In this document: positions 1-64,000 of the stretch, piece after piece | How positions within the stretch are numbered: the first letter of the stretch is position 1 | Layout of the letters: every line of letters begins with the position of its first letter | Notes under the pieces: model-generated | Told to the model about the DNA's origin: nothing | The model's input: the letters and a program-made list of their open reading frames with translations, nothing else | Databases searched by the model: none | Translations under genes and position numbers: made by a program | NCBI GenBank assembly: GCA_032622095.1 | Contig: CP136061.1 | Location: 4,706,505-4,770,504, forward strand | Length of the DNA: 64,000 nt | Reading direction: 5' to 3' | Source of the DNA: Siphonodentalium dalli | Taxonomy: Eukaryota > Mollusca > Scaphopoda > Gadilida > Siphonodentaliidae

Positions 1-3000
1 AGGGCGTTAAAAGATGGCTGAGCTACGAAGGATGGATGTATAGACACATCATTAGTACATCATGTAAGGGCGTTAATAGATGGCTGAGCTACGAATGATG
101 GATGTATAGACACAGCATTAATACATCATGTAAGGGCGTTAATAGATGGCTGACCTACGAAGGCAATGGATGTATAAGCACAGCATTAAACATCATGCAA
201 TGGCGTTAATAGATGGTTGAGCTACGAAGACAATGGATGTATAGACACAGCATTAATACATCATGCAAGGGCGTTAATAGATGGCTGAGCTACGAAGACA
301 ATGGATGTATAGACACAGCATTAATACATCATGTAAGGGCGTTAATAGATGGCTGAGCTACGAAGGATGGATGTATAGACACAGCATTAGTACATCATGT
401 AAGGGCGTTAATAGAAGGCTGAGCTACGAAGGATGGATGTATAGACACAGCATTAATACATCATGTAAGGGCGTTTATAGATGGCTGAGCTACGAAGACA
501 ATGGATGTATAGGCACAGCATTAATACATCATGCAAGGGCGTTAATAGATGGCTGAGCTACGAAGACAATGGATGTATATACACAGCATTAATACATCAT
601 GCAAGGGCGTTAATAGATGGCTGAGCTACAAATGCAATGGATGTATAGACACAGCATTAATACATCATGTAAGGGCGTTAATAGATGGTTGAGCTACGAA
701 GGATGGATGTATATACACAGCATTAATACATCATGCAAGGGCGTTAATAGATGGCGGAGCTACGACGATAATGGGTGTATAGACACAGCATTAATACATC
801 ATGCAAGGGCGTTAATAGATGGCTGAGTTACGAAGGATGGATGTATAGACACAGCATTAATACATCATACAAGGTCGTTAACAGATGGCTGAGCTACGAA
901 GGATGGATGTATAGACACAGCATTAATACATCATGCAAGGGCGTTAATAGATGGCTGAGCTACGAATGATGGATGTATAGGCACAGCATTAATACATCAT
1001 GTACGGGCGTTAATATATGGCTGAGCTACGAAGGACGGATGTATAGGCACATCATTAATACATCATGTAAGGGCGTTAATAGATGGCTGAGCTACGAAGA
1101 CAATGGGTGTATAGACACAGCATTAATACATCATGCAAGGGCGTTAATAGATGGCTCCGCTACGAAGACAATGGATGTATAGACACAGCATTAATACATC
1201 ATGCAAGGGCGTTAATAGATGGCTGAGCTATGAAGACAATGGATGAATAGACACAGCATTAATACATCATGTAAGGGCGTTAAAAGATGGCTGAGCTACG
1301 AAGGATGGATGTATAGACACATCATTAGTACATCATGTAAGGGCGTTAATAGATGGCTGAGCTACGAATGATGGATGTATAGACACAGCATTAATACATC
1401 ATGCAATGGCGTTAATAGATGGTTGAGCTACGAAGACAATGGATGTATAGACACAGCATTAATACATCATGCAAGGGCGTTAATAGATGGCTGAGCTACG
1501 AAGACAATGGATGTATAGACACAGCATTAATACATCATGTAAGGGCGTTAATAGATGGCTGAGCTACGAAGGATGGCTGTATAGACACAGCATTAGTACA
1601 TCATGTAAGGGCGTAAATAGATGGCTGAGCTACGAAGGATGGATGTATAGACACATCATTAATACATCATGAAAGGGCGTTTATAGATGGCTGAGCTACG
1701 AAGACAATGGATGTATAGGCACAGCATTAATACATCATGCAAGGGCGTTAATAGATGGCTGAGCTACGAAGACAATGGATGTATATACACAGCATTAATA
1801 CATCATGCAAGGGCGTTACTAGATGGCTGAACTACAAATGCAATGGATGTATAGACACAGCATTAATACATCATGTAAGGGCGTTAATAGATGGTTGAGC
1901 TACGAAGGATGGATGTATAGACACAGCATTAATACATCATGCAAGGGCGTTAATAGATGGCGGAGCTACGAAGATAATGGGTGCATAGACACAGCAGTAA
2001 TACATCATGCAAGGGCGTTAATAGATGGCTGAGTTACGAAGGATGGATGTATAGACACAGCATTAATACATCATACAAGGTCGTTAACAGATGGCTGAGC
2101 TACGAAGGATGGATGTATAGGCACATCATTAATACATCATGTAAGGCCGTTAATAGATGGCTGAGCTACGAAGACAATGGGTGTATAGACACAGCATTAA
2201 TACATCATGTAAGGGCGTTAATAGATGGCTGAGCTACGAAGACAATGGGTGTATAGGTACAGCATTAATACATCATGTAAGGGCGTTAATAGATGGCTGA
2301 GCTACGAAGGCAATGGATGTATAAGCACAGCATTAATACACCATGCAAGGGCGTTAATAGATGGCTGAACTACGGAGACAATGGATGTATAGGCACATCA
2401 TGAATACATCATGCAAGGGCGTTAATAGATGGCTGAGCTACGAAGACATTGGATGTATAGGCTCAGCATTAATACATCATGCAAGGGCGTTAATAGATGG
2501 CTGAGCTACGAAGACAATGGATGTATAGACACAGCATTAATACATCACGCAAGGGCGTTAATAGATGGCTGAGCTACGAAGGCAATGGATGTATAGGCAC
2601 AGCAATAATACATCATGCAAGGGCGTTAATAGATGGCTGAGCTACGAAGACAATGGATGTATAGGCACAGCATTAATACATCATGCAAGGGCGTTAATAG
2701 ATGGCTGAGCTACGAAGACAATGGATGTATAGACACAGCATTAATACATCATGCAAGGGCGTTAATAGATGGCTGAGCTACGAAGACAATGGATGTATAG
2801 ACACAGCATTAATACATCGAGCAAGGGCGTTAATAGATGGCTGAGCTACGAAGACAATGGATGTATAGGCACAGCATTAATACATCATGCAAGGGCGTTA
2901 ATAGATGGCTGAGCTACGAAGACAATGGATGTATAGACACAACATTAATACATCATGCAAGGGCGTTAATAGATGGCTGAGCTACGAAGACAATGGATGT

Positions 3001-3017
3001 ATAGGCACAGCATTAAT
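1..3017. repeat. 66-68 bp satellite array with higher-order structure
   Basis: About 45 head-to-tail monomers of 66 or 68 bp, each containing ATGGATGTATAGACACAGCA and later GCGTTAATAGATGGCTGAG. The length classes differ by an ending of GAAGG or GAAGACA. Diagnostic variants, such as TTAAAAGATGG followed by CATCATTAGTAC, occur at about 8 and again at about 1280. The first 2.25 kb is therefore two copies of a higher-order unit of about 1.2 kb (18-19 monomers), the second lacking roughly one monomer. Monomers from about 2250 to 3017 are more uniform. The array starts before the window and stops abruptly mid-monomer at 3017. Because 66 is a multiple of three, runs of 66-bp monomers give open frames with a 22-residue period; I do not regard these as genes. 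Confidence 0.97.
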
Positions 3018-3124
3018 TGGAAAGTTGTTTGATTTGTTCTCATAGTTTTATATTCCAATCATTATTTGAAGTGGAATTGCTTTTTAGAACAAATCTTAAT
3101 ATTTACCTTCTATGGGTCAAGTAT

Positions 3125-3138
3125 TCGAACTGAAATGA
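3125..3138. repeat. Target site duplication of SINE (one side)
   Basis: The 14-bp sequence TCGAACTGAAATGA is repeated exactly at 3447-3460, flanking the SINE at 3139-3446. This is the expected signature of LINE-mediated retroposition, and the lack of decay suggests a fairly recent insertion. Confidence 0.9.
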
Positions 3139-3446
3139 TTGATTGACTGATTAGGGTTTTATGTCGCTTTAGCCACTAAGGCCATATCACGACATTGCCA
3201 GTTTTAATGGTGGAGGAAATCCGCACACTTACGGCTAATCTAACAGTGATTTCAATGGCTGATAAACTCGTCGACCATTTGCGGCAAACCACTGGCCATC
3301 GGCAAGTAACTGGCAACTTTCCCAGATAACGATTTCGAGTTACAAAGTCCACGATGGAAACATGTGGATTTGAACCCTGATCGCCAGCGCTGGAAGGCGA
3401 AACGACTTGGAGTTGTACCCCTAACCGATTGAGCCACCGAGGCCCC
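3139..3446 (-). mobile_element. Full-length tRNA-derived SINE, 308 bp
   Basis: On the minus strand the element begins GGGGCCTCGGTGGCTCAATC. It has a tRNA-like head with a pol III A box (3425-3436) and B box (3366-3376), a long tRNA-unrelated body, and a 3' part reading TTTCCTCCACCATTAAAAC and then CAATGTCG. It ends in a short (TCAA)n-type tail near 3139. Perfect 14-bp duplications flank it. The 3' part (about 3150-3225) matches the tail of the SINEs inside the 0.8-kb repeats at 46-48 kb and 60-62.6 kb, but the heads differ. It encodes no protein; mobilisation would depend on a partner LINE. Confidence 0.9.
3366..3436 (-). promoter_or_regulatory. Internal RNA polymerase III promoter (A and B boxes)
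   Basis: The A box reads TGGCTCAATCGG (3436-3425) and the B box GGTTCAAATCC (3376-3366). The B box differs from the tRNA consensus GGTTCGANTCC at one position. The spacing is tRNA-like. A and B boxes inside the SINE head are the standard promoter arrangement for this class. Confidence 0.8.
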
Positions 3447-3460
3447 TCGAACTGAAATGA
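3447..3460. repeat. Target site duplication of SINE (other side)
   Basis: Exact copy of the 14-bp sequence at 3125-3138. Confidence 0.9.
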
Positions 3461-3734
3461 CAACCATTGGAAAGTATATATATTAGATGGGTGTTAGGTT
3501 GGCAAGTTCGGAATATTCACATGTGTTATGTACCAGATGGAAAATTTCATCTCGGCTTGCAATGTTCGGTCTGGTTGGCGTAAACAATAATTTATTCCAA
3601 ATCAAATTAAGTATATTTCCACTAAACATAAAACAATACATACACAACAGTCTATGCGCGAACGATTGGATAGCGCAAAATACTTAATCGGGTTTCATGA
3701 TTAGATAGCGGTTGGTATTAAATCACAAAACCAC

Positions 3735-4265
3735 GTGGCACGCGCGGAATTGTTGCAAGATAAAATAACACCCGGGAAAAATGAACTAATTCCTTATGTT
3801 ATCACCAAAAATCCGAATCATCCGAATATCGTACAAACAGCTCGTTCGCTAATACCAATGCTACACAAGAGTCCCAAGGTGAGGGATTTAGTTAAGTGTG
3901 ACGATATTTTGATGCGCAAACGGCAACCGAAATATATTCTTAAATTCCTCACAAAGGCACGATTCGACATGGGAAAACCTGCCGAGTACATGGTTACTAA
4001 ATGTGGAGACTCTCATTGTGGGACATGCGCGCACATAACAACTGGGAACAAATCAGACTGATAAATGGAACGATTGTTAAACCAAATGCTGATATGAACT
4101 GCAAATCTCGCAATTTGATATATTGAATCCAGTGCTCTACATGCCGTGAATCTTACACATGTCAAACCGGAAATCAGCTGACAGAACGAATGATAGTTCA
4201 TCGTCAGCAAATCCGTGAAAAAGAACTGCGACAAATTCCCCTCAGTAAGCATTTAGATGTCTGTG
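3735..4265 (+). pseudogene. Penelope-like retroelement fragment, 3' end
   Basis: The first 327 bases are open and encode a peptide typical of the region after the reverse transcriptase in Penelope-like elements. It has the PYVITKNPNHPNI signature, then a basic segment ending TKCGDSHCGTC, a CxxC knuckle. The frame breaks at 4062 by a 1-bp deletion. It resumes in another frame with NLIY, one stop, CSTCRESY and then YTCQTGNQLTERMIVHR, which resembles the GIY-YIG endonuclease core with its R...H pair. The YIG motif itself is degraded to YTC. The reverse transcriptase core is missing upstream. The first codon is not ATG. Family assignment rests on motifs; it is clearly non-functional. Confidence 0.72.
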
Positions 4266-4321
4266 GGGGGAGACGGTTCTCTGTCTATCCATTAAGCACA
4301 AGACAGCTTACAACAGAGACT

Positions 4322-4470
4322 TGGAATGGAATCGCATTTTAGAAAACGATTCCGTACGAGACTAAATGTAACCTGATGTCGAAAACGTAATCCACGTGGA
4401 ATGGAATCGCATTTTAGAAAACGATTCCGTACGAGACTAAATGTAACCTGATGTCGAAAACGTAATCCAC
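4322..4470. repeat. Two tandem copies of a 75-bp unit
   Basis: TGGAATGGAATCGCATTTTA begins at 4322 and again at 4397, and the two 75-bp copies are almost identical. They lie about 60 bp after the Penelope-like fragment and could be part of its 3' tail, but nothing proves this. Confidence 0.85.
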
Positions 4471-4740
4471 ATAAACCAGTCACGTCACAAACGTGCTTGG
4501 TTACAATTCGCCCCGTTGATTGATGCGAATCATGAAAGGCCCCGGCGTAAATAAATTTATTTTTTTATAAAACGCCTGTTATGGTGATTAAATAACCATA
4601 TATTCTATATATATATTTATATATATTCTGTATTGCCTCCTTTTGAGGAGAGGGATAATTTGTAGAAGGTTATTTACAAATACATTGTACATAAATCAAA
4701 AGATCAAATCACAAGCACATGCACTCAATGTATAAATATA

Positions 4741-4840
4741 GACATGTGACGATATAATGATCACATGCGAATGATGTATAATTGTATATGGACATGTGAC
4801 GATATAATGATCACATGCGAATGATGTATAATTGTATATG
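4741..4840. repeat. Two exact tandem copies of a 50-bp unit
   Basis: GACATGTGACGATATAATGA starts at 4741 and at 4791, and both 50-bp copies end ATTGTATATG. They contain no frame of note. The flanks from 4480 to 4740 are AT-rich, with TATA runs at 4597-4630. Confidence 0.95.
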
Positions 4841-4919
4841 GATATAGTACTCATGTTCTCGAGTGTTGAAGGTATAACTCGTAATATAGGCTATTTAGAA
4901 AACAAATTATACATAAAAA

Positions 4920-5520
4920 TGATATTCAAAACGAAGTTACATATATCACACCCGTGTGATCGATGATTGTCGTCACTAAGGAATATCTCACACGCGTGAT
5001 ATTATTATGGTAATCCAATGTTATGTGTGCATAGACTAATTATAATACCACATTATACACATGTTTGGATGCAGAAAAACAAATTTACATATATCGCACC
5101 CGTGTGATCGCTGATGGGCGTCACCAAGGAATATATCACACGCGTGATGTTGTATTGACAATATTCGCCATGTATGGTGTGCTTAGATAATTTAGAAAAC
5201 AGATGATGCACATGTTTGATGCACAAAACAGACGTATATATTCATCACCAGTATAGTCATTGAATGACGGCGTCAACGATGAACACCTCAGATGAGTGAG
5301 GTTGTTATGATAATAGGCAGCATATGCTATTTAGAAAACAAATTATATCTATGTGTTAGGCTGTACAAAAATATTTATATATGTATATCACAACCGTGTG
5401 ATCAAATGAGGGGCATCACTACGGAACATATTACATGCATTAGGTTCTTATGATAATTCAAACGTTTGTCATGTATCCGGACATTGTCATATCAGTTGAT
5501 ATATGTGTTTGACACCAGTA
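4920..5520. repeat. Four degenerate ~150-bp tandem units with GTGTGA palindromes
   Basis: Units start near 4930, 5080, 5230 and 5380. The better-conserved ones carry the near-palindrome TCACACCCGTGTGA, then GTCACTAAGGAATAT or a variant, then the palindrome TCACACGCGTGA. Each ends with a segment like ATGTTTGATGCA and AGAAAACA. The third unit is the most diverged. There is no coding signal. Confidence 0.75.
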
Positions 5521-5739
5521 TGGACATTGTCAGAAGAAAATATGAGGACATCTCGATAATCAGGTTGTGGCATTTCTGAATGGGATTGGTTACTTACGGA
5601 TCCTCGGTCCCAATAATGATTGTTAGAAGTTCATTTTAGATAAGCCGTCATGTAGAGGAAAACTGGCACACCCTTATGATTAAGTATTGCCCCCTGTAAC
5701 TGGTTCCTTAATTTCAGAATTGGGAGGGCTGTACAGCGG

Positions 5740-6460
5740 AACATTTAATGATCAAGTTCTTTGTCGTATGCTTTGTAACACTGGTAGCATATCAAGGTAT
5801 TTGCGTAGTTTTTGTTTGTTGAGAAGTTTGGCCAAGTGATATAATTTTTCAGCTGCGTTTGGGTGACATTGAAAAAGTCTCCATATTTTCCATCCGGATA
5901 GGGGGTCACGGATAACATGGTTGACAAAACCTCCTGAAATAGTTGCTTTCCACTGTGTGGTGTAAGTTATCTTTACAACACGTTTAACGATTGTCTTCTA
6001 TGACTTGTGATCAGGAAATTTGCCATGAGTAGAAAATCACCAACGTGTACCATGAGTCCATACTGCTCAAGTAAAAGGAAACATCAGAGACAAATCCGGA
6101 AGCTGGGCGACGAAATAGGCGACACAGGTGTCCCTTGAAAATAAATAGTTTAAGTGGAGTGTGATGTCCAGGAGGAAGGTGCGTCAACTACCCGAGAAAG
6201 CACAGTTTGCAAACATGTATTTCTCGTCGAGCAGGAAGTTTTCCTACTAATCCAAGCGCAACATCCGTACTTGTGCGTTTTGGTAATTGCTGCGAGTATT
6301 TTACACTTGTGCACAGAGAACGTTCTATTATGTTAACAGATGATTGGGTTTGAAGTGATCTGATTTCAGTGCGATATAATGATTTGGGCAGGACAACGGT
6401 CATATTGTTCATTGTCAGAGGAGTAGCGTATTTAAGAGAGTAATTGCCAATCATAGAGAA
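5740..6460 (-). pseudogene. LINE (non-LTR retrotransposon) 3' end, decayed
   Basis: Translations in shifting minus-strand frames resemble the C-terminal domain that follows the reverse transcriptase in CR1/jockey-like LINEs. One reads GLVGKLPARREIHVCKLCFL (about 6250-6190); downstream are tryptophan- and leucine-rich stretches down to about 5745. Stops and frameshifts are frequent. It continues the reverse transcriptase remnants at 6659-7581 in the same orientation, so both are probably one inserted element. The clade is not assigned. Confidence 0.6.
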
Positions 6461-6658
6461 GAAGGTTTTCCTAAGTTATGCTGCGACGTCTGAAGCAAAT
6501 GAGGAGCTACTTCCTAATTGTTCCTGACACAAGCCAATGTGAACTCACCCCTTGTCTTCTTGCAGCGAATCAGGCCCGAGTAGCCAGCGACGATGTTTAC
6601 GATCATATAAGGACCTGGTCTCATTAGAGACGAGTACCTTGCTTTTCACACAGGAAAA

Positions 6659-7795
6659 TCAAAACCTCCAACGAACGCTGTAGTCAAAGCATATATTTAC
6701 AAGAGCGTCCAGTCCTTGCTTTGTTAGAGTAAGAATTGCTATGTCGGCGGTCGTTGGTGTTGCACATGGAACAGAACTAACACTCAGTCCGAACTGTGAC
6801 TTGTTCAGGTCGATCAACAGATTGTTTATGTAGGTAAGGTAACAGAAAGGTGAGAGCACGTCTCCTTGTCTTGTTCCTTGTCCGATGCTGAATTTCGCGG
6901 AGACGTTACCATTATATAGAATAACGCTTTCTATGTCCTCGTGAATATTAAATCTAACAAATTTCCGCGGGAAGCCCATCAGCTCTACTTTGTCGGCAGT
7001 AAACTTACCCATCGGCACTAAACTCATAGCCTACGTCCAAGTTGAAACTACACCCCACTCGCCCCGATATTAAATCTAACAAATTTCCGCGGGAAGCCTA
7101 GTTGCATGAACTGATAGAGGAGTCAAGTATGCCACACGCGGTCGAAGACTTTGTTGGAATCTAAGAACGCAGAAAATATACGAGAATCGTGGTCTTTTGC
7201 GTACGATATGGCCTCTTGCAGAATAAACGAAATCATTATTATTACACCCTAAACCTTTCTGGAAGCCACACTGGAGAGTATGAGATATTTGACCTTATCA
7301 CTGCTAAGAATGCGTTTCAGAAGAATTGTCTCAAAGAGCTTGTAGATGACAGGTAGAAGCGTTATCGCTCTGTAACTTTCTGGTGATGTTGGTAGCTTTG
7401 TGTGCCCTTTATAAAGAGGAATGATCAAGCCTAGTTTCATCTCCGGAGGTATCCAGTCAAATTTGAGAATAGAGTTGAAAAGAATACAAAGACACTGGAT
7501 TAGTCCACCGGAATAGCTTCGAAGATGTTTTTTTTTATATTGAGTCATGCCATGATGCTTTATTGCATTGCAAGCTAACAATTGCGTTCACAATTTCTGT
7601 TATAGATACTGGTTCTCACTCTGGGACCGTGATTCCGCTACTGTCGTCACCAGTACGAATAAAATTGTTTACCTCGTTGCACACATCACTTTCGAATTCC
7701 GGCACATTATGTTTTCGGGGGTGTACAGTTCCGAAAAGTATGATCTCCAGCCAGATAATATTAGCTTCTAAACGGAAATGTTTGAAGAAGTCCTT
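6659..7795 (-). pseudogene. LINE reverse transcriptase, decayed and interrupted
   Basis: Two minus-strand open stretches carry reverse transcriptase motifs. 7581-7249 has IIPLYKGHTKLPTSPESYR followed by ITLLP, the fingers region. 7027-6659 has GTRQGDVLSPF followed by YINNLL, and then TTADIAILTL where the catalytic YADD box should be. One of the two aspartates is missing, so the enzyme would be dead. Upstream, 7795-7616 reads like the linker between endonuclease and polymerase. The endonuclease is absent (5' truncated). A 90-bp foreign insertion at 6977-7066 splits the domain. Its orientation matches the 3' remnant at 5740-6460. Confidence 0.75.
6945..7098. mobile_element. 90-bp insertion with 32-bp target duplications inside the LINE
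   Basis: The 32-bp stretch at 6945-6976, ending TTTCCGCGGGAAGCC, recurs identically at 7067-7098. Between them lie 90 bp (6977-7066) starting CATCAGCTCTACTTTGTCGG. The insert matches 7926-8012 of the dispersed repeat nearby and part of 31095-31165. This looks like a short retroposed or repair-inserted copy of that family. The target duplication is longer than is usual for LINE-driven events. Confidence 0.85.
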
Positions 7796-8580
7796 ATACA
7801 AATATGTGTGTGCACATGATACATACATCTCCTTGATCTGCTTAAAGAGGTGCATTTGGACATGAAACGATGACACCCCACACTGTGTCCTCTAGCCACG
7901 CCCCTGACTGACACCTCGTGTCCCATCAGCTCTACGTTGTCGGCAGTAAACTTACCCATCGGCACTAAACTCATAGCCTAATTCCAAGTTGAAACTACAC
8001 CCCACTCGCCCCTTACATTAACTTGCAACTCGCTAACCACCATCCACCTCGTTACCCAATAAACCATCATGTAACTGAGATTGTTCAACAGCGATATGTA
8101 CAGGGAGGTAGCAACATTGGTGTTGTTTTGTGCCCCATCCACCCAAATTCCGCCCAAATGTTCAACATTTTGGAAATATATCTAAACAAAATTTAATTGG
8201 AACTTTCAGACCAAAGAGTTATGACGAATATAACATTATCGATTTTGACGAATATAACTATGTAATTTGTATCATATCAGTTATATTCATAATCCGATCA
8301 GTTCTCGGGAAATGTAATGACTTAATGTTGGATGAATTATGGGTGTTAAAAACAACTGACATGAGAATAACGAATAATTACACCCATATATATGTATCAC
8401 GATCACACTGACACACGTGCACTTGTCATTTGGTCACTTTAGTGAGTTTCAGTGCCAAGTTTCGAGAACATCAAATCACTGTATTTAGCACTTAATCAGT
8501 GTGAACGGTGAATCTGGGTATTTCACGGTAGGAAACTCTATACGTTTTTCGGGATTATATCTGTCTGAATTTAACTATTG
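7780..8580. repeat. Dispersed repeat family, copy 1 (single minisatellite unit)
   Basis: It matches 31000-32075 in the same order. First comes one unit of the CATGATACATACATC motif (about 7815). Then come TGCATTTGGACATGAAACGA and TAGCCACGCCCCTG, the AACTCATAGCCT block (7970), the TTGGAAATATATCTAAAC block (8170), and the end block GTGAATCTGGGTATTTCAC (about 8510) with TTATATCTGTCTGAATTTA. Identity is moderate with scattered indels, so these are old copies. No protein is evident. In copy 2 the first motif is amplified into a long array. Confidence 0.8.
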
Positions 8581-9287
8581 AATGTTAATAATGTGATTGT
8601 GTTTAGTAGATTTGTTGGAATTTTGTTGGTTGATTGGGAAGACAACTTTGCTTTTCAAATTTTTAAAAACTTGAGAGCTCTGTCTATCAGTCTATGAGTA
8701 CAAAATAATTGTTCATAGCACTTTTAGAACTGTAGGTCTAGTTTGTTTTAGTTATATAGTAATTGAAAGCTTTTTTGACATTGATTACAAATGTGAATAG
8801 AAATATTAAAGGGGCACACCAGGTTTGATATATTTTTCTTGTACTCTCCATGAGATAAAACTTGTTATGTGTACCAATACCATAGTATGGCACACATAGT
8901 GTCATTGTCTAGATTGGCCACTCGTCGTTCGTCCTTCCATCTGTACGTCCCTCTGTAGACACTTTACGGTTAATGCGATAACTCTAACATTTCCTATTTG
9001 TTCGAAACCAAGTTTTGTACAGTATATAGGTTTCACATCCCAAAATACAGTTCGAGTTCGAATATGGGTTTGATCCAAGATTTGTTTCACAGAGTTATAG
9101 CCCCTTTTACTTATAATTCACCCATGCAGCCATATTAAACTCTCAATTTTTTTTATCTGATTGACAACAAATTTGGTATGTGAGATTGTCAGCCCAAAAT
9201 ACAGATCAAGTTTGAATAAAAAAAATTTATATTGAAATTCCTCTCTCAACTCAACACGCAAAAAATATTAAAAAACTTTTATAATAA
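8581..9287. other. Non-coding, AT-rich, no recognised gene
   Basis: The stretch 8816-9110 contains CGTTCGTCCTTCCATCTGTA and TGCGATAACTC-type sequence, which looks like an old dispersed repeat. The stretch 9110-9287 is A/T-rich filler that hosts the MITE starting at 9288. I see no splice-bounded exons. Confidence 0.6.
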
Positions 9288-9598
9288 GGCGACACCAATT
9301 TTTAAGTCTGGTTTACGAACACCTCCTCCAACTTTTTTTCCATTTCATGAAAAAAAATAAAAACTTTTCTCTCCCAAAAATGTTCACACACCTACTGATT
9401 TTCATGTGCTGTCGCATCCGATTCTGCTTATGAGCATTTACAGATCCGTATTTTCATGTATTTCATGACAAGAAATGTCTTGTTTGGTTCAGAATTTCAT
9501 TCAAAAACATTTTTTCACAATTTTTGTAAAATTTCCTCCTGCATCTACTTTTTTTCTCCCCACATGTTCGTAAACCAGACTTAAAAATTGGTGTCGCC
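9288..9598. mobile_element. 311-bp MITE with 33-bp terminal inverted repeats
   Basis: The left end begins GGCGACACCAATTTTTAAGT (9288) and the right end is its exact reverse complement ending ACTTAAAAATTGGTGTCGCC (9598). The inverted repeats match over about 33 bp. TAATAA directly flanks both ends (9282-9287 and 9599-9604), a candidate 6-bp target duplication; in AT-rich DNA the true length could be 2-3 bp. The interior is non-coding and AT-rich. The superfamily is not assigned. Confidence 0.88.
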
Positions 9599-10810
9599 TA
9601 ATAAATAAATTATTTAACTAAAACAAAATTTGTCATTGACACTAATTTGTTTTAGTTGTATATCATTAATTAGGTGTGATGTCCTGTTTTGAAGATATGA
9701 AGATTTTATTGCAATAGTTGCATGTAACATAATGATATCAATAAATCGCCATGTGAACATCCAATATCCAGACTATGTGAGTGTACCTTTAATATATGTC
9801 ATTCCAAGCGAAATCTGTCATTAATTGAGTGATGACATATGTTATAAAGCTCTAGGGGTGGTTGTATGAAGGTAAAGATAAACAACCTGCTGGCTGTATA
9901 ATTGTTTATCCTATCTGTCAAATTGATTAATGGCTAAACCATTGGATCTCACAGTGAGAGGTCCTTGTGTTATGAGTTATGAGATTTAAAACGACTCCCC
10001 ACCCCAAATAATTTAACCACTTCTTAAGACAAATTATATAATATGAGCTTTTGATTTTATGTTTAAGTACTGATATATGTATTACTGTGATCATATCTTT
10101 GACCAATTATCAGTTATAGCTGAAGATAATCGCTATCGCCGAGGTATGGGTTAAACATCTGCCGCTCGTGATCGGCCTCTCGTTTTTATATTTGGTTCAA
10201 ATAGGGGCAGAAATATGTGATTTACCCATATGTACCGTTGTAAAATTATTCAATCATGTGAAATTGAAGCAACATGAACATCCATGTTGGTCGGTTGATA
10301 AAGGTTTATCGTTGTTTCAGCTGCTATGCCATATCACACCATCAGTTTTACTGGTTGAATGACCACACTAAAAGTTAATTGGCCCACCCCACCAAACGGG
10401 CGCCCATGTTGGTCAGCTTTGGTTCGTTAATTAAGCTAGCTTATGTTCATATTAGGTTGCCCGTTTAGTTGGCAAGCGACCAGTCCTAAATGTGTAATGC
10501 CAGTGGACGTCATTTATAATTTCCTGTTCTGTTTTAATCGAAGTTAAGCATGTTAACTCCTAAAATTTCGCCAAATTGTCTTTGCTAATGATGTATTTAT
10601 AGACATAAATGCATGGATCATAAATCGATGCTGTTAGATGTAACTAATAACATAGTTATGCTCCACTTCCATTGTCAAAAAAATTGCCGTAAATTGTAAA
10701 ATCTGAGAGCGATTTCCAAATTTCATGGTAAATAGAAATGTGACAAAATCAGACACAGACATTTTGTGAGAATTGGCACCAATGTTCGATATAACATAAT
10801 ACATAATGCA
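9599..10810. other. No recognised feature
   Basis: AT-rich intergenic sequence. The longest open frame, about 64 codons around 10168-10362, has no recognisable motif. No repeat boundaries are visible. Confidence 0.5.
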
Positions 10811-10900
10811 TGTCTTGTCGTTGACTATGCCAAAATAGTGGTCCTCGGGGAGGAATAGTCCTCTTCTCGGACCACTATTTTGGCATAGTCAACTCTAAGA
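10811..10900. repeat. Near-perfect hairpin, ~34-bp arms
   Basis: 10820-10844 starts GTTGACTATGCCAAAATAGT and pairs exactly with 10869-10893. The pairing extends outward through TGTCTT/AAGACA after a 3-bp mismatch. The loop is about 24 bp and G/C-rich. It could be a small palindromic MITE; no flanking duplication was recognised. Confidence 0.85.
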
Positions 10901-10922
10901 CATTAATTAGCTTTATAACAGC

Positions 10923-10999
10923 GACTAATGCTATCAATGACTGGTGTGACCATGTAAAATACATGGATTTTACATACATAAATTACATGCATGTGTGTA
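10923..10999. repeat. 77-bp dispersed repeat, copy A
   Basis: It matches 12748-12826 over its length, including the internal palindrome TGTAAAATACATGGATTTTACA and the end ATGTGTGT. Copy B sits at the point where LINE homology at 12.8 kb stops, so this may be a short mobile sequence or a recurring part of the LINE's 3' region. Confidence 0.7.
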
Positions 11000-11354
11000 T
11001 CCACCCTAACGCGACAATTGGGTGAGTCATGTTAAAGGTAATTTACAATTAAGAGATTCTTTGCAGCATGCGGATAAAATATTATGGTCATCTGCTTTTG
11101 ATAGTATAATCAGGTCCATAGTATAAGCAGGTACCTGAAGATTTTTTAAATGGCATCTTTCGCGATAGGGACACGGCCTAACTCTGTTCTAGAAGCGTGA
11201 TGTGAGGCGTTTCTATTTAAACATAGAACCCGTTTACAAAACTGTATATGTGTTTGTTCACATGGTATGGCATCTTTGAACGGCAAATTAAGGTCACATC
11301 CATATCATAAAATAGGTTTAATTAGTTAATCAAATAATTTGCATTTAAAGGCGA
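11000..11354. other. No recognised feature
   Basis: AT-rich sequence between the 77-bp repeat and the LINE thumb fragment. No motif was recognised. Confidence 0.4.
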
Positions 11355-11560
11355 TATGTAACACCTGCGTTGTTTTGGTTAAATGTTTTAAAAATAACTT
11401 GGCCTTTGATGCTTATGCGCTCAGATTATCCTGTACTTTTTTTAATTTTTCCATTAGATGTAAAAATTGGTCCTAAATATTTATATTCATCCACTACGTT
11501 TATTGGCATATCATTAATATTAAATGCAATCATTGCCGATGTGCTGACCGCACTGAGTTC
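11355..11560 (-). pseudogene. LINE fragment, reverse transcriptase thumb region
   Basis: The minus-strand frame through 11540-11450 reads INDMPINVVDEYKYLGPIFT followed by SNGKI. This is the YKYLG motif found just after the catalytic palm of CR1/jockey-type LINEs. After a frameshift it continues with a KAKLFLKHL-like segment. Orientation and order fit a continuation of the LINE at 12640-13790, with about 1.1 kb of unrelated sequence between them. Confidence 0.65.
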
Positions 11561-12635
11561 TAGTTCCAATTAAGTCGGAATGAAGATAACCGCTATCTTG
11601 GACGAGTCGCCAGGCCACTTAAAATAATTGTTCGTGGGATAACCCATATGGTGGTCGTTCTATTTAAATAATTACCAGTCCTCTCAGCCATGTTTTGTAC
11701 AGAATTCAGGGGGAAATGGTAGCCACCCATCGAGAGGTCACCCTGAGGATTCATATGAAGGATTCATATGTTTGGTGATGATCGGATGAGGGATAAGCAC
11801 TTTAGGGTGTGCTACATGATTTAGTGAAGCAAAGAGTAAAATCCATGATGGCTGCCAGTGGCCATGGGTTTCATCGAAAATCGTTCAAATTTTACAGCTC
11901 CCATCAGGAGATGATCCTAGACCCATGTACTTAATATCGCTGAAATCGGTTAAAGTTTGTTTTAACACCTTTATGTTTTATTTTATTTTATTTTTGTATA
12001 GTCTATTTAAACCTGATACTTTTCATGTCAATGTGCATTGATAGATCCTTGATGAACACATTTAGCAAGCTGACCCATTGGTATCATCCCTCATTAGGAA
12101 CTGATGATGAACTCAAACCCCATACCTATTACATAATTGAAGCATTTTAAAAACATGTTGTTCCATTATTTTGAAGAAAAATGGCTAAAGGGAAAAAGTT
12201 ACGGTGCCATGAACAATTGTGTTAGCCGGGCTGCTGAACCACCCACCCACCCATCCCCGCCTATAGTGTTCGGAAAAAAATTGCAGACCCCCGCCCCGCC
12301 TGGTCCTCTCTTGATATTTATAGCAGTGGTGGATCAGGATGTCCCCGACGCAGGAGCTATATATGATCCCATAATTGGGGCTATATATGATCCAGAAAGC
12401 TACCATGCGGGGTGGCTAACTGAGATATTTAAGTAAAATATTATATTGTACCTTCTTGCCCAGATTATTCCGACCGATACATTCAACTAAGTCCCTTAGC
12501 GATATTTCACGCCAAACAAGGATCATGGTCGAACATGTTCTATATCAAGCCTCTATATATGCCAGACGGGTCGCTTCTGGTGTTCATTCATTAATAAAAT
12601 GCCAGATATCACACAGACTTGACTAATTTCCGCAT
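11561..12635. other. Non-coding spacer between two LINE pieces
   Basis: No motif was recognised. A C-rich stretch with CCCACCCACCCATCCCCGCC lies at 12240-12300. The small open frames here have no family signature. It is probably sequence inserted into, or rearranged within, the LINE. Confidence 0.45.
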
Positions 12636-12639
12636 CCGT

Positions 12640-13790
12640 AAGAGAACACATGTTTTGGACTGGCCTTAAATGTCCTGTTAGCAGTTTGACTTCGCTTATC
12701 AAGCATTGTTGTCTGGCCTGTTAACAATGAACCGCTCGCGCGCAGGTGATTAATGTTGTCAATTATTGGTGTGGCAATGTAAAATACATGTATTTTACAT
12801 ACAGAAATTACACGTATGTGTGTTTCGTCAACATCAGCAAAAGCCGTATATAAAGGTGGTTTGTTTTCTTTATACCTATTAATGATAGTTCGTAATATAA
12901 AAGCGCTATCAATTGTGCTTGTCACTAGTTGTCAATTGCTTGTCACTAATTAAGTTATTTGCTTCAAGATACGAGTTTATTCGTGTGTGTATAACTTTGT
13001 TGAATAACTTACCAAAATTACTACTTAAAGCGATAGGTCTATAATTGTTAGGGTCATGTCTATTGCCCTTATTATATAGCGTTTTGATTGTTGACTCGCC
13101 CCATGGTAATGACGTGAGTGTAAAACTGTGTTGAACAATTTTGTGACCTCGTCCAACATAAATGGAATTACTCATTTTAATAATTCATTTTAAATGTTAT
13201 CTGGTCCACTAGTTTTGTAATTTTTAAGTTGATACAGGTTATCTAATATTTCGCCTTTAATTATATCATCATTGTTGAAATTTGTCAAAATGGTACTTTG
13301 TTTCACGGATTTTGATTGATTTTCAATTAATTCGATTTTTGGACATAAAAGTTTGTTTGTTTCATTGGATCCACATTATTATATTTTCCCTTCTTCGCTC
13401 GCATATTATTCACGATTCTCTAATATTTCGAGGGTCACTATAATCGAGATTTGATATCGTCAACAATATTTTGATGGGAGATTTCCTTTTTGTCTCCCGT
13501 TTATATACGTTCGTTGCTGTGAAAAATTTCAAAGTCAGAGATCTATCATGTGGTTTTCTGTTCATTTCCTTAATGACATTTTCCATTGCTTTTTTTTAAT
13601 TTTTACATTCCTCATCAAACCATAGTTGAGTCCGTTTACACCTATGTCTATCAAGGGAAACTACTTTTGTTGAGCCATTATTTATTGACTGGAGTATTTC
13701 ATCTAAATTTCGAATCGCCATTTCCGTATCTGTGGGATCTGGCCCATACGAAGACTTTTGGATCTTCATAAGTTTACTTCGCATGTGCGG
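12640..13790 (-). pseudogene. LINE, endonuclease-RT linker to RT palm, decayed
   Basis: Reading on the minus strand from 13784: a linker peptide with TQLWFDEECKN (about 13600), several stops, a KTSGPDNI-like motif near 13205, then HDPNNYRPIALSSNFGKLFN (about 13055-12995) and NLISDKQLTTSDKHN. After a frameshift comes STIDSAFILRTIINRYKENK (about 12915-12860) and LYTAFADV. These are the fingers and palm-entry motifs of jockey/CR1-like reverse transcriptases. The catalytic aspartate region is lost where the 77-bp repeat begins near 12830. It is non-functional, and 5' truncated since no endonuclease domain is present. Confidence 0.78.
12748..12826. repeat. 77-bp dispersed repeat, copy B
   Basis: Homologous to 10923-10999, with the palindrome TGTAAAATACATGTATTTTACA. 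It coincides with the loss of LINE reverse transcriptase homology. Confidence 0.7.
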
Positions 13791-13872
13791 CTGAAAAAAA
13801 GCTTGCTTTGCTCTTTCGCTATCTTCTTTGTATCATTTCGTATGTGTTAGTTGTTAATGTGCCCACGTCTTG

Positions 13873-13919
<47 letters not shown>

Positions 13920-15128
13920 CACCTGGAAATGACACAAGTAAACATATATCCGATTACAGTTTATATGTATAATCTATCAGAGAGCATGCCGTCTATTTAA
14001 GAGTTAACATAATATATTTTACTCACCACGACAGTGATAATTAACAGCAGATGTTTCATTTTGCTTCGACAGTTGAGATACTCAGAGTTTGTATTGGCCC
14101 TTCGTTGTTAGTGCGATACTAAAGACTGTTTACTTCCTCTTTGTGAGTTATATATCTATGCTATATATATATATATATACGTCAGGTTATAGCCTCACTC
14201 TAGTATGCTACCAAAATGTTTAGTATTCTCTCCATTCGTGTTCACTGAGCTATGGTTAAACACCCGGGTATTATTAGATCCAGTGCAGTCATTTTGCACG
14301 CTATTATACACATCTGCATCATAATTACAATATGGGACGTCTAACACGATACTGTAATACTGTAATACTAACGTATTCGTTTAGTCCGTGGGCAAAAATT
14401 CAAAAGGGCTTTTTTTTTTTTATGTCACTCCACATTGTCCGAACAAATGTTTCATTATATCAAAGGTCATCATCTCCTGGATTAGAAAATATTTGTTGCT
14501 AGGCTGGCAAAGTATCAAATCATGGCGAAATTACGGGGGATAACAAATATTTGACAGCGACCATGGTGACATGGAATGATGTACCATTACATCACGATTA
14601 CTCGAAATCCTTCTAAAATATAGTACTTTACGATATAATATATCCTTTCCCGACAAATGACCTTAAATTTTAGAAAAATTGGTTCAAATTGTCGAAATGG
14701 TGAACAAAACGCTCAAATTATATTTGTCCTGACCTTTGAACCTGGGTTTAATGTAACCAATGCATGTAGTGTTGTTTTGAAGTTATACAGAAGACACCAG
14801 CAATGATTATTCTGATGATTCAGTAGATATACAATTTGTAAAGCTATGGATATGAGACATTGTATATATTGGGTCAAACATAACCCTACCTCATAAATTA
14901 CGCAATGGCACGGATTTCGCCAAATATTCGTTTTTGACAAACCTAGCTGGTGCTATTGTGCACAATAAATTAAAAAATTACCGGATATATATCTTCTTTT
15001 TCTGAAATATTACTAAACAAAATGCCGCTATGACAAAAAGCACAAATAAATGCCCCCCAATTATTATCAGTATAAAATGAACAATTCATTGTTTATGTCA
15101 CTCTTTATATATATAATACTAAGGGTTG
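13791..15128. other. Non-coding with TA microsatellites
   Basis: (TA)n runs lie at about 13877-13919 and 14163-14180. The remainder is AT-rich without motifs. No gene was recognised. Confidence 0.6.
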
Positions 15129-16770
15129 TGACTAATTACTGCCCGGGCAAGCCCGCGGGCAAACCCGGACACGCTCAAGCAAGTGGCCAAACCCGGGCAG
15201 CTCCATGGGCCCGCGGACAGTCTAATGTGATGGCTTATGGTAGTATGATACAAAATAATCATAGCTTATGAACAATTACTGTGTCATCCACCTGCGGTTT
15301 ATAACCCTTTAAATGACGATATTGACTAAAAGAACCCGGTAGAGTCCGGGTACACAGGGTAGCGAGGCACTTACTAAAGGTATGATGTGAAGATTGACTC
15401 GCCATCTCGTTCAAGGCCGGCTTCATTAACCCCTTAAATGACGATATGCACCAGAAGAACACAGGAGTGCCCGGTCAAGCCCGGGCAGCCGCATGGGCAC
15501 ACGTACAACATACTATGATGCCTTATGGTAGTGGGATGCATACTAAGTATAGTTTGCGAACGTTTATTTGCTGTGTCATTTACAGCCGGTGTTATTAACC
15601 CTTTAAATTCAGATATTGACTAAATAGTGGTATAGACTGTTAACCAAATTGTTCACTTTGTGATTAAAGTATGAAATTTTGCACCTACGTACATATTGAT
15701 AAACTTATTGATATTAGGTATGGAACCACGCTGAAATTTGACTTTAACCCCTCTTAATTCACGAATTTAAAGAGTGTTTCATAATTATACAATTTACTAA
15801 ATGTCGCAATTATTCTTACCATGGAATAGGCAATAAAAAATTAGCCAGATATATTGATACAGTTTTAGACGAAAATTAGAACCCCCGTCCAAGATGGCCG
15901 TCAAAATGGCAGCCGTAAATATAAAATTTACAATATTTCACTAATATATTCTATATCAGTTTCCGCCGTTTGCAACTGGTTGATAATTTGACTTTATTTA
16001 GTGATGTTCACGTTAACTGATCATTATAGCAATGAAATATGTCATTCATATGGTTCCATCCTCTTGAAATCCTTAAAAAATCGATTTTTACAGAATTCAA
16101 TATAAATTTTTAGCAAAAAAACATACATTTTTATTCAACAAGAAATGAGCAGAACTGCACAATGTAAGTGATGCATACCATTACTTGTGACAATATTAAC
16201 CCAATATAATCACAATTGTCACATTGGCTAAAAATGGCGGCCAAAATATCGAAAATGGTAAATATGGTCCCAGTGTGCCAAACAATCGCTTGTAAAAAAA
16301 AGTTGTGGTTGATGTATAAAATTGGATAAATACACCGAATACTAACATTTCGGATGTATCTTTAAGTGTTACGATTACATTACCAACATATTGGATTTTC
16401 TCTCGAAATAATAACTTATCATGCTTGAACTATTTGGTATTTATTGATTTAATCAGTCTTAAATGCATCACATGGAGGTGTTTTAGAAAAAAATACCCAA
16501 GATGGCTTGCAAAATATCCACAAAATTTGATAGAAAAGTTCACATATATCCCGAACATTATTCTCTACTCTTCTGTAGAGGTAGAAACTTGTGTTTCACT
16601 TGGCTATCAAACGTGCTGCTTAATCAACTGGCAATTAAATATTCTAATCTCGTTGTCCCTGTACCTTATACCTTGCATCATGTTATAGTGGACTTGTCAT
16701 GCCCCATAATGTACAGGGACAGCAGTAATAGAATGGGCGTATCCGGGCTTGCCCGGGCAGTAATTAGTCA
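15129..16770. mobile_element. 1.64-kb inverted-repeat element with CCCGGGC-rich ends
   Basis: The left end (15129-15155, starting TGACTAATTACTGCCCGGGC) is the exact 27-bp inverse of the right end (16744-16770, ending GCCCGGGCAGTAATTAGTCA). The first 400 bp hold degenerate sub-repeats of about 150 bp, with AACCCTTTAAATGACGATAT and CCCGGGCAGC or similar around 15140-15200, 15300-15350 and 15430-15500. The interior is AT-rich with ATGGCGGCCAAAAT-type stretches (16220) and no open frame of note. It is probably a non-autonomous DNA element. A target duplication was not recognised. Confidence 0.75.
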
Positions 16771-17930
16771 CATCGTTCTCCGAAAGCTTTCAGAATGGTG
16801 GGCCCAGTTGTTTCATTCATCGCACGCCCGGTTACAACGGCAGCACCCAAAAAACGTATGAAATTTTGCTTTATCATCAGCAACCGTGACATATACCCTG
16901 AGCCAACATGTGGAAACACCTCCCCATCTGCGGAATTTTGAAGACCCAATTATTATTATAGAGCATGACATTCCACATATTTTAAGCATGTTTGCCATTT
17001 TGTCTAAATTGTACAGTTTGGTTGTGTAGTGGTATGTACACGTAGTTCCCCTAATACTGGGCTATACTAGTGTTACATACATGGAGGTGCAGTTGGTTTC
17101 AATTTGAAGGGGTGTTATCATATAATAGTAATATACAATCAAATCAATCATGGATGTATTATTGTATTGTTCACAAATTTAAATTGAAATGATATTTTTG
17201 TTATATTGTGAAGAGTTTTCTGAGGGTCAACATGGTCTAAATGTCTTGTCTATAGTTATTCACCTGTTTTTGTTCTTTCCCCATACCAACTAATGTACGA
17301 AACTGCAGATGCCATTATCTCGCCGGATTCAACTGTTGTCAGAAACCTGTTTAGTGTTTATTCAATTGTGCATTAACCTAACATAGACTGATAAATCCAT
17401 AACGTGGCCATACATGGTCATACAGCCACATGTGGTATATGTGTGCACTCACACATGACCAAACAGCTATGATTCACCAGGCAGGAACATCAGGAATACT
17501 CATATACTCATGTACACATATGACTATTTAGTCACTACATGTATACATATTCACTATATTAGTGACGTCATTCATGATCATACAGTCTCTCCATGTAAAC
17601 TACTGCTTATCCGTTGCTTAATAATACAACGCAAGAGCAACTCTCTTGACCAATACATGCACTTGTTGCATTTGACATTCTTCTTGGGAAATGGGGGAGG
17701 GCTCTAAAAAGTATAATGAAACTTGCGGGAAAACGGTTCAACAAGAATAATCCGGTTTGCTGACAATTTTCATTTAATGAGGAGGTCAAGTGACCAATAC
17801 GATACGAGGGCGACATGGGGATCCAGTGTGAGTGTTATGTTATGTATTGAGGGCTAATATCGACACTTCTCAGTGGCCACTTCCTCCTGTCGTGCATGGG
17901 TGGTTTTTCTTGAGACCCCGCACTGTTCTG
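16771..17930. other. No recognised feature
   Basis: AT-rich non-coding sequence. The stretch 17500-17560 is rich in CATATAC/TACATG words. No gene was recognised. Confidence 0.45.
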
Positions 17931-18664
17931 GCCAGTACTTCGTCCGGGCTTTGACCTTGAATTGTCCATTTTGAAGGTCAAGTGGGGTCACGATTTGACC
18001 AGTCCAAAACACTGCCCGACAAAAGTACCAGACAAACGTGCCAGTCGAAATATATCCGGTTTTACCCGATTTGACCTTGAATTGATCATTTTGAATGTCA
18101 AGGTCAGGTCGGGGTCACGATTTGACCCATCCAAAACACTCAATGGACAAAAGTAACCCTATGTATAAAATTTCGTCGAAATCCCATCAAAATTGGCGAT
18201 TTTACCTTGAATTGACCCGATTTCAAGGTCAAGGTCACGTCGTACGGGCAAATGAATATGCTTATGAGACTCCCCATACGAAAGTTCCCCCACATACCAA
18301 GTTTCATCGAAATCCCGTGATATTCGGGCGTTTGACCTTGAAATCACCCGATGTCAATATCAAGGTCACGTCGCACGGGCAAATTAATAGGTTTAGGCCA
18401 CTCCCCACCCGAAGGTCCCCCCACATACCAAGTTTCATCGAAATCCCGTTATATTCGGGCGTTTGACCTTGAAATTACCCGATTTCAAGGTCAAGGTTAC
18501 GTCGCACGGGCAAATTAATAGGCCCATGTCACTCCCCGGCCGAAAATACCCACACATACCAAGTTTCATTGAAATCGGCTCGGCCGTCTTTGAGTCCATC
18601 GATTACAGACAGACACACACACAGACACACACACACACAGATCTTCCAAAAATATATAATAGAT
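17931..18664 (+). repeat. Five ~130-bp tandem units with TCAAGGTCA motifs (left arm)
   Basis: Units begin with TTTGACCTTGAA or a variant at about 17949, 18069, 18202, 18330 and 18462. Each also carries TTTCAAGGTCAAGGTCACGT and ACCAAGTTTCATCGAAATCC. The arm ends in a CA/CAGA-rich microsatellite at 18608-18640. The mirror-image arm is at 19334-20063. The repeated TCAAGGTCA is identical to the extended half-site bound by ERR/FTZ-F1-type nuclear receptors, but here it is part of a repeat and no function is implied. Confidence 0.85.
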
Positions 18665-19291
18665 ACTAGCAGGTTAGCCCGCCACTGGCGGCAATAGTCA
18701 GAAACATGACAATTTTAATTTAATTTTTTGTTTTTCAATGTGTTAATTTTTTTTGTTTTTCAATGAGTTAATTGTGCCTTTTTAATTTTTTAATTGAATT
18801 TTTTGTTTTTAAATTTTACCCGATTTTTTTTGGTTTTTCAATGAGTTAATTGTGCCTTTTTAATTTTGTTTTTCAATTTTACCCGATTTTTTTTGTTTTT
18901 CAATGAACCCGTCCATGACACTTCCCGTATTTAGCAAGTTTGAGCTCAATCGGTTCAAGTCAATAAAGGACACACACATATATATGACACTTCCCGTAGG
19001 TAGCAAGTTTGAGCTCAATCGGCATTCCCTGGGATTTCCCAGTCAATATTTAGCAAGTTAGAGCTCAATCGGTTCGAGTCTATAAAGGATACACTCATAT
19101 ATATGACACTTCCCATAGGTAGCAAGTTTGAGCCCAATCGGCATTCCCTGGAATGTCCCAGTCACCAACGCGGCGTAATTTTGGTACATATATAGAGACC
19201 AATTGTCCATCGGCTGTCATGTGTAGTAAAGATGCCGTGGGGATGCCCGTTCCTACACGCGTTTTCGATTCTATGAAGTACCCACATATAT

Positions 19292-19333
<42 letters not shown>
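18665..19333. repeat. Spacer with nested short repeats and TA microsatellite
   Basis: It begins ACTAGCAGGTTAGCCCGCC, also found at 21304. T-rich sub-repeats follow, with GAGTTAATTGTGCCTTTTTA (18715-18905). Then come four partial copies of a unit containing TAGCAAGTTTGAGCTCAATC (18910-19145). A (CA)n(TA)n microsatellite lies at 19283-19337. No coding capacity is convincing. Confidence 0.75.
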
Positions 19334-19337
<4 letters not shown>

Positions 19338-20085
19338 ATTATATATTTTGGAAGATATGTGTGTCTGGGTGTCTGTCTGTGTGTCTGTCTGTGTGTTCGC
19401 GATGAACTCGAAAACGGCCAACCCGATTTCTATGAAACTTGGTATGTGGGGGTATTTTCGGCCGGGAACGAACATAGGCATATTAAGTTGTCCGTGCGAC
19501 GTGACCTTGACCTTGAAATCGGGTAATTTCAAGGTCAAACGCCCGAATATCACGGGATTTCGATGAAACTTGGTATGTGTGGGTATCTTCGGCCGGGGAG
19601 TGGCATAAACGTATTAATTTGTCCGTGCGACGTGACCTTGACCTTGAAATCGGGTCATTTCAAGGTCAAATGCCAAATATTACGGGATTTCAATGAAACT
19701 TGATATGCGGGGGTACATTCGTATGGGGAGTCTCATAAGCATATTCATTTGACCGTGCGACGTGACCTTGAAATCGGGTCAATTCAAGGTCAAATCGCCA
19801 ATTTTGATGGGATTTTGACGAAATTTGATACATGGGTGTACTTTTGTCAACTGCGTGTTTTGGACGGGTCAAATCGTGACCCCGGCCTGACCTTGACCTT
19901 CAAAATAATAAATTCAAGGTCAAATCGGGTAAAACCGGATGGATTTCGACGGGCACATTTGTCGGGTACTTTTGTTCGGGCAGTGTTTTGGACTGGTCAA
20001 ATCGTTACCTCAACTGACCTTGACCTTAAAAATGGTCAATTCAAGGTCAAAGCCCGGACGAAGTCGGGTCACCTTCTAGTATATA
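19334..20085 (-). repeat. TCAAGGTCA tandem array (right arm, inverted)
   Basis: Reverse-complement counterpart of 17931-18664, with about five units (GTGACCTTGACCTTGAAATC at about 19500, 19630 and so on) and a GTCTGTCTGTGTGT microsatellite. The outer end continues further than the left arm, to GACCCGACTTCGTCCGGGC on the reverse strand next to a TA run at 20078-20105. With the left arm it makes an imperfect inverted repeat of about 2.1 kb. Confidence 0.85.
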
Positions 20086-20104
20086 TATATATATATATAT
20101 ATAT

Positions 20105-20494
20105 AAGAATAAATTGAAAGCATGGCTTAGAAAAACATTATTGTATTGTAACTAGGCCTTTCACAGCTACTGCTGATCTTCAGGTTACACAATGTATAAT
20201 ATCATAATTTATAATGAATATTAACGTCACTTCCGAATTTTGGTTTCATTGTGACGTCACTTCCCTGGATATTTATTCCTGTGATGGTTTTAAGTTTTTT
20301 ACTCTGAATTTAGTTTAATAGAATAAATATCCAGGGAAGTGACGTCACAATGAAACCAAAATTCGGAAGTGACGTTAATATTCATTATACATTATGATAT
20401 TATACATTGTGTAACCTGAAGATCAGCATTAGCTGTGACAGGCCTAGTTACAATACAATAATGTTTTTCTAAGCCATGCTTTCAATTTATTCTT
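20105..20494. mobile_element. 390-bp palindromic (foldback) element
   Basis: The left arm from 20105 (AAGAATAAATTGAAAGCATG) pairs almost perfectly with the right arm ending at 20494. The arms are about 180 bp around a short AT-rich centre near 20295. Each arm contains GGAAGTGACGTCACAATG or its complement, a CRE-like TGACGTCA. Flanks are TATA-rich on both sides, so a TA-type target is possible. There is no open reading frame. Confidence 0.88.
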
Positions 20495-21290
20495 ATATAC
20501 AACTGTACGCATGCATCAAACAACCGCATATATATATATATACGGAAGTCTCAAATTATATAGTAGATTGGTAAATTCCAGTAGCTTTATAACGGTATAT
20601 CTGGGAGAAATCTGATTCTATATTCGTGATTATCTGGGATGATTTCGGTATATACCGAAGGTATATACTGTAGAAAGAAAGCGCGCCACACTCACGTACC
20701 AAGTTTCGTCCCGATCGGTCGAGGTGTTGGTATCTTATGCAAAAGACGAAATTGTGAGTGTTGGTCAATAGTCCCCGTCGTGAACCCCAACGCGACGTAA
20801 ACATGTGTTGCGTTCTAAAAATAGGAAAGCACTCTCTCTCTCTGCATAATAAATTTCGAGCGATGACGTTTGCGTAAATACGAAATTGTGAGTGTTGGTT
20901 TGTAACCGGGATTTATGAGAAGCATTATGTCTATAACTACCCCCCTAAGCCCTGACCTAAGTGTCATACATACTATAAAAATGATGTTGTAAGAGTATGG
21001 CATCCAATAAATCTCCCCGCATAGGAAATGCACTCAATGTTCCCGTATAACTATGCAGATGCTAATAACGTTGAATGGGAAACAGACGCTCTTTATAGCG
21101 ATGCGTCAAAAACAAACGCTCATTAAATAATCACTTGATTAACCCCCGCCGTGCCTTTGCGGTGATTTGGGAGTGGATAAAGGGTGCTCTGAGCTTCTCC
21201 AAAATGCGACCACGGCGGTGACGGTGGGATTTTACACTTACATACGATATTTGAGCTCTATCTGTACACGCGTTTTGGATTCTATGAAGT
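20495..21290. other. No gene recognised; two short related segments
   Basis: GACGAAATTGTGAGTGTTGG (20743) and ATACGAAATTGTGAGTGTTG (20878) mark two related stretches. ACCAAGTTTCGTCCCGATCG (20698) belongs to the same loose class as the ACCAAGTTTCAT motifs upstream. Otherwise AT-rich. Confidence 0.5.
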
Positions 21291-21299
21291 ACCCACATA

Positions 21300-21560
21300 T
21301 ATAGTATAGACTAGCAGGTTAGCCCGCCAGTGGCGGCAATCGTCAGAAACTGGAAATCGGCTCAGCGGATCCCGAGATATGAGTTCAAGGTCATTTGAAG
21401 GTCAAATGTTACTCCATGTTACTCCTCGGGTCAAACTACGATAACACCCCAAAAATGGTGGAAATCGGCCCAGCGGATTCAGAGATTCGGGTACAAGGTC
21501 ATTTGAAAGGTCAAGGTCACGCCGCACGGGCATCTGGATGTGACGAAATTGCTCAGCGCC
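21300..21560. repeat. Fragment of AAGGTCA-type dispersed repeat
   Basis: It begins ACTAGCAGGTTAGCCCGCC like 18665. It has two partial units around 21384 and 21495 with CAAGGTCATTTGAA, the second adding AGGTCAAGGTCACGCCGCAC, plus ATCGGCYCAGCGGAT-type sequence. It belongs to the family that makes up 17931-20085. Confidence 0.7.
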
Positions 21561-21789
21561 TCATACTACCCGTTTCCACCAACAGTAACTATCTTTGTTC
21601 TATATGTACTCAATTTCAGGGATGAAGTTAATTTTTTACGAAAACTATTTTCTTTTTTTTTAGTATCTAGAGTATAGAAAATAACATAACCGGGACGATA
21701 AGCACCAGACACAAGTCGCCATCTTATTTGATATTGAATCTGCTGTCGATTTATTTCATATGGTTCTGGTGTCTTAGAGGGACACCCAT

Positions 21790-22190
21790 AAGTATGTTAA
21801 CTTTTCAAATCATGAATGTCTGCGAGAAAATAAATAAATCATTTTTCATTGCATATTTTAGTTTTTCTGCGACCATTTGCTGTACTATTTTTTGGAGGAA
21901 AAGTCATCTTAAAACAATATGTCTGAAAAGTTGAATCAATATTGAATGTTTATGGCTGTCAGATTATCACAAACGTGGTTGAATAATATTTATGTTGTTT
22001 TATGTTCTTTTGGTGGTTCACACAACACACGAATAGTTCTACAAATGGCCACCAAAAACAATCTGAAATATTCAATGAAAATTGTTTTATTTATTTCCTC
22101 GCTGACATTTATGATTTCAGAGAGTAAGTTGAGCGCAAACCCTAGTTGGGTTGATAAGCTAAATAATGCAGTGTTGTTGCAAATATTCAA
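21790..22190. repeat. Diverged inverted repeat pair with shared peptide pattern
   Basis: The plus strand at 21800-21895 and the minus strand at 22150-22040 are homologous. Their translations read IMNVCEKINKSFFIAYFSF and IINVSEEINKTIFIEYFRLF, both followed by a short spacer and a CCTI or CRTI motif. Conservation at the amino-acid level suggests an old coding or repeat-derived sequence. No family was recognised. Confidence 0.55.
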
Positions 22191-22659
22191 ATGAACAGCC
22201 TTGAATTTAAAAAAAAAAAAATTTAATACAATTTGATTTTACCCAATTAGAATGTATCCATCATTGTGTGAGGTGAACAGGTGCTGTTATAGCATTACAT
22301 TGGTTATAGAGATATAATAATTGTCCTCTTCAAAATAATAGTTTGGAATTGCCATTTTTTGAAAATTCACGAATGGGGCGCCTCCTTAACATCAACATAA
22401 ACTTATAACGCTATAGCTGATATCAAAATGCACACATTCACGTTTGCTCTTTCATGTGAGGCATCTGATGTTATGGCGATGGTTCACAATGTGAATAAGT
22501 ATGTAAAATCAATTAGGTGCTTCAAATAATGCATTTACCACATGCGTGCCAATTCGATGAACACCAATAACCTATATCCCATATGTACGCATATAAAGAT
22601 GTGTTCATGGATCAACGGGGGGAGGTAATACAACATTTGCAGGAATGTATGCCGGGGTG
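22191..22659. other. No recognised feature
   Basis: AT-rich sequence with a poly-A run near 22207-22223. No motif was recognised. Confidence 0.45.
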
Positions 22660-24993
22660 GGTGGGTGTTTGGTCAAAGAGGCAAAAACAAACGTATTTTT
22701 TACAACCTCATGCAATTGTTTTTACCAAAGACCGTTTGTGCCCGTATTTGACATTTTTAACAGTTTAAAACATATTATATCGGTAAACAAAAACCTAAAA
22801 CATATTATATCAGTAAACAAAAACCACATATTAATGTTACTGGGAGCTCGTATGGACATTAGTGGCTACGCCATGTTGCAGATGGGACGTTGAGGTGAAA
22901 AAAGTTCCTCACAGAAGGTGTATGAACTCTTTGACGGTTCAGCAAACCATAATGTGCATGCTATAGATACATTCAAGGAAATATATTGATGAACCATTCT
23001 TTTTGTCTAACGTTCTGTTGTTTTATTTTTTGTTTGGAAATTGTTGGAATCCAATGGCTCGTTTAAAATGTCGTATGTACGAATGCTCGTGTTATACATC
23101 TGTAACATATGTTCAACCGTTACCAGGAACCACACTGCATGGACCAAAATACCGTTACCAGGAACCACACTGCAAGGTCCAAAATGTATTATGGCCAAAT
23201 GCAAATATTGTGTGGCAAATGATAGCTGGTCGAAGTTAAGGGGTTAATGGACAGACCTGGAACTATGGTGCCGGACATTTGCAGAATAACTCCACATAGG
23301 TTGAATTTAGTGACCTTACAGCGGGATATCATAACTAAATGCACTCTCTGTGGCCTCATTATGCGTATGCCTTCTTCTCTCTGCTAAGTATGTTTATCAA
23401 ATCAACAAGATGTTTAGTTACTTCTAAGAATCTTTTTATTTTCAGTTTAGTTTCTCTATACCCTCCAAATCGGCAGACGATACATTGCATAAGTCTAGGT
23501 CGCCCATATCAGATGAGGCCATGCAGAATGAGGTCCCCGGAGGATGAATTTGGTGACGCTAGCCCGCTGTGTGGGGTGGATTTACTAAATTAATTCTACA
23601 AATGACTGGCACCATAATCTCATGCCTGTTTTATGGAACATTTGATTTGACAGTTGCCAATGGCCAATTCAAAGATGCATTATCCATCGAAACAAAACTT
23701 GTGGATTCAGATAATCAACATGTAACGCATCTGCAGATGTCATGAACTGAAATGACAATTAATTAATCCCGATGAGGCCATAATTTGACCTCGATCCGGT
23801 GGATTATAATAAAACATTTAAACAAATCACTCACCAATATAACGATATAATGTATACATAAACTTGTGGACACCCATTCGGCGTGAAGCACTCCACTCGA
23901 TCTTTCCGACCATTCCATGCGCTTTGTGCCCAACTACTCTCTATGTGTCGACACCATGAACGAAAAGGGGTTGATATGATAACACCACCAGCATCCCATT
24001 GGACGGTGTCAAATGTTCAAATATATAACTATATATTAACTCCCTTAAACCATTTTTTACTAAATATTCATTGACAAGTAGTTCCCTTGTGAAATGTTCA
24101 GATAATAAGTTCGACGAACTACCAAGAACTGATTGTTATTAATTAATATAAATTATTTTGAACTTGTATTTTCATTTTGTATGTCTGTCGTCTGCTTACG
24201 ATTCCTGAACACCCCTCCGAATGAATAATAGACCCTTCGAATGTATACTTGTTATAACCGATGGGATCATCCATTTAGTCTAGAAAGGTTTACACCTGAC
24301 AAACTCATGGACATTATATATGCACCCAGTCCCATACCTTTGGATAAAATTTCCTGTTTCCCCAAGCTTTCTAACAGTTTTGAATGTCCAATTTGACATC
24401 CACAATGGTTTACATTTCCAAACTGATGGCAGTTCCAGCCCAAAAACTTGAACGAAACTATGAAAATATTCGGCTTTTGATCTAAAAGCGAAATTATTTC
24501 ACACGAATTAGTGGTTGGAAATTATATCAGGCATGTCATTTTCAAGTGTTGAACATTTGGAATAGTTGAGACACCCAACTACCTGTCGCAAAATCCCTTT
24601 ATATTGTGTCCCGTGGCTGCATGCAAAATGTTATCAAAGATATATCAAGCAAGTATCAGGTTAGCCAATATATTAACATGTCATAGGAAGTAGCCTGCTA
24701 AATTCGTCACCTGTGTTTTTAGCATTATTTGTCATCGGCATATAATTAGGTTGACGGTCGGGAGGGGGGGGGGGTCGGCTACCCAAAACTGGAAATGGGA
24801 GTTTCGGTCGTTCGAGGTTAATTCTAATCGTATATAGGTTGATTGTTGAACTTATTATCTGAACATTTCCCACCGTTGATGTGAATAATCCGGCAATTTT
24901 ATTTTTTCCTGGTTATCGTCTGTTTTTATAACCTGAACACCCCTCCAAATATAATACTTTTCCAATGTGTTCTTTTATTTCTCCCAAAAGGGT
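22660..24993. repeat. 2.35-kb segmental duplication, copy A
   Basis: It matches 25951-28310 throughout in direct orientation, at an estimated several percent divergence by eye. Shared landmarks include CTGGGAGCTCGTATGGACAT (22840), a CCGTTACCAGGAACCACACT minisatellite (two copies here) and a G-run at about 24765. A duplicated TAAAACATATTATATC stretch at 22767-22815 is specific to this copy. The small open frames it contains are broken differently in the two copies, so I do not call a gene. Confidence 0.92.
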
Positions 24994-25950
24994 GATATTA
25001 ATATTGAACCTGTTAATATTTTACCCGGGTCTCGCGGTTTACCAACACGAGTAGACGTTTGCCCGGAATTGCCATTGGTTTTCTTTGTTATCATATTGAA
25101 TCATATGAAACCAACTCCCGAATCGCATATAATACCAGCCCAGATTTATTGACAGGGCGCCAATTACTAGCGTAACTATAAATCACCGGGGACAGCCCGG
25201 ATCAGCTGGGATCCGAATCAGCCCAGACCAGCCCCATGCTGTATATGCGGGATTTTAAAGATCATCACAGTGCGGGATCGCACGAAAACACACACATGAC
25301 TGAAACGACGATAAACATAAACAAACCAAACCATAATGTAAGCCTGCTTACCGGGTTACCATATGACTGGACCAACGATATACCCCAAACCATAATGTGA
25401 TCCTGCTTACAGGGTGCCATGACAGGACCAACAATATACCCCAAACCATAATGTGGTCCAGCTTACCGGGTACCATATGTCTGGCCCAAGTATATACCCC
25501 AAACAATAAGATGCTGCGTTGTTATCTTGTCCTGATGATGCCGGGGTCAAGGCTGTTAGGAAACTGTCAAATTCCGGAGAGCCCACCCCACGATAGCTTT
25601 ATATATATAGCAGGATCGTTTAATCAGACTTGAAACAAACTAAACATTAATTAGTTGCGAATATTTATGCAGACAATTAACCTTGCTCAACCATTCATGG
25701 CGGGAGATGCACTGGCGCAGCATTAAAGGTCTTGTGCCAGTGCATTATCTTATATTATGCGAGTCTCTCATAGATAGCTTCGCATTTATGAGAGAATGCA
25801 CTGGCTTACATGGTAAAGGTAACATGTGTTATTCCTGTATGAACACCTCAACGGAATCATGGCAATATAAGTTATTTTCATAAATTTGATATCATATAGT
25901 CATAAAACAGCGTCATTCTTATAAAAAATCCCAGGCATATTATTTTATTC
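24994..25950. other. Spacer between duplicates; three ~57-bp tandem units
   Basis: 25325-25505 has three units starting CCAAACCATAATGT, each with a CTTACCGGGT-like segment and ending near ATATACC. The rest holds no recognised feature. Confidence 0.7.
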
Positions 25951-28310
25951 GGTGGGTGGTCAAAGAGGCAAAAGAGGCAAAAACAAACGTATATTTTACA
26001 ACCTCATGCAATTGTTTTTACCAAAGACCGTTTGTGCCCGTATTTGACATTTTTAACAGTTTAAAACATATTATATCAGTAAACAAAAAACACATATTAA
26101 TGTTACTGGGAGCTCGTATGGACATTAGTGGCTACGCCATGTTGCAGATTGGACGTTGAGGTGAAAAAACTTCCTCACAGAAGGTGTATGAACTCTTTGA
26201 CGGTTCAGCAAACCATAATGTGCATGCTATAGATACATTCAAGGAAATATATTCATGAACCATTCTTTTTGTCTAACGTTCTGTGGTTTATTTTTTGTTT
26301 AGAAATTGTTGGAATCCAATGACTCGTTTAAAATTTCGTATATACGAATGCTCGTGTTATACATCTGTAACAGAGGTTCAACCGTTACCAGGAACCACAC
26401 TGCATGGACCAAAATACCGTTACCAGGAACCACACTGCAAGGTCCAAAATACCGTTACCAGGAACCACACTCCAAGGTCCAAAATGTATTATGGCCAAAT
26501 GCAAATATTGTGTGGCAAATGATAGCTGGTCGAAACTAAGGGGTTAATGGACAGGCCTGGAACTATGGTGCCGGACATTTGCAGAATAACTCCACATAGG
26601 TTGAATTTAGTGATCTTACAGCGGGATATCATAACTAAATGCACTCTCTGTGTCCTCATTATGCGTGTGCCTTCTTCTCTCTGCTAAGTATATTGATCAA
26701 ATCAACAAGATGTTTAGTTACTTCTAAGAATCTTTTTATTTTTAGTTTAATTTCGCTATACCCTCCAAATCGGCAGACGATACATTGCATAAGTCTAGGT
26801 CGCCCATATCAGATGAGGTCATGCAGAATGAGGTCCCCGGAGGATGAATTTGGTGACGCTAGCCCGCTGTGTGGGGTGGATTTTCTAAATTAATTCTACA
26901 AATGACTGGCACCATAATCTCATGCCTGTTTTATGGAACATTTGATTTGACAGTTGCCAATGGCCAATTCAAAGATGCATTATCCATCGAAACAAAACTT
27001 GTGGATTCAGATAATCAACCTGTAACGCATCTGCAAATGTCATGAACTGAAAGGACAATTAACTAATCCCGATGAGGCCATAATTTGACCTCGATCCGGT
27101 GGATTATAATAAAACATTAAAACAAATCACTCACCAATATAATGATATAATGTATACATAAACTTGTGGACACCCATTCGGCGTGAAGGACTCCATCGAT
27201 CTTTCCGACCATTCCATGCGCTTTGTGCCCAACTACTCTCTATGTGTCGACATCATGAACGAAAAGGGGTTGATATGATAACACCACCAGCATCCCATTG
27301 GACGGTGTCAAATATTCAAATATATAACTATATATTAACTCCCTTAAACAATTTTTTACTAAATACTCATTGACAAGTAGTTCCCTTGTGAAATGTTCAG
27401 ATAATAAGTTCGACGAACTACCAAGAACTGATTGTTATTAATTAATATACATTCTTTTGAACTTGTATTTTCATTTTGTATGTCTGTCGTCTGCTTACGA
27501 TTCCTGAACACCCCTCCGAATGAATAATAGACCCTTCCAATGTATACTTGTTATAACCGATGGGGTCATCCATTTAGTCTAGAAAGGTTTACACCTGACA
27601 AACTCATGGACAGTATATATGCACCCAGTCCCATACTTTTGGTTATAATTTCCTGTTTCCCCAAGCTTTCCAACAGTTTTGAATGTCCAATTTGACATCC
27701 ACAATGGTTTACATTTCAAACTGATGGCTGTTCCAGCCCAAGAACTTGAACGAAACTATGAAAATATTCGGCTTTTGATCTAAAAGCGAAATTATTTCAC
27801 ACGAATTAGTGGTTGGAAATTACAGATGATGTTATATCAGGCATGTCATTTTCAAGTGTTGAACATTTGGAATAGTTGAGACACCCAACTACCTGTCGCC
27901 AAATCCCTTTATATTGTGTCCCGTGGCTGCATGCAAAATGTTGTCAAAGATATATCAAGCAAGTATCAGGTTAGCCAATATATTAACATGTCATAGGAAG
28001 TAGCCTGCTAAATTCGTCACCTGTGTTTTTAGTATTATTTGTCATCGGCATATAATTAGGTTGACGGTCGGGGGGGGGGGGGGGGGGGGGGTCGGCTACC
28101 CAAAACTGGAAATGGGAGTTTCGGTCGTTCGAGGTTAATTCTAATCTTATATAGGTTCATTGTTGAACTTATTATCTGAACATTTCCCACCGTTGATGTG
28201 AACAATCCTGAAATTTTATTTTTTTCCTGGCTATCGTCTGTTTTTATAACCTGAACACCCCTCCAAATATAATACTTTTCCAATGTGTTCTTTTATTTCG
28301 CCCAAAAGGG
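25951..28310. repeat. 2.35-kb segmental duplication, copy B
   Basis: Partner of 22660-24993. It has three units of the GTTACCAGGAACCACACTGC minisatellite (26380-26480) where copy A has two. The G-run at 28070-28091 is about twice as long as in copy A. Homology ends at about 28310, just after CCCAAAAGGG. The microsatellites vary faster than the surrounding sequence. Confidence 0.92.
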
Positions 28311-30061
28311 CTGCATGGACGACATTTATATATGCACATATTCATTCTCAATATCATTTTCGTTCGTCCTTAACAGGCGCGTCCACATGGCGGGCAATAA
28401 CTTATCAGGTATGCCCCATGTGACATACTTGATCTATGGAAAAAATGAACAGGAAAATATATGATGGAGGCAGTGCACTGGTACATGTTATCGCCTGTGG
28501 GTAACATGTGTTCAGCTTGATTGGTGGTCATCGGTATCCGTTAAATAATTTCTAAGGGATACGCTGAAAACTGTCCACGCACTCGAGTTCAATAGCATCG
28601 CCTGTCGCAACAACTGACTTCGTAATTCCATTTTAGATGAATTGACATCATCGCTGAAGCATTATATGCATATATGTGCGCAGGAACATATATACAGAGG
28701 GTTTCCTTTGACGGATGATGTACATGTGTGATTTCCAACTACAGCCCCTTGAACCAAACCAAGCTCCTAAGACCACATAATTTTATTTGCACCCCATTCC
28801 ATTTTAATTTCCCACCTGGTACCTCACATGCCTTGTTTTATAAATTTAATTTTTATTGGACACCGGGGAGGGAGGGACCTATATAGGAAATTTCAAACCA
28901 ATATTTTGACCAAAAGTAGGAAGGAATGCAAATGTTGGACTAAAACAACAAATTCCGCATACATTACTGGTTGGACAATCAGACTACCAAAACAATTTAA
29001 ACCCATTGCTGTTGTGGGGGATCCCATGTTCCCACATGCACCCCTGTATGTTTGGTAACGTAATATACACCACAGCCACACGAACCAAGCCAATCCCACA
29101 ACTCTAGAAAACTTCACATGGGGTCTCAATAGGGGTGAGGTCATCCGATTCGCCACAAAACCATAATAACTTTTTGTCACCCCCACATGTGCATGTACCA
29201 TGAACTTATAACATAGGCGTTACCTATTTCCAAATAACGTTACCACTTTGTCATTATATAGAAATGTTTTATGCACGAGAGCAGCAACGTGGCTGCAGTT
29301 CGGTGGGTGACTCATCCCACCCGACTACGGTAATACATGTCAACAGTTGGAAATTTCATGTTACGAATTACCAATATGGACTATGGGTTGTTTACCGGAC
29401 GCAATTCACTTGTACCAGCACGACTAATACTGTTATGAATGAGCTCAATCAACACCATCTAGACCGATGCGTGTTCGCGGGCGTAATCTTTGCAGCCAGA
29501 TAATAGCAGGGTACAATTGTACCTGATATATTCTTGGATATATTTTCTTGCAGCTACACGTGGACGCGTCATAATCGCAGGCTGAAATCTTAACCGGGTG
29601 AATGATCATTTTAGAGCTGCCTTTTTACCTCGAGTTCTCTTATTAAGTGCGCCCATTGTACCTTCCCCACATGCTTCGCTGATTACTCATGACTCACGGC
29701 ACTAACTTGTAGAACAAGTTTTCTCACTAGTAATGTACTGTTTCATTGCTATATCACAACGACGGATATTTTAAGACTGGATTTCCTTTCACGATATATC
29801 TTTTATATGTGATAGTATTAATGGAAGTTCAGTCTTTTTGGGATTGGTAATTTTGACGTTCACTCTGCGGCATGTGCGATTTGTGTAACTCATGCAATTT
29901 GGAGACTCACTTAATCCTAATTTCGCTGCACGAGGGGCGGACTTGATTTTGGCAGTAATAATAGATATGTCCAAACAGTCGACATGTCTTACAAACAATT
30001 CACGTATAGCCAGTATGAAAATTCAAATTAAACAACTGAAGAAAGAAAATAATCACACGGA
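28311..30061. other. No recognised feature
   Basis: A long non-repetitive stretch without convincing open frames. The longest frames are under 105 codons and lack motifs. It could include unrecognised exons or regulatory DNA of a host gene outside the window. Confidence 0.45.
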
Positions 30062-31026
30062 CACAGAAATGTGTGTGAACATGATACATACATCCCCTTG
30101 ATCCGGGTGAGCACAAGATACATACGGCGCCTTGATCTGTGTGTGAACATGACACAGTCATGCATCGCCTTTATCTGTGTGTGCACATGGCACATACATC
30201 GCCAAGATATGTGTGTGACCATGATACATACATCGCCTTGATATGTCTGTGGACATGATAATACATCGCCTTGATGTGTGTGTGAACATGATAAATACAT
30301 CGCCTTGAGCTGTGTGTGCACATAATACATACATCGCCTTGATTTGTGTGTGAACATGATACAGACATCACCTTGATATGTGTGTGAACATGATACATAC
30401 ATCGCACTGATATGTCTGTGGACATGATACATACATCGCCTTGATTTGTGTGTGAACATGATACATACATCGCCTTAGTCTGTGTGTGAACATATACACA
30501 CATCGCCTTGATCTGTGTGTACACATGATACACGCATGGCCTCGGTATGTGTGTGTGAACATGATACATACATCGCCTTGATTTGTGTGTGAACATGCCG
30601 CATACATCGCCCTTGATATGTGTGTGCACATGATACACGCATCGCCTTGATTTGTGTGCGCACATGATACACGCATCGCCTTGATTTGTGTGTGAACATG
30701 ATACATACATCGCCTTGATCTGTGTGTGCACATGATACATACATCGCCTTGATTTGTGTGTGAACATGATACACACATCGCCTTGATATGTGTGTAAGCA
30801 TGATACATACATCGCTTGATCTGTGTGTGCACGTGATACATGCATCGCCTTGATTTGTGAACATGATACATACATCGCCTTGATTTGTGTGTGAACATGA
30901 TACATACATCGCATTGAGTTGTGTGTCAACATGATACATATATCGCCTTGATATGTGTGTGAACATGATACATACATCGCCTTGATATGTGTGTGAACTT
31001 GATACATACATCGCCTTGATCTGCGT
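30062..31026. repeat. 34-bp minisatellite, about 28 copies
   Basis: The unit CATGATACATACATCGCCTT plus GATTTGTGTGTGAA (34 bp) is repeated with scattered substitutions and 1-4 bp indels. The consensus occurs once at about 7815 in the related dispersed repeat, so this array is a local expansion of one motif. Long minus-strand frames of up to about 280 codons exist only because of the repeat, and they are cysteine/histidine-rich by accident of the GTGTG/CATG motif. Confidence 0.96.
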
Positions 31027-32075
31027 CGAGAGTTGCATTTGGAAATGCAACAGGGACACTCGAAACCTCTAGCTACGCCCCTGTGTGAGCCATTGTTGGC
31101 GGTAAACTCACCATCAGTCTCAACTCATAGCCTGCGTACAATTTTAAAATACACCCACTCACCACACGCATGTGATTTGCAACTAGCTGACCACCATCTA
31201 TTCCGCGAACCAATGAACCACCATTTAACTGGGATAGATAGATCTTTATTTGCACAATAATATACGATACATTGACAAAGTAGTGAACAAATTTGTATTA
31301 TTGCACAGGAGCAGCATGACCTAGATGGCCGTCTTCCTGCTGCCCCTGAATGATAAGTGCAATATGAATATATGATAGCGTGTATAGAATTTGACACAGA
31401 CTATTTGGTATTTGGATGGCCGGTTGGTGCCTACTAATATTTTATGTGATAATTTTAATCAAAACTGGGGTTGAATTTTGAACAATACTTTACTATAATA
31501 GAGATTTTTTTTTTTTGGACAAGTTTAAGAGTTTGTAAAAAAAATAGTGAGGTTGTTGCGACAGTCCTGTGTCACATTCACAGACAGCACCGTGCATGTG
31601 ACACATGGCTATCTAGGATGTTCAGTGTAATAACTGGAGTGAATAATATTATGAGTTAAAAAGTTAACCTTGGTAGATCATTGAGTCAAATGGGATTGTT
31701 CGTCGGCGATATATACATGTAGGTGGTGTCATTGGTGTTGGTGTGTGTCTCAGCCACCCCAATTCCTCCCAAACGTTCAGCATTTGGAAATATATCTAAA
31801 CCAAGTTTAATTGGAATGTTTAGTCGAAAATAAATTGGAATTCGAATTATTGTTTGATATACAGTTGCTTTCGTATTTCGTAGTCTCAAGAAATGTGTTA
31901 TCCCGATCATACTGATACACGTGCACTTGTCATACAGTAGAGTGAGTTTCTGTGTGTGCCAAATTTCAGGAACATCAAATCACAGTTAAGCAGTGTGCAT
32001 GGTGAATCTGGGTATTTCACTTGTAACAGTAGGACACCCTGGACTTTTTCGAGATTATATCTGTCGGAATTTATC
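31027..32075. repeat. Dispersed repeat family, copy 2
   Basis: It follows the minisatellite directly and matches 7840-8580 block by block: TTGCATTTGGAAATGCAACA, CTAGCTACGCCCCTG, AACTCATAGCCTGCGT, TTGGAAATATATCTAAACC, CATGGTGAATCTGGGTATTT and TTATATCTGTCGGAATTTAT. About 500 bp between 31200 and 31700 has no counterpart in copy 1 and is probably a later insertion. Confidence 0.75.
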
Positions 32076-32249
32076 ATTTTTTTTAAATTCAAATAGAGCT
32101 TATGTTGGGCAGATTCGAGTTAAGTGTAAACCATATTTTTGCCGTGGTAAGCACAATTTAAGCGATCTGCGGTGTTTATCAGTCTGTTGTGGAGATCCGT
32201 GGTCCAGTTGTTAGCATGTCGAAATTGTCTTCACTTTCCAGACATAAAG

Positions 32250-32657
32250 ATGGGATCGCATGTAGCGATGACACGTGAATTATATGACAACATAGACTCA
32301 TACGATGAATACAGAGGGAAATTTCATAACATAGAATTAAGATCGGACCAAAGAGAAAAGAAAATAAAGACAACGAGAAAGAAGCGCTACCGAAAAGAAC
32401 AAATTGCTATATCTGAACAGAACCCCCAATAACTCGAGCAAAAATATAATATGCCGGAACATAACACATGGGATATTAGTATGCTTGTCAATGGTGTTCC
32501 AGATTACTACAATAATGAAGTCGAATGAAAGTAACGAAAGGGTGCTAAAAATTAAATGTATCCAATGTGTGACATTTGTTCTAAAAAAACAAAGAATTGT
32601 ATTGTAAAACGCAAGAAAACTACTGAAGGTGAGCAAAAGTGGTACATAAATATATGA
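32250..32657 (+). pseudogene. Decayed coding frame of unknown family
   Basis: Three peptides lie in one frame separated by stops. The first (32250-32432, 60 codons) contains ELYDNIDSYDEYRGKFHNIE and ends in a lysine/arginine-rich stretch. The second (32451-32528) reads NTWDISMLVNGVPDYYNNEV near its end. The third (32556-32657, 33 codons) carries MCDICSKKTKNC, a CxxC plus C pattern, then KWYINI. The composition is protein-like and quite unlike the AT-rich flanks, and the shared frame argues for one former reading frame. No homology was recognised. Exons with unusual introns are an alternative. Confidence 0.45.
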
Positions 32658-33724
32658 AAAGTGCATGTTGTCTGATGTCTATAACATAATATACTAGTTC
32701 TTCGTTTGATTTATTCTAATTATCGGGTATTTGTCCACCTAACACCCATGGAAATGCGTTGTTAGCCATGCATGAAGTTTATTCTGAACATGCGACTCAC
32801 ACATGAAAATGTTGAAGTAATCGATCCAATTATATAGCGTATAAATAATTATTGTTAAAGAATGTAAGAAAAAAGTTGTAAAAAATGATAGAATTGTTAA
32901 AGAATATAAGAAACAAATGATAAAAAGTGTTATAGAATGTAAGAAAAAAGTTATAAAAATTGTAATTTTTGTTAAAGAATGTAAGAAAAATTGATAGAAA
33001 ATTCTAAATAATCGTTAGGCCAATGCACTCTCTTATATATGGGAGGCGACCTATGGTCGAATTTCATATATAAGAATATGCATTGCCACAGGGTCTGTGT
33101 TGTTGCCACAGCTCAGCTCCCGGCATGAAAGGGTTAAGTCTAAGTAGTTGTAGCATTGAATGCAATCACCTGGTGGGTCTTGCTGTTTTAGTGATGATGT
33201 TAGTACAGGGCGATGCTGGTCATCACGTGCTCAATCCGCCTCGTATTTACATCGAAACGGCACAGGGAGCATGTGATGAAGACATTCTGATGGAATTACG
33301 TTCTTTTGTTATTATTAAACTATTATTGTTACATAAAAACCCATGTGTCGCAGTACATGATTAAATTCATCCCCGATGAAGGAAATGATGATTTCTATGA
33401 CAAATACACACAATCATTCAAAATATCCACAATGTACGCTTGAAGTAAGCCCAATTTGGTATTCTATGGTCCACACTGATGTTGATACGGACCAGGTTGG
33501 TGCTGGTGAGAATCCACGCTGATGTTGATAAGGATCCATTCTCGTTTTGTTGAAATATTTTGCTTTCATATTACTCAGCTCAAATCATTAACACATCGAT
33601 TTCAAACACTACGGGGAGAGAAAATACACGCCATCGCGAAGTTAGAAACATGTCAGATTAGAATCGAGAATAATGACCCAAATATCTCATATTGGACTAC
33701 CGTGACAATCGTTACATATCCCAT
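32658..33724. repeat. A-rich ~35-45 bp tandem repeat, otherwise unassigned
   Basis: 32850-33000 has four to five imperfect copies of GTTAAAGAATGTAAGAAAAA followed by an A/T tail. 33015-33075 can form an imperfect hairpin with TCTTATATAT and ATATATAAGA. The rest has no recognised feature. Confidence 0.65.
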
Positions 33725-34150
33725 TGCCTCTTTCCATATTCCGAAACATTCAAACTTGACCAAATAAAGTGATGTATGGTGGGCCACTCCAATTCGTGTT
33801 AGACTAGAGGCGGCAAAATTATCCCATTGCCGTTTCTCTATTTATCCACCGAGTTTGACCAAATACACGGTGAGTTATGGTGGCCCACCCAATTTCGATC
33901 TAAACAAACCAAAAACTGCACCCTTTGGTCTGCGCTGTTGCCACACGAGGGGGCAGAAAAGGCACTCATTGTCGTTTCGGTATTTATCGACCAATTTTAA
34001 CCAAATAAAAGATGCGGTGTGGTATACATGACATACTACAAAATCCGATAACCAAACACCTCGATCCCGCGCTGTTGCCACCGATTCGGTATTTATGGAC
34101 CGACTGGGCCAAAATTATCGATGCTGTAGGATGGCACACCCCATTTATGT
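33725..34150. repeat. Four degenerate tandem units (~100-140 bp)
   Basis: Units near 33725, 33826, 33967 and 34078 share an ATTGCCGTTTC...TATTTAT start, a GACCAAATA segment, and a GGTGGCCCACCC-like end, with TGCGCTGTTGCCAC between the later ones. Heavily diverged and non-coding. Confidence 0.65.
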
Positions 34151-34513
34151 TAGAAAACAGCCATACATGTATCCTTCTACCTATTATATGAGACATTTGT
34201 GTAACAAAATAGTTTGTATCGATACTACTGTTCAATGATCGTGGAATCAAGGCACAATTTTAACATATCATTTTCAGGGCGCATAACAGAACGGTGAGTT
34301 ACCGTAGAACTAATTAAACGGCATGGGACCGTCTGATCACTACCGCCCGATACCGTCAAATCTTACGGTATTGTCTAGCAGTGTATATACTGGATAGTCG
34401 GTATATAGTAAGTGACGATATTCCAATCGTTCAGTTGTCTGTTTTTAATTTAAAACATACATTCTGGTACGTATCTACGTATCACAATGAGACACATAGA
34501 CCGACGTTTTGTA
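34151..34513. other. No recognised feature
   Basis: Short unassigned interval before the first MITE copy. Confidence 0.4.
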
Positions 34514-34980
34514 TTAGGTTACACTTTAAAGCGACTCCCATGAATCAAAAAGGCAAACAGCTCATTTTCCCTTTTAGGTTACACTGGTGTAAATGTTTCC
34601 CATAGGCCTCAGTGCTAACGTTTTAGCGTATACTGTTGACAATATAAACATTGGGTCCAAAATTTTCTTTAAATCTGAACAAATGACATTTTGTGAAACT
34701 TTTTGTTGTCCTAACTAGTGTCAGAACCGCATAAAAAAATGCTGTCATATTTTAGACCACACCAAAACATTCAAACTTCACTACAGAGGGTTAATTCCTG
34801 TGCCAATGGCTATTTTACCAGTGGGAAACCATAGGGAAGAGGCGTGATGATTTATTATGCAAAAAGCACACAAGGCTATTGACCAATCAGGGCCCAGTGT
34901 CTATTTTATTCTCTCCTATATATTCCTCCCGCATCCGCTAGAGGTCTCTCCGAACCTTATTTACACCAGTGTAACCTAAA
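34514..34980. mobile_element. MITE-like element, copy 1
   Basis: The ends carry TTAGGTTACACT (34515, and again as TTTAGGTTACACTGGTGTAA at 34573) and the inverse ATTTACACCAGTGTAACCTA (about 34958-34977). The interior is non-coding and near-identical to 35806-36310. Two nested start points at the left end suggest a duplicated terminus. This copy lacks a segment of about 50 bp present in copy 2 (about 35970-36030). Confidence 0.8.
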
Positions 34981-35805
34981 GCGATAGCCCGCTTTTCGCT
35001 GAATAATTGTAACTCCCTACATTTCTTCAGAATTGACCATCAATGGAAAAAAATGTGTTAAAAAACAATATCACTTCTGTGGTTCTTTATTTATCACATA
35101 CAATTTAACCCCACCCCTTTAACACATTATTCATAAAAAAAGCACAAATTTCCACCACAGGTCATGTTCAGGCCCCATTTTCATACATATTTTGGGGTCT
35201 GGTGTTGCAAACTTGGCACAGCTATGAAAGACTGTACAAGATCCTTTCCATGAGAGAACTTCTGGTGATGTGAGGTCAATGAGTCCAGATTTGAGCTGAC
35301 TTTATCAGCACATGGAAGACTAAAATATGATATTTTCAGGTCTGCAAGGGTGGTCCAAGATAACTGGATGTGGATGTATATTGAATTAGTTGAACAAAAA
35401 TATGCTCTCTTTGAAATGCTGAAGCATTTTCTTATATGTGTCCAAGTTTCAGTTCTATTAACCTTCAAATGGCCATACCCACCAGTGGAAATGACTAACT
35501 TGTATGATATATATCTGTATATCACTGGCTATAAAATCCAAAATACTTGTCAGATTAGCTTCTTATAACAAGTGGTATGTGTGCCATTGACATGCTCATG
35601 TTATGGGTCATTTCCATTATCAAGTGACTACTAACACCTTGAACAAAATTGAAAATACCTTGAAAAATTGGCAATTTTATAAAAAAATCATACTATTTTT
35701 TGGCTGATGTAAGAGAAAGAAGACACCAGCAGCAAGAATAGCTACACCATACATAAGAGATTCATTGGACTGAAAGACCAGGCTGTTAAAAATGCAATAA
35801 CATAC
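34981..35805. other. No recognised feature
   Basis: AT-rich sequence between two MITE copies. Frames of up to about 114 codons have no motif. Confidence 0.45.
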
Positions 35806-36310
35806 TTTAAAGCGACTCCCATGAATCAAAAAGGCAAACAGCTCATTTTCCCTTTTAGGTTACACTGGTGTAAATGTTTTCTATAGGCCTCAGTGCTAAC
35901 GTTTTAGCGTATACTGTTGAAAAAATATAAACATTGGGTCCAAAATTTTCTTTAAATCTGAAAAATTGACATTTTGGGAAATTTTTTGCACAAAAAAATC
36001 AAGTATGTCAGGCAGGGAATTCACCTTTAAATCTTGTGTTTTCCTAACTAGTGTCAGAACCGCATAAAAAAATACTGTCATATTTTAGACCACACCAAAA
36101 AATTCAAACTTCACTACAGAGGGTTAATTCCTGTGCCAATGGCTATTTTACCAGTGGGAAACCATAGGGAAGAGGCGTGATGATTTTTTCATGCAAAAAG
36201 CACACAAGGCTATTGACCAATCAGGGCCCAGTGTCTATTTTATTCTCTCCTATATATTCCTCCCGCATCCGCTAGAGGTCAATCCGAACCTTATTTACAG
36301 CAGTGTAATC
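35806..36310. mobile_element. MITE-like element, copy 2
   Basis: It begins AAAGCGACTCCCATGAATCA and TTTAGGTTACACTGGTGTAA, and ends TTATTTACAGCAGTGTAATC, where the terminal inverted repeat is damaged. It is nearly identical to 34530-34975 apart from small indels and one segment of about 50 bp. Confidence 0.8.
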
Positions 36311-38100
36311 ATTAGATGCCACCGGCGTTAACGCGTCAACGCCTTCGTTCATCGGAGTATTTTTAATGTTAGCGAATAACAATTTATTTGCCCGTGCATC
36401 AAAGCCATAATGCCATGTTCTAACAACCCATTCATTCACGTTCAGCATGGTAGCTTAATACTGAGAAAAGAATGTAATTATAAAGTCGTCCGTGGAGTTG
36501 CTCCATACGTGTACACCAGCCGCTTCAGTGGACTCAGCATGAGTCCATATTTAATGTCCTATAGCTTTATATGGACAGTATTTATGGTAAACAATTTCGT
36601 TCAACATAATATAAATGTTTGGATGCAGTACTAGTAAACATTCCTTTCACTGATACCATGTGTGCGCCTACGTATAAAATTATCACCCCTATGTACGTGG
36701 TATCGCCAAACAAGAGGGTTTCACCAAACCAGACCATGCGGTTGTGATGATCTCCCAGTTAAATGGGGATATCCACTATTCGAAACATAAGTTCGCAATG
36801 CGGAGTGTTTCCTAAATGGGATAGCGACCATACATGTAATTTGATCTCACTCCAATACATTTAATAGCAATTCCGACTCAATTGCGTTAGGTAGTTTGTT
36901 TGAAACATAACTATAGGTCATAGTCTAAGCGGTACTGGGGGTAGGTGTTGCACATCGGGGAAAGTTGTGCGACCACCATTGTTATATGGGAAAATTACTC
37001 TAGTTTTGGAATTCAGAGGGCGCCGAACCGAAACAGGTGACACAATATCGATTTTTGCTATGTTTCATATGGCATCCTACCGCAAACATAGACATGATTT
37101 CAGTGATTGACTGTCAATAGACAACTGGCTAACCGGGCAACAGAATAGGAACCAATGAACACATCTTTATGGAGCAAGTGTTGACACTTCATCAGATTAG
37201 ACATTGTTTTGTTTTGGATTTTGTTCTGATTTTACGACGTCGTGGCAAAGACGGTAACGTTACGCGTCAAAAACCCATAACGATTCAGATAAAGTGTCGT
37301 GCATCAACTCCATTAAAATATAGTTTATGTGACCAATTCTTCAACATTATATAACTTTAAAACTGGTAGGATATTCCCTAAAAAATAGTGTTCAAATCAA
37401 TATTATATCTTTCCAACTGGCGATATAATTGACAAAAAACTTAACCATGACTCCAAGTTTCATAAGTATCCAAATAGAGGGGTACATGTAGGTTGTATCC
37501 AAGAATAAATTTACCGTGCACAGTTTATGGTAACATAATGTGCAAAACCCTCCAGAGACCCAGAAAATATAAGATCTAGGTAAAATCTCAAATTAGGAAG
37601 TTATAAAATCCAAGATTGCGTCCAATATGGCCGCCATTTTTGTTATTGACACTCTGCATATGCATAACAGGTATTTGAGATGGACCAACGCATCGTCAAT
37701 GCTTTATACGTTACGGTATTTTGCATACACTCTGCCTTGTAATATGTATAAGGCATTTATTTGCACAAAAGTGATTTCAAAATGGCGTCCAAAATAATAC
37801 AAAAGATAAAACGATCATCTGAGTTTCAAAAACATGTTCATTTTAAGCGTGTGTAGCTAATTCGTTCGTGTCTATATATGTGATCCAAATTCAATAAAAA
37901 CTATAGGTACTAAGTTAATAAATATTCAAGAATTGCTCGAAGAAGCGACATCAGGCAATGTCAAATTGCCACAATAGGACCGATATCCAACCTGACATTC
38001 ATTTGCGGCAAACTAGTCTAATGTCTGCTGCACCATACGACTACTGACTTCCGCAATAGTATAACACAAATGGAAACCACAATTAGTCGGATTCCTTATG
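36311..38100. other. No recognised gene
   Basis: Non-coding AT-rich sequence. 37610-37660 and 37780-37800 contain ATGGCCGCC/AAAATGGCGTCC stretches similar to the interior of the element at 15129-16770, suggesting an old related repeat. Confidence 0.5.
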
Positions 38101-39060
38101 TCGACAAAAATGGTCGCGCGTTTTCGGAATGTTAAAAGCGATATGAGAACAGTTTCTATACCACCCGTGTGTCTATTTTCAGAATCTACATGTTTCCAGC
38201 TTGATATTTTAGTGGAAACAGGTTTGTGTGAGGCTTTTGTTTTTGTACCCCTCTATTTTTTCCCGTCCACCTGGTAATAAAAACATGCTATTACGCATGG
38301 CAAGTTCGGTAAGTGGCTTTCTTTGTTCTTGGAAATCTAATAACATGAGGCGATCTTGCCAAAAATTACTTAATTACATATCTTAATGTGGAATTTTATC
38401 AAAAATCATCAGACGAATTGCATTTATGACTTCAATTTTCTTTCCCAAATATTAAGGTATATTCTTAAAATCAGCAATATCACATATCGACAAACAAGAA
38501 CAATCTATAAGGATATCTTGATCATATGCCACCAACAAAACTGCGATACATCGATTATTGATAAAGATATCGCAGAAAAGCTAACCCTACCACACCCTCG
38601 CTGATTTCACAAGTCAGATTCCTTTGGTCGATAACAACGGTCGCACCATTTCGGATTGTATAAGACAACATTCGAACGGTTAAATTATCAATAGCGTTAC
38701 TACTTTCAGAGTTTACCTGTGTCCAGTTGAAATTGTATTGGAAAAAAGAGTTTTTGGACTGTTTTAAGAATTTAAAGAGCGTTTTCTTATTATACAAATA
38801 GTAATCCTCATAACTAACCTTCTGGTGGACTGTGCGAGTTGAAATTAACAAAAGTATCAAATATGGCGGTCTATTTTCAGAGTCTACTTGTTTTCAGTCT
38901 GATATTTTTGTGCAAACAAATTGTTTCGACGGTTTTTAAAAAACTTTAAAGAGCGTTTCCTGATTATACATATATTAACTAACACGACTAGCCTTTTCAT
39001 GAATTGTGCAAGTTGAAATTGTGCACATATGTCAAGTGTGACTCTGAAATGTATTTTTGA
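38100..39060. repeat. Three degenerate tandem segments
   Basis: Segments around 38175, 38705 and 38875 share a TATTTTCAGAGTCTAC-like start, TTTCAG...TTGAAAT, a GACTGTTTTAAGAATTTAAA-like stretch, AAAGAGCGTTT and TTATACA, and end with GTGCAAGTTGAAATT. Diverged and non-coding. Confidence 0.6.
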
Positions 39061-39512
39061 GAATGGTGTCGTCAGATAAGTCTCCGCTGGTACAGTACTA
39101 CAGTTGCGAACAAAACTAACGTTGGTCCCTAGAGAGTTTGACAATTTACTCAACTGTTCACAGTGGTGGAACTTAATGGCTATCATATATGCATGGCTCT
39201 TACATGTAATCTACCGTAACTACATGTGATTTACATGATTAACATGCAATATAGTCAGACCACCAGATACAGTAGTATGTATGTGGCTCATAACAATGGT
39301 ATACATCACAACCACGTGCGTCAGTGATAATGTCCACTATTATACAAATGCAATGTCGTTGTAAAATTGATTGATGGTGTTTTTTCATTAATTGACAAAT
39401 CTAATGTTTATTGCCAGGACAAAGTACCGCATAATACGGAGATGTGTGCTAACAAATCTGGGAGTCATATTTATGTAAGTGTCAGTCAAAACTTTCAGGA
39501 AATGAGAATATT

Positions 39513-42005
39513 TTGTTTTATTTCGTGACCACGAAATACTAATTCGTCGCCACGGAAATAACTAATTCGTGGCAACGAAATAACAAATTCGTGGCCATGA
39601 AATAACTAATTCGTGTTCACGAAATAAATAGTTCGTGGCCACGATATAACTAATTTTGATATACGATACCATTGTTGTGATGGAAGCGAATATAGATGAT
39701 ATGGTCTTAGTTGAGCCACGGCGATTTGATATAAAGGGTGTTGTAGGGTGGCCCCAGTCGACATAAATTTCGACTCAGTATATCATTCCTTGTTTTGATT
39801 GGAAGCGGTACCAGAAACCGCTAACCCCGATTGGCTAACCGATAACAGCTGCGCTTGTCCCGTAAAAATAGCTCAGGTGCCATCAAAAACACGTGTGTAT
39901 ATTGATCTAAATTTAAATACTGGGCGGAACAAAGAGACGCCATATTTTAATTTGAGCATGCGCACACATTGACCAATAAGCTTCCTGTTTAAAATATTTT
40001 TTTTAAAGAAAGACATTTAGGCAAAAAAAAAAAAAAAGGTTTTGGTTCTCAGGCCCCGCCGCATTGAATAAAAAGGGCCGCATTAGGCCTTTTTATTGCA
40101 ATGCCTGATGTTACGACAAAAAAAACATAAGAAAAACAAAATTTGAAAAAAAATAAAAATTGTGTTTGTGGATTTTATCAACATGTCCATAGCAGATTTG
40201 TGTTGAATATTAGTGTGCATTGAGCTCTAACATGTAATGTGTTTAAAAGTGACTTGCAGGCTTACAACATGACGTAGGTGACTGCAATTAAGAAAATGAT
40301 TAGCTGATCCTCATGCTCTTCTTACAATTAGTCATTGTGAACAACTTACACTAATTGTAACTTTATACAATTGAAAGGCACATGACTAAATTCAGGATCA
40401 CATATTAGAATGGGGAGGTATCAGTGTTTTGACAACAATAAAAGTAGTTAATGTCAGGGGCATTATATATTGTTAGGTAATCCCAGTCAAACACTGGTAG
40501 TAGTACTATGTCATTTTTATATAAGACTAAATGAGTTTATATGCATAACAGTTCCCTCTACCTTTCTGGTTATAACTAGACAGAGGAAGTTATCTGTGTA
40601 CATGCTTACTATGCGCAGAAAACAATAAAAAATAAAACTAAAACCCTCCCTCCCTCATTGATTGGAAGAACAAAATTGCCCGAGAACCAAAACACTTTTT
40701 GTTTGCCTTATTCATCGTAAAACACGTTTTCGACGCATTTATTAATCTCATCACAATAGGAAAATAAGTGTTACAGTGGACAAAGACCGACACGATGTGT
40801 TATTGAAGTGTTTTTCGTCTATCTTGAAGTTGAAAGAGACAGTTATTTCAGAGTTGAAAACTGAACAATTACAAGCACGCATTGCTTTCTGTTCTCCGTT
40901 TACAAACATTGATTGACGCTCATAAATTATTCCTTATTTGGAATGTCTGCGACATCAGTATGACGTCACGATATTGGGGGAAGCCCATTGTTCTGGAAAT
41001 GGTTTTTTTACAGGAATTCGTGTCGATGTAATATTATAATTATTACGGAGATGTTTACGTCGACTGGGGTGGCCCGTAAAACAAATTAAGTAATCACCCC
41101 TTTCACCAACCCGATCCAAAGTTGCCGCCGTCCTGATTGTAGGTTACATAGGCACCCACGACATTCAGTATATCTTGGGGTCACCCTACAACACCAATTA
41201 TACCACATAAAACAGTTAAGGGGGCGAGAAATTGTATAGGTGTCATATTTGTGCCCATCTGGGGTGGCTCTTTTGGATCGGGGATGGTGAAAGCGGGTTA
41301 ACATTTAGTTTGTATCAGGGGCCACCCTACAACACACTGTATTCGACCTAAAATGGGGGGGGGGGTGCATGGTACCACATATGGACCACTCTGATCAGTT
41401 ATCATTTTCGCTCGAATGGGGCTGAAGGTGTGAAAAATTAGCTTGCTTTGTGAACCACAGTACAACACCATTTATTTGATCTATATCGTTCAAGTGACCG
41501 AGAAATAATGTGTAGCCCATTTGACCCCTTCTGAGCGGCGACCATTTTGGATCGCGCGGGTATGATTGAAAGGGTGAATATGTATAAGCTTGTTTTGGGC
41601 CCACCCTACAAATCCCCTTATCTGACTTAAATCGGCCAACTTGCCGAGAGTAATGGCATTCCCATTCGATCTCTTGTGGAAAAACTAATGAATATTCATT
41701 TTTGTCTTGGAGCCACCCGACATGTGTTTCCCCGTTCTCTCTAGGCTAGTTTATATTGGACATCCATATTCCCATAGAGCCCGGGTCACACGCCATAATG
41801 GGTTTATATTAGCTTCTCTGCGACCGTACGCATTGTTTCTAAAACATCATCAAGTTAGTGTAACCATACCGTAAAGGTATCTGGATATATGCAAAGGTCA
41901 ATCAGTTATTTCGTGGCCACGAATTAGTATTTCGTGACCACTTATTAGTTATTTCTTGGCCACGAATTAGTATTTTGTGGCCACCATATTAGTTATTTCG
42001 TGGCC
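39513..42005. mobile_element. Foldback-like element with minisatellite inverted repeats
   Basis: The left end (39513-39655) has about six units of roughly 24 bp around TAACTAATTCGTGGCCACGA. The right end (41905-42005) has four to five units of the same motif reading the other way (TTTCGTGGCCACGAATTAGT). CGTGGCCACG is itself palindromic. The terminal inverted repeats are thus built from tandem sub-repeats, as in foldback transposons. The 2.2-kb interior contains no transposase-like frame; at 41090-41720 it holds four degenerate units of about 140 bp with ACCCTACAACAC. Confidence 0.7.
41090..41720. repeat. ~140-bp degenerate tandem repeat
   Basis: Units are marked by CACCCTACAACACCAATTAT at 41180 and related words at about 41322, 41457 and 41601, with CCATTTTGGATC or CTTTTGGATC segments. 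It lies inside the foldback-like element. Confidence 0.7.
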
Positions 42006-42010
42006 TAACC

Positions 42011-43374
42011 CAGCCACTGTAGCTTATGGATAATTCTGTTTTAGTATTAAATTTGGAGAAACCCAACCAGCACCAATGTAACTACAACAACTCATCTATG
42101 CCAATGATATGTTTAGCCAAATAGATGTGCATAGGGTGGTATTGTTTAAAAATGTTAAACAATGTTATCATGTCCATGTGTATTGCTAATTTTAAATTAT
42201 GTTCATCTGATGATATAGAAAACACTTTCGCCGTCAACTCGATACCTCCCCCGGGAAACATGTTTCGCATACTAAATTAACATCTCAGTCAACATAACAA
42301 ATCGCTCCCTAAAATACTTTGCCACGAGAATAAAAATAAATTGTCAGTATAAATAGGCAAGACATCTCTGGACACTCTCTAAGAGATAATTTATTTATAA
42401 GAAGATATATATGTGCATTATGTTATTGGTCTTATATATAGTACAACACAGTGAGATACAATTGACACAGTGCGGGGACAATACTGTGTCGAAGAACATA
42501 GTTAAGGGGACCCTTCCATCATCCTTCATAATGTACCATGACTCCATCTGTTGTGAACAAACATTCGGCTTAATGGATCGTTCTCCTCCAATAATATACT
42601 TGACTTGAACCGATCAATACTATGGGCCATGGTATTTCTCCGTAAATGAGATTGTGTCTATAGTTAGATGATATTGGTTATGTTCAAATGGTGACACAGA
42701 TATGAAACTGTACATGTTTGTGCCCCATGGGCAAATGATCATTATAAGATTGAGAAACTTAGTCTAAGAAATTACCAGGAATTCACTGGAAATTGCAATT
42801 ATAGCTTAAAGGTCGTAATTCAACGTTTGCGTTTCCGATACAGTTGATACCCAAATGTGAAACTTGAGATATACATGCTCGTCAAAGTGAACCAGATGTC
42901 TTATTTAAGGTTAGCAACGGTTGCTAATCAAATACCACACTTGTGTACTAATCATTTATTTGTATTGCCTTAATTTAGTCGGTGTCTAATCACATATGGT
43001 GCTGGTTTTGTTAAAAGTTGGGCACATGCATGTCTAAAACTATATATGCAGCCATGTTCTGCATAGGCCACTGATCATTATAAGATCGGGAGACTTTGCC
43101 ACCGGTCCAGATAGCTCATTAGTAACGGTTACTACGTACCTACTCGGAATGTAGGAACATGCAACCATGATTCATACCTATTTTACTAATTAAGCTCTAC
43201 TTTAGTGGAAATTCGAATTTACTGGATTTTCACAGCTATACACGAAGTGTGGAGATAAACTGTGGTCAGAATATTGATGGTGAATGTTGGGTTTTAGTCG
43301 CTGCACTGAAGTTGGACAAATGTAACTGGCGTGGGAAGCGTGAACGCAAACCCTATATATACCGCAATAGTAAA
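42011..43374. other. No recognised gene
   Basis: Two weakly related stretches, GATCATTATAAGATTGAGAAACTT (42737, cited in parts: GATCATTATAAGAT) and GATCATTATAAGATCGGGAG (43072), suggest a decayed tandem pair. Otherwise unassigned. Confidence 0.45.
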
Positions 43375-44065
43375 GTTTTATGGTTTATGCCATTATGGCA
43401 AAGGAGATGTCAAGGCCTAGTAACTACTTACTGGGTGGACAGCACCACACCGACCCGCCGGACTAGCAGGAAAATACTAGTATGAGGGATCGACTGGTAA
43501 CCGAGAGTGACCCCTCGGCTATCTACATGTCAACAAAGGATACAGGATAGTATAACGGCCGATCATTCTGTCGTCATATATGAAAATTTTCACGTGATAT
43601 GTGTACAAAACAAATGTATGCATAACATGACGGAAAAGGAACATAGCACCAAGATTTATTAGGGATATGGGAATATCTTATTGTTATGCTGTCCAAATTG
43701 TAGTACAGGTACATGTTACCCCGTACATCGTGATATGAAATTTATGAGGCATGATTCGGGAAGTGATTTAGTTGACGCTCTTCATTTTGCATCAAGTTAT
43801 GGTATTGTGTTATTAGTAGCTGTGTAGCTTAAAAATTATAATTTTTTATCTCATCCACTAAGCTATAATATTTTATAGTGTATATAGTAGTCCCTGAGTT
43901 CCCGCTAATGAGGGGAGCTGGCTATACTAACATAGGGTGATAACAGTCAATGATAAATAGTAGTCAACAATAGGTACAGATATATATATGGTTTATTGTT
44001 TAAATAAAAGTAAAAATACAGTGATTCTGATCTGTGAATGTCGCTAAGCATTTTGAGAGCGCACA

Positions 44066-44335
44066 GTGAAATGTTTCAGAGAAAGATTTACTACGACCAG
44101 GCCGAAATATGTCACAATTACAAAGTTTGGTATGCCAGAAAATAACAGTAGGCTACGGTGGTCATCGGAAGCGCCCATGAGTTGTATAATGAACGAAATG
44201 AGTCCATTATTATATGATATGGTTTCGACGAGTAAGCGCCTGACCCTAGGTCCTCATGACTCGTCACGAAAAGGTGATTACGACCAGTCACCTTCCCGTC
44301 CACCAAGCCCAAAAACAGGCCAAAATCAACTCTAA
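44066..44335 (+). other. 89-codon open frame, unknown, coding status doubtful
   Basis: An ATG-initiated frame with a serine/proline-rich end (SPSRPPSPKTGQNQL). It is duplicated identically at 49424-49693 and enters the start of copy 3. Identity between copies only reflects the recent duplication, so it gives no evidence of selection. A 64-codon frame runs opposite. No homology was recognised. Confidence 0.2.
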
Positions 44336-46201
44336 GCTGAGGACAACCAGATCAGAATATTAAGAAAAACGCGCGCGATATCAGTGCACTGCACGCGATG
44401 TAGACCGATGCGCGATTAAAAAACAGACGTAATACACATACATAAATATAATTAAATAAAGTGAAGTCAGTGAAGTGGAGATATTTTTTACATGTAGTCA
44501 TTGTGCCATCATGGGCGAAGATATGGGTGGGCAATATGTCTATGACAAGACCATTATTAGAGTGGTGGTAATCAAGTAACAACATATGTCGTAACACGTG
44601 GTTATGTTATGAAAATCAGAACGGGGGGGGGTGTAAAGGGCAGTCAATCAAATCATTTGTTATATTTAGAAGCCAGTGGTGTACATGTAAACAATTAACT
44701 GTAACAGTAATGCCGATGGTATGACCATTATTGGAGTGGTGGTAACGAAGTAAGGATATATGTCGTAAACGTGGCTATACACTGTCGCGGTAATGTTGTA
44801 AAATCCTGAATGGGGCGGGGGGGGGGGGGGGGGGGGGGTTGTAGCCAACCAGATATCTAAGTTGGCAATTTGGTACCAGTTTATATGGTATGGAATTACA
44901 ATTATTGATCAGATATGGATATGCAACAATAATATATACATGTTATTAAACGCAACTATACTGTCACGAAAAGCTTAAGTATATACACATAACTATACAG
45001 TGGGGATAAGGGTGGGATGGGTTATGGAAGGGCCGTGGATTAGTATTGATTTCCATGTAATTTGCGTTGAATGCGGTGCACATTCAATCAAATGGTCTCT
45101 CATCAAATGTTAATAATAACTATATTTAGTTACTTAGGTTTACTCGTTTAATAGAACCGATGTAGACGAGGGTATCTCATATATGAATGAAATTTAAGTG
45201 TAAATTGCGATATTGAATAAATCTAATTCTAAGTTACCTTATGTGAATGCATGCCATAGTATTATATAGACAATGTAGATTCCGTCATCCCTGTCATTCG
45301 AATTATTTCTGTGTATCTATCTTATATACATGTGCACAATATTCAGAAATCAACGAACACACGCAGCCCAACTCCGCGGATCCATGGCAGCAAATGATTT
45401 CAAACGATACTTGTTGACGCACGTAATGACGTAGTTAAACGTAAAGCAAGTCGCGCGATTGAATGACGTCATAGTCAACAGGTGCTTGGCGTGGCAGGGC
45501 TGTATACATATGCCTGTGGGGAGGGGGATCATAGGGGGCTTCAGCAAGGATAGATATCCATGATTGATAGAATTTGTCTGGTCAACAGTACTATTGTGCA
45601 TGCATGGCATTAAATGCATGGTACCATGACTGTACTGTCGTGGTAATAGTTATGAAACGGGAGGGGTAGCTAAAATTTCTTTATAATCTGATAGGTATCA
45701 TGACGTTTAGATCATGATTGATATAAAATATTATCGTTTCAACAGTAATATTATGCATGTATGGCATAGCAAGGTACCATGACTGAACTGTCGTGGTACG
45801 AGTTATGAAACAGGAGGGGGTAGCTAAAATTTCCACACCAGTCCTGACTCAAACACCAAACCAAGGAATAGTAATTGATGTCATGATGAGTGTAGACACG
45901 AAAGTAAGCAAAGAAATGTTTAAAATTTGAACATGTCATGTGCCGTGAATATATCATAGAAAGCTTGTTAAAGGTATATGAAACGCGGACAGTGGGTAAT
46001 ATCCGGGTGGGGTGGGGGTGGCTGTGGATATAGTATCGTTAATTAGATGATAATAATAGTCAACAGTTTCTTATTGGAACAGGGTAATATATATATATTT
46101 GAAATAGGCAATATATTATATAGAGTAATGAAACAATTTTTTAAATGTACAGTATATATAAAATAGGTTGTCGTTTGTTGGAACCCCCCCCCCCCCCCGC
46201 C

Positions 46202-46350
46202 CCCGTGGTCCAGTCGGCCCCCATACGCAGCGGGACTATATATCTAGGCGAAATCAAGACCCGCGCGGTCTTTCCTCCACCCTTAAAATTGACAATGTCG
46301 TGCGTGGCCCAGTGGCTAGAACGACTATGAATCCTAATAAAGCAAATACA
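46202..46350 (+). mobile_element. SINE-like copy (head deleted)
   Basis: It has GTGGTCCAGTCGG joined directly to CCCCCATACGCAGCGGGAC, so about 58 bp of the head found in the next two copies is missing. The tail, with TTTCCTCCACCCTTAAAATT, CAATGTCG and CCTAATAAAGC, is homologous to the SINE at 3139-3446. Confidence 0.75.
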
Positions 46351-46998
46351 ATGTTGTTTGTGAATAGGTATTAATAGGTTATCGTTAACAAAACAACTTT
46401 TTCAATGTATATATAGAATAGGTTGTCGTTTGTAAATAGGCATTAATATATTGTTAATATAACGTGTTACAACCAAAATTAATTTCTTTATAATCTGATA
46501 GGTATCATGACGCTTAGATCATGATTGATATAAAATATTATCGTTTCAACAGTAATATTATGCATAGCATGCATGGTACCATGACTGTACTGTCATGGTA
46601 CGAGTTATGAAACAGGAGGGGGTAGCTAAAATTTCCACACCAGTCCTGACTCAAACACCAAACCAAGGAATAGTAATTGATGTCACGATGAGTATAGACA
46701 CGAAAGTCAGCAAAGAAATGTTTATAATTTGAACATGTCATGTGCCGTGAATATATCATAGAAAGCTTTTTTAAAGTATATGAAACGCGGACAGTGGGTA
46801 ATACCCGGGTGGGGTGGGGGTGGTTGTGGATATAGTATCGTAAATTAGATAATCATAGTCAACAGTTTCTTATTGGAACAGGGTAATATATAGATATTTG
46901 AAATAGGCAATATAATTATAGAGTAATGAAACAATTTTTTAAATGTATATATAAAACAGGTTGTCGTTTGTTGGAGTTCCCCCCACCCCCCCCCCCCC

Positions 46999-47190
46999 GT
47001 GGTCCAGTCGGTATATTGCTGAGCAAGTTTGTGAGTTGCTTTCCGGGGATCGGCGGCCCCCATACGCAGCGGGACTATATATCTAGGCGAAATCAAGACC
47101 CGCGCGGTCTTTCCTCCACCCTTAAAATTGACAATGTCGCGCGTGGCCCAGTGGCTAGAACGACTATGAATCCTAATAAAGCAAATACAA
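46999..47190 (+). mobile_element. SINE-like copy with tRNA-like head
   Basis: It starts GTGGTCCAGTCGGTATATTG, an A-box-like tRNA head. It continues through CTTTCCGGGGATCGGCGG, where a B box would be expected but is weak. It ends with the shared tail TTTCCTCCACCCTTAAAATT...CCTAATAAAGCAAATA. The head is unrelated to that of the 3139-3446 SINE. Confidence 0.75.
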
Positions 47191-47826
47191 TGTTGTTTGT
47201 GAATAGGTATTAATAGGTTATCGTTAACAAAACAACTTTTCCAATGTATATATAGAATAGGTTGTCGTTTGTAAATAGGCATTAATATATTGTTAATATA
47301 ACGTGTTACAACCACAATTAATTTCTTTATAATCTGATAGGTATCATGACGCTTAGATCATGATTGATATAAAATATTATCGTTTCAACAGTAATATTAT
47401 GCATAGCATGCATGGTACCATGACTGTACTGTCATGGTACGAGTTATGAAACAGGAGGGGGTAGCTAAAATTTCCACACCAGTCCTGACTCAAATACCAA
47501 ACCAAGGAATAGTAATTGATGTCACGATGAGTATAGACACGAAAGTCAGCTAAGAAATGTTTATAATTTGAACATGTCATGTGCCGTGAATATATCATAG
47601 AAAGCTTTTTAAAAGTATATGAAACGCGGACAGTGGGTAATACCCGGGTGGGGTGGGGGTGGTTGTGGATATAGTATCGTAAATTAGATAATCATAGTCA
47701 ACAGTTTCTTATTGGAACAGGGTAATATATAGATATGTGAAATAGGCAATATATAGAGTAATGAAACAATTTTTTAAATGTATATATAAAATAGGTTGTC
47801 GTTTGTTGGAGTTCCTCCCCCCCCCC

Positions 47827-48018
47827 GTGGTCCAGTCGGTAGATTGCTTGGCAAGTTTGTGAATTGCTTTCCGGGGATCGGCGGCCCCCCATACGGAGCG
47901 GGACTATATATCTAGGCGAAATCAAGACCCGCGCGGTCTTTCCTCCACCCTTAAAATTGACAATGTCGCGCGTGGCCCAGTGGCCGGAACGACTATGAAC
48001 CACAATAAAGCAAACACA
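47827..48018 (+). mobile_element. SINE-like copy with tRNA-like head
   Basis: Same structure as 46999-47190, with small differences (CAGTGGCCGGAACGAC for CAGTGGCTAGAACGAC). Confidence 0.75.
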
Positions 48019-49702
48019 ATGTTGTTTGTGAATAGGTATTAATAGGTTATCGTTAACAAAATAACTTTTTCAATGTATATATAGAATAGGTTGTCGTTTG
48101 TAAATAGGCATTAATATATTGTTAATATAACGTGCTGCAAACACAATTATTTCTTTATAATCTGATAGGCATCATGACGTTTAGATATATAGATCTGGAC
48201 TCCATAGTTTTGACCTTATGATCTTAGACCTGTCAGTAAAGTTAGTTTGTGTTCACAATCGTTTCTGATCCTGCTATATGTGATGTCACAGGTGTTGTTA
48301 GTAAAAAGAGCGTGTCTTTCTGTATAATAAATCATCTCGTTCCCACATGCAGTACGCGCATTATATGATTGTAATATAAAAGAATAGTATATTGGTCGCA
48401 TCATAAACCATGATGTATATGATATTGTAAGTTTGTTCTGGTAAAGTTAAAGTTGCACATATATATATATGTATCTATATATTTTATGTCACAATCATAC
48501 AGCCATTCTATATTGTACACACATCACGTGGAAATGCCAAAAACCGGCTGCCCAAAAGATATAACGTCATGAATATCAGCAAAATAAATTATTAATGTAA
48601 ATAAAAAGAGTCAGTCATTGAACTAAGGGGTTAAATATAACTAAACATAATAAGACTTTATAAAATTAAGCTGTTAAACGTCTGAACCCGAAAGCTATCC
48701 GCAGTAGGCAGCCCTAGCGACGATAAGTATATGTTGTATGGTTTATGCCATTATGGCAAAGGAGATGTCAAGGCCTAGTAACTACTTACTGGGTGGACAG
48801 CACCACACCGACCCGCCGGACTAGCAGGAAAATACTAGTATGAGGGATCGACTGGTAACCGAGAGTGACCCCTCGGCTATCTACATGTCAACAAAGGATA
48901 CAGGATAGTATAACGGCCGATCATTCTGTCGTCATATATGAAAATTTTCACGTGATATGTGTACAAAACAAATGTATGCATAACATGACGGAAAAGGAAC
49001 ATAGCACCAAGATTTATTAGGGATATGGGAATATCTTATTGTTATGCTGTCCAAATTGTAGTACAGGTACATGTTACCCCGTACATCGTGATATGAAATT
49101 TATGAGGCATGATTCGGGAAGTGATTTAGTTGACGCTCTTCATTTTGCATCAAGTTATGGTATTGTGTTATTAGTAGCTGTGTAGCTTAAAAATTATAAT
49201 TTTTTATCTCATCCACTAAGCTATAATATTTTATAGTGTATATAGTAGTCCCTGAGTTCCCGCTAATGAGGGGAGCTGGCTATACTAACATAGGGTGATA
49301 ACAGTCAATGATAAATAGTAGTCAACAATAGGTACAGATATATATATGGTTTATTGTTTAAATAAAAGTAAAAATACAGTGATTCTGATCTGTGAATGTC
49401 GCTAAGCATTTTGAGAGCGCACAGTGAAATGTTTCAGAGAAAGATTTACTACGACCAGGCCGAAATATGTCACAATTACAAAGTTTGGTATGCCAGAAAA
49501 TAACAGTAGGCTACGGTGGTCATCGGAAGCGCCCATGAGTTGTATAATGAACGAAATGAGTCCATTATTATATGATATGGTTTCGACGAGTAAGCGCCTG
49601 ACCCTAGGTCCTCATGACTCGTCACGAAAAGGTGATTACGACCAGTCACCTTCCCGTCCACCAAGCCCAAAAACAGGCCAAAATCAACTCTAAGCTGAGG
49701 AC

Positions 49703-49711
49703 AACCAGATC
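49703..49711. repeat. 9-bp target site duplication, left
   Basis: AACCAGATC, single in the uninterrupted copy (44345-44353) and repeated at 58021-58029. The following AGAATA matches both the element end and the target, so a longer duplication of up to 15 bp cannot be excluded. Confidence 0.85.
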
Positions 49712-50045
49712 AGAATAGCCGTCTCGTTACCTTCACATCTAAAAATAGAATCTTTGGGTCTAAAATTGGTTGTGGGTGTCTCGTTCGCCTCACATCTCAA
49801 AATAGAATCTTTGGGTCTAAAATTGTTTGAGGGTAAATTGTTTGAGGGTAAAATTTTTTGTACTAAAATATTCTCAAAACTTCCAAAATATCAAAACCCA
49901 AAACTTCCAAAATTTCAAAACCCAAAACTTCCAAAATTTCAAAACCCAAAACTTATTTTTCCAAAACAAAAAATTTCAAAACCCCAAAACTTCCAAAAGA
50001 AAAAAATTCAAAACCCCCAAAATTATTTCTCTAAAAAAAAAGTTT
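49712..50045. repeat. Element terminus with ~24-bp minisatellite (left)
   Basis: It contains two related blocks with AATAGAATCTTTGGGTCTAA and three to four units of CTTCCAAAATTTCAAAACCC plus AAAA, ending in A-runs. The mirror is 57662-58020. A/T-strand asymmetry (C/A on one strand) is strong. The frames across it are low-complexity. Confidence 0.85.
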
Positions 50046-50664
50046 AAATAAAAAATTTATAACGAGTTTTCGGTTTCTGATAATCTCGATATTAAAATGT
50101 CGAATGTTTATAAATAGCTTTATACCAATTATATGTGTATGGACAGGTCCGAGTCGCTGTAATGTTGGGCATTGTGAGACAGGTGTGTATTATCGTGAAT
50201 TATTGGAAGTATTGAGATGTACTATGTTGAATCACGAGTGGACGAAAAGGGTAATGTGAAATTACAACCCCCAGAATGAATTGTCATATTCGATGGAACA
50301 TATTGTCAAGTATGTACACACGACATTGTGGGTAACAATGTGTCTTTCACACCTTGCTTTACCAAATGAATTCTATTATATTCCCGTTCACAATTATATG
50401 CCATTCAGAAAACATATCGATTTAATGTCTGAGCAGTATTAGTTGTTTAACGGGTTAGTATCAATTAAGGTTGATAAACTGTGTCATTGTTAGCATTAAC
50501 ACGATAATTAGTTATCCAAAACATGCATACATAATACGTCCAGGTCACTCAATAATAGAAATTGCTTCGGTGTCATTGTTATAACAACATTACGTAATAA
50601 CCACTTATCATTCCATTCACACTTACGCTCATTTTGTATACCAAAAATTTCAATATAATGAAGA

Positions 50665-50702
50665 TGACGAAAAGTTACCTATAATTCTGCTGTGGTTAAG
50701 CC

Positions 50703-50741
<39 letters not shown>

Positions 50742-50880
50742 GTCACCAAGCGACATAACATCCTGCTTTGATGATCCAATGGCCAATGTCCATGAAGATT
50801 TTATTTCCGATGCAAGTCATATTTCCGACTAACTCCTGAAAAGTTACCTATAATTCTGCTGTGGTTAAGCAGTCCATTAT
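50665..50880 (+). pseudogene. Displaced gene fragment in outer left arm
   Basis: A (CAA)n tract (50704-50741), then TCACCAAGCGACATAACATC and sequence encoding MANVHEDFI, copied from the start of the ATPase gene. It is bounded on both sides by GAAAAGTTACCTATAATTCT (50671 and 50839), which also lies next to the element centre. It reads opposite to the left-arm gene. A mirror copy sits at 56845-57040, so the event predates, or was homogenised with, palindrome formation. Confidence 0.85.
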
Positions 50881-51179
50881 TTAGGGCATACCTGTATGTA
50901 GGCCTACCAGTGGATGAATAGTCTGCCGGAGAAGTACTGTGTAGACAGGTCTTGTCGGTAAGAGAGTCAGACGAGAAGTGAAGGCTCGGCTATTAAAACA
51001 TAGTAATGCGATAGCGAACATCAAACGAGTCTGCGCACGCATATCTGTCAAATGATACAATGGCAGTCATTGGTCAATTTATCCCCGGTGTCAGCTCAGT
51101 ACAATAGCAGTCATTGGTCAATTTATCCCCGGTGTCAGCTCAGTACACAATCGGCACGAAGCCGGAGGTCATAATTACT

Positions 51180-51610
51180 CTTACGAATGAAGAGCGTTGA
51201 ACATATACGAAATTATTACACGAATGAACTGAAATTTATATTTCACATCTTACCAACAACAGATACAGACATAGTCATAGTGTTATACTATCTTACATGT
51301 ACCCATGCTATGACATCATTCGAAGGGGCAATACACTCAAGGAGTTAAAGTGACACGAAACAAGGGACGTGATGTAATATTGGTGTATGAATCTTAAAGG
51401 AACACAAGACACTCTAAAGGGACACTCATTATGAATGATTGTTAACAATACAAGCGCACGAATGAAGAGCGTTGAACATATACGAAATTACTACACGAAT
51501 GAACTGAAATTTATATTTCACATCTTACCAACAACAGATACAGACATAGTCATAGTGTTATATTATCTTACATGTACCCATGCTATGACATACTTAAAGG
51601 GGGATAATGC
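51180..51610. repeat. Direct repeat pair, ~275-bp period (left arm)
   Basis: GAATGAAGAGCGTTGAACAT starts at about 51186 and 51461, and each copy runs about 140 bp to CCATGCTATGACAT. The mirror pair lies at about 56100-56250 and 56400-56540. The flanks include paired GACACGAAACAAGGGACGTG/GACACGAGGTAAGGGACGTT stretches. Confidence 0.85.
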
Positions 51611-51759
51611 ACACACGGTGTGTGGAATGTTAAAGTGACACGAGGTAAGGGACGTTATGTAATATTGGTGTGTGAATATTAAAGGAGCATTCTCGCTATA
51701 CAAACCCCCCTCCCCAGTTATAGATATATAACGAAGACGAGAATAACATGTTGATGAAG

Positions 51760-51765
51760 TTTATT
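51760..51765 (-). terminator. Poly(A) signal, left-arm gene
   Basis: AATAAA on the minus strand, 5 nt after the stop codon of the left-arm C-terminal frame. The right arm has the same arrangement. The tight spacing is typical of compact viral or transposon genes. Confidence 0.6.
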
Positions 51766-51770
51766 GAAAT

Positions 51771-52610
51771 TTAATCATTGTCTGAATCTTCGACCGTTAG
51801 ATTTACTTCTAAGAGTTTCTTGAATTTTCTCATCGCTTCATCTGCAGCCCATTCATTATTATATCCGCGTTTGGTCAGTTTGACCATTTTCTTCATGATC
51901 GTGTTATGTATGGGTGATGTTTTCAATCGATACTGGTATTCTATTAATCGTCTATAACTTTTGAGAAACAGAACAAACTCTGTGTCGATGGTATCCTCTT
52001 TTCCCGACATGCTCTCATCTCCCGAAATGCTCTCTTCTTCTTTCACATCATTGGTGACGCGTTTCATCATACTTTTGAATGTGTCCATCTCGTTGACACA
52101 TCGCGCAGCTTTCTTAAGACCGAATACCGTTCTACTACCGACGACATTACCATCTTTTGAATCTGATAGCGTTCCTCGTTCATCTTCATCTGTATCTTCT
52201 CCGAAGAGAGTTGTTTTTGTCTCGGACATAGCTCCGTGTTCATCCGGGTCCTCAGTTAATTTTCGTTTTAACTTATTTTCTTGACACCAGTGTCTCTGAA
52301 CATCATAATGATCTGCGAACAAAAGCCCGCATTCATTACAAGGGTACGACATGTCTTCTCGAATGTCTATACGTTTCTTCTTATTAATTTCATCGAGCTC
52401 ACCAGGTGGCCGTATGTCGTTAGTATAGTCATTATGTTGACCCTGGGGCACAATATAATTATATGTTATGCCCTTCTGTTGACCAGGGAGTTCTCTGTCA
52501 TCGTATTTCATCGCATTCTGTTGACCCTGGGTCTCAGTGTCTTTTGTATGTTTTTTCATCCCATTCTGTTCATCTGGGTGTTCTCTGTCTTTTTGGAGAT
52601 TATATTTCAT
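51771..52610 (-). pseudogene. Left-arm C-terminal half of ATPase gene (out of frame)
   Basis: 279 open codons corresponding to the part of the right-arm protein after about residue 218: the glutamine-rich linker, the second finger and the charged tail ending VEDSDND. It is separated from the ATPase half by a 1-bp deletion near 52693 (an AAAA run in the right arm is AAA here). A 9-bp deletion removes three residues between the finger's third and fourth ligands (HWC here versus H-x4-C in the right arm), which should disable the finger. Confidence 0.9.
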
Positions 52611-52648
52611 GCCATTCCATTCACCCCTATGTTGGTTCGTGTCCTCTT

Positions 52649-53300
52649 TTAGTACATTCTGTCGCAGACGTAATGTGTCCGGTGTTGCGGCTTTAAATCC
52701 ACCAGTAGGTAACCGTACGGTTCACTCGTCGCTTCCGAAAACTCTCGAACCATACGCTGAGGACATTCAGGATACATCTGTCTTGATAATGTTGAAATTA
52801 ATCCCTTGTCGATTGGGTTATTGAACAATACCAAATATTGACAATTTCGTCGTTGCGTTGGATCTTTGTTGTAGTAGAAATTCTGGTTCAAACTTATCAA
52901 AGATAAGTTCAAATGGTGACTTCCTTCGGAATGCAAATCATTAACTCTCTGGTCTTTTGATGAAGTTTGCATCAAGTCATCGAGTATAACTAGATTTTTA
53001 TACCGGGGGTTGATAAGCGAATCCAAGTTTGCTGGTATTCCTCGTATAAAGTTGACCTGAGGGGTGACGGTATACTTTAATTCGTCATATAGGGGCTGAC
53101 AATATTTATAAAACCATATTATTCTGTCAGGTGCGGGTGATATTTTTGAGGCAGACTTTTGTAGTAAGGTTTTCACGAAGTATGTCTTACCACAAGATGT
53201 CGGTCCACTTACACATGCCGTGAATGGATGCTTGAAAATAAAATCTTCATGGACATTGGCCATTGGATCATCAAAGCAGGATGTTATGTCGCTTGGTGGC

Positions 53301-53376
<76 letters not shown>

Positions 53377-53390
53377 GGGGGTGATGATAC

Positions 53391-53423
<33 letters not shown>

Positions 53424-53545
53424 GGCTGATTATACTGTTGTTGTTGTTGTTGTTGTTCTGAAGGCGTGTGTTTAACTTTGATATGACGCTTCAAACTATC
53501 TTGCCAAGCATAGACACTTAAGCACTCTTCACATTGATACTTCAT
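52649..53545 (-). CDS. Left-arm C2H2 finger-polyQ-P-loop ATPase, truncated by frameshift
   Basis: 298 codons from ATG at 53545. Residues 5-26 form a C2H2 finger (C5, C8, H21, H26). Residues about 32-83 are glutamine-rich, broken by YNQP and YHHP. From residue 95 comes the ATPase: Walker A GPTSCGKT (114-121), Walker B ILDDLM, the sensor-like LISLNQNFYY, then NCQYLVLFNNPIDKG and EPYGYLLVDL. This order is typical of A32-like/FtsK-HerA packaging ATPases of eukaryotic DNA viruses and virus-like transposons. A 1-bp deletion replaces the C-terminal half with 13 aberrant residues. It could still give a finger-plus-ATPase protein. The (CAA)n tract is longer than in the right arm. Confidence 0.85.
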
Positions 53546-53817
53546 TTAACTAGTTCAGGCTGTCGTTCACAACGTCTCTTAGTGTTGTTTGTACTGGATA
53601 CAAATTTATCACATTAGCTACAATACAACCTACCTATCCAAATGTCAATGCAATTATGAGTGATTTCAATATGAACACTCTATTATATAGATATGTGTAA
53701 CCTGGTGACTGACATGATGATACAGTTATGCACTAAATAATGGACTGCTTAACCACAGCAGAATTATAGGTAACTTTTCAGGAGTTAGTCGGAAATATGG
53801 CTTGTTGCCATTCATCG

Positions 53818-53893
53818 GAAAGCTCTCGCCGCCGGCGGCGGCGGCGCCGGCGGCGGCGGCGGCGGCACCACCGCCGCAGTAAAATACCGCAAT

Positions 53894-53924
<31 letters not shown>

Positions 53925-53945
53925 GCGAGAGCTTTCCGATGAATG
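53818..53945. repeat. GC-rich central hairpin of the palindrome
   Basis: AGCTCTCGCCGCCGGCGGCG on the left pairs with CGCCGGCGGCGAGAGCT on the right, with (GGC)n/(GCC)n stems. The only clearly unpaired part is a loop of about 26 bp around 53868-53893 (CACCACCGCCGCAGTAAAAT and following). The surrounding 8 kb is AT-rich, so this GC block is exceptional. Both arms' genes begin 330 bp or less from it and point away from it. Confidence 0.9.
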
Positions 53946-54208
53946 GCAACAAGCCATATTTCCGACTAACTCCTGAAAAGTTACCTATAATTCTGCTGTG
54001 GTTAAGCAGTCCATTATTTAGTGCATAACTGTATCATCATGTCAGTCACCAGGTTACACATATCTATATAATAGAGTGTTCATATTGAAATCACTCATAA
54101 TTGCATTGACATTTGGATAGGTAGGTTGTATTGTAGCTAATGTGATAAATTTGTATCCAGTACAAACAACACTAAGAGACGTTGTGAACGACAGCCTGAA
54201 TTAGTTAA

Positions 54209-54334
54209 ATGAAGTATCAATGTGAAGAGTGCTTAAGTGTCTATGCTTGGCAAGATAGTTTGAAGCGTCATATCAAAGTTAAACACACGCCTTCAGAACA
54301 ACAACAACAACAACAACAGTATCATCAGCCATAA
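54209..54334 (+). pseudogene. Right-arm N-terminal finger, cut off by a stop codon
   Basis: ATG at 54209 starts the same C2H2 finger as the left arm (ligands C5, C8, H21, H26) and enters the polyQ tract. CAA has become TAA at 54332-54334 (codon 42), a single C-to-T change. The downstream frame stays open and in register, so the full right-arm gene would otherwise be 54209-55945. Confidence 0.9.
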
Positions 54335-54368
54335 CAACAACAACAACAACAACAGTATCATCACCCCC

Positions 54369-54405
<37 letters not shown>

Positions 54406-54442
54406 GCCACCAAGCGACATAACATCCTGCTTTGATGATCCA

Positions 54443-55945
54443 ATGGCCAATGTCCATGAAGATTTTATTTTCAAGCATCCATTCACGGCATGTGTAAGTG
54501 GACCGACATCTTGTGGTAAGACATACTTCGTGAAAACCTTACTACAAAAGTCTGCCTCAAAAATATCACCCGCACCTGACAGAATAATATGGTTTTATAA
54601 ATATTGGCAGCCCCTATATGACGAATTAAAGTATACCGTCACCCCTCAGGTCAACTTTATACGAGGAATACCAGCAAACTTGGATTCGCTTATCAACCCC
54701 CGGTATAAAAATCTAGTTATACTCGATGACTTGATGCAAACTTCATCAAAAGACCAGAGAGTTAATGATTTGCATTCCGAAGGAAGTCACCATTTGAACT
54801 TATCTTTGATAAGTTTGAACCAGAATTTCTACTACAACAAAGATCCAACGCAACGACGAAATTGTCAATATTTGGTATTGTTCAATAACCCAATCGACAA
54901 GGGATTAATTTCAACATTATCAAGACAGATGTATCCTGAATGTCCTCAGCGTATGGTTCGAGAGTTTTCGGAAGCGACGAGTGAACCGTACGGTTACCTA
55001 CTGGTGGATTTAAAAGCCGCAACACCGGACACATTACGTCTGCGACAGAATGTACTAAAAGAGGACACGAACCAACATAGGGGTGAATGGAATGGCATGA
55101 AATATAATCTCCAAAAAGACAGAGAACACCCAGATGAACAGAATGGGATGAAAAAACATACAAAAGACACTGAGACCCAGGGTCAACAGAATGCGATGAA
55201 ATACGATGACAGAGAACTCCCTGGTCAACAGAAGGGCATAACATATAATTATATTGTGCCCCAGGGTCAACATAATGACTATACTAACGACATACGGCCA
55301 CCTGGTGAGCTCGATGAAATTAATAAGAAGAAACGTATAGACATTCGAGAAGACATGTCGTACCCTTGTAATGAATGCGGGCTTTTGTTCGCAGATCATT
55401 ATGATGTTCAGAGACACGTAAAAAACTGGTGTCAAGAAAATAAGTTAAAACGAAAATTAACTGAGGACCCGGATGAACACGGAGCTATGTCCGAGACAAA
55501 AACAACTCTCTTCGGAGAAGATACAGATGAAGATGAACGAGGAACGCTATCAGATTCAAAAGATGGTAATGTCGTCGGTAGTAGAACGGTATTCGGTCTT
55601 AAGAAAGCTGCGCGATGTGTCAACGAGATGGACACATTCAAAAGTATGATGAAACGCGTCACCAATGATGTGAAAGAAGAAGAGAGCATTTCGGGAGATG
55701 AGAGCATGTCGGGAAAAGAGGATACCATCGACACAGAGTTTGTTCTGTTTCTCAAAAGTTATAGACGATTAATAGAATACCAGTATCGATTGAAAACATC
55801 ACCCATACATAACACGATCATGAAGAAAATGGTCAAACTGACCAAACGCGGATATAATAATGAATGGGCTGCAGATGAAGCGATGAGAAAATTCAAGAAA
55901 CTCTTAGAAGTAAATCTAACGGTCGAAGATTCAGACAATGATTAA
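54443..55945 (+). CDS. Right-arm A32-like P-loop ATPase with C2HC finger
   Basis: 500 codons from the first ATG after the polyQ stop. Residues 1-191 are the ATPase: Walker A GPTSCGKT (20-27), Walker B ILDD (93-96), LISLNQNFYY (122-131), NCQYLVLFNNP (140-150) and PYGYLLVDL (182-190). Residues about 215-290 are a hydrophilic linker with a loose repeat (GQQNAMKY, GQQKGITY, GQHNDYTN). Residues 309-330 form a C2HC finger (C309, C312, H325, C330). The rest is acidic, then basic, ending VEDSDND. Such ATPases power DNA packaging into capsids; no capsid gene is present here. Whether translation starts at 54443 in nature is unknown. Compared with the left arm, W replaces C at residue 55. Confidence 0.88.
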   Translation: MANVHEDFIFKHPFTACVSGPTSCGKTYFVKTLLQKSASKISPAPDRIIWFYKYWQPLYDELKYTVTPQVNFIRGIPANLDSLINPRYKNLVILDDLMQTSSKDQRVNDLHSEGSHHLNLSLISLNQNFYYNKDPTQRRNCQYLVLFNNPIDKGLISTLSRQMYPECPQRMVREFSEATSEPYGYLLVDLKAATPDTLRLRQNVLKEDTNQHRGEWNGMKYNLQKDREHPDEQNGMKKHTKDTETQGQQNAMKYDDRELPGQQKGITYNYIVPQGQHNDYTNDIRPPGELDEINKKKRIDIREDMSYPCNECGLLFADHYDVQRHVKNWCQENKLKRKLTEDPDEHGAMSETKTTLFGEDTDEDERGTLSDSKDGNVVGSRTVFGLKKAARCVNEMDTFKSMMKRVTNDVKEEESISGDESMSGKEDTIDTEFVLFLKSYRRLIEYQYRLKTSPIHNTIMKKMVKLTKRGYNNEWAADEAMRKFKKLLEVNLTVEDSDND

Positions 55946-55950
55946 ATTTC

Positions 55951-55956
55951 AATAAA
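55951..55956 (+). terminator. Poly(A) signal, right-arm gene
   Basis: AATAAA five bases after the TAA stop at 55943-55945, mirrored at 51760-51765. Confidence 0.6.
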
Positions 55957-56039
55957 CTTCATCAACATGTTATTCTCGTCTTCGTTATATATCTATAAGT
56001 GGGGAGGGGGGTTTGTATAGCGAGAATGCTCCTTTAATA

Positions 56040-56550
56040 TTCACACACCAATATTACATAACGTCCCTTACCTCGTGTCACTTTAACATTCCACACACCG
56101 TGTGTGCATTATCCCCCTTTAAGTATGTCATAGCATGGGTACATGTAAGATAATATAACACTATGACTATGTCTGTATCTGTTGTTGGTAAGATGTGAAA
56201 TATAAATTTCAGTTCATTCGTGTAGTAATTTCGTATATGTTCAACGCTCTTCATTCGTGCGCTTGTATTGTTAACATTCATTCATAATGAGTGTCCCTTT
56301 AGAGTGTCTTGTGTTCCTTTAAGATTCATACACCAATATTACATCACGTCCCTTGTTTCGTGTCACTTTAACTCCTTGAGTGTATTGCCCCTTCGAATGA
56401 TGTCATAGCATGGGTACATGTAAATTAGTATAACACTATGACTATGTCTGTATCTGTTGTTGGTAAGATGTGAAATATAAATTTCAGTTCATTCGTGTAA
56501 TAATTTCGTATATGTTCAACGCTCTTCATTCGTAAGAGTAATTATGACCT
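56040..56550. repeat. Direct repeat pair in right arm (mirror of 51180-51610)
   Basis: Two copies of the ATGTCATAGCATGGGTACAT to GTTCAACGCTCTTCATTCGT block, start-to-start about 275-280 bp. Small differences from the left arm exist (for example AATTAGTATAAC against a transition in the left copy). Confidence 0.85.
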
Positions 56551-56844
56551 CCGGCTTCGTGCCGATTGTGTACTGAGCTGACACCGGAAATAAATTGACC
56601 AATGACTGCTATTGTACTGAGCTGACACCGGGGATAAATTGACCAATGACTGCCATTGTATCATTTGACAGATATGCGTGCGCAGACTCGTTTGATGTTC
56701 GCTATCGCATTACTATGTTTTAATAGCCGAGCCTTCACTTCTCGTCTGACTCTCTTACCGACAAGACCTGTCTACACAGTACTTCTCCGGCAAACTATTC
56801 ATCCACTGGTAGGCCTACATACAGGTATGCCCTAAATAATGGAC

Positions 56845-56974
56845 TGCTTAACCACAGCAGAATTATAGGTAACTTTTCAGGAGTTAGTCGGAAATATGAC
56901 TTGCATCGGAAATAAAATCTTCATGGACATTGGCCATTGGATCATCAAAGCAGGATGTTATGTCGCTTGGTGAC

Positions 56975-57010
<36 letters not shown>

Positions 57011-57040
57011 GGCTTAACCACAGCAGAATTATAGGTAACT
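56845..57040 (-). pseudogene. Displaced gene fragment in outer right arm
   Basis: Reverse-oriented counterpart of 50665-50880: (TTG)n tract at about 56977-57010, preceded by sequence complementary to the MANVHEDFI codons and bounded by AGAATTATAGGTAACTTTTC on both sides. Confidence 0.85.
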
Positions 57041-57661
57041 TTTCGTCATCTTCATTATATTGAAATTTTTGGTATACAAAATGAGCGTAAGTGTGAATGG
57101 AATGATAAGTGGTTATTACGTAATGTTGTTATAACAATGACACCGAAGCAATTTCTATTATTGAGTGACCTGGACGTATTATGTATGCATGTTTTGGATA
57201 ACTAATTATCGTGTTAATGCTAACAATGACACAGTTTATCAACCTTAATTGATACTAACCCGTTAAACAACTAATACTGCTCAGACATTAAATCGATATG
57301 TTTTCTGAATGGCATATAATTGTGAACGGGAATATAATAGAATTCATTTGGTAAAGCAAGGTGTGAAAGACACATTGTTACCCACAATGTCGTGTGTACA
57401 TACTTGAAAATATGTTCCATCGAATATGACAATTCATTCTGGGGGTTGTAATTTCACATTACCCTTTTCGTCCACTCGTGATTCAACATAGTACATCTCA
57501 ATACTTCCAATAATTCACGATAATACACACCTGTCTCACAATGCCCAACATTACAGCGACTCGGACCTGTCCATACACATATAATTGGTATAAAGCTATT
57601 TATAAACATTCGACATTTTAATATCGAGATTATCAGAAACCGAAAACTCGTTATAAATTTT

Positions 57662-58020
57662 TTATTTAAACTTTTTTTTTAGAGAAATAATTTTGGGGGT
57701 TTTGAAATTTTTTGTTTTGGAAGTTTTGGGGTTTTGAAATTTTTTGTTTTGGAAAAATAAGTTTTGGGTTTTGAAATTTTGGAAGTTTTGGGTTTTGAAA
57801 TTTTGGAAGTTTTGGGTTTTGATATTTTGGAAGTTTTGAGAATATTTTAGTACAAAAAATTTTACCCTCAAACAATTTACCCTCAAACAATTTTACCCTC
57901 AAACAATTTTAGACCCAAAGATTCTATTTTGAGATGTGAGGCGAACGAGACACCCACAACCAATTTTAGACCCAAAGATTCTATTTTTAGATGTGAAGGT
58001 AACGAGACGGCTATTCTTCT
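57662..58020. repeat. Element terminus with ~24-bp minisatellite (right)
   Basis: Inverse of 49712-50045, with GGTTTTGAAATTTTGGAAG units. Small indels separate the arms; for example this arm has one extra GGTTTTGAAATTTT stretch near 57735. It ends GGCTATTCTTCT at 58020. Confidence 0.85.
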
Positions 58021-58029
58021 AACCAGATC
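58021..58029. repeat. 9-bp target site duplication, right
   Basis: AACCAGATC, then AGAATATTAAG as in the uninterrupted copy at 44345 onward. Confidence 0.85.
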
Positions 58030-59864
58030 AGAATATTAAGAAAAACGCGCGCGATATCAGTGCACTGCACGCGACGTAGACCGATGCGCGATTAAAAAAC
58101 AGACGTAATACACATACATAAATATAATTAAATAAAGTGAAGTCAGTGAAGTGGAGATATTTTTTACATGTAGTCATTGTGCCATCATGGGCGAAGATAT
58201 GGGTGGGCAATATGTCTATGACAAGACCATTATTAGAGTGGTGGTAATCAAGTAACAACATATGTCGTAACACGTGGTTATGTTATGAAAATCAGAACGG
58301 GGGGGGGGGGGGGTAAAGGGCAGTCAATCAAATTATTTGTTATATTTAGAAGCCAGTGGTGTACATGTAAACAATTAACTGTAACAGTAATGCCGATGGT
58401 ATGACCATTATTGGAGTGGTGGTAACGAAGTAAGGATATATGTCGTAAACGTGGCTATACACTGTCGCGGTAATGTTGTAAAATCCTGAATGGGGCGGGG
58501 GGGGGGGGGGTTGTAGCCAACCAGATATCTAAGTTGGCAATTTGGTACCAGTTTATATGGTATGGAATTACAATTATTGATCAGATATGGATATGCAACA
58601 ATAATATATACATGTTATTAAACGCAACTATACTGTCACGAAAAGCTTAGGTATATACACATAACTATACAGTGGGGATAAGGGTGGGATGGGTTATGGA
58701 AGGGCCGTGGATTAGTATTGATTTCCATGTAATTTGCGTTGAATGCGGTGCACATTCAATCAAATGGTCTCTCAAATGTTAATAATAACTATATTTAGTT
58801 ACTTAGGTTTACTCGTTTAATAGAACCGATGTAGACGAGGGTATCTCATATATGAATGAAATTTAAGTGTAAATTGCGATATTGAATAAATCTAATTCTA
58901 AGTTACCTTATGTGAATGCATGCCATAGTATTATATAGACAATGTAGATTCCGTCATCCCTGTCATTCGAATTATTTCTGTGTATCTATCTTATATACAT
59001 GTGCACAATATTCAGAAATCAACGAACACACGCAGCCCAACTCCGCGGATCCATGGCAGCAAATGATTTCAAACGATACTTGTTGACGCACGTAATGACG
59101 TAGTTAAACGTAAAGCAAGTCGCGCGATTGAATGACGTCATAGTCAACAGGTGCTTGGCGTGGCAGGGCTGTATACATATGCCTGTGGGGAGGGGGATCA
59201 TAGGGGGCTTCAGCAAGGATAGATATCCATGATTGATATAATTTGTCTGGTCAACAGTACTATTGTGCATGCATGGCATTAAATGCATGGTACCATGACT
59301 GTACTGTCGTGGTAATAGTTATGAAACGGGAGGGGTAGCTAAAATTTCTTTATAATCTGATAGGTATCATGACGTTTAGATCATGATTGATATAAAATAT
59401 TATCGTTTCAACAGTAATATTATGCATGTATGGCATAGCAAGGTACCATGACTGAACTGTCGTGGTACGAGTTATGAAACAGGAGGGGGTAGCTAAAATT
59501 TCCACACCAGTCCTGACTCAAACACCAAACCAAGGAATAGTAATTGATGTCATGATGAGTGTAGACACGAAAGTAAGCAAAGAAATGTTTAAAATTTGAA
59601 CATGTCATGTGCCGTGAATATATCATAGAAAGCTTGTTAAAGGTATATGAAACGCGGACAGTGGGTAATATCCGGGTGGGGTGGGGGTGGCTGTGGATAT
59701 AGTATCGTTAATTAGATAATAATAGTCAACAGTTTCTTATTGGAACAGGGTAATATATATATATTTGAAATAGGCAATATATTATATAGAGTAATGAAAC
59801 AATTTTTTAAATGTACAGTATATATAAAATAGGTTGTCGTTTGTTGGAACCCCCCCCCGCCCCC

Positions 59865-60010
59865 GTGGTCCAGTCGGCCCCCATACGCAGCGGGACTATA
59901 TATCTAGGCGAAATCAAGACCCGCGCGGTCTTTCCTCCACCCTTAAAATTGACAATGTCGTGCGTGGCCCAGTGGCTAGAACGACTATGAATCCTAATAA
60001 AGCAAATACA
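59865..60010 (+). mobile_element. SINE-like copy in copy 2 (head deleted)
   Basis: Counterpart of 46202-46350, with a shorter C homopolymer in front. Confidence 0.75.
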
Positions 60011-60121
60011 ATGTTGTTTGTGAATAGGTATTAATAGGTTATCGTTAACAAAACAACTTTTTCAATGTATATATAGAATAGGTTGTCGTTTGTAAATAGG
60101 CATTAATATATTGTTAATATA

Positions 60122-61027
60122 TAGAATACACCCATAGTAGCCGAGAATAACAAATTTTCACCACGAGTGGTATTGTGGTTTTAACCACGAGCCTTTGGCG
60201 AGTGGTTAAAACCACAATTCCACGAGTGGTGAAAATTTTGTATTCTCGGCTACTATGGGTGTATTTTGTTTATACCATAATTATTATTCTTCGGTCGCTT
60301 CGTAAATGTATTGCTACTATGTTGGTGACTGTTAACATGTATGTGCACCGAGTGACCCAAATATGTTAAGCTATCATGAATGTGGGTCACGCGTAGTAAT
60401 ACATATTTCTAGGAAATTCGGTGATTCGCCACTTTCTTGGGCATCAGTCAGCTGATGTGAACACACATTCAGATTTCCCACATTGCAGATACCATTAACA
60501 ATCTATACGTTGTTGTCAAAATGTAGAGCCGTCGTTCGCTTCACACACGGAAAGGCAGACGAACACGTGCGTTTGTTTGTTTACATTTCCAACAGCTATC
60601 GCCGACCTGTATAAAACGTGTACTTTGTCGGTGCATGCACCTATCATAAAACATCATTAAACTAACTTTAATGTGTCATTTTTTGACAAGTAAACCCAGT
60701 AAATGGAATTGGATAGTATATATCTTTGTGTTTAGACCACTTATCGCATTTCAGTGTGTTTTGAGTCGGAAAAATTGTGTATTTACTTCGCGAAGCGGGC
60801 GTGACGAAAAATTGGGCTAAATTTCGACAGCGAGGTCACCAGAGGTCAAATGACGGGTCGTTCTACTATGGGTATAAACTTTTAACACATAAAGTGCCGT
60901 TGAAACATTTACACAACAGTAGAAATTTATACCAATAGTAGGAATCGTTATACCCACAGTAGGGTGTAAAGATGAAATTTACAAAACAGGTGTTATACAC
61001 ACAGTAGCATAGCCAATTATGGTATAA
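60122..61027. mobile_element. 906-bp insertion with 70-bp terminal hairpin
   Basis: Absent from copy 1 at 46461, where TTGTTAATATAACGTG is continuous. Flanking ATA at 60119-60121 and 61028-61030 is a candidate 3-bp duplication (or TA). The first 145 bp fold into a hairpin: GAATACACCCATAGTAGCCG pairs with CGGCTACTATGGGTGTATT (to about 60264), arms about 70 bp. TTTATACCATAATT (60269) is repeated inverted as AATTATGGTATAAA near the right end. Variants of ACTATGGGTATAA and CCCACAGTAGGGTGTAA recur near the right end. No open frame of note; probably a non-autonomous DNA element. Confidence 0.85.
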
Positions 61028-61567
61028 ATAACGTGTTACAACCACAATTAATTTCTTTATAATCTGATAGGTATCATGACGCTTAGATCATGATTGATAT
61101 AAAATATTATCGTTTCAACAGTAATATTATGCATAGCATGCATGGTACCATGACTGTACTGTCATGGTACGAGTTATGAAACAGGAGGGGGTAGCTAAAA
61201 TTTCCACACCAGTCCTGACTCAAACACCAAACCAAGGAACAGTAATTGATGTCACGATGAGTATAGACACGAAAGTCAGCAAAGAAATGTTTATAATTTG
61301 AACATGTCATGTGCCGTGAATATATCATAGAAAGCTTTTTTAAAGTATATGAAACGCGGACAGTGGGTAATACCCGGGTGGGGTGGGGGTGGTTGTGGAT
61401 ATAGTATCGTAAATTAGATAATCATAGTCAACAGTTTCTTATTGGAACAGGGTAATATATAGATATTTGAAATAGGCAATATAATTATAGAGTAATGAAA
61501 CAATTTTTTAAATGTATATATAAAATAGGTTGTCGTTTGTTGGAGTTCCCCCCACCCCCCCCCCCCC

Positions 61568-61757
61568 GTGGTCCAGTCGGTATATTGCTGAGCAAGTTTG
61601 TGAGTTGCTTTCCGGGGATCGGCGGCCCCCATACGCAGCGGGACTATATATCTAGGCGAAATCAAGACCCGCGCGGTCTTTCCTCCACCCTTAAAATTGA
61701 CAATGTCGCGCGTGGCCCAGTGGCTAGAACGACTATGAATCCTAATAAAGCAAATAC
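61568..61757 (+). mobile_element. SINE-like copy in copy 2
   Basis: Counterpart of 46999-47190, nearly identical. Confidence 0.75.
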
Positions 61758-62395
61758 AATGTTGTTTGTGAATAGGTATTAATAGGTTATCGTTAACAAA
61801 ACAACTTTTTCAATGTATATATAGAATAGGTTGTCGTTTGTAAATAGGCATTAATATATTGTTAATATAACGTGTTACAACCACAATTAATTTCTTTATA
61901 ATCTGATAGGTATCATGACGCTTAGATCATGATTGATATAAAATATTATCGTTTCAACAGTAATATTATGCATAGAATGCATGGTACCATGACTGTACTG
62001 TCATGGTACGAGTTATGAAACAGGAGGGGGTAGCTAAAATTTCCACACCAGTCCTGACTCAAATACCAAACCAAGGAATAGTAATTGATGTCACGATGAG
62101 TATAGACACGAAAGTCAGCAAAGAAATGTTTATAATTTGAACATGTCATGTGCCGTGAATATATCATAGAAAGCTTTTTAAAAGTATATGAAACGCGGAC
62201 AGTGGGTAATACCCGGGTGGGGTGGGGGTGGTTGTGGATATAGTATCGTAAATTAGATAATCATAGTCAACAGTTTCTTATTGGAACAGGGTAATATATA
62301 GATATTTGAAATAGGCAATATATAGAGTAATGAAACAATTTTGTAAATGTATATATAAAATAGGTTGTCGTTTGTTGGAGTTCCTCCCCCCCCCC

Positions 62396-62586
62396 TGGTC
62401 CAGTCGGTAGATTGCTTGGCAAGTTTGTGAATTGCTTTCCGGGGATCGGCGGCCCCCCATACGGAGCGGGACTATATATCTAGGCGAAATCAAGACCCGC
62501 GCGGTCTTTCCTCCACCCTTAAAATTGACAATGTCGCGCGTGGCCCAGTGGCCGGAACGACTATGAACCCTAATAAAGCAAACACA
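62396..62586 (+). mobile_element. SINE-like copy in copy 2
   Basis: Counterpart of 47827-48018. It reads CCCTAATAAAGC where copy 1 has CACAATAAAGC. Confidence 0.75.
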
Positions 62587-63300
62587 ATGTTGTTTGTGAA
62601 TAGGTATTAATAGGTTATCGTTAACAAAATAACTTTTTCAATGTATATATAGAATAGGTTGTCGTTTGTAAATAGGCATTAATATATTGTTAATATAACG
62701 TGCTGCAAACACAATTATTTCTTTATAATCTGATAGGCATCATGACGTTTAGATATATAGATCTGGACTCCATAGTTTTGACCTTATGATCTTAGACCTG
62801 TCAGTAAAGTTAGTTTGTGTTCACAATCGTTTCTGATCCTGCTATATGTGATGTCACAGGTGTTGTTAGTAAAAAGAGCGTGTCTTTCTGTATAATAAAT
62901 CATCTCGTTCCCACATGCAGTACGCGCATTATATGATTGTAATATAAAAGAATAGTATATTGGTCGCATCATAAACCATGATGTATATGATATTGTAAGT
63001 TTGTTCTGGTAAAGTTAAAGTTGCACATATATATATATGTATCTATATATTTTATGTCACAATCATACAGCCATTCTATATTGTACACACATCACGTGGA
63101 AATGCCAACAACCGGCTGCCCAAAAGATATAACGTCATGAATATCAGCAAAATAAATTATTAATGTAAATAAAAAGAGTCAGTCATTGAACTAAGGGGTT
63201 AAATATAACTAAACATAATAAGACTTTATAAAATTAAGCTGTTAAACGTCTGAACCCGAAAGCTATCCGCAGTAGGCAGCCCTAGCGACGATAAGTATAT

Positions 63301-64000
63301 GTTTTATGGTTTATGCCATTATGGCAAAGGAGATGTCAAGGCCTAGTAACTACTTACTGGGTGGACAGCACCACACCGACCCGCCGGACTAGCAGGAAAA
63401 TACTAGTATGAGGGATCGACTGGTAACCGAGAGTGACCCCTCGGCTATCTACATGTCAACAAAGGATACAGGATAGTATAACGGCCGATCATTCTGTCGT
63501 CATATATGAAAATTTTCACGTGATATGTGTACAAAACAAATGTATGCATAACATGACGGAAAAGGAACATAGCACCAAGATTTATTAGGGATATGGGAAT
63601 ATCTTATTGTTATGCTGTCCAAATTGTAGTACAGGTACATGTTACCCCGTACATCGTGATATGAAATTTATGAGGCATGATTCGGGAAGTGATTTAGTTG
63701 ACGCTCTTCATTTTGCATCAAGTTATGGTATTGTGTTATTAGTAGCTGTGTAGCTTAAAAATTATAATTTTTTATCTCATCCACTAAGCTATAATATTTT
63801 ATAGTGTATATAGTAGTCCCTGAGTTCCCGCTAATGAGGGGAGCTGGCTATACTAACATAGGGTGATAACAGTCAATGATAAATAGTAGTCAACAATAGG
63901 TACAGATATATATATGGTTTATTGTTTAAATAAAAGTAAAAATACAGTGATTCTGATCTGTGAATGTCGCTAAGCATTTTGAGAGCGCACAGTGAAATGT
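63301..64000. repeat. 5.36-kb tandem unit, copy 3 (runs off the window)
   Basis: It begins GTTTTATGGTTTATGCCATT as copy 1 does, and matches 43375-44074 and 48733-49432. At 63303 it agrees with copy 1 (TTTT) where copy 2 has TTGT. The window ends before the site where copy 2 carries the palindromic element. Confidence 0.93.

Follow-up and report, generated by a model that had tools for sequence, protein, structure and literature searches.

Palindromic elements with Polinton ends in a scaphopod genome, probable self-complementary satellites

Within the window (the whole 64,000-nt stretch of Siphonodentalium dalli DNA analysed) a giant palindrome at 49709-58020 carries an ATPase gene of viral packaging type in each arm, and the question that it raises is what kind of element this is and how such a structure is copied. 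Its anatomy, in termini and target duplications, is that of Polinton-type integration. The favoured answer, which on comparison of sequences is likely, is a self-complementary, non-autonomous Polinton satellite that would be replicated by a helper through a snap-back form, like AAV snapback genomes.

The palindrome in the window

The palindrome is real. Its inverted arms span almost all of 49712-58017 in six pieces (1586 nt at 100% identity, 929 at 99%, 718 at 98%, 517 at 97%, 408 at 100% and 149 at 94%), as the near-total inverted repeat of the preliminary description had it, and two gene copies matching Pox_A32 (Pfam) flank the hairpin, in keeping with the duplicated ATPase gene read outward from a GC hairpin that was reported there (Table 1). 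The empty site nearby was also correctly recognised: it lies at 44345-44359, within another copy of the tandem unit, and this copy is 98-100% identical to both flanks. The duplication given as 9 bp is in fact 6 bp; the repeat at this site looks longer because the left tip is altered (ATC for AGA) and matches the target. The left terminal repeat (TIR) opens with 57-bp and 24-bp minisatellites.

Foldback reads and assembly artefacts can create palindromes. Here the chance of this is negligible: the palindromes terminate precisely at target duplications in 20/20 copies, rather than at a random read point, the arms differ from each other by a few bases, and the same variable letters occur at both ends in 41 of the 42 terminus pairs on contig C1. 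A genome search with the protein found ATPase matches on all nine contigs.

Apart from the ATPase gene, the ORF list of the window element contains nothing longer than 126 aa; there is no transposase ORF, no capsid gene and no ORF of the size of a Rep/NS1 endonuclease-helicase. PolB and rve integrase are absent from the window element and from another copy, L033 (ORF lists, Pfam), which have just the zinc-finger (ZF) ATPase or a finger plus tail. An Rfam search gave zero matches.

Table 1. Features of the window element and its target (window positions)
Feature	Positions	Strand	Remark
Empty site, single AACCAG, in neighbouring tandem unit	44345..44350	.	
Target-site duplication, left copy, AACCAG, 6 bp	49703..49708	.	
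Palindrome left arm; first 3 bases altered, match target	49709..53860	.	
Left terminal repeat, ~1.2-1.3 kb; related to repeats of full-length Polintons	49709..51000	.	inner boundary approximate
Left ZF-ATPase gene, C-terminal piece (C2H2 finger, acidic/helical tail); frame broken relative to N-terminal piece	51771..52610	-	
Left ZF-ATPase gene, N-terminal piece (C2H2 finger, poly-Q, A32-type ATPase)	52649..53545	-	Pox_A32 E 1.5e-6
Central GC hairpin; truncated form of the T-shaped centre of most other copies	53827..53925	.	folding z -15.7
Palindrome right arm	53894..58020	.	
Right ZF-ATPase gene, N-terminal zinc finger and poly-Q; severed by in-frame stop	54209..54440	+	
Right ZF-ATPase gene, ORF of 500 aa (A32-type ATPase with C2H2 finger and acidic/helical tail)	54443..55945	+	Pox_A32 E 8.4e-6
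Right terminal repeat, end = ..CTATTCTTCT	56730..58020	.	inner boundary approximate
Target-site duplication, right copy, AACCAG, 6 bp	58021..58026	.	

Ends, size classes and hairpins across the genome

The many loci with the same termini that the preliminary description envisaged were found on searching the 2.23-Gb genome with protein and terminus; their duplications are of 6 bp, not the 9 bp that it expected. The exact terminus occurs at 536 + 511 sites (0 + 0 for the reversed control), and palindromic copies probably number hundreds. The copies used for duplications, arm comparison and TIR/core divergence were picked by protein similarity. All 20 in which both ends are covered have 6-bp target duplications, and with seven further elements, among them three normal Polintons and a 15.6-kb mirror, the count is 27/27 (L025, whose left end is cut off, is left out). 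Tips of the form AGAAGA(A)TAG..CTAT(T)CTTCT are present at both ends in 19/20 copies, the exception being the altered left tip in the window.

Terminus pairs of 16-17 kb on one contig are ordinary Polintons in all eight cases. One 16.2-kb copy has DNA_pol_B_2, an integrase with rve and chromo domains, a homologous ATPase and a sub-threshold adenain match; integrase copies scored (n=109) are 98-100% identical. The sole 16-kb relative read completely encodes an rve/chromo integrase, not a MULE-type DDE transposase (of the other 16-17-kb relatives, portions were read). In the Polinton L030, positions 1812-3798 are read as capsid genes, with no Pfam match, and the Polinton copies of this genome are presumably autonomous. 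Shorter pairs checked by sequence are palindromic past the terminal repeat in 13 of 15 cases, at 4.7-11.1 kb plus the single 15.6-kb case, which is a mirror of the Polinton's PolB side with its fold point within the mid-Polinton GC repeat. The exceptions are the 3.1-kb L031, whose arms of 1213 nt are of TIR length only, and a 13.5-kb pair, at the point tested.

The terminal repeats of the palindromes, at ~1.2 kb, are like those of the Polintons. That of palindrome L022 is 87.5-87.7% identical to those of Polintons L029 and L030 over ~1.2-1.3 kb, and that of Polinton L035 is 99.3% identical to that of palindrome L024 over 762 columns and at most 97.05% identical to those of three other Polintons. 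Between copies, chosen as they were by protein similarity, the terminal 1.3 kb differs by 4-6% and the core by 0.1-0.5%. The TIRs of the window element are 12-21% different from those of L022 (depending on alignment and region) and match each other, and for 38 of 40 arms the nearest or joint nearest relative is the partner arm of the same copy. In the chimeric copy L028 arm differences are nearly confined to the TIR and the 6-bp duplication is intact; the exchange therefore most likely predates integration. In three normal, non-palindromic Polintons the two ends match as well (98.7-100% across the part of the TIR that was compared). These alignments indicate that terminal repeats have been swapped among elements, the helper included, yet are alike on both arms of a copy. 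The shared ancestry of the core, and of the central hairpin common to L022 and L033, shows that palindrome lineages were amplified and that each copy was not formed anew.

The midpoint GC hairpin, which in the majority of copies has the T shape of a parvovirus ITR, has 230 genomic sites; within C1 pairs 12 of 14 lie at most 45 bp from the midpoint. The centres of L022 and L033 form a stem bearing two inner arms (DNA folding z -12.5 and -9.9). The arms of L033 include fragments both of the Polinton TIR and of the middle part of the helper. An intact T is not strictly required, because the B arm is missing in some copies (4/20: the window copy, L018, L023 and L024) and off-centre in others (L016 and L028). 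A flip/flop reading of the centre was dropped, as orientation within a palindrome merely records the direction of insertion.

The zinc-finger ATPase gene

In the window the right-arm gene is parted from its N-terminal zinc finger by an in-frame stop, and the left-arm ATPase frame breaks off after 298 aa. The satellite protein is not the helper's own ATPase but a diverged homologue of it (31% identity over 206 aa), and the gene reads inward from the TIR in L030 and outward in the palindromes. The family is conserved in bivalves, with P-loop G25/K26 and D95/D96 invariant across 16 sequences. Elsewhere its gene models continue into rve, chromo or adenain sequence, and in one contig it stands head-to-head with a PolB piece; of the Bathymodiolus pieces, one shows the polymerase by direct comparison and the other does not, with no polymerase match in Pfam for either. 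Neither a single protein nor an alignment retrieved a relative from viral contigs, and PHROGs gave no match for the ATPase. By sequence, three zinc-finger chains were the solved structures retrieved (E 0.1 to 0.97), and the AlphaFold model of the ATPase is weak (mean pLDDT 58), the P-loop core being best.

Phage satellites redirect packaging. By analogy, this second packaging ATPase, with DNA-binding fingers of its own, might fill helper capsids with satellite DNA, an extension that is rather doubtful. Its distance from the helper's homologue, the conservation and the gene associations just described speak for it, as does a frame open over 500 codons in 39/40 copies, though this openness and a dN/dS of 0.24 are biased because the copies were selected by protein similarity. 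Against it, dN/dS in the tail is ~0.5-1.0 (L022 or the window copy against L032 or L033, on few changes), and on both these grounds a reading of the satellite gene as strongly selected was dropped. Moreover, intact duplications accompany L033, which has just a finger-plus-tail ORF and repeat-derived frames (judged by eye), and L031, with no recognisable gene. The full combination, of germ-line snap-back satellites with a T-hairpin, protein-primed replication by a helper Polinton, TIR swaps and an ATPase steering helper capsids, is speculative and unlikely as a whole.

Replication by a helper and its alternatives

The 6-bp duplications, Polinton ends and shared TIRs argue for a non-autonomous Polinton satellite and against a new transposase class, and since palindromes can fold back on themselves a mode of copying is suggested. 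Polintons of the same genome would provide the rve/chromodomain integrase, which would account for the 6-bp duplications, and their protein-primed PolB would work at the AGAAGA tips. A displaced satellite strand, being nearly all self-complementary, could snap back to a duplex of ~4.2 kb, capped by the hairpin and with just one TIR origin, double-stranded, at the opposite end. From one priming event, copying would then run along an arm, turn through the hairpin and return, restoring the full palindrome. Differences between arms would be mismatches in this duplex, so that arms would remain equal even after TIR exchange with another element. A Polinton strand folding back, once apparently within the GC-rich repeat, would give a new palindrome. 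Helper dependence is part of this proposed scheme, as any packaging would be.

Of the identities first offered, a satellite of a virus-like element fits the Polinton termini, 6-bp duplications and ~1.2-kb terminal repeats in the same genome, and a linear replicon integrated as an inverted dimer is likewise well supported. A new element class set apart from Polintons by its duplication is wrong on the same three features. As a foldback or Mutator-like transposon with a 9-bp duplication, it could appeal to long inverted arms, subterminal minisatellites and the apparent 9-bp repeat at the window site alone. With 6 bp in 27/27 elements, a TIR common to PolB/integrase elements and a window element devoid of any transposase ORF, it has next to no probability.

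The snap-back satellite has difficulties of its own. Chromosomal gene conversion could equally give arm equality in young copies, the copies behind the duplication, arm and core figures were selected by protein similarity, the palindrome does not reach past the TIR in two of the 15 shorter pairs, the B arm is missing or off-centre in the copies listed above, the centre of L032 has no such hairpin, and 6/20 in-range C1 hairpins fall outside the listed pairs. Static non-autonomous derivatives, formed once, moved as DNA by the helper integrase and gene-converted in the chromosome, would explain the common core ancestry and the hairpin common to L022 and L033. They are nonetheless improbable, given that the differing TIRs on a near-uniform core agree between the two arms of any one copy, that the arms of L028 differ almost solely in the TIR beside an intact duplication, and that the ends match in the three non-palindromic Polintons. 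An independent parvovirus-like rolling-hairpin replicon that borrowed just Polinton ends would suit a T-shaped centre like the AAV ITR in shape. This is very unlikely in view of the ORF contents of the window element and L033, and of the Polinton TIR and helper middle-region pieces inside the L033 arms.

Vertebrate Mavericks, in the account cited, have tips of (AG)3 or (AGT)2 and perfect 6-bp duplications (PMC8097293). The satellites share with Polintons/Mavericks 5'-AG.. ends, a short tip repeat and long TIRs that a PolB/integrase element in this genome also has, but are palindromic past the TIR, with a central hairpin and their own zinc-finger ATPase per arm, and the window element lacks PolB, integrase and a capsid gene. 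AAV 5'-SBG and 3'-SBG are described as self-complementary halves of a linear genome that fold and replicate with helper functions (PMC8235507). As far as that description goes, the satellites are alike in self-complementarity, capacity to fold back and, presumably, helper use, whereas AAV snapback genomes are packaged subgenomes derived from a single-stranded DNA virus and the satellites occur integrated in animal DNA, linked to a protein-primed element. In bidnaviruses Polinton PolB/TIR replication meets parvovirus-like genomes, and in that account the repeats lack hairpins and PolB is present (PMC4061559), whereas the satellites resemble parvoviruses in hairpin shape only. The parvovirus/AAV T-hairpin shape is shared by L022 and L033, and is central in the integrated satellites and truncated in the window copy. 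Symmetric defective adenovirus genomes, in which one end of the genome is doubled as a mirror image bounded by identical ITRs, are not known to be integrated or to form a lasting gene-bearing lineage; the satellites are like them as mirror dimers but are integrated and gene-bearing. Foldback and Mutator-like elements (FARE, TU, Rehavkus) similarly have long arms and subterminal tandem repeats, but duplication length and termini differ.

New here are palindromy as the usual form, the midpoint hairpin, TIR exchange with equal arms, the PolB-side mirror and the diverged ZF-ATPase. As far as we are aware, extrachromosomal replication of Polintons by protein priming has so far only been proposed, and mirror-image satellites offer a route to test it; Maverick virions are, in the account cited, unobserved so far (PMC8097293). 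Integrated mirror derivatives with swapped and equalised ends can be read much like fossils left by strands that were displaced, folded back and copied alongside a helper, and the 15.6-kb mirror reveals its own fold point. The small divergence among the sampled palindrome cores suggests recent activity, so that the system could be tested in living animals.

Palindromic satellites and their termini

The element in the window is one of many palindromic, non-autonomous elements (satellites) that are derived from Polintons, with an architecture and a probable life cycle of their own. Its genome (2.23 Gb, nine contigs) has ATPase matches on all nine contigs; the 86 scored among 4882 candidates are 99–100% identical, and one of them has a stop. 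As read from the list, 34 head-to-head pairs account for 68 of these 86, and the remaining 18 have partners outside the scored set. Twenty of the pairs were retrieved as sequence, one (L025) cut off at its left end, which with the window element gives 20 elements complete at both ends, 8.2–9.9 kb long. The preliminary description looked to many loci sharing the same termini and 9-bp duplications. The many loci were found, with 536 forward and 511 reverse exact genomic sites for the terminus pattern AGAAGAATAGNNGNCTCGTTNNNNYCACA (reversed control 0 and 0), but the duplication is 6 bp, and perfect, in 20 of 20.

On contig C1, up to 205.5 Mb, 100 listed sites yielded 42 adjacent plus/minus pairs (84 sites) of 3.1 to 17.4 kb, the 16 excluded being seven clustered near 159.7 Mb, three near 98.4 Mb, five lone sites and the single site of the window. 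The termini have two short variable blocks, the rest being fixed; these are shuffled between elements and equal at the two ends of each. The variable letters agree at both ends in 41 of the 42 pairs, with 36 letter combinations and a chance match of 3%. In all eight pairs of 16.1–17.4 kb (five judged at one end or more from 151-nt pieces), one end is the ATPase/integrase side and the opposite end the PolB side. Palindromy beyond the terminal inverted repeat (TIR) is present in 13 of the 15 shorter pairs checked by sequence. It covers most of the length of L018, L019 (both picked via their ATPase), L032 and L033, and was found in nine of ten pairs sampled with 221-nt pieces lying 1.5 kb in from either end, seven of them at 100%. 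The 3.1-kb L031 is not palindromic beyond its TIR, its 1213-nt arms being TIR-length, and nor is a 13.5-kb pair at the point tested. Seven further pairs have a hairpin at their midpoint, judged from site positions.

Helper Polinton and satellite ATPase

The 16.2-kb Polinton copy L029/L030, here termed the helper, has TIRs of 1162 bp (99.2% identical) and encodes DNA_pol_B_2, in separate frames, and an rve plus chromo integrase; an adenain match falls slightly below the cut-off. Some of its frames are read as capsid genes, by inspection, a Pfam search of those frames giving no match. The 109 integrase copies scored among 3631 candidates are 98–100% identical, six of them with one stop. Six of the 16 on C1 lie inside a listed pair, always one of 16–17 kb, and ten outside, six of these beyond the listed pairs. 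The helper's 221-aa ATPase, for which a Pox_A32 match is absent, is homologous to that of the satellites (31% identity over 206 aa, E 8e-30).

In the satellite protein a C2H2 finger and poly-Q precede the A32-type ATPase, which is followed by another finger and an acidic/helical tail. Among copies selected by protein similarity, 39 of 40 are open across 500 codons, with a dN/dS of 0.24; the tail, on few changes, gives about 0.5–1.0 against 0.15–0.25 for the helper integrase. The named animals among the best 120 of 297 relatives are all bivalves (Pecten, Mizuhopecten, Pinctada, Solemya, Mytilus, Mya, Ruditapes, Mercenaria), and one relative among the matches listed, from a Sedimenticola MAG, is probably host DNA. 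Mya and Mytilus gene models fuse the ATPase gene into rve, chromo or adenain sequence. In a Bathymodiolus symbiont contig it lies head-to-head with a frame matching helper PolB at 35% (89 aa, E 3e-16); Pfam detected no polymerase in the pieces of this contig, and a second frame compared directly with helper PolB gave no match. Outside this genome the ATPase is therefore probably a Polinton gene. The gene content of L033 is one finger and the tail only, and L031 has no recognisable gene.

Unlike termini on a nearly uniform core

Each arm's own partner is its nearest, or joint nearest, relative for 38 of the 40 arms of the 20 elements, the exceptions being both arms of L028, and the median number of differences is 4 within a copy and 48 between copies. 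By region, differences within and between copies are 1.1% and 5.7% at 1–350 bp, 0.24% and 3.9% at 351–1300 bp, 0.15% and 0.48% in inner non-coding sequence and 0.05% and 0.14% in coding sequence. Unlike terminal repeats are therefore set on a nearly uniform core, the border being near 1.3 kb, and, judged by these comparisons, each palindrome seems to be rebuilt from a single arm. Between the window element and the palindrome L022, 100 of 842 compared bases differ in the first 1.2 kb and the remainder only slightly; the window element's own two TIRs differ at 5 of 963. In a second alignment, of 350–1150, its TIR is 79% identical to that of L022, the nearest being that of the Polinton L036 (84.8%). 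Another Polinton, L035, shares 99.3% TIR identity with the palindrome L024, against 97.05%, 93.6% and 87.8% with the Polintons L030, L034 and L036. From such resemblances TIR exchange seems to extend to the helper. In L028 the arm-to-arm differences are almost all in the TIR and the 6-bp duplication is intact, so that exchange most likely preceded integration and equalising followed it; this copy is likely an exchange caught ahead of equalising.

Centres, fold points and the window site

The centre of L022 and of L033 is T-shaped: a stem bears two GC-rich arms on its inner side. The B-arm sequence occurs in 16 of the 20 elements (it is absent from L018, L023, L024 and the window element), at most 45 bp from the midpoint in 14 and off-centre in L016 and L028. 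It has 230 genomic occurrences (reversed control 0); 14 of the 20 in-range C1 sites are inside the 42 pairs, which occupy 0.21% of the span, and 12 of these 14 are within 45 bp of the midpoint. Against shuffled DNA, which any palindrome centre would beat, folding gives z of −12.5 for L022, −9.9 for L033 and −15.7 for the truncated centre of the window element. The centre of L032 is without such a hairpin and falls in the ATPase gene. Fold points, at which palindromes would arise, therefore vary: L032 folds within that gene, leaving a spacer of about 0.7 kb, whereas a 15.6-kb pair (C1:95377025) is centred within the GC-rich minisatellite found mid-Polinton. Both ends of this pair, which was read at its ends and centre, are of the PolB side (mutually 100% over 219 nt); its centre is palindromic (94.7% over 910 aligned positions), and it has a 6-bp duplication.

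The AGAAGA tip is similar both to the tip repeat that lets adenovirus jump back during protein-primed replication (excerpts of PMC4974454) and to the (AG)3/(AGT)2 tips of Mavericks (excerpts of PMC8097293). A displaced palindrome strand could fold alone, without a partner strand; the resulting duplex would have a single origin and be closed by a hairpin. Such solo folding would account for one arm being remade from the other and suggests an advantage in replication. A documented parallel is provided by the snapback genomes of AAV (excerpts of PMC8235507). Protein priming, a snap-back intermediate, helper dependence and packaging are what we infer. A literature search, mainly of open-access work and with Repbase outside its scope, found no description of palindromic Polintons, and three Polinton papers do not contain the word stem ‘palindrom’ in their main text.

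The window element is, as had been described, an inverted repeat except at its centre, with an outward-reading A32-type ATPase in both arms, and the reported empty site is kept in the adjacent unit of the tandem array. Its target duplication is AACCAG; the 9 bp reported earlier had seemed plausible because the left tip of this copy is altered and now matches the target.

Positions of the window element and of other features observed
Sequence	Position	Feature
Window	49709-58020	palindromic element
Window	43369-64000	large tandem array hosting the insertion and supplying the empty site; long stretches 98-99.7% alike; internal repeats ~0.8 kb
G000:C6	117566260-117576259	L028, chimeric palindrome; different TIR types per arm, core nearly identical
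G000:C8	126358573-126361643	head-to-head ATPase pair; 71 bases separate the matched stretches; centre much shorter than in others
G000:C1	159746518-159783981	six plus-strand Polinton-type termini ~5.4 kb apart, followed by a single one on the minus strand; possibly a satellite amplified in tandem
L029	7746-7950	G-rich minisatellite (GGGCGGGC..) close to the centre of the 16-kb Polinton; potential quadruplex; the 15.6-kb pair folds here
L033	1527-2080 and 7962-8499	minisatellite in both arms, translating as a repeated AHLLIFLLICSF-like peptide; frame unlikely to be a gene
Window	1-3017	68-bp satellite, ~45 copies, 91%
Window	17937-20064	further inverted repeat, arms ~740 nt at 88.5%, with 131-bp tandem repeats; may be an unrelated element of the foldback type
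Window	22675-28310	~2.3-kb direct duplication, in pieces, 96-98%
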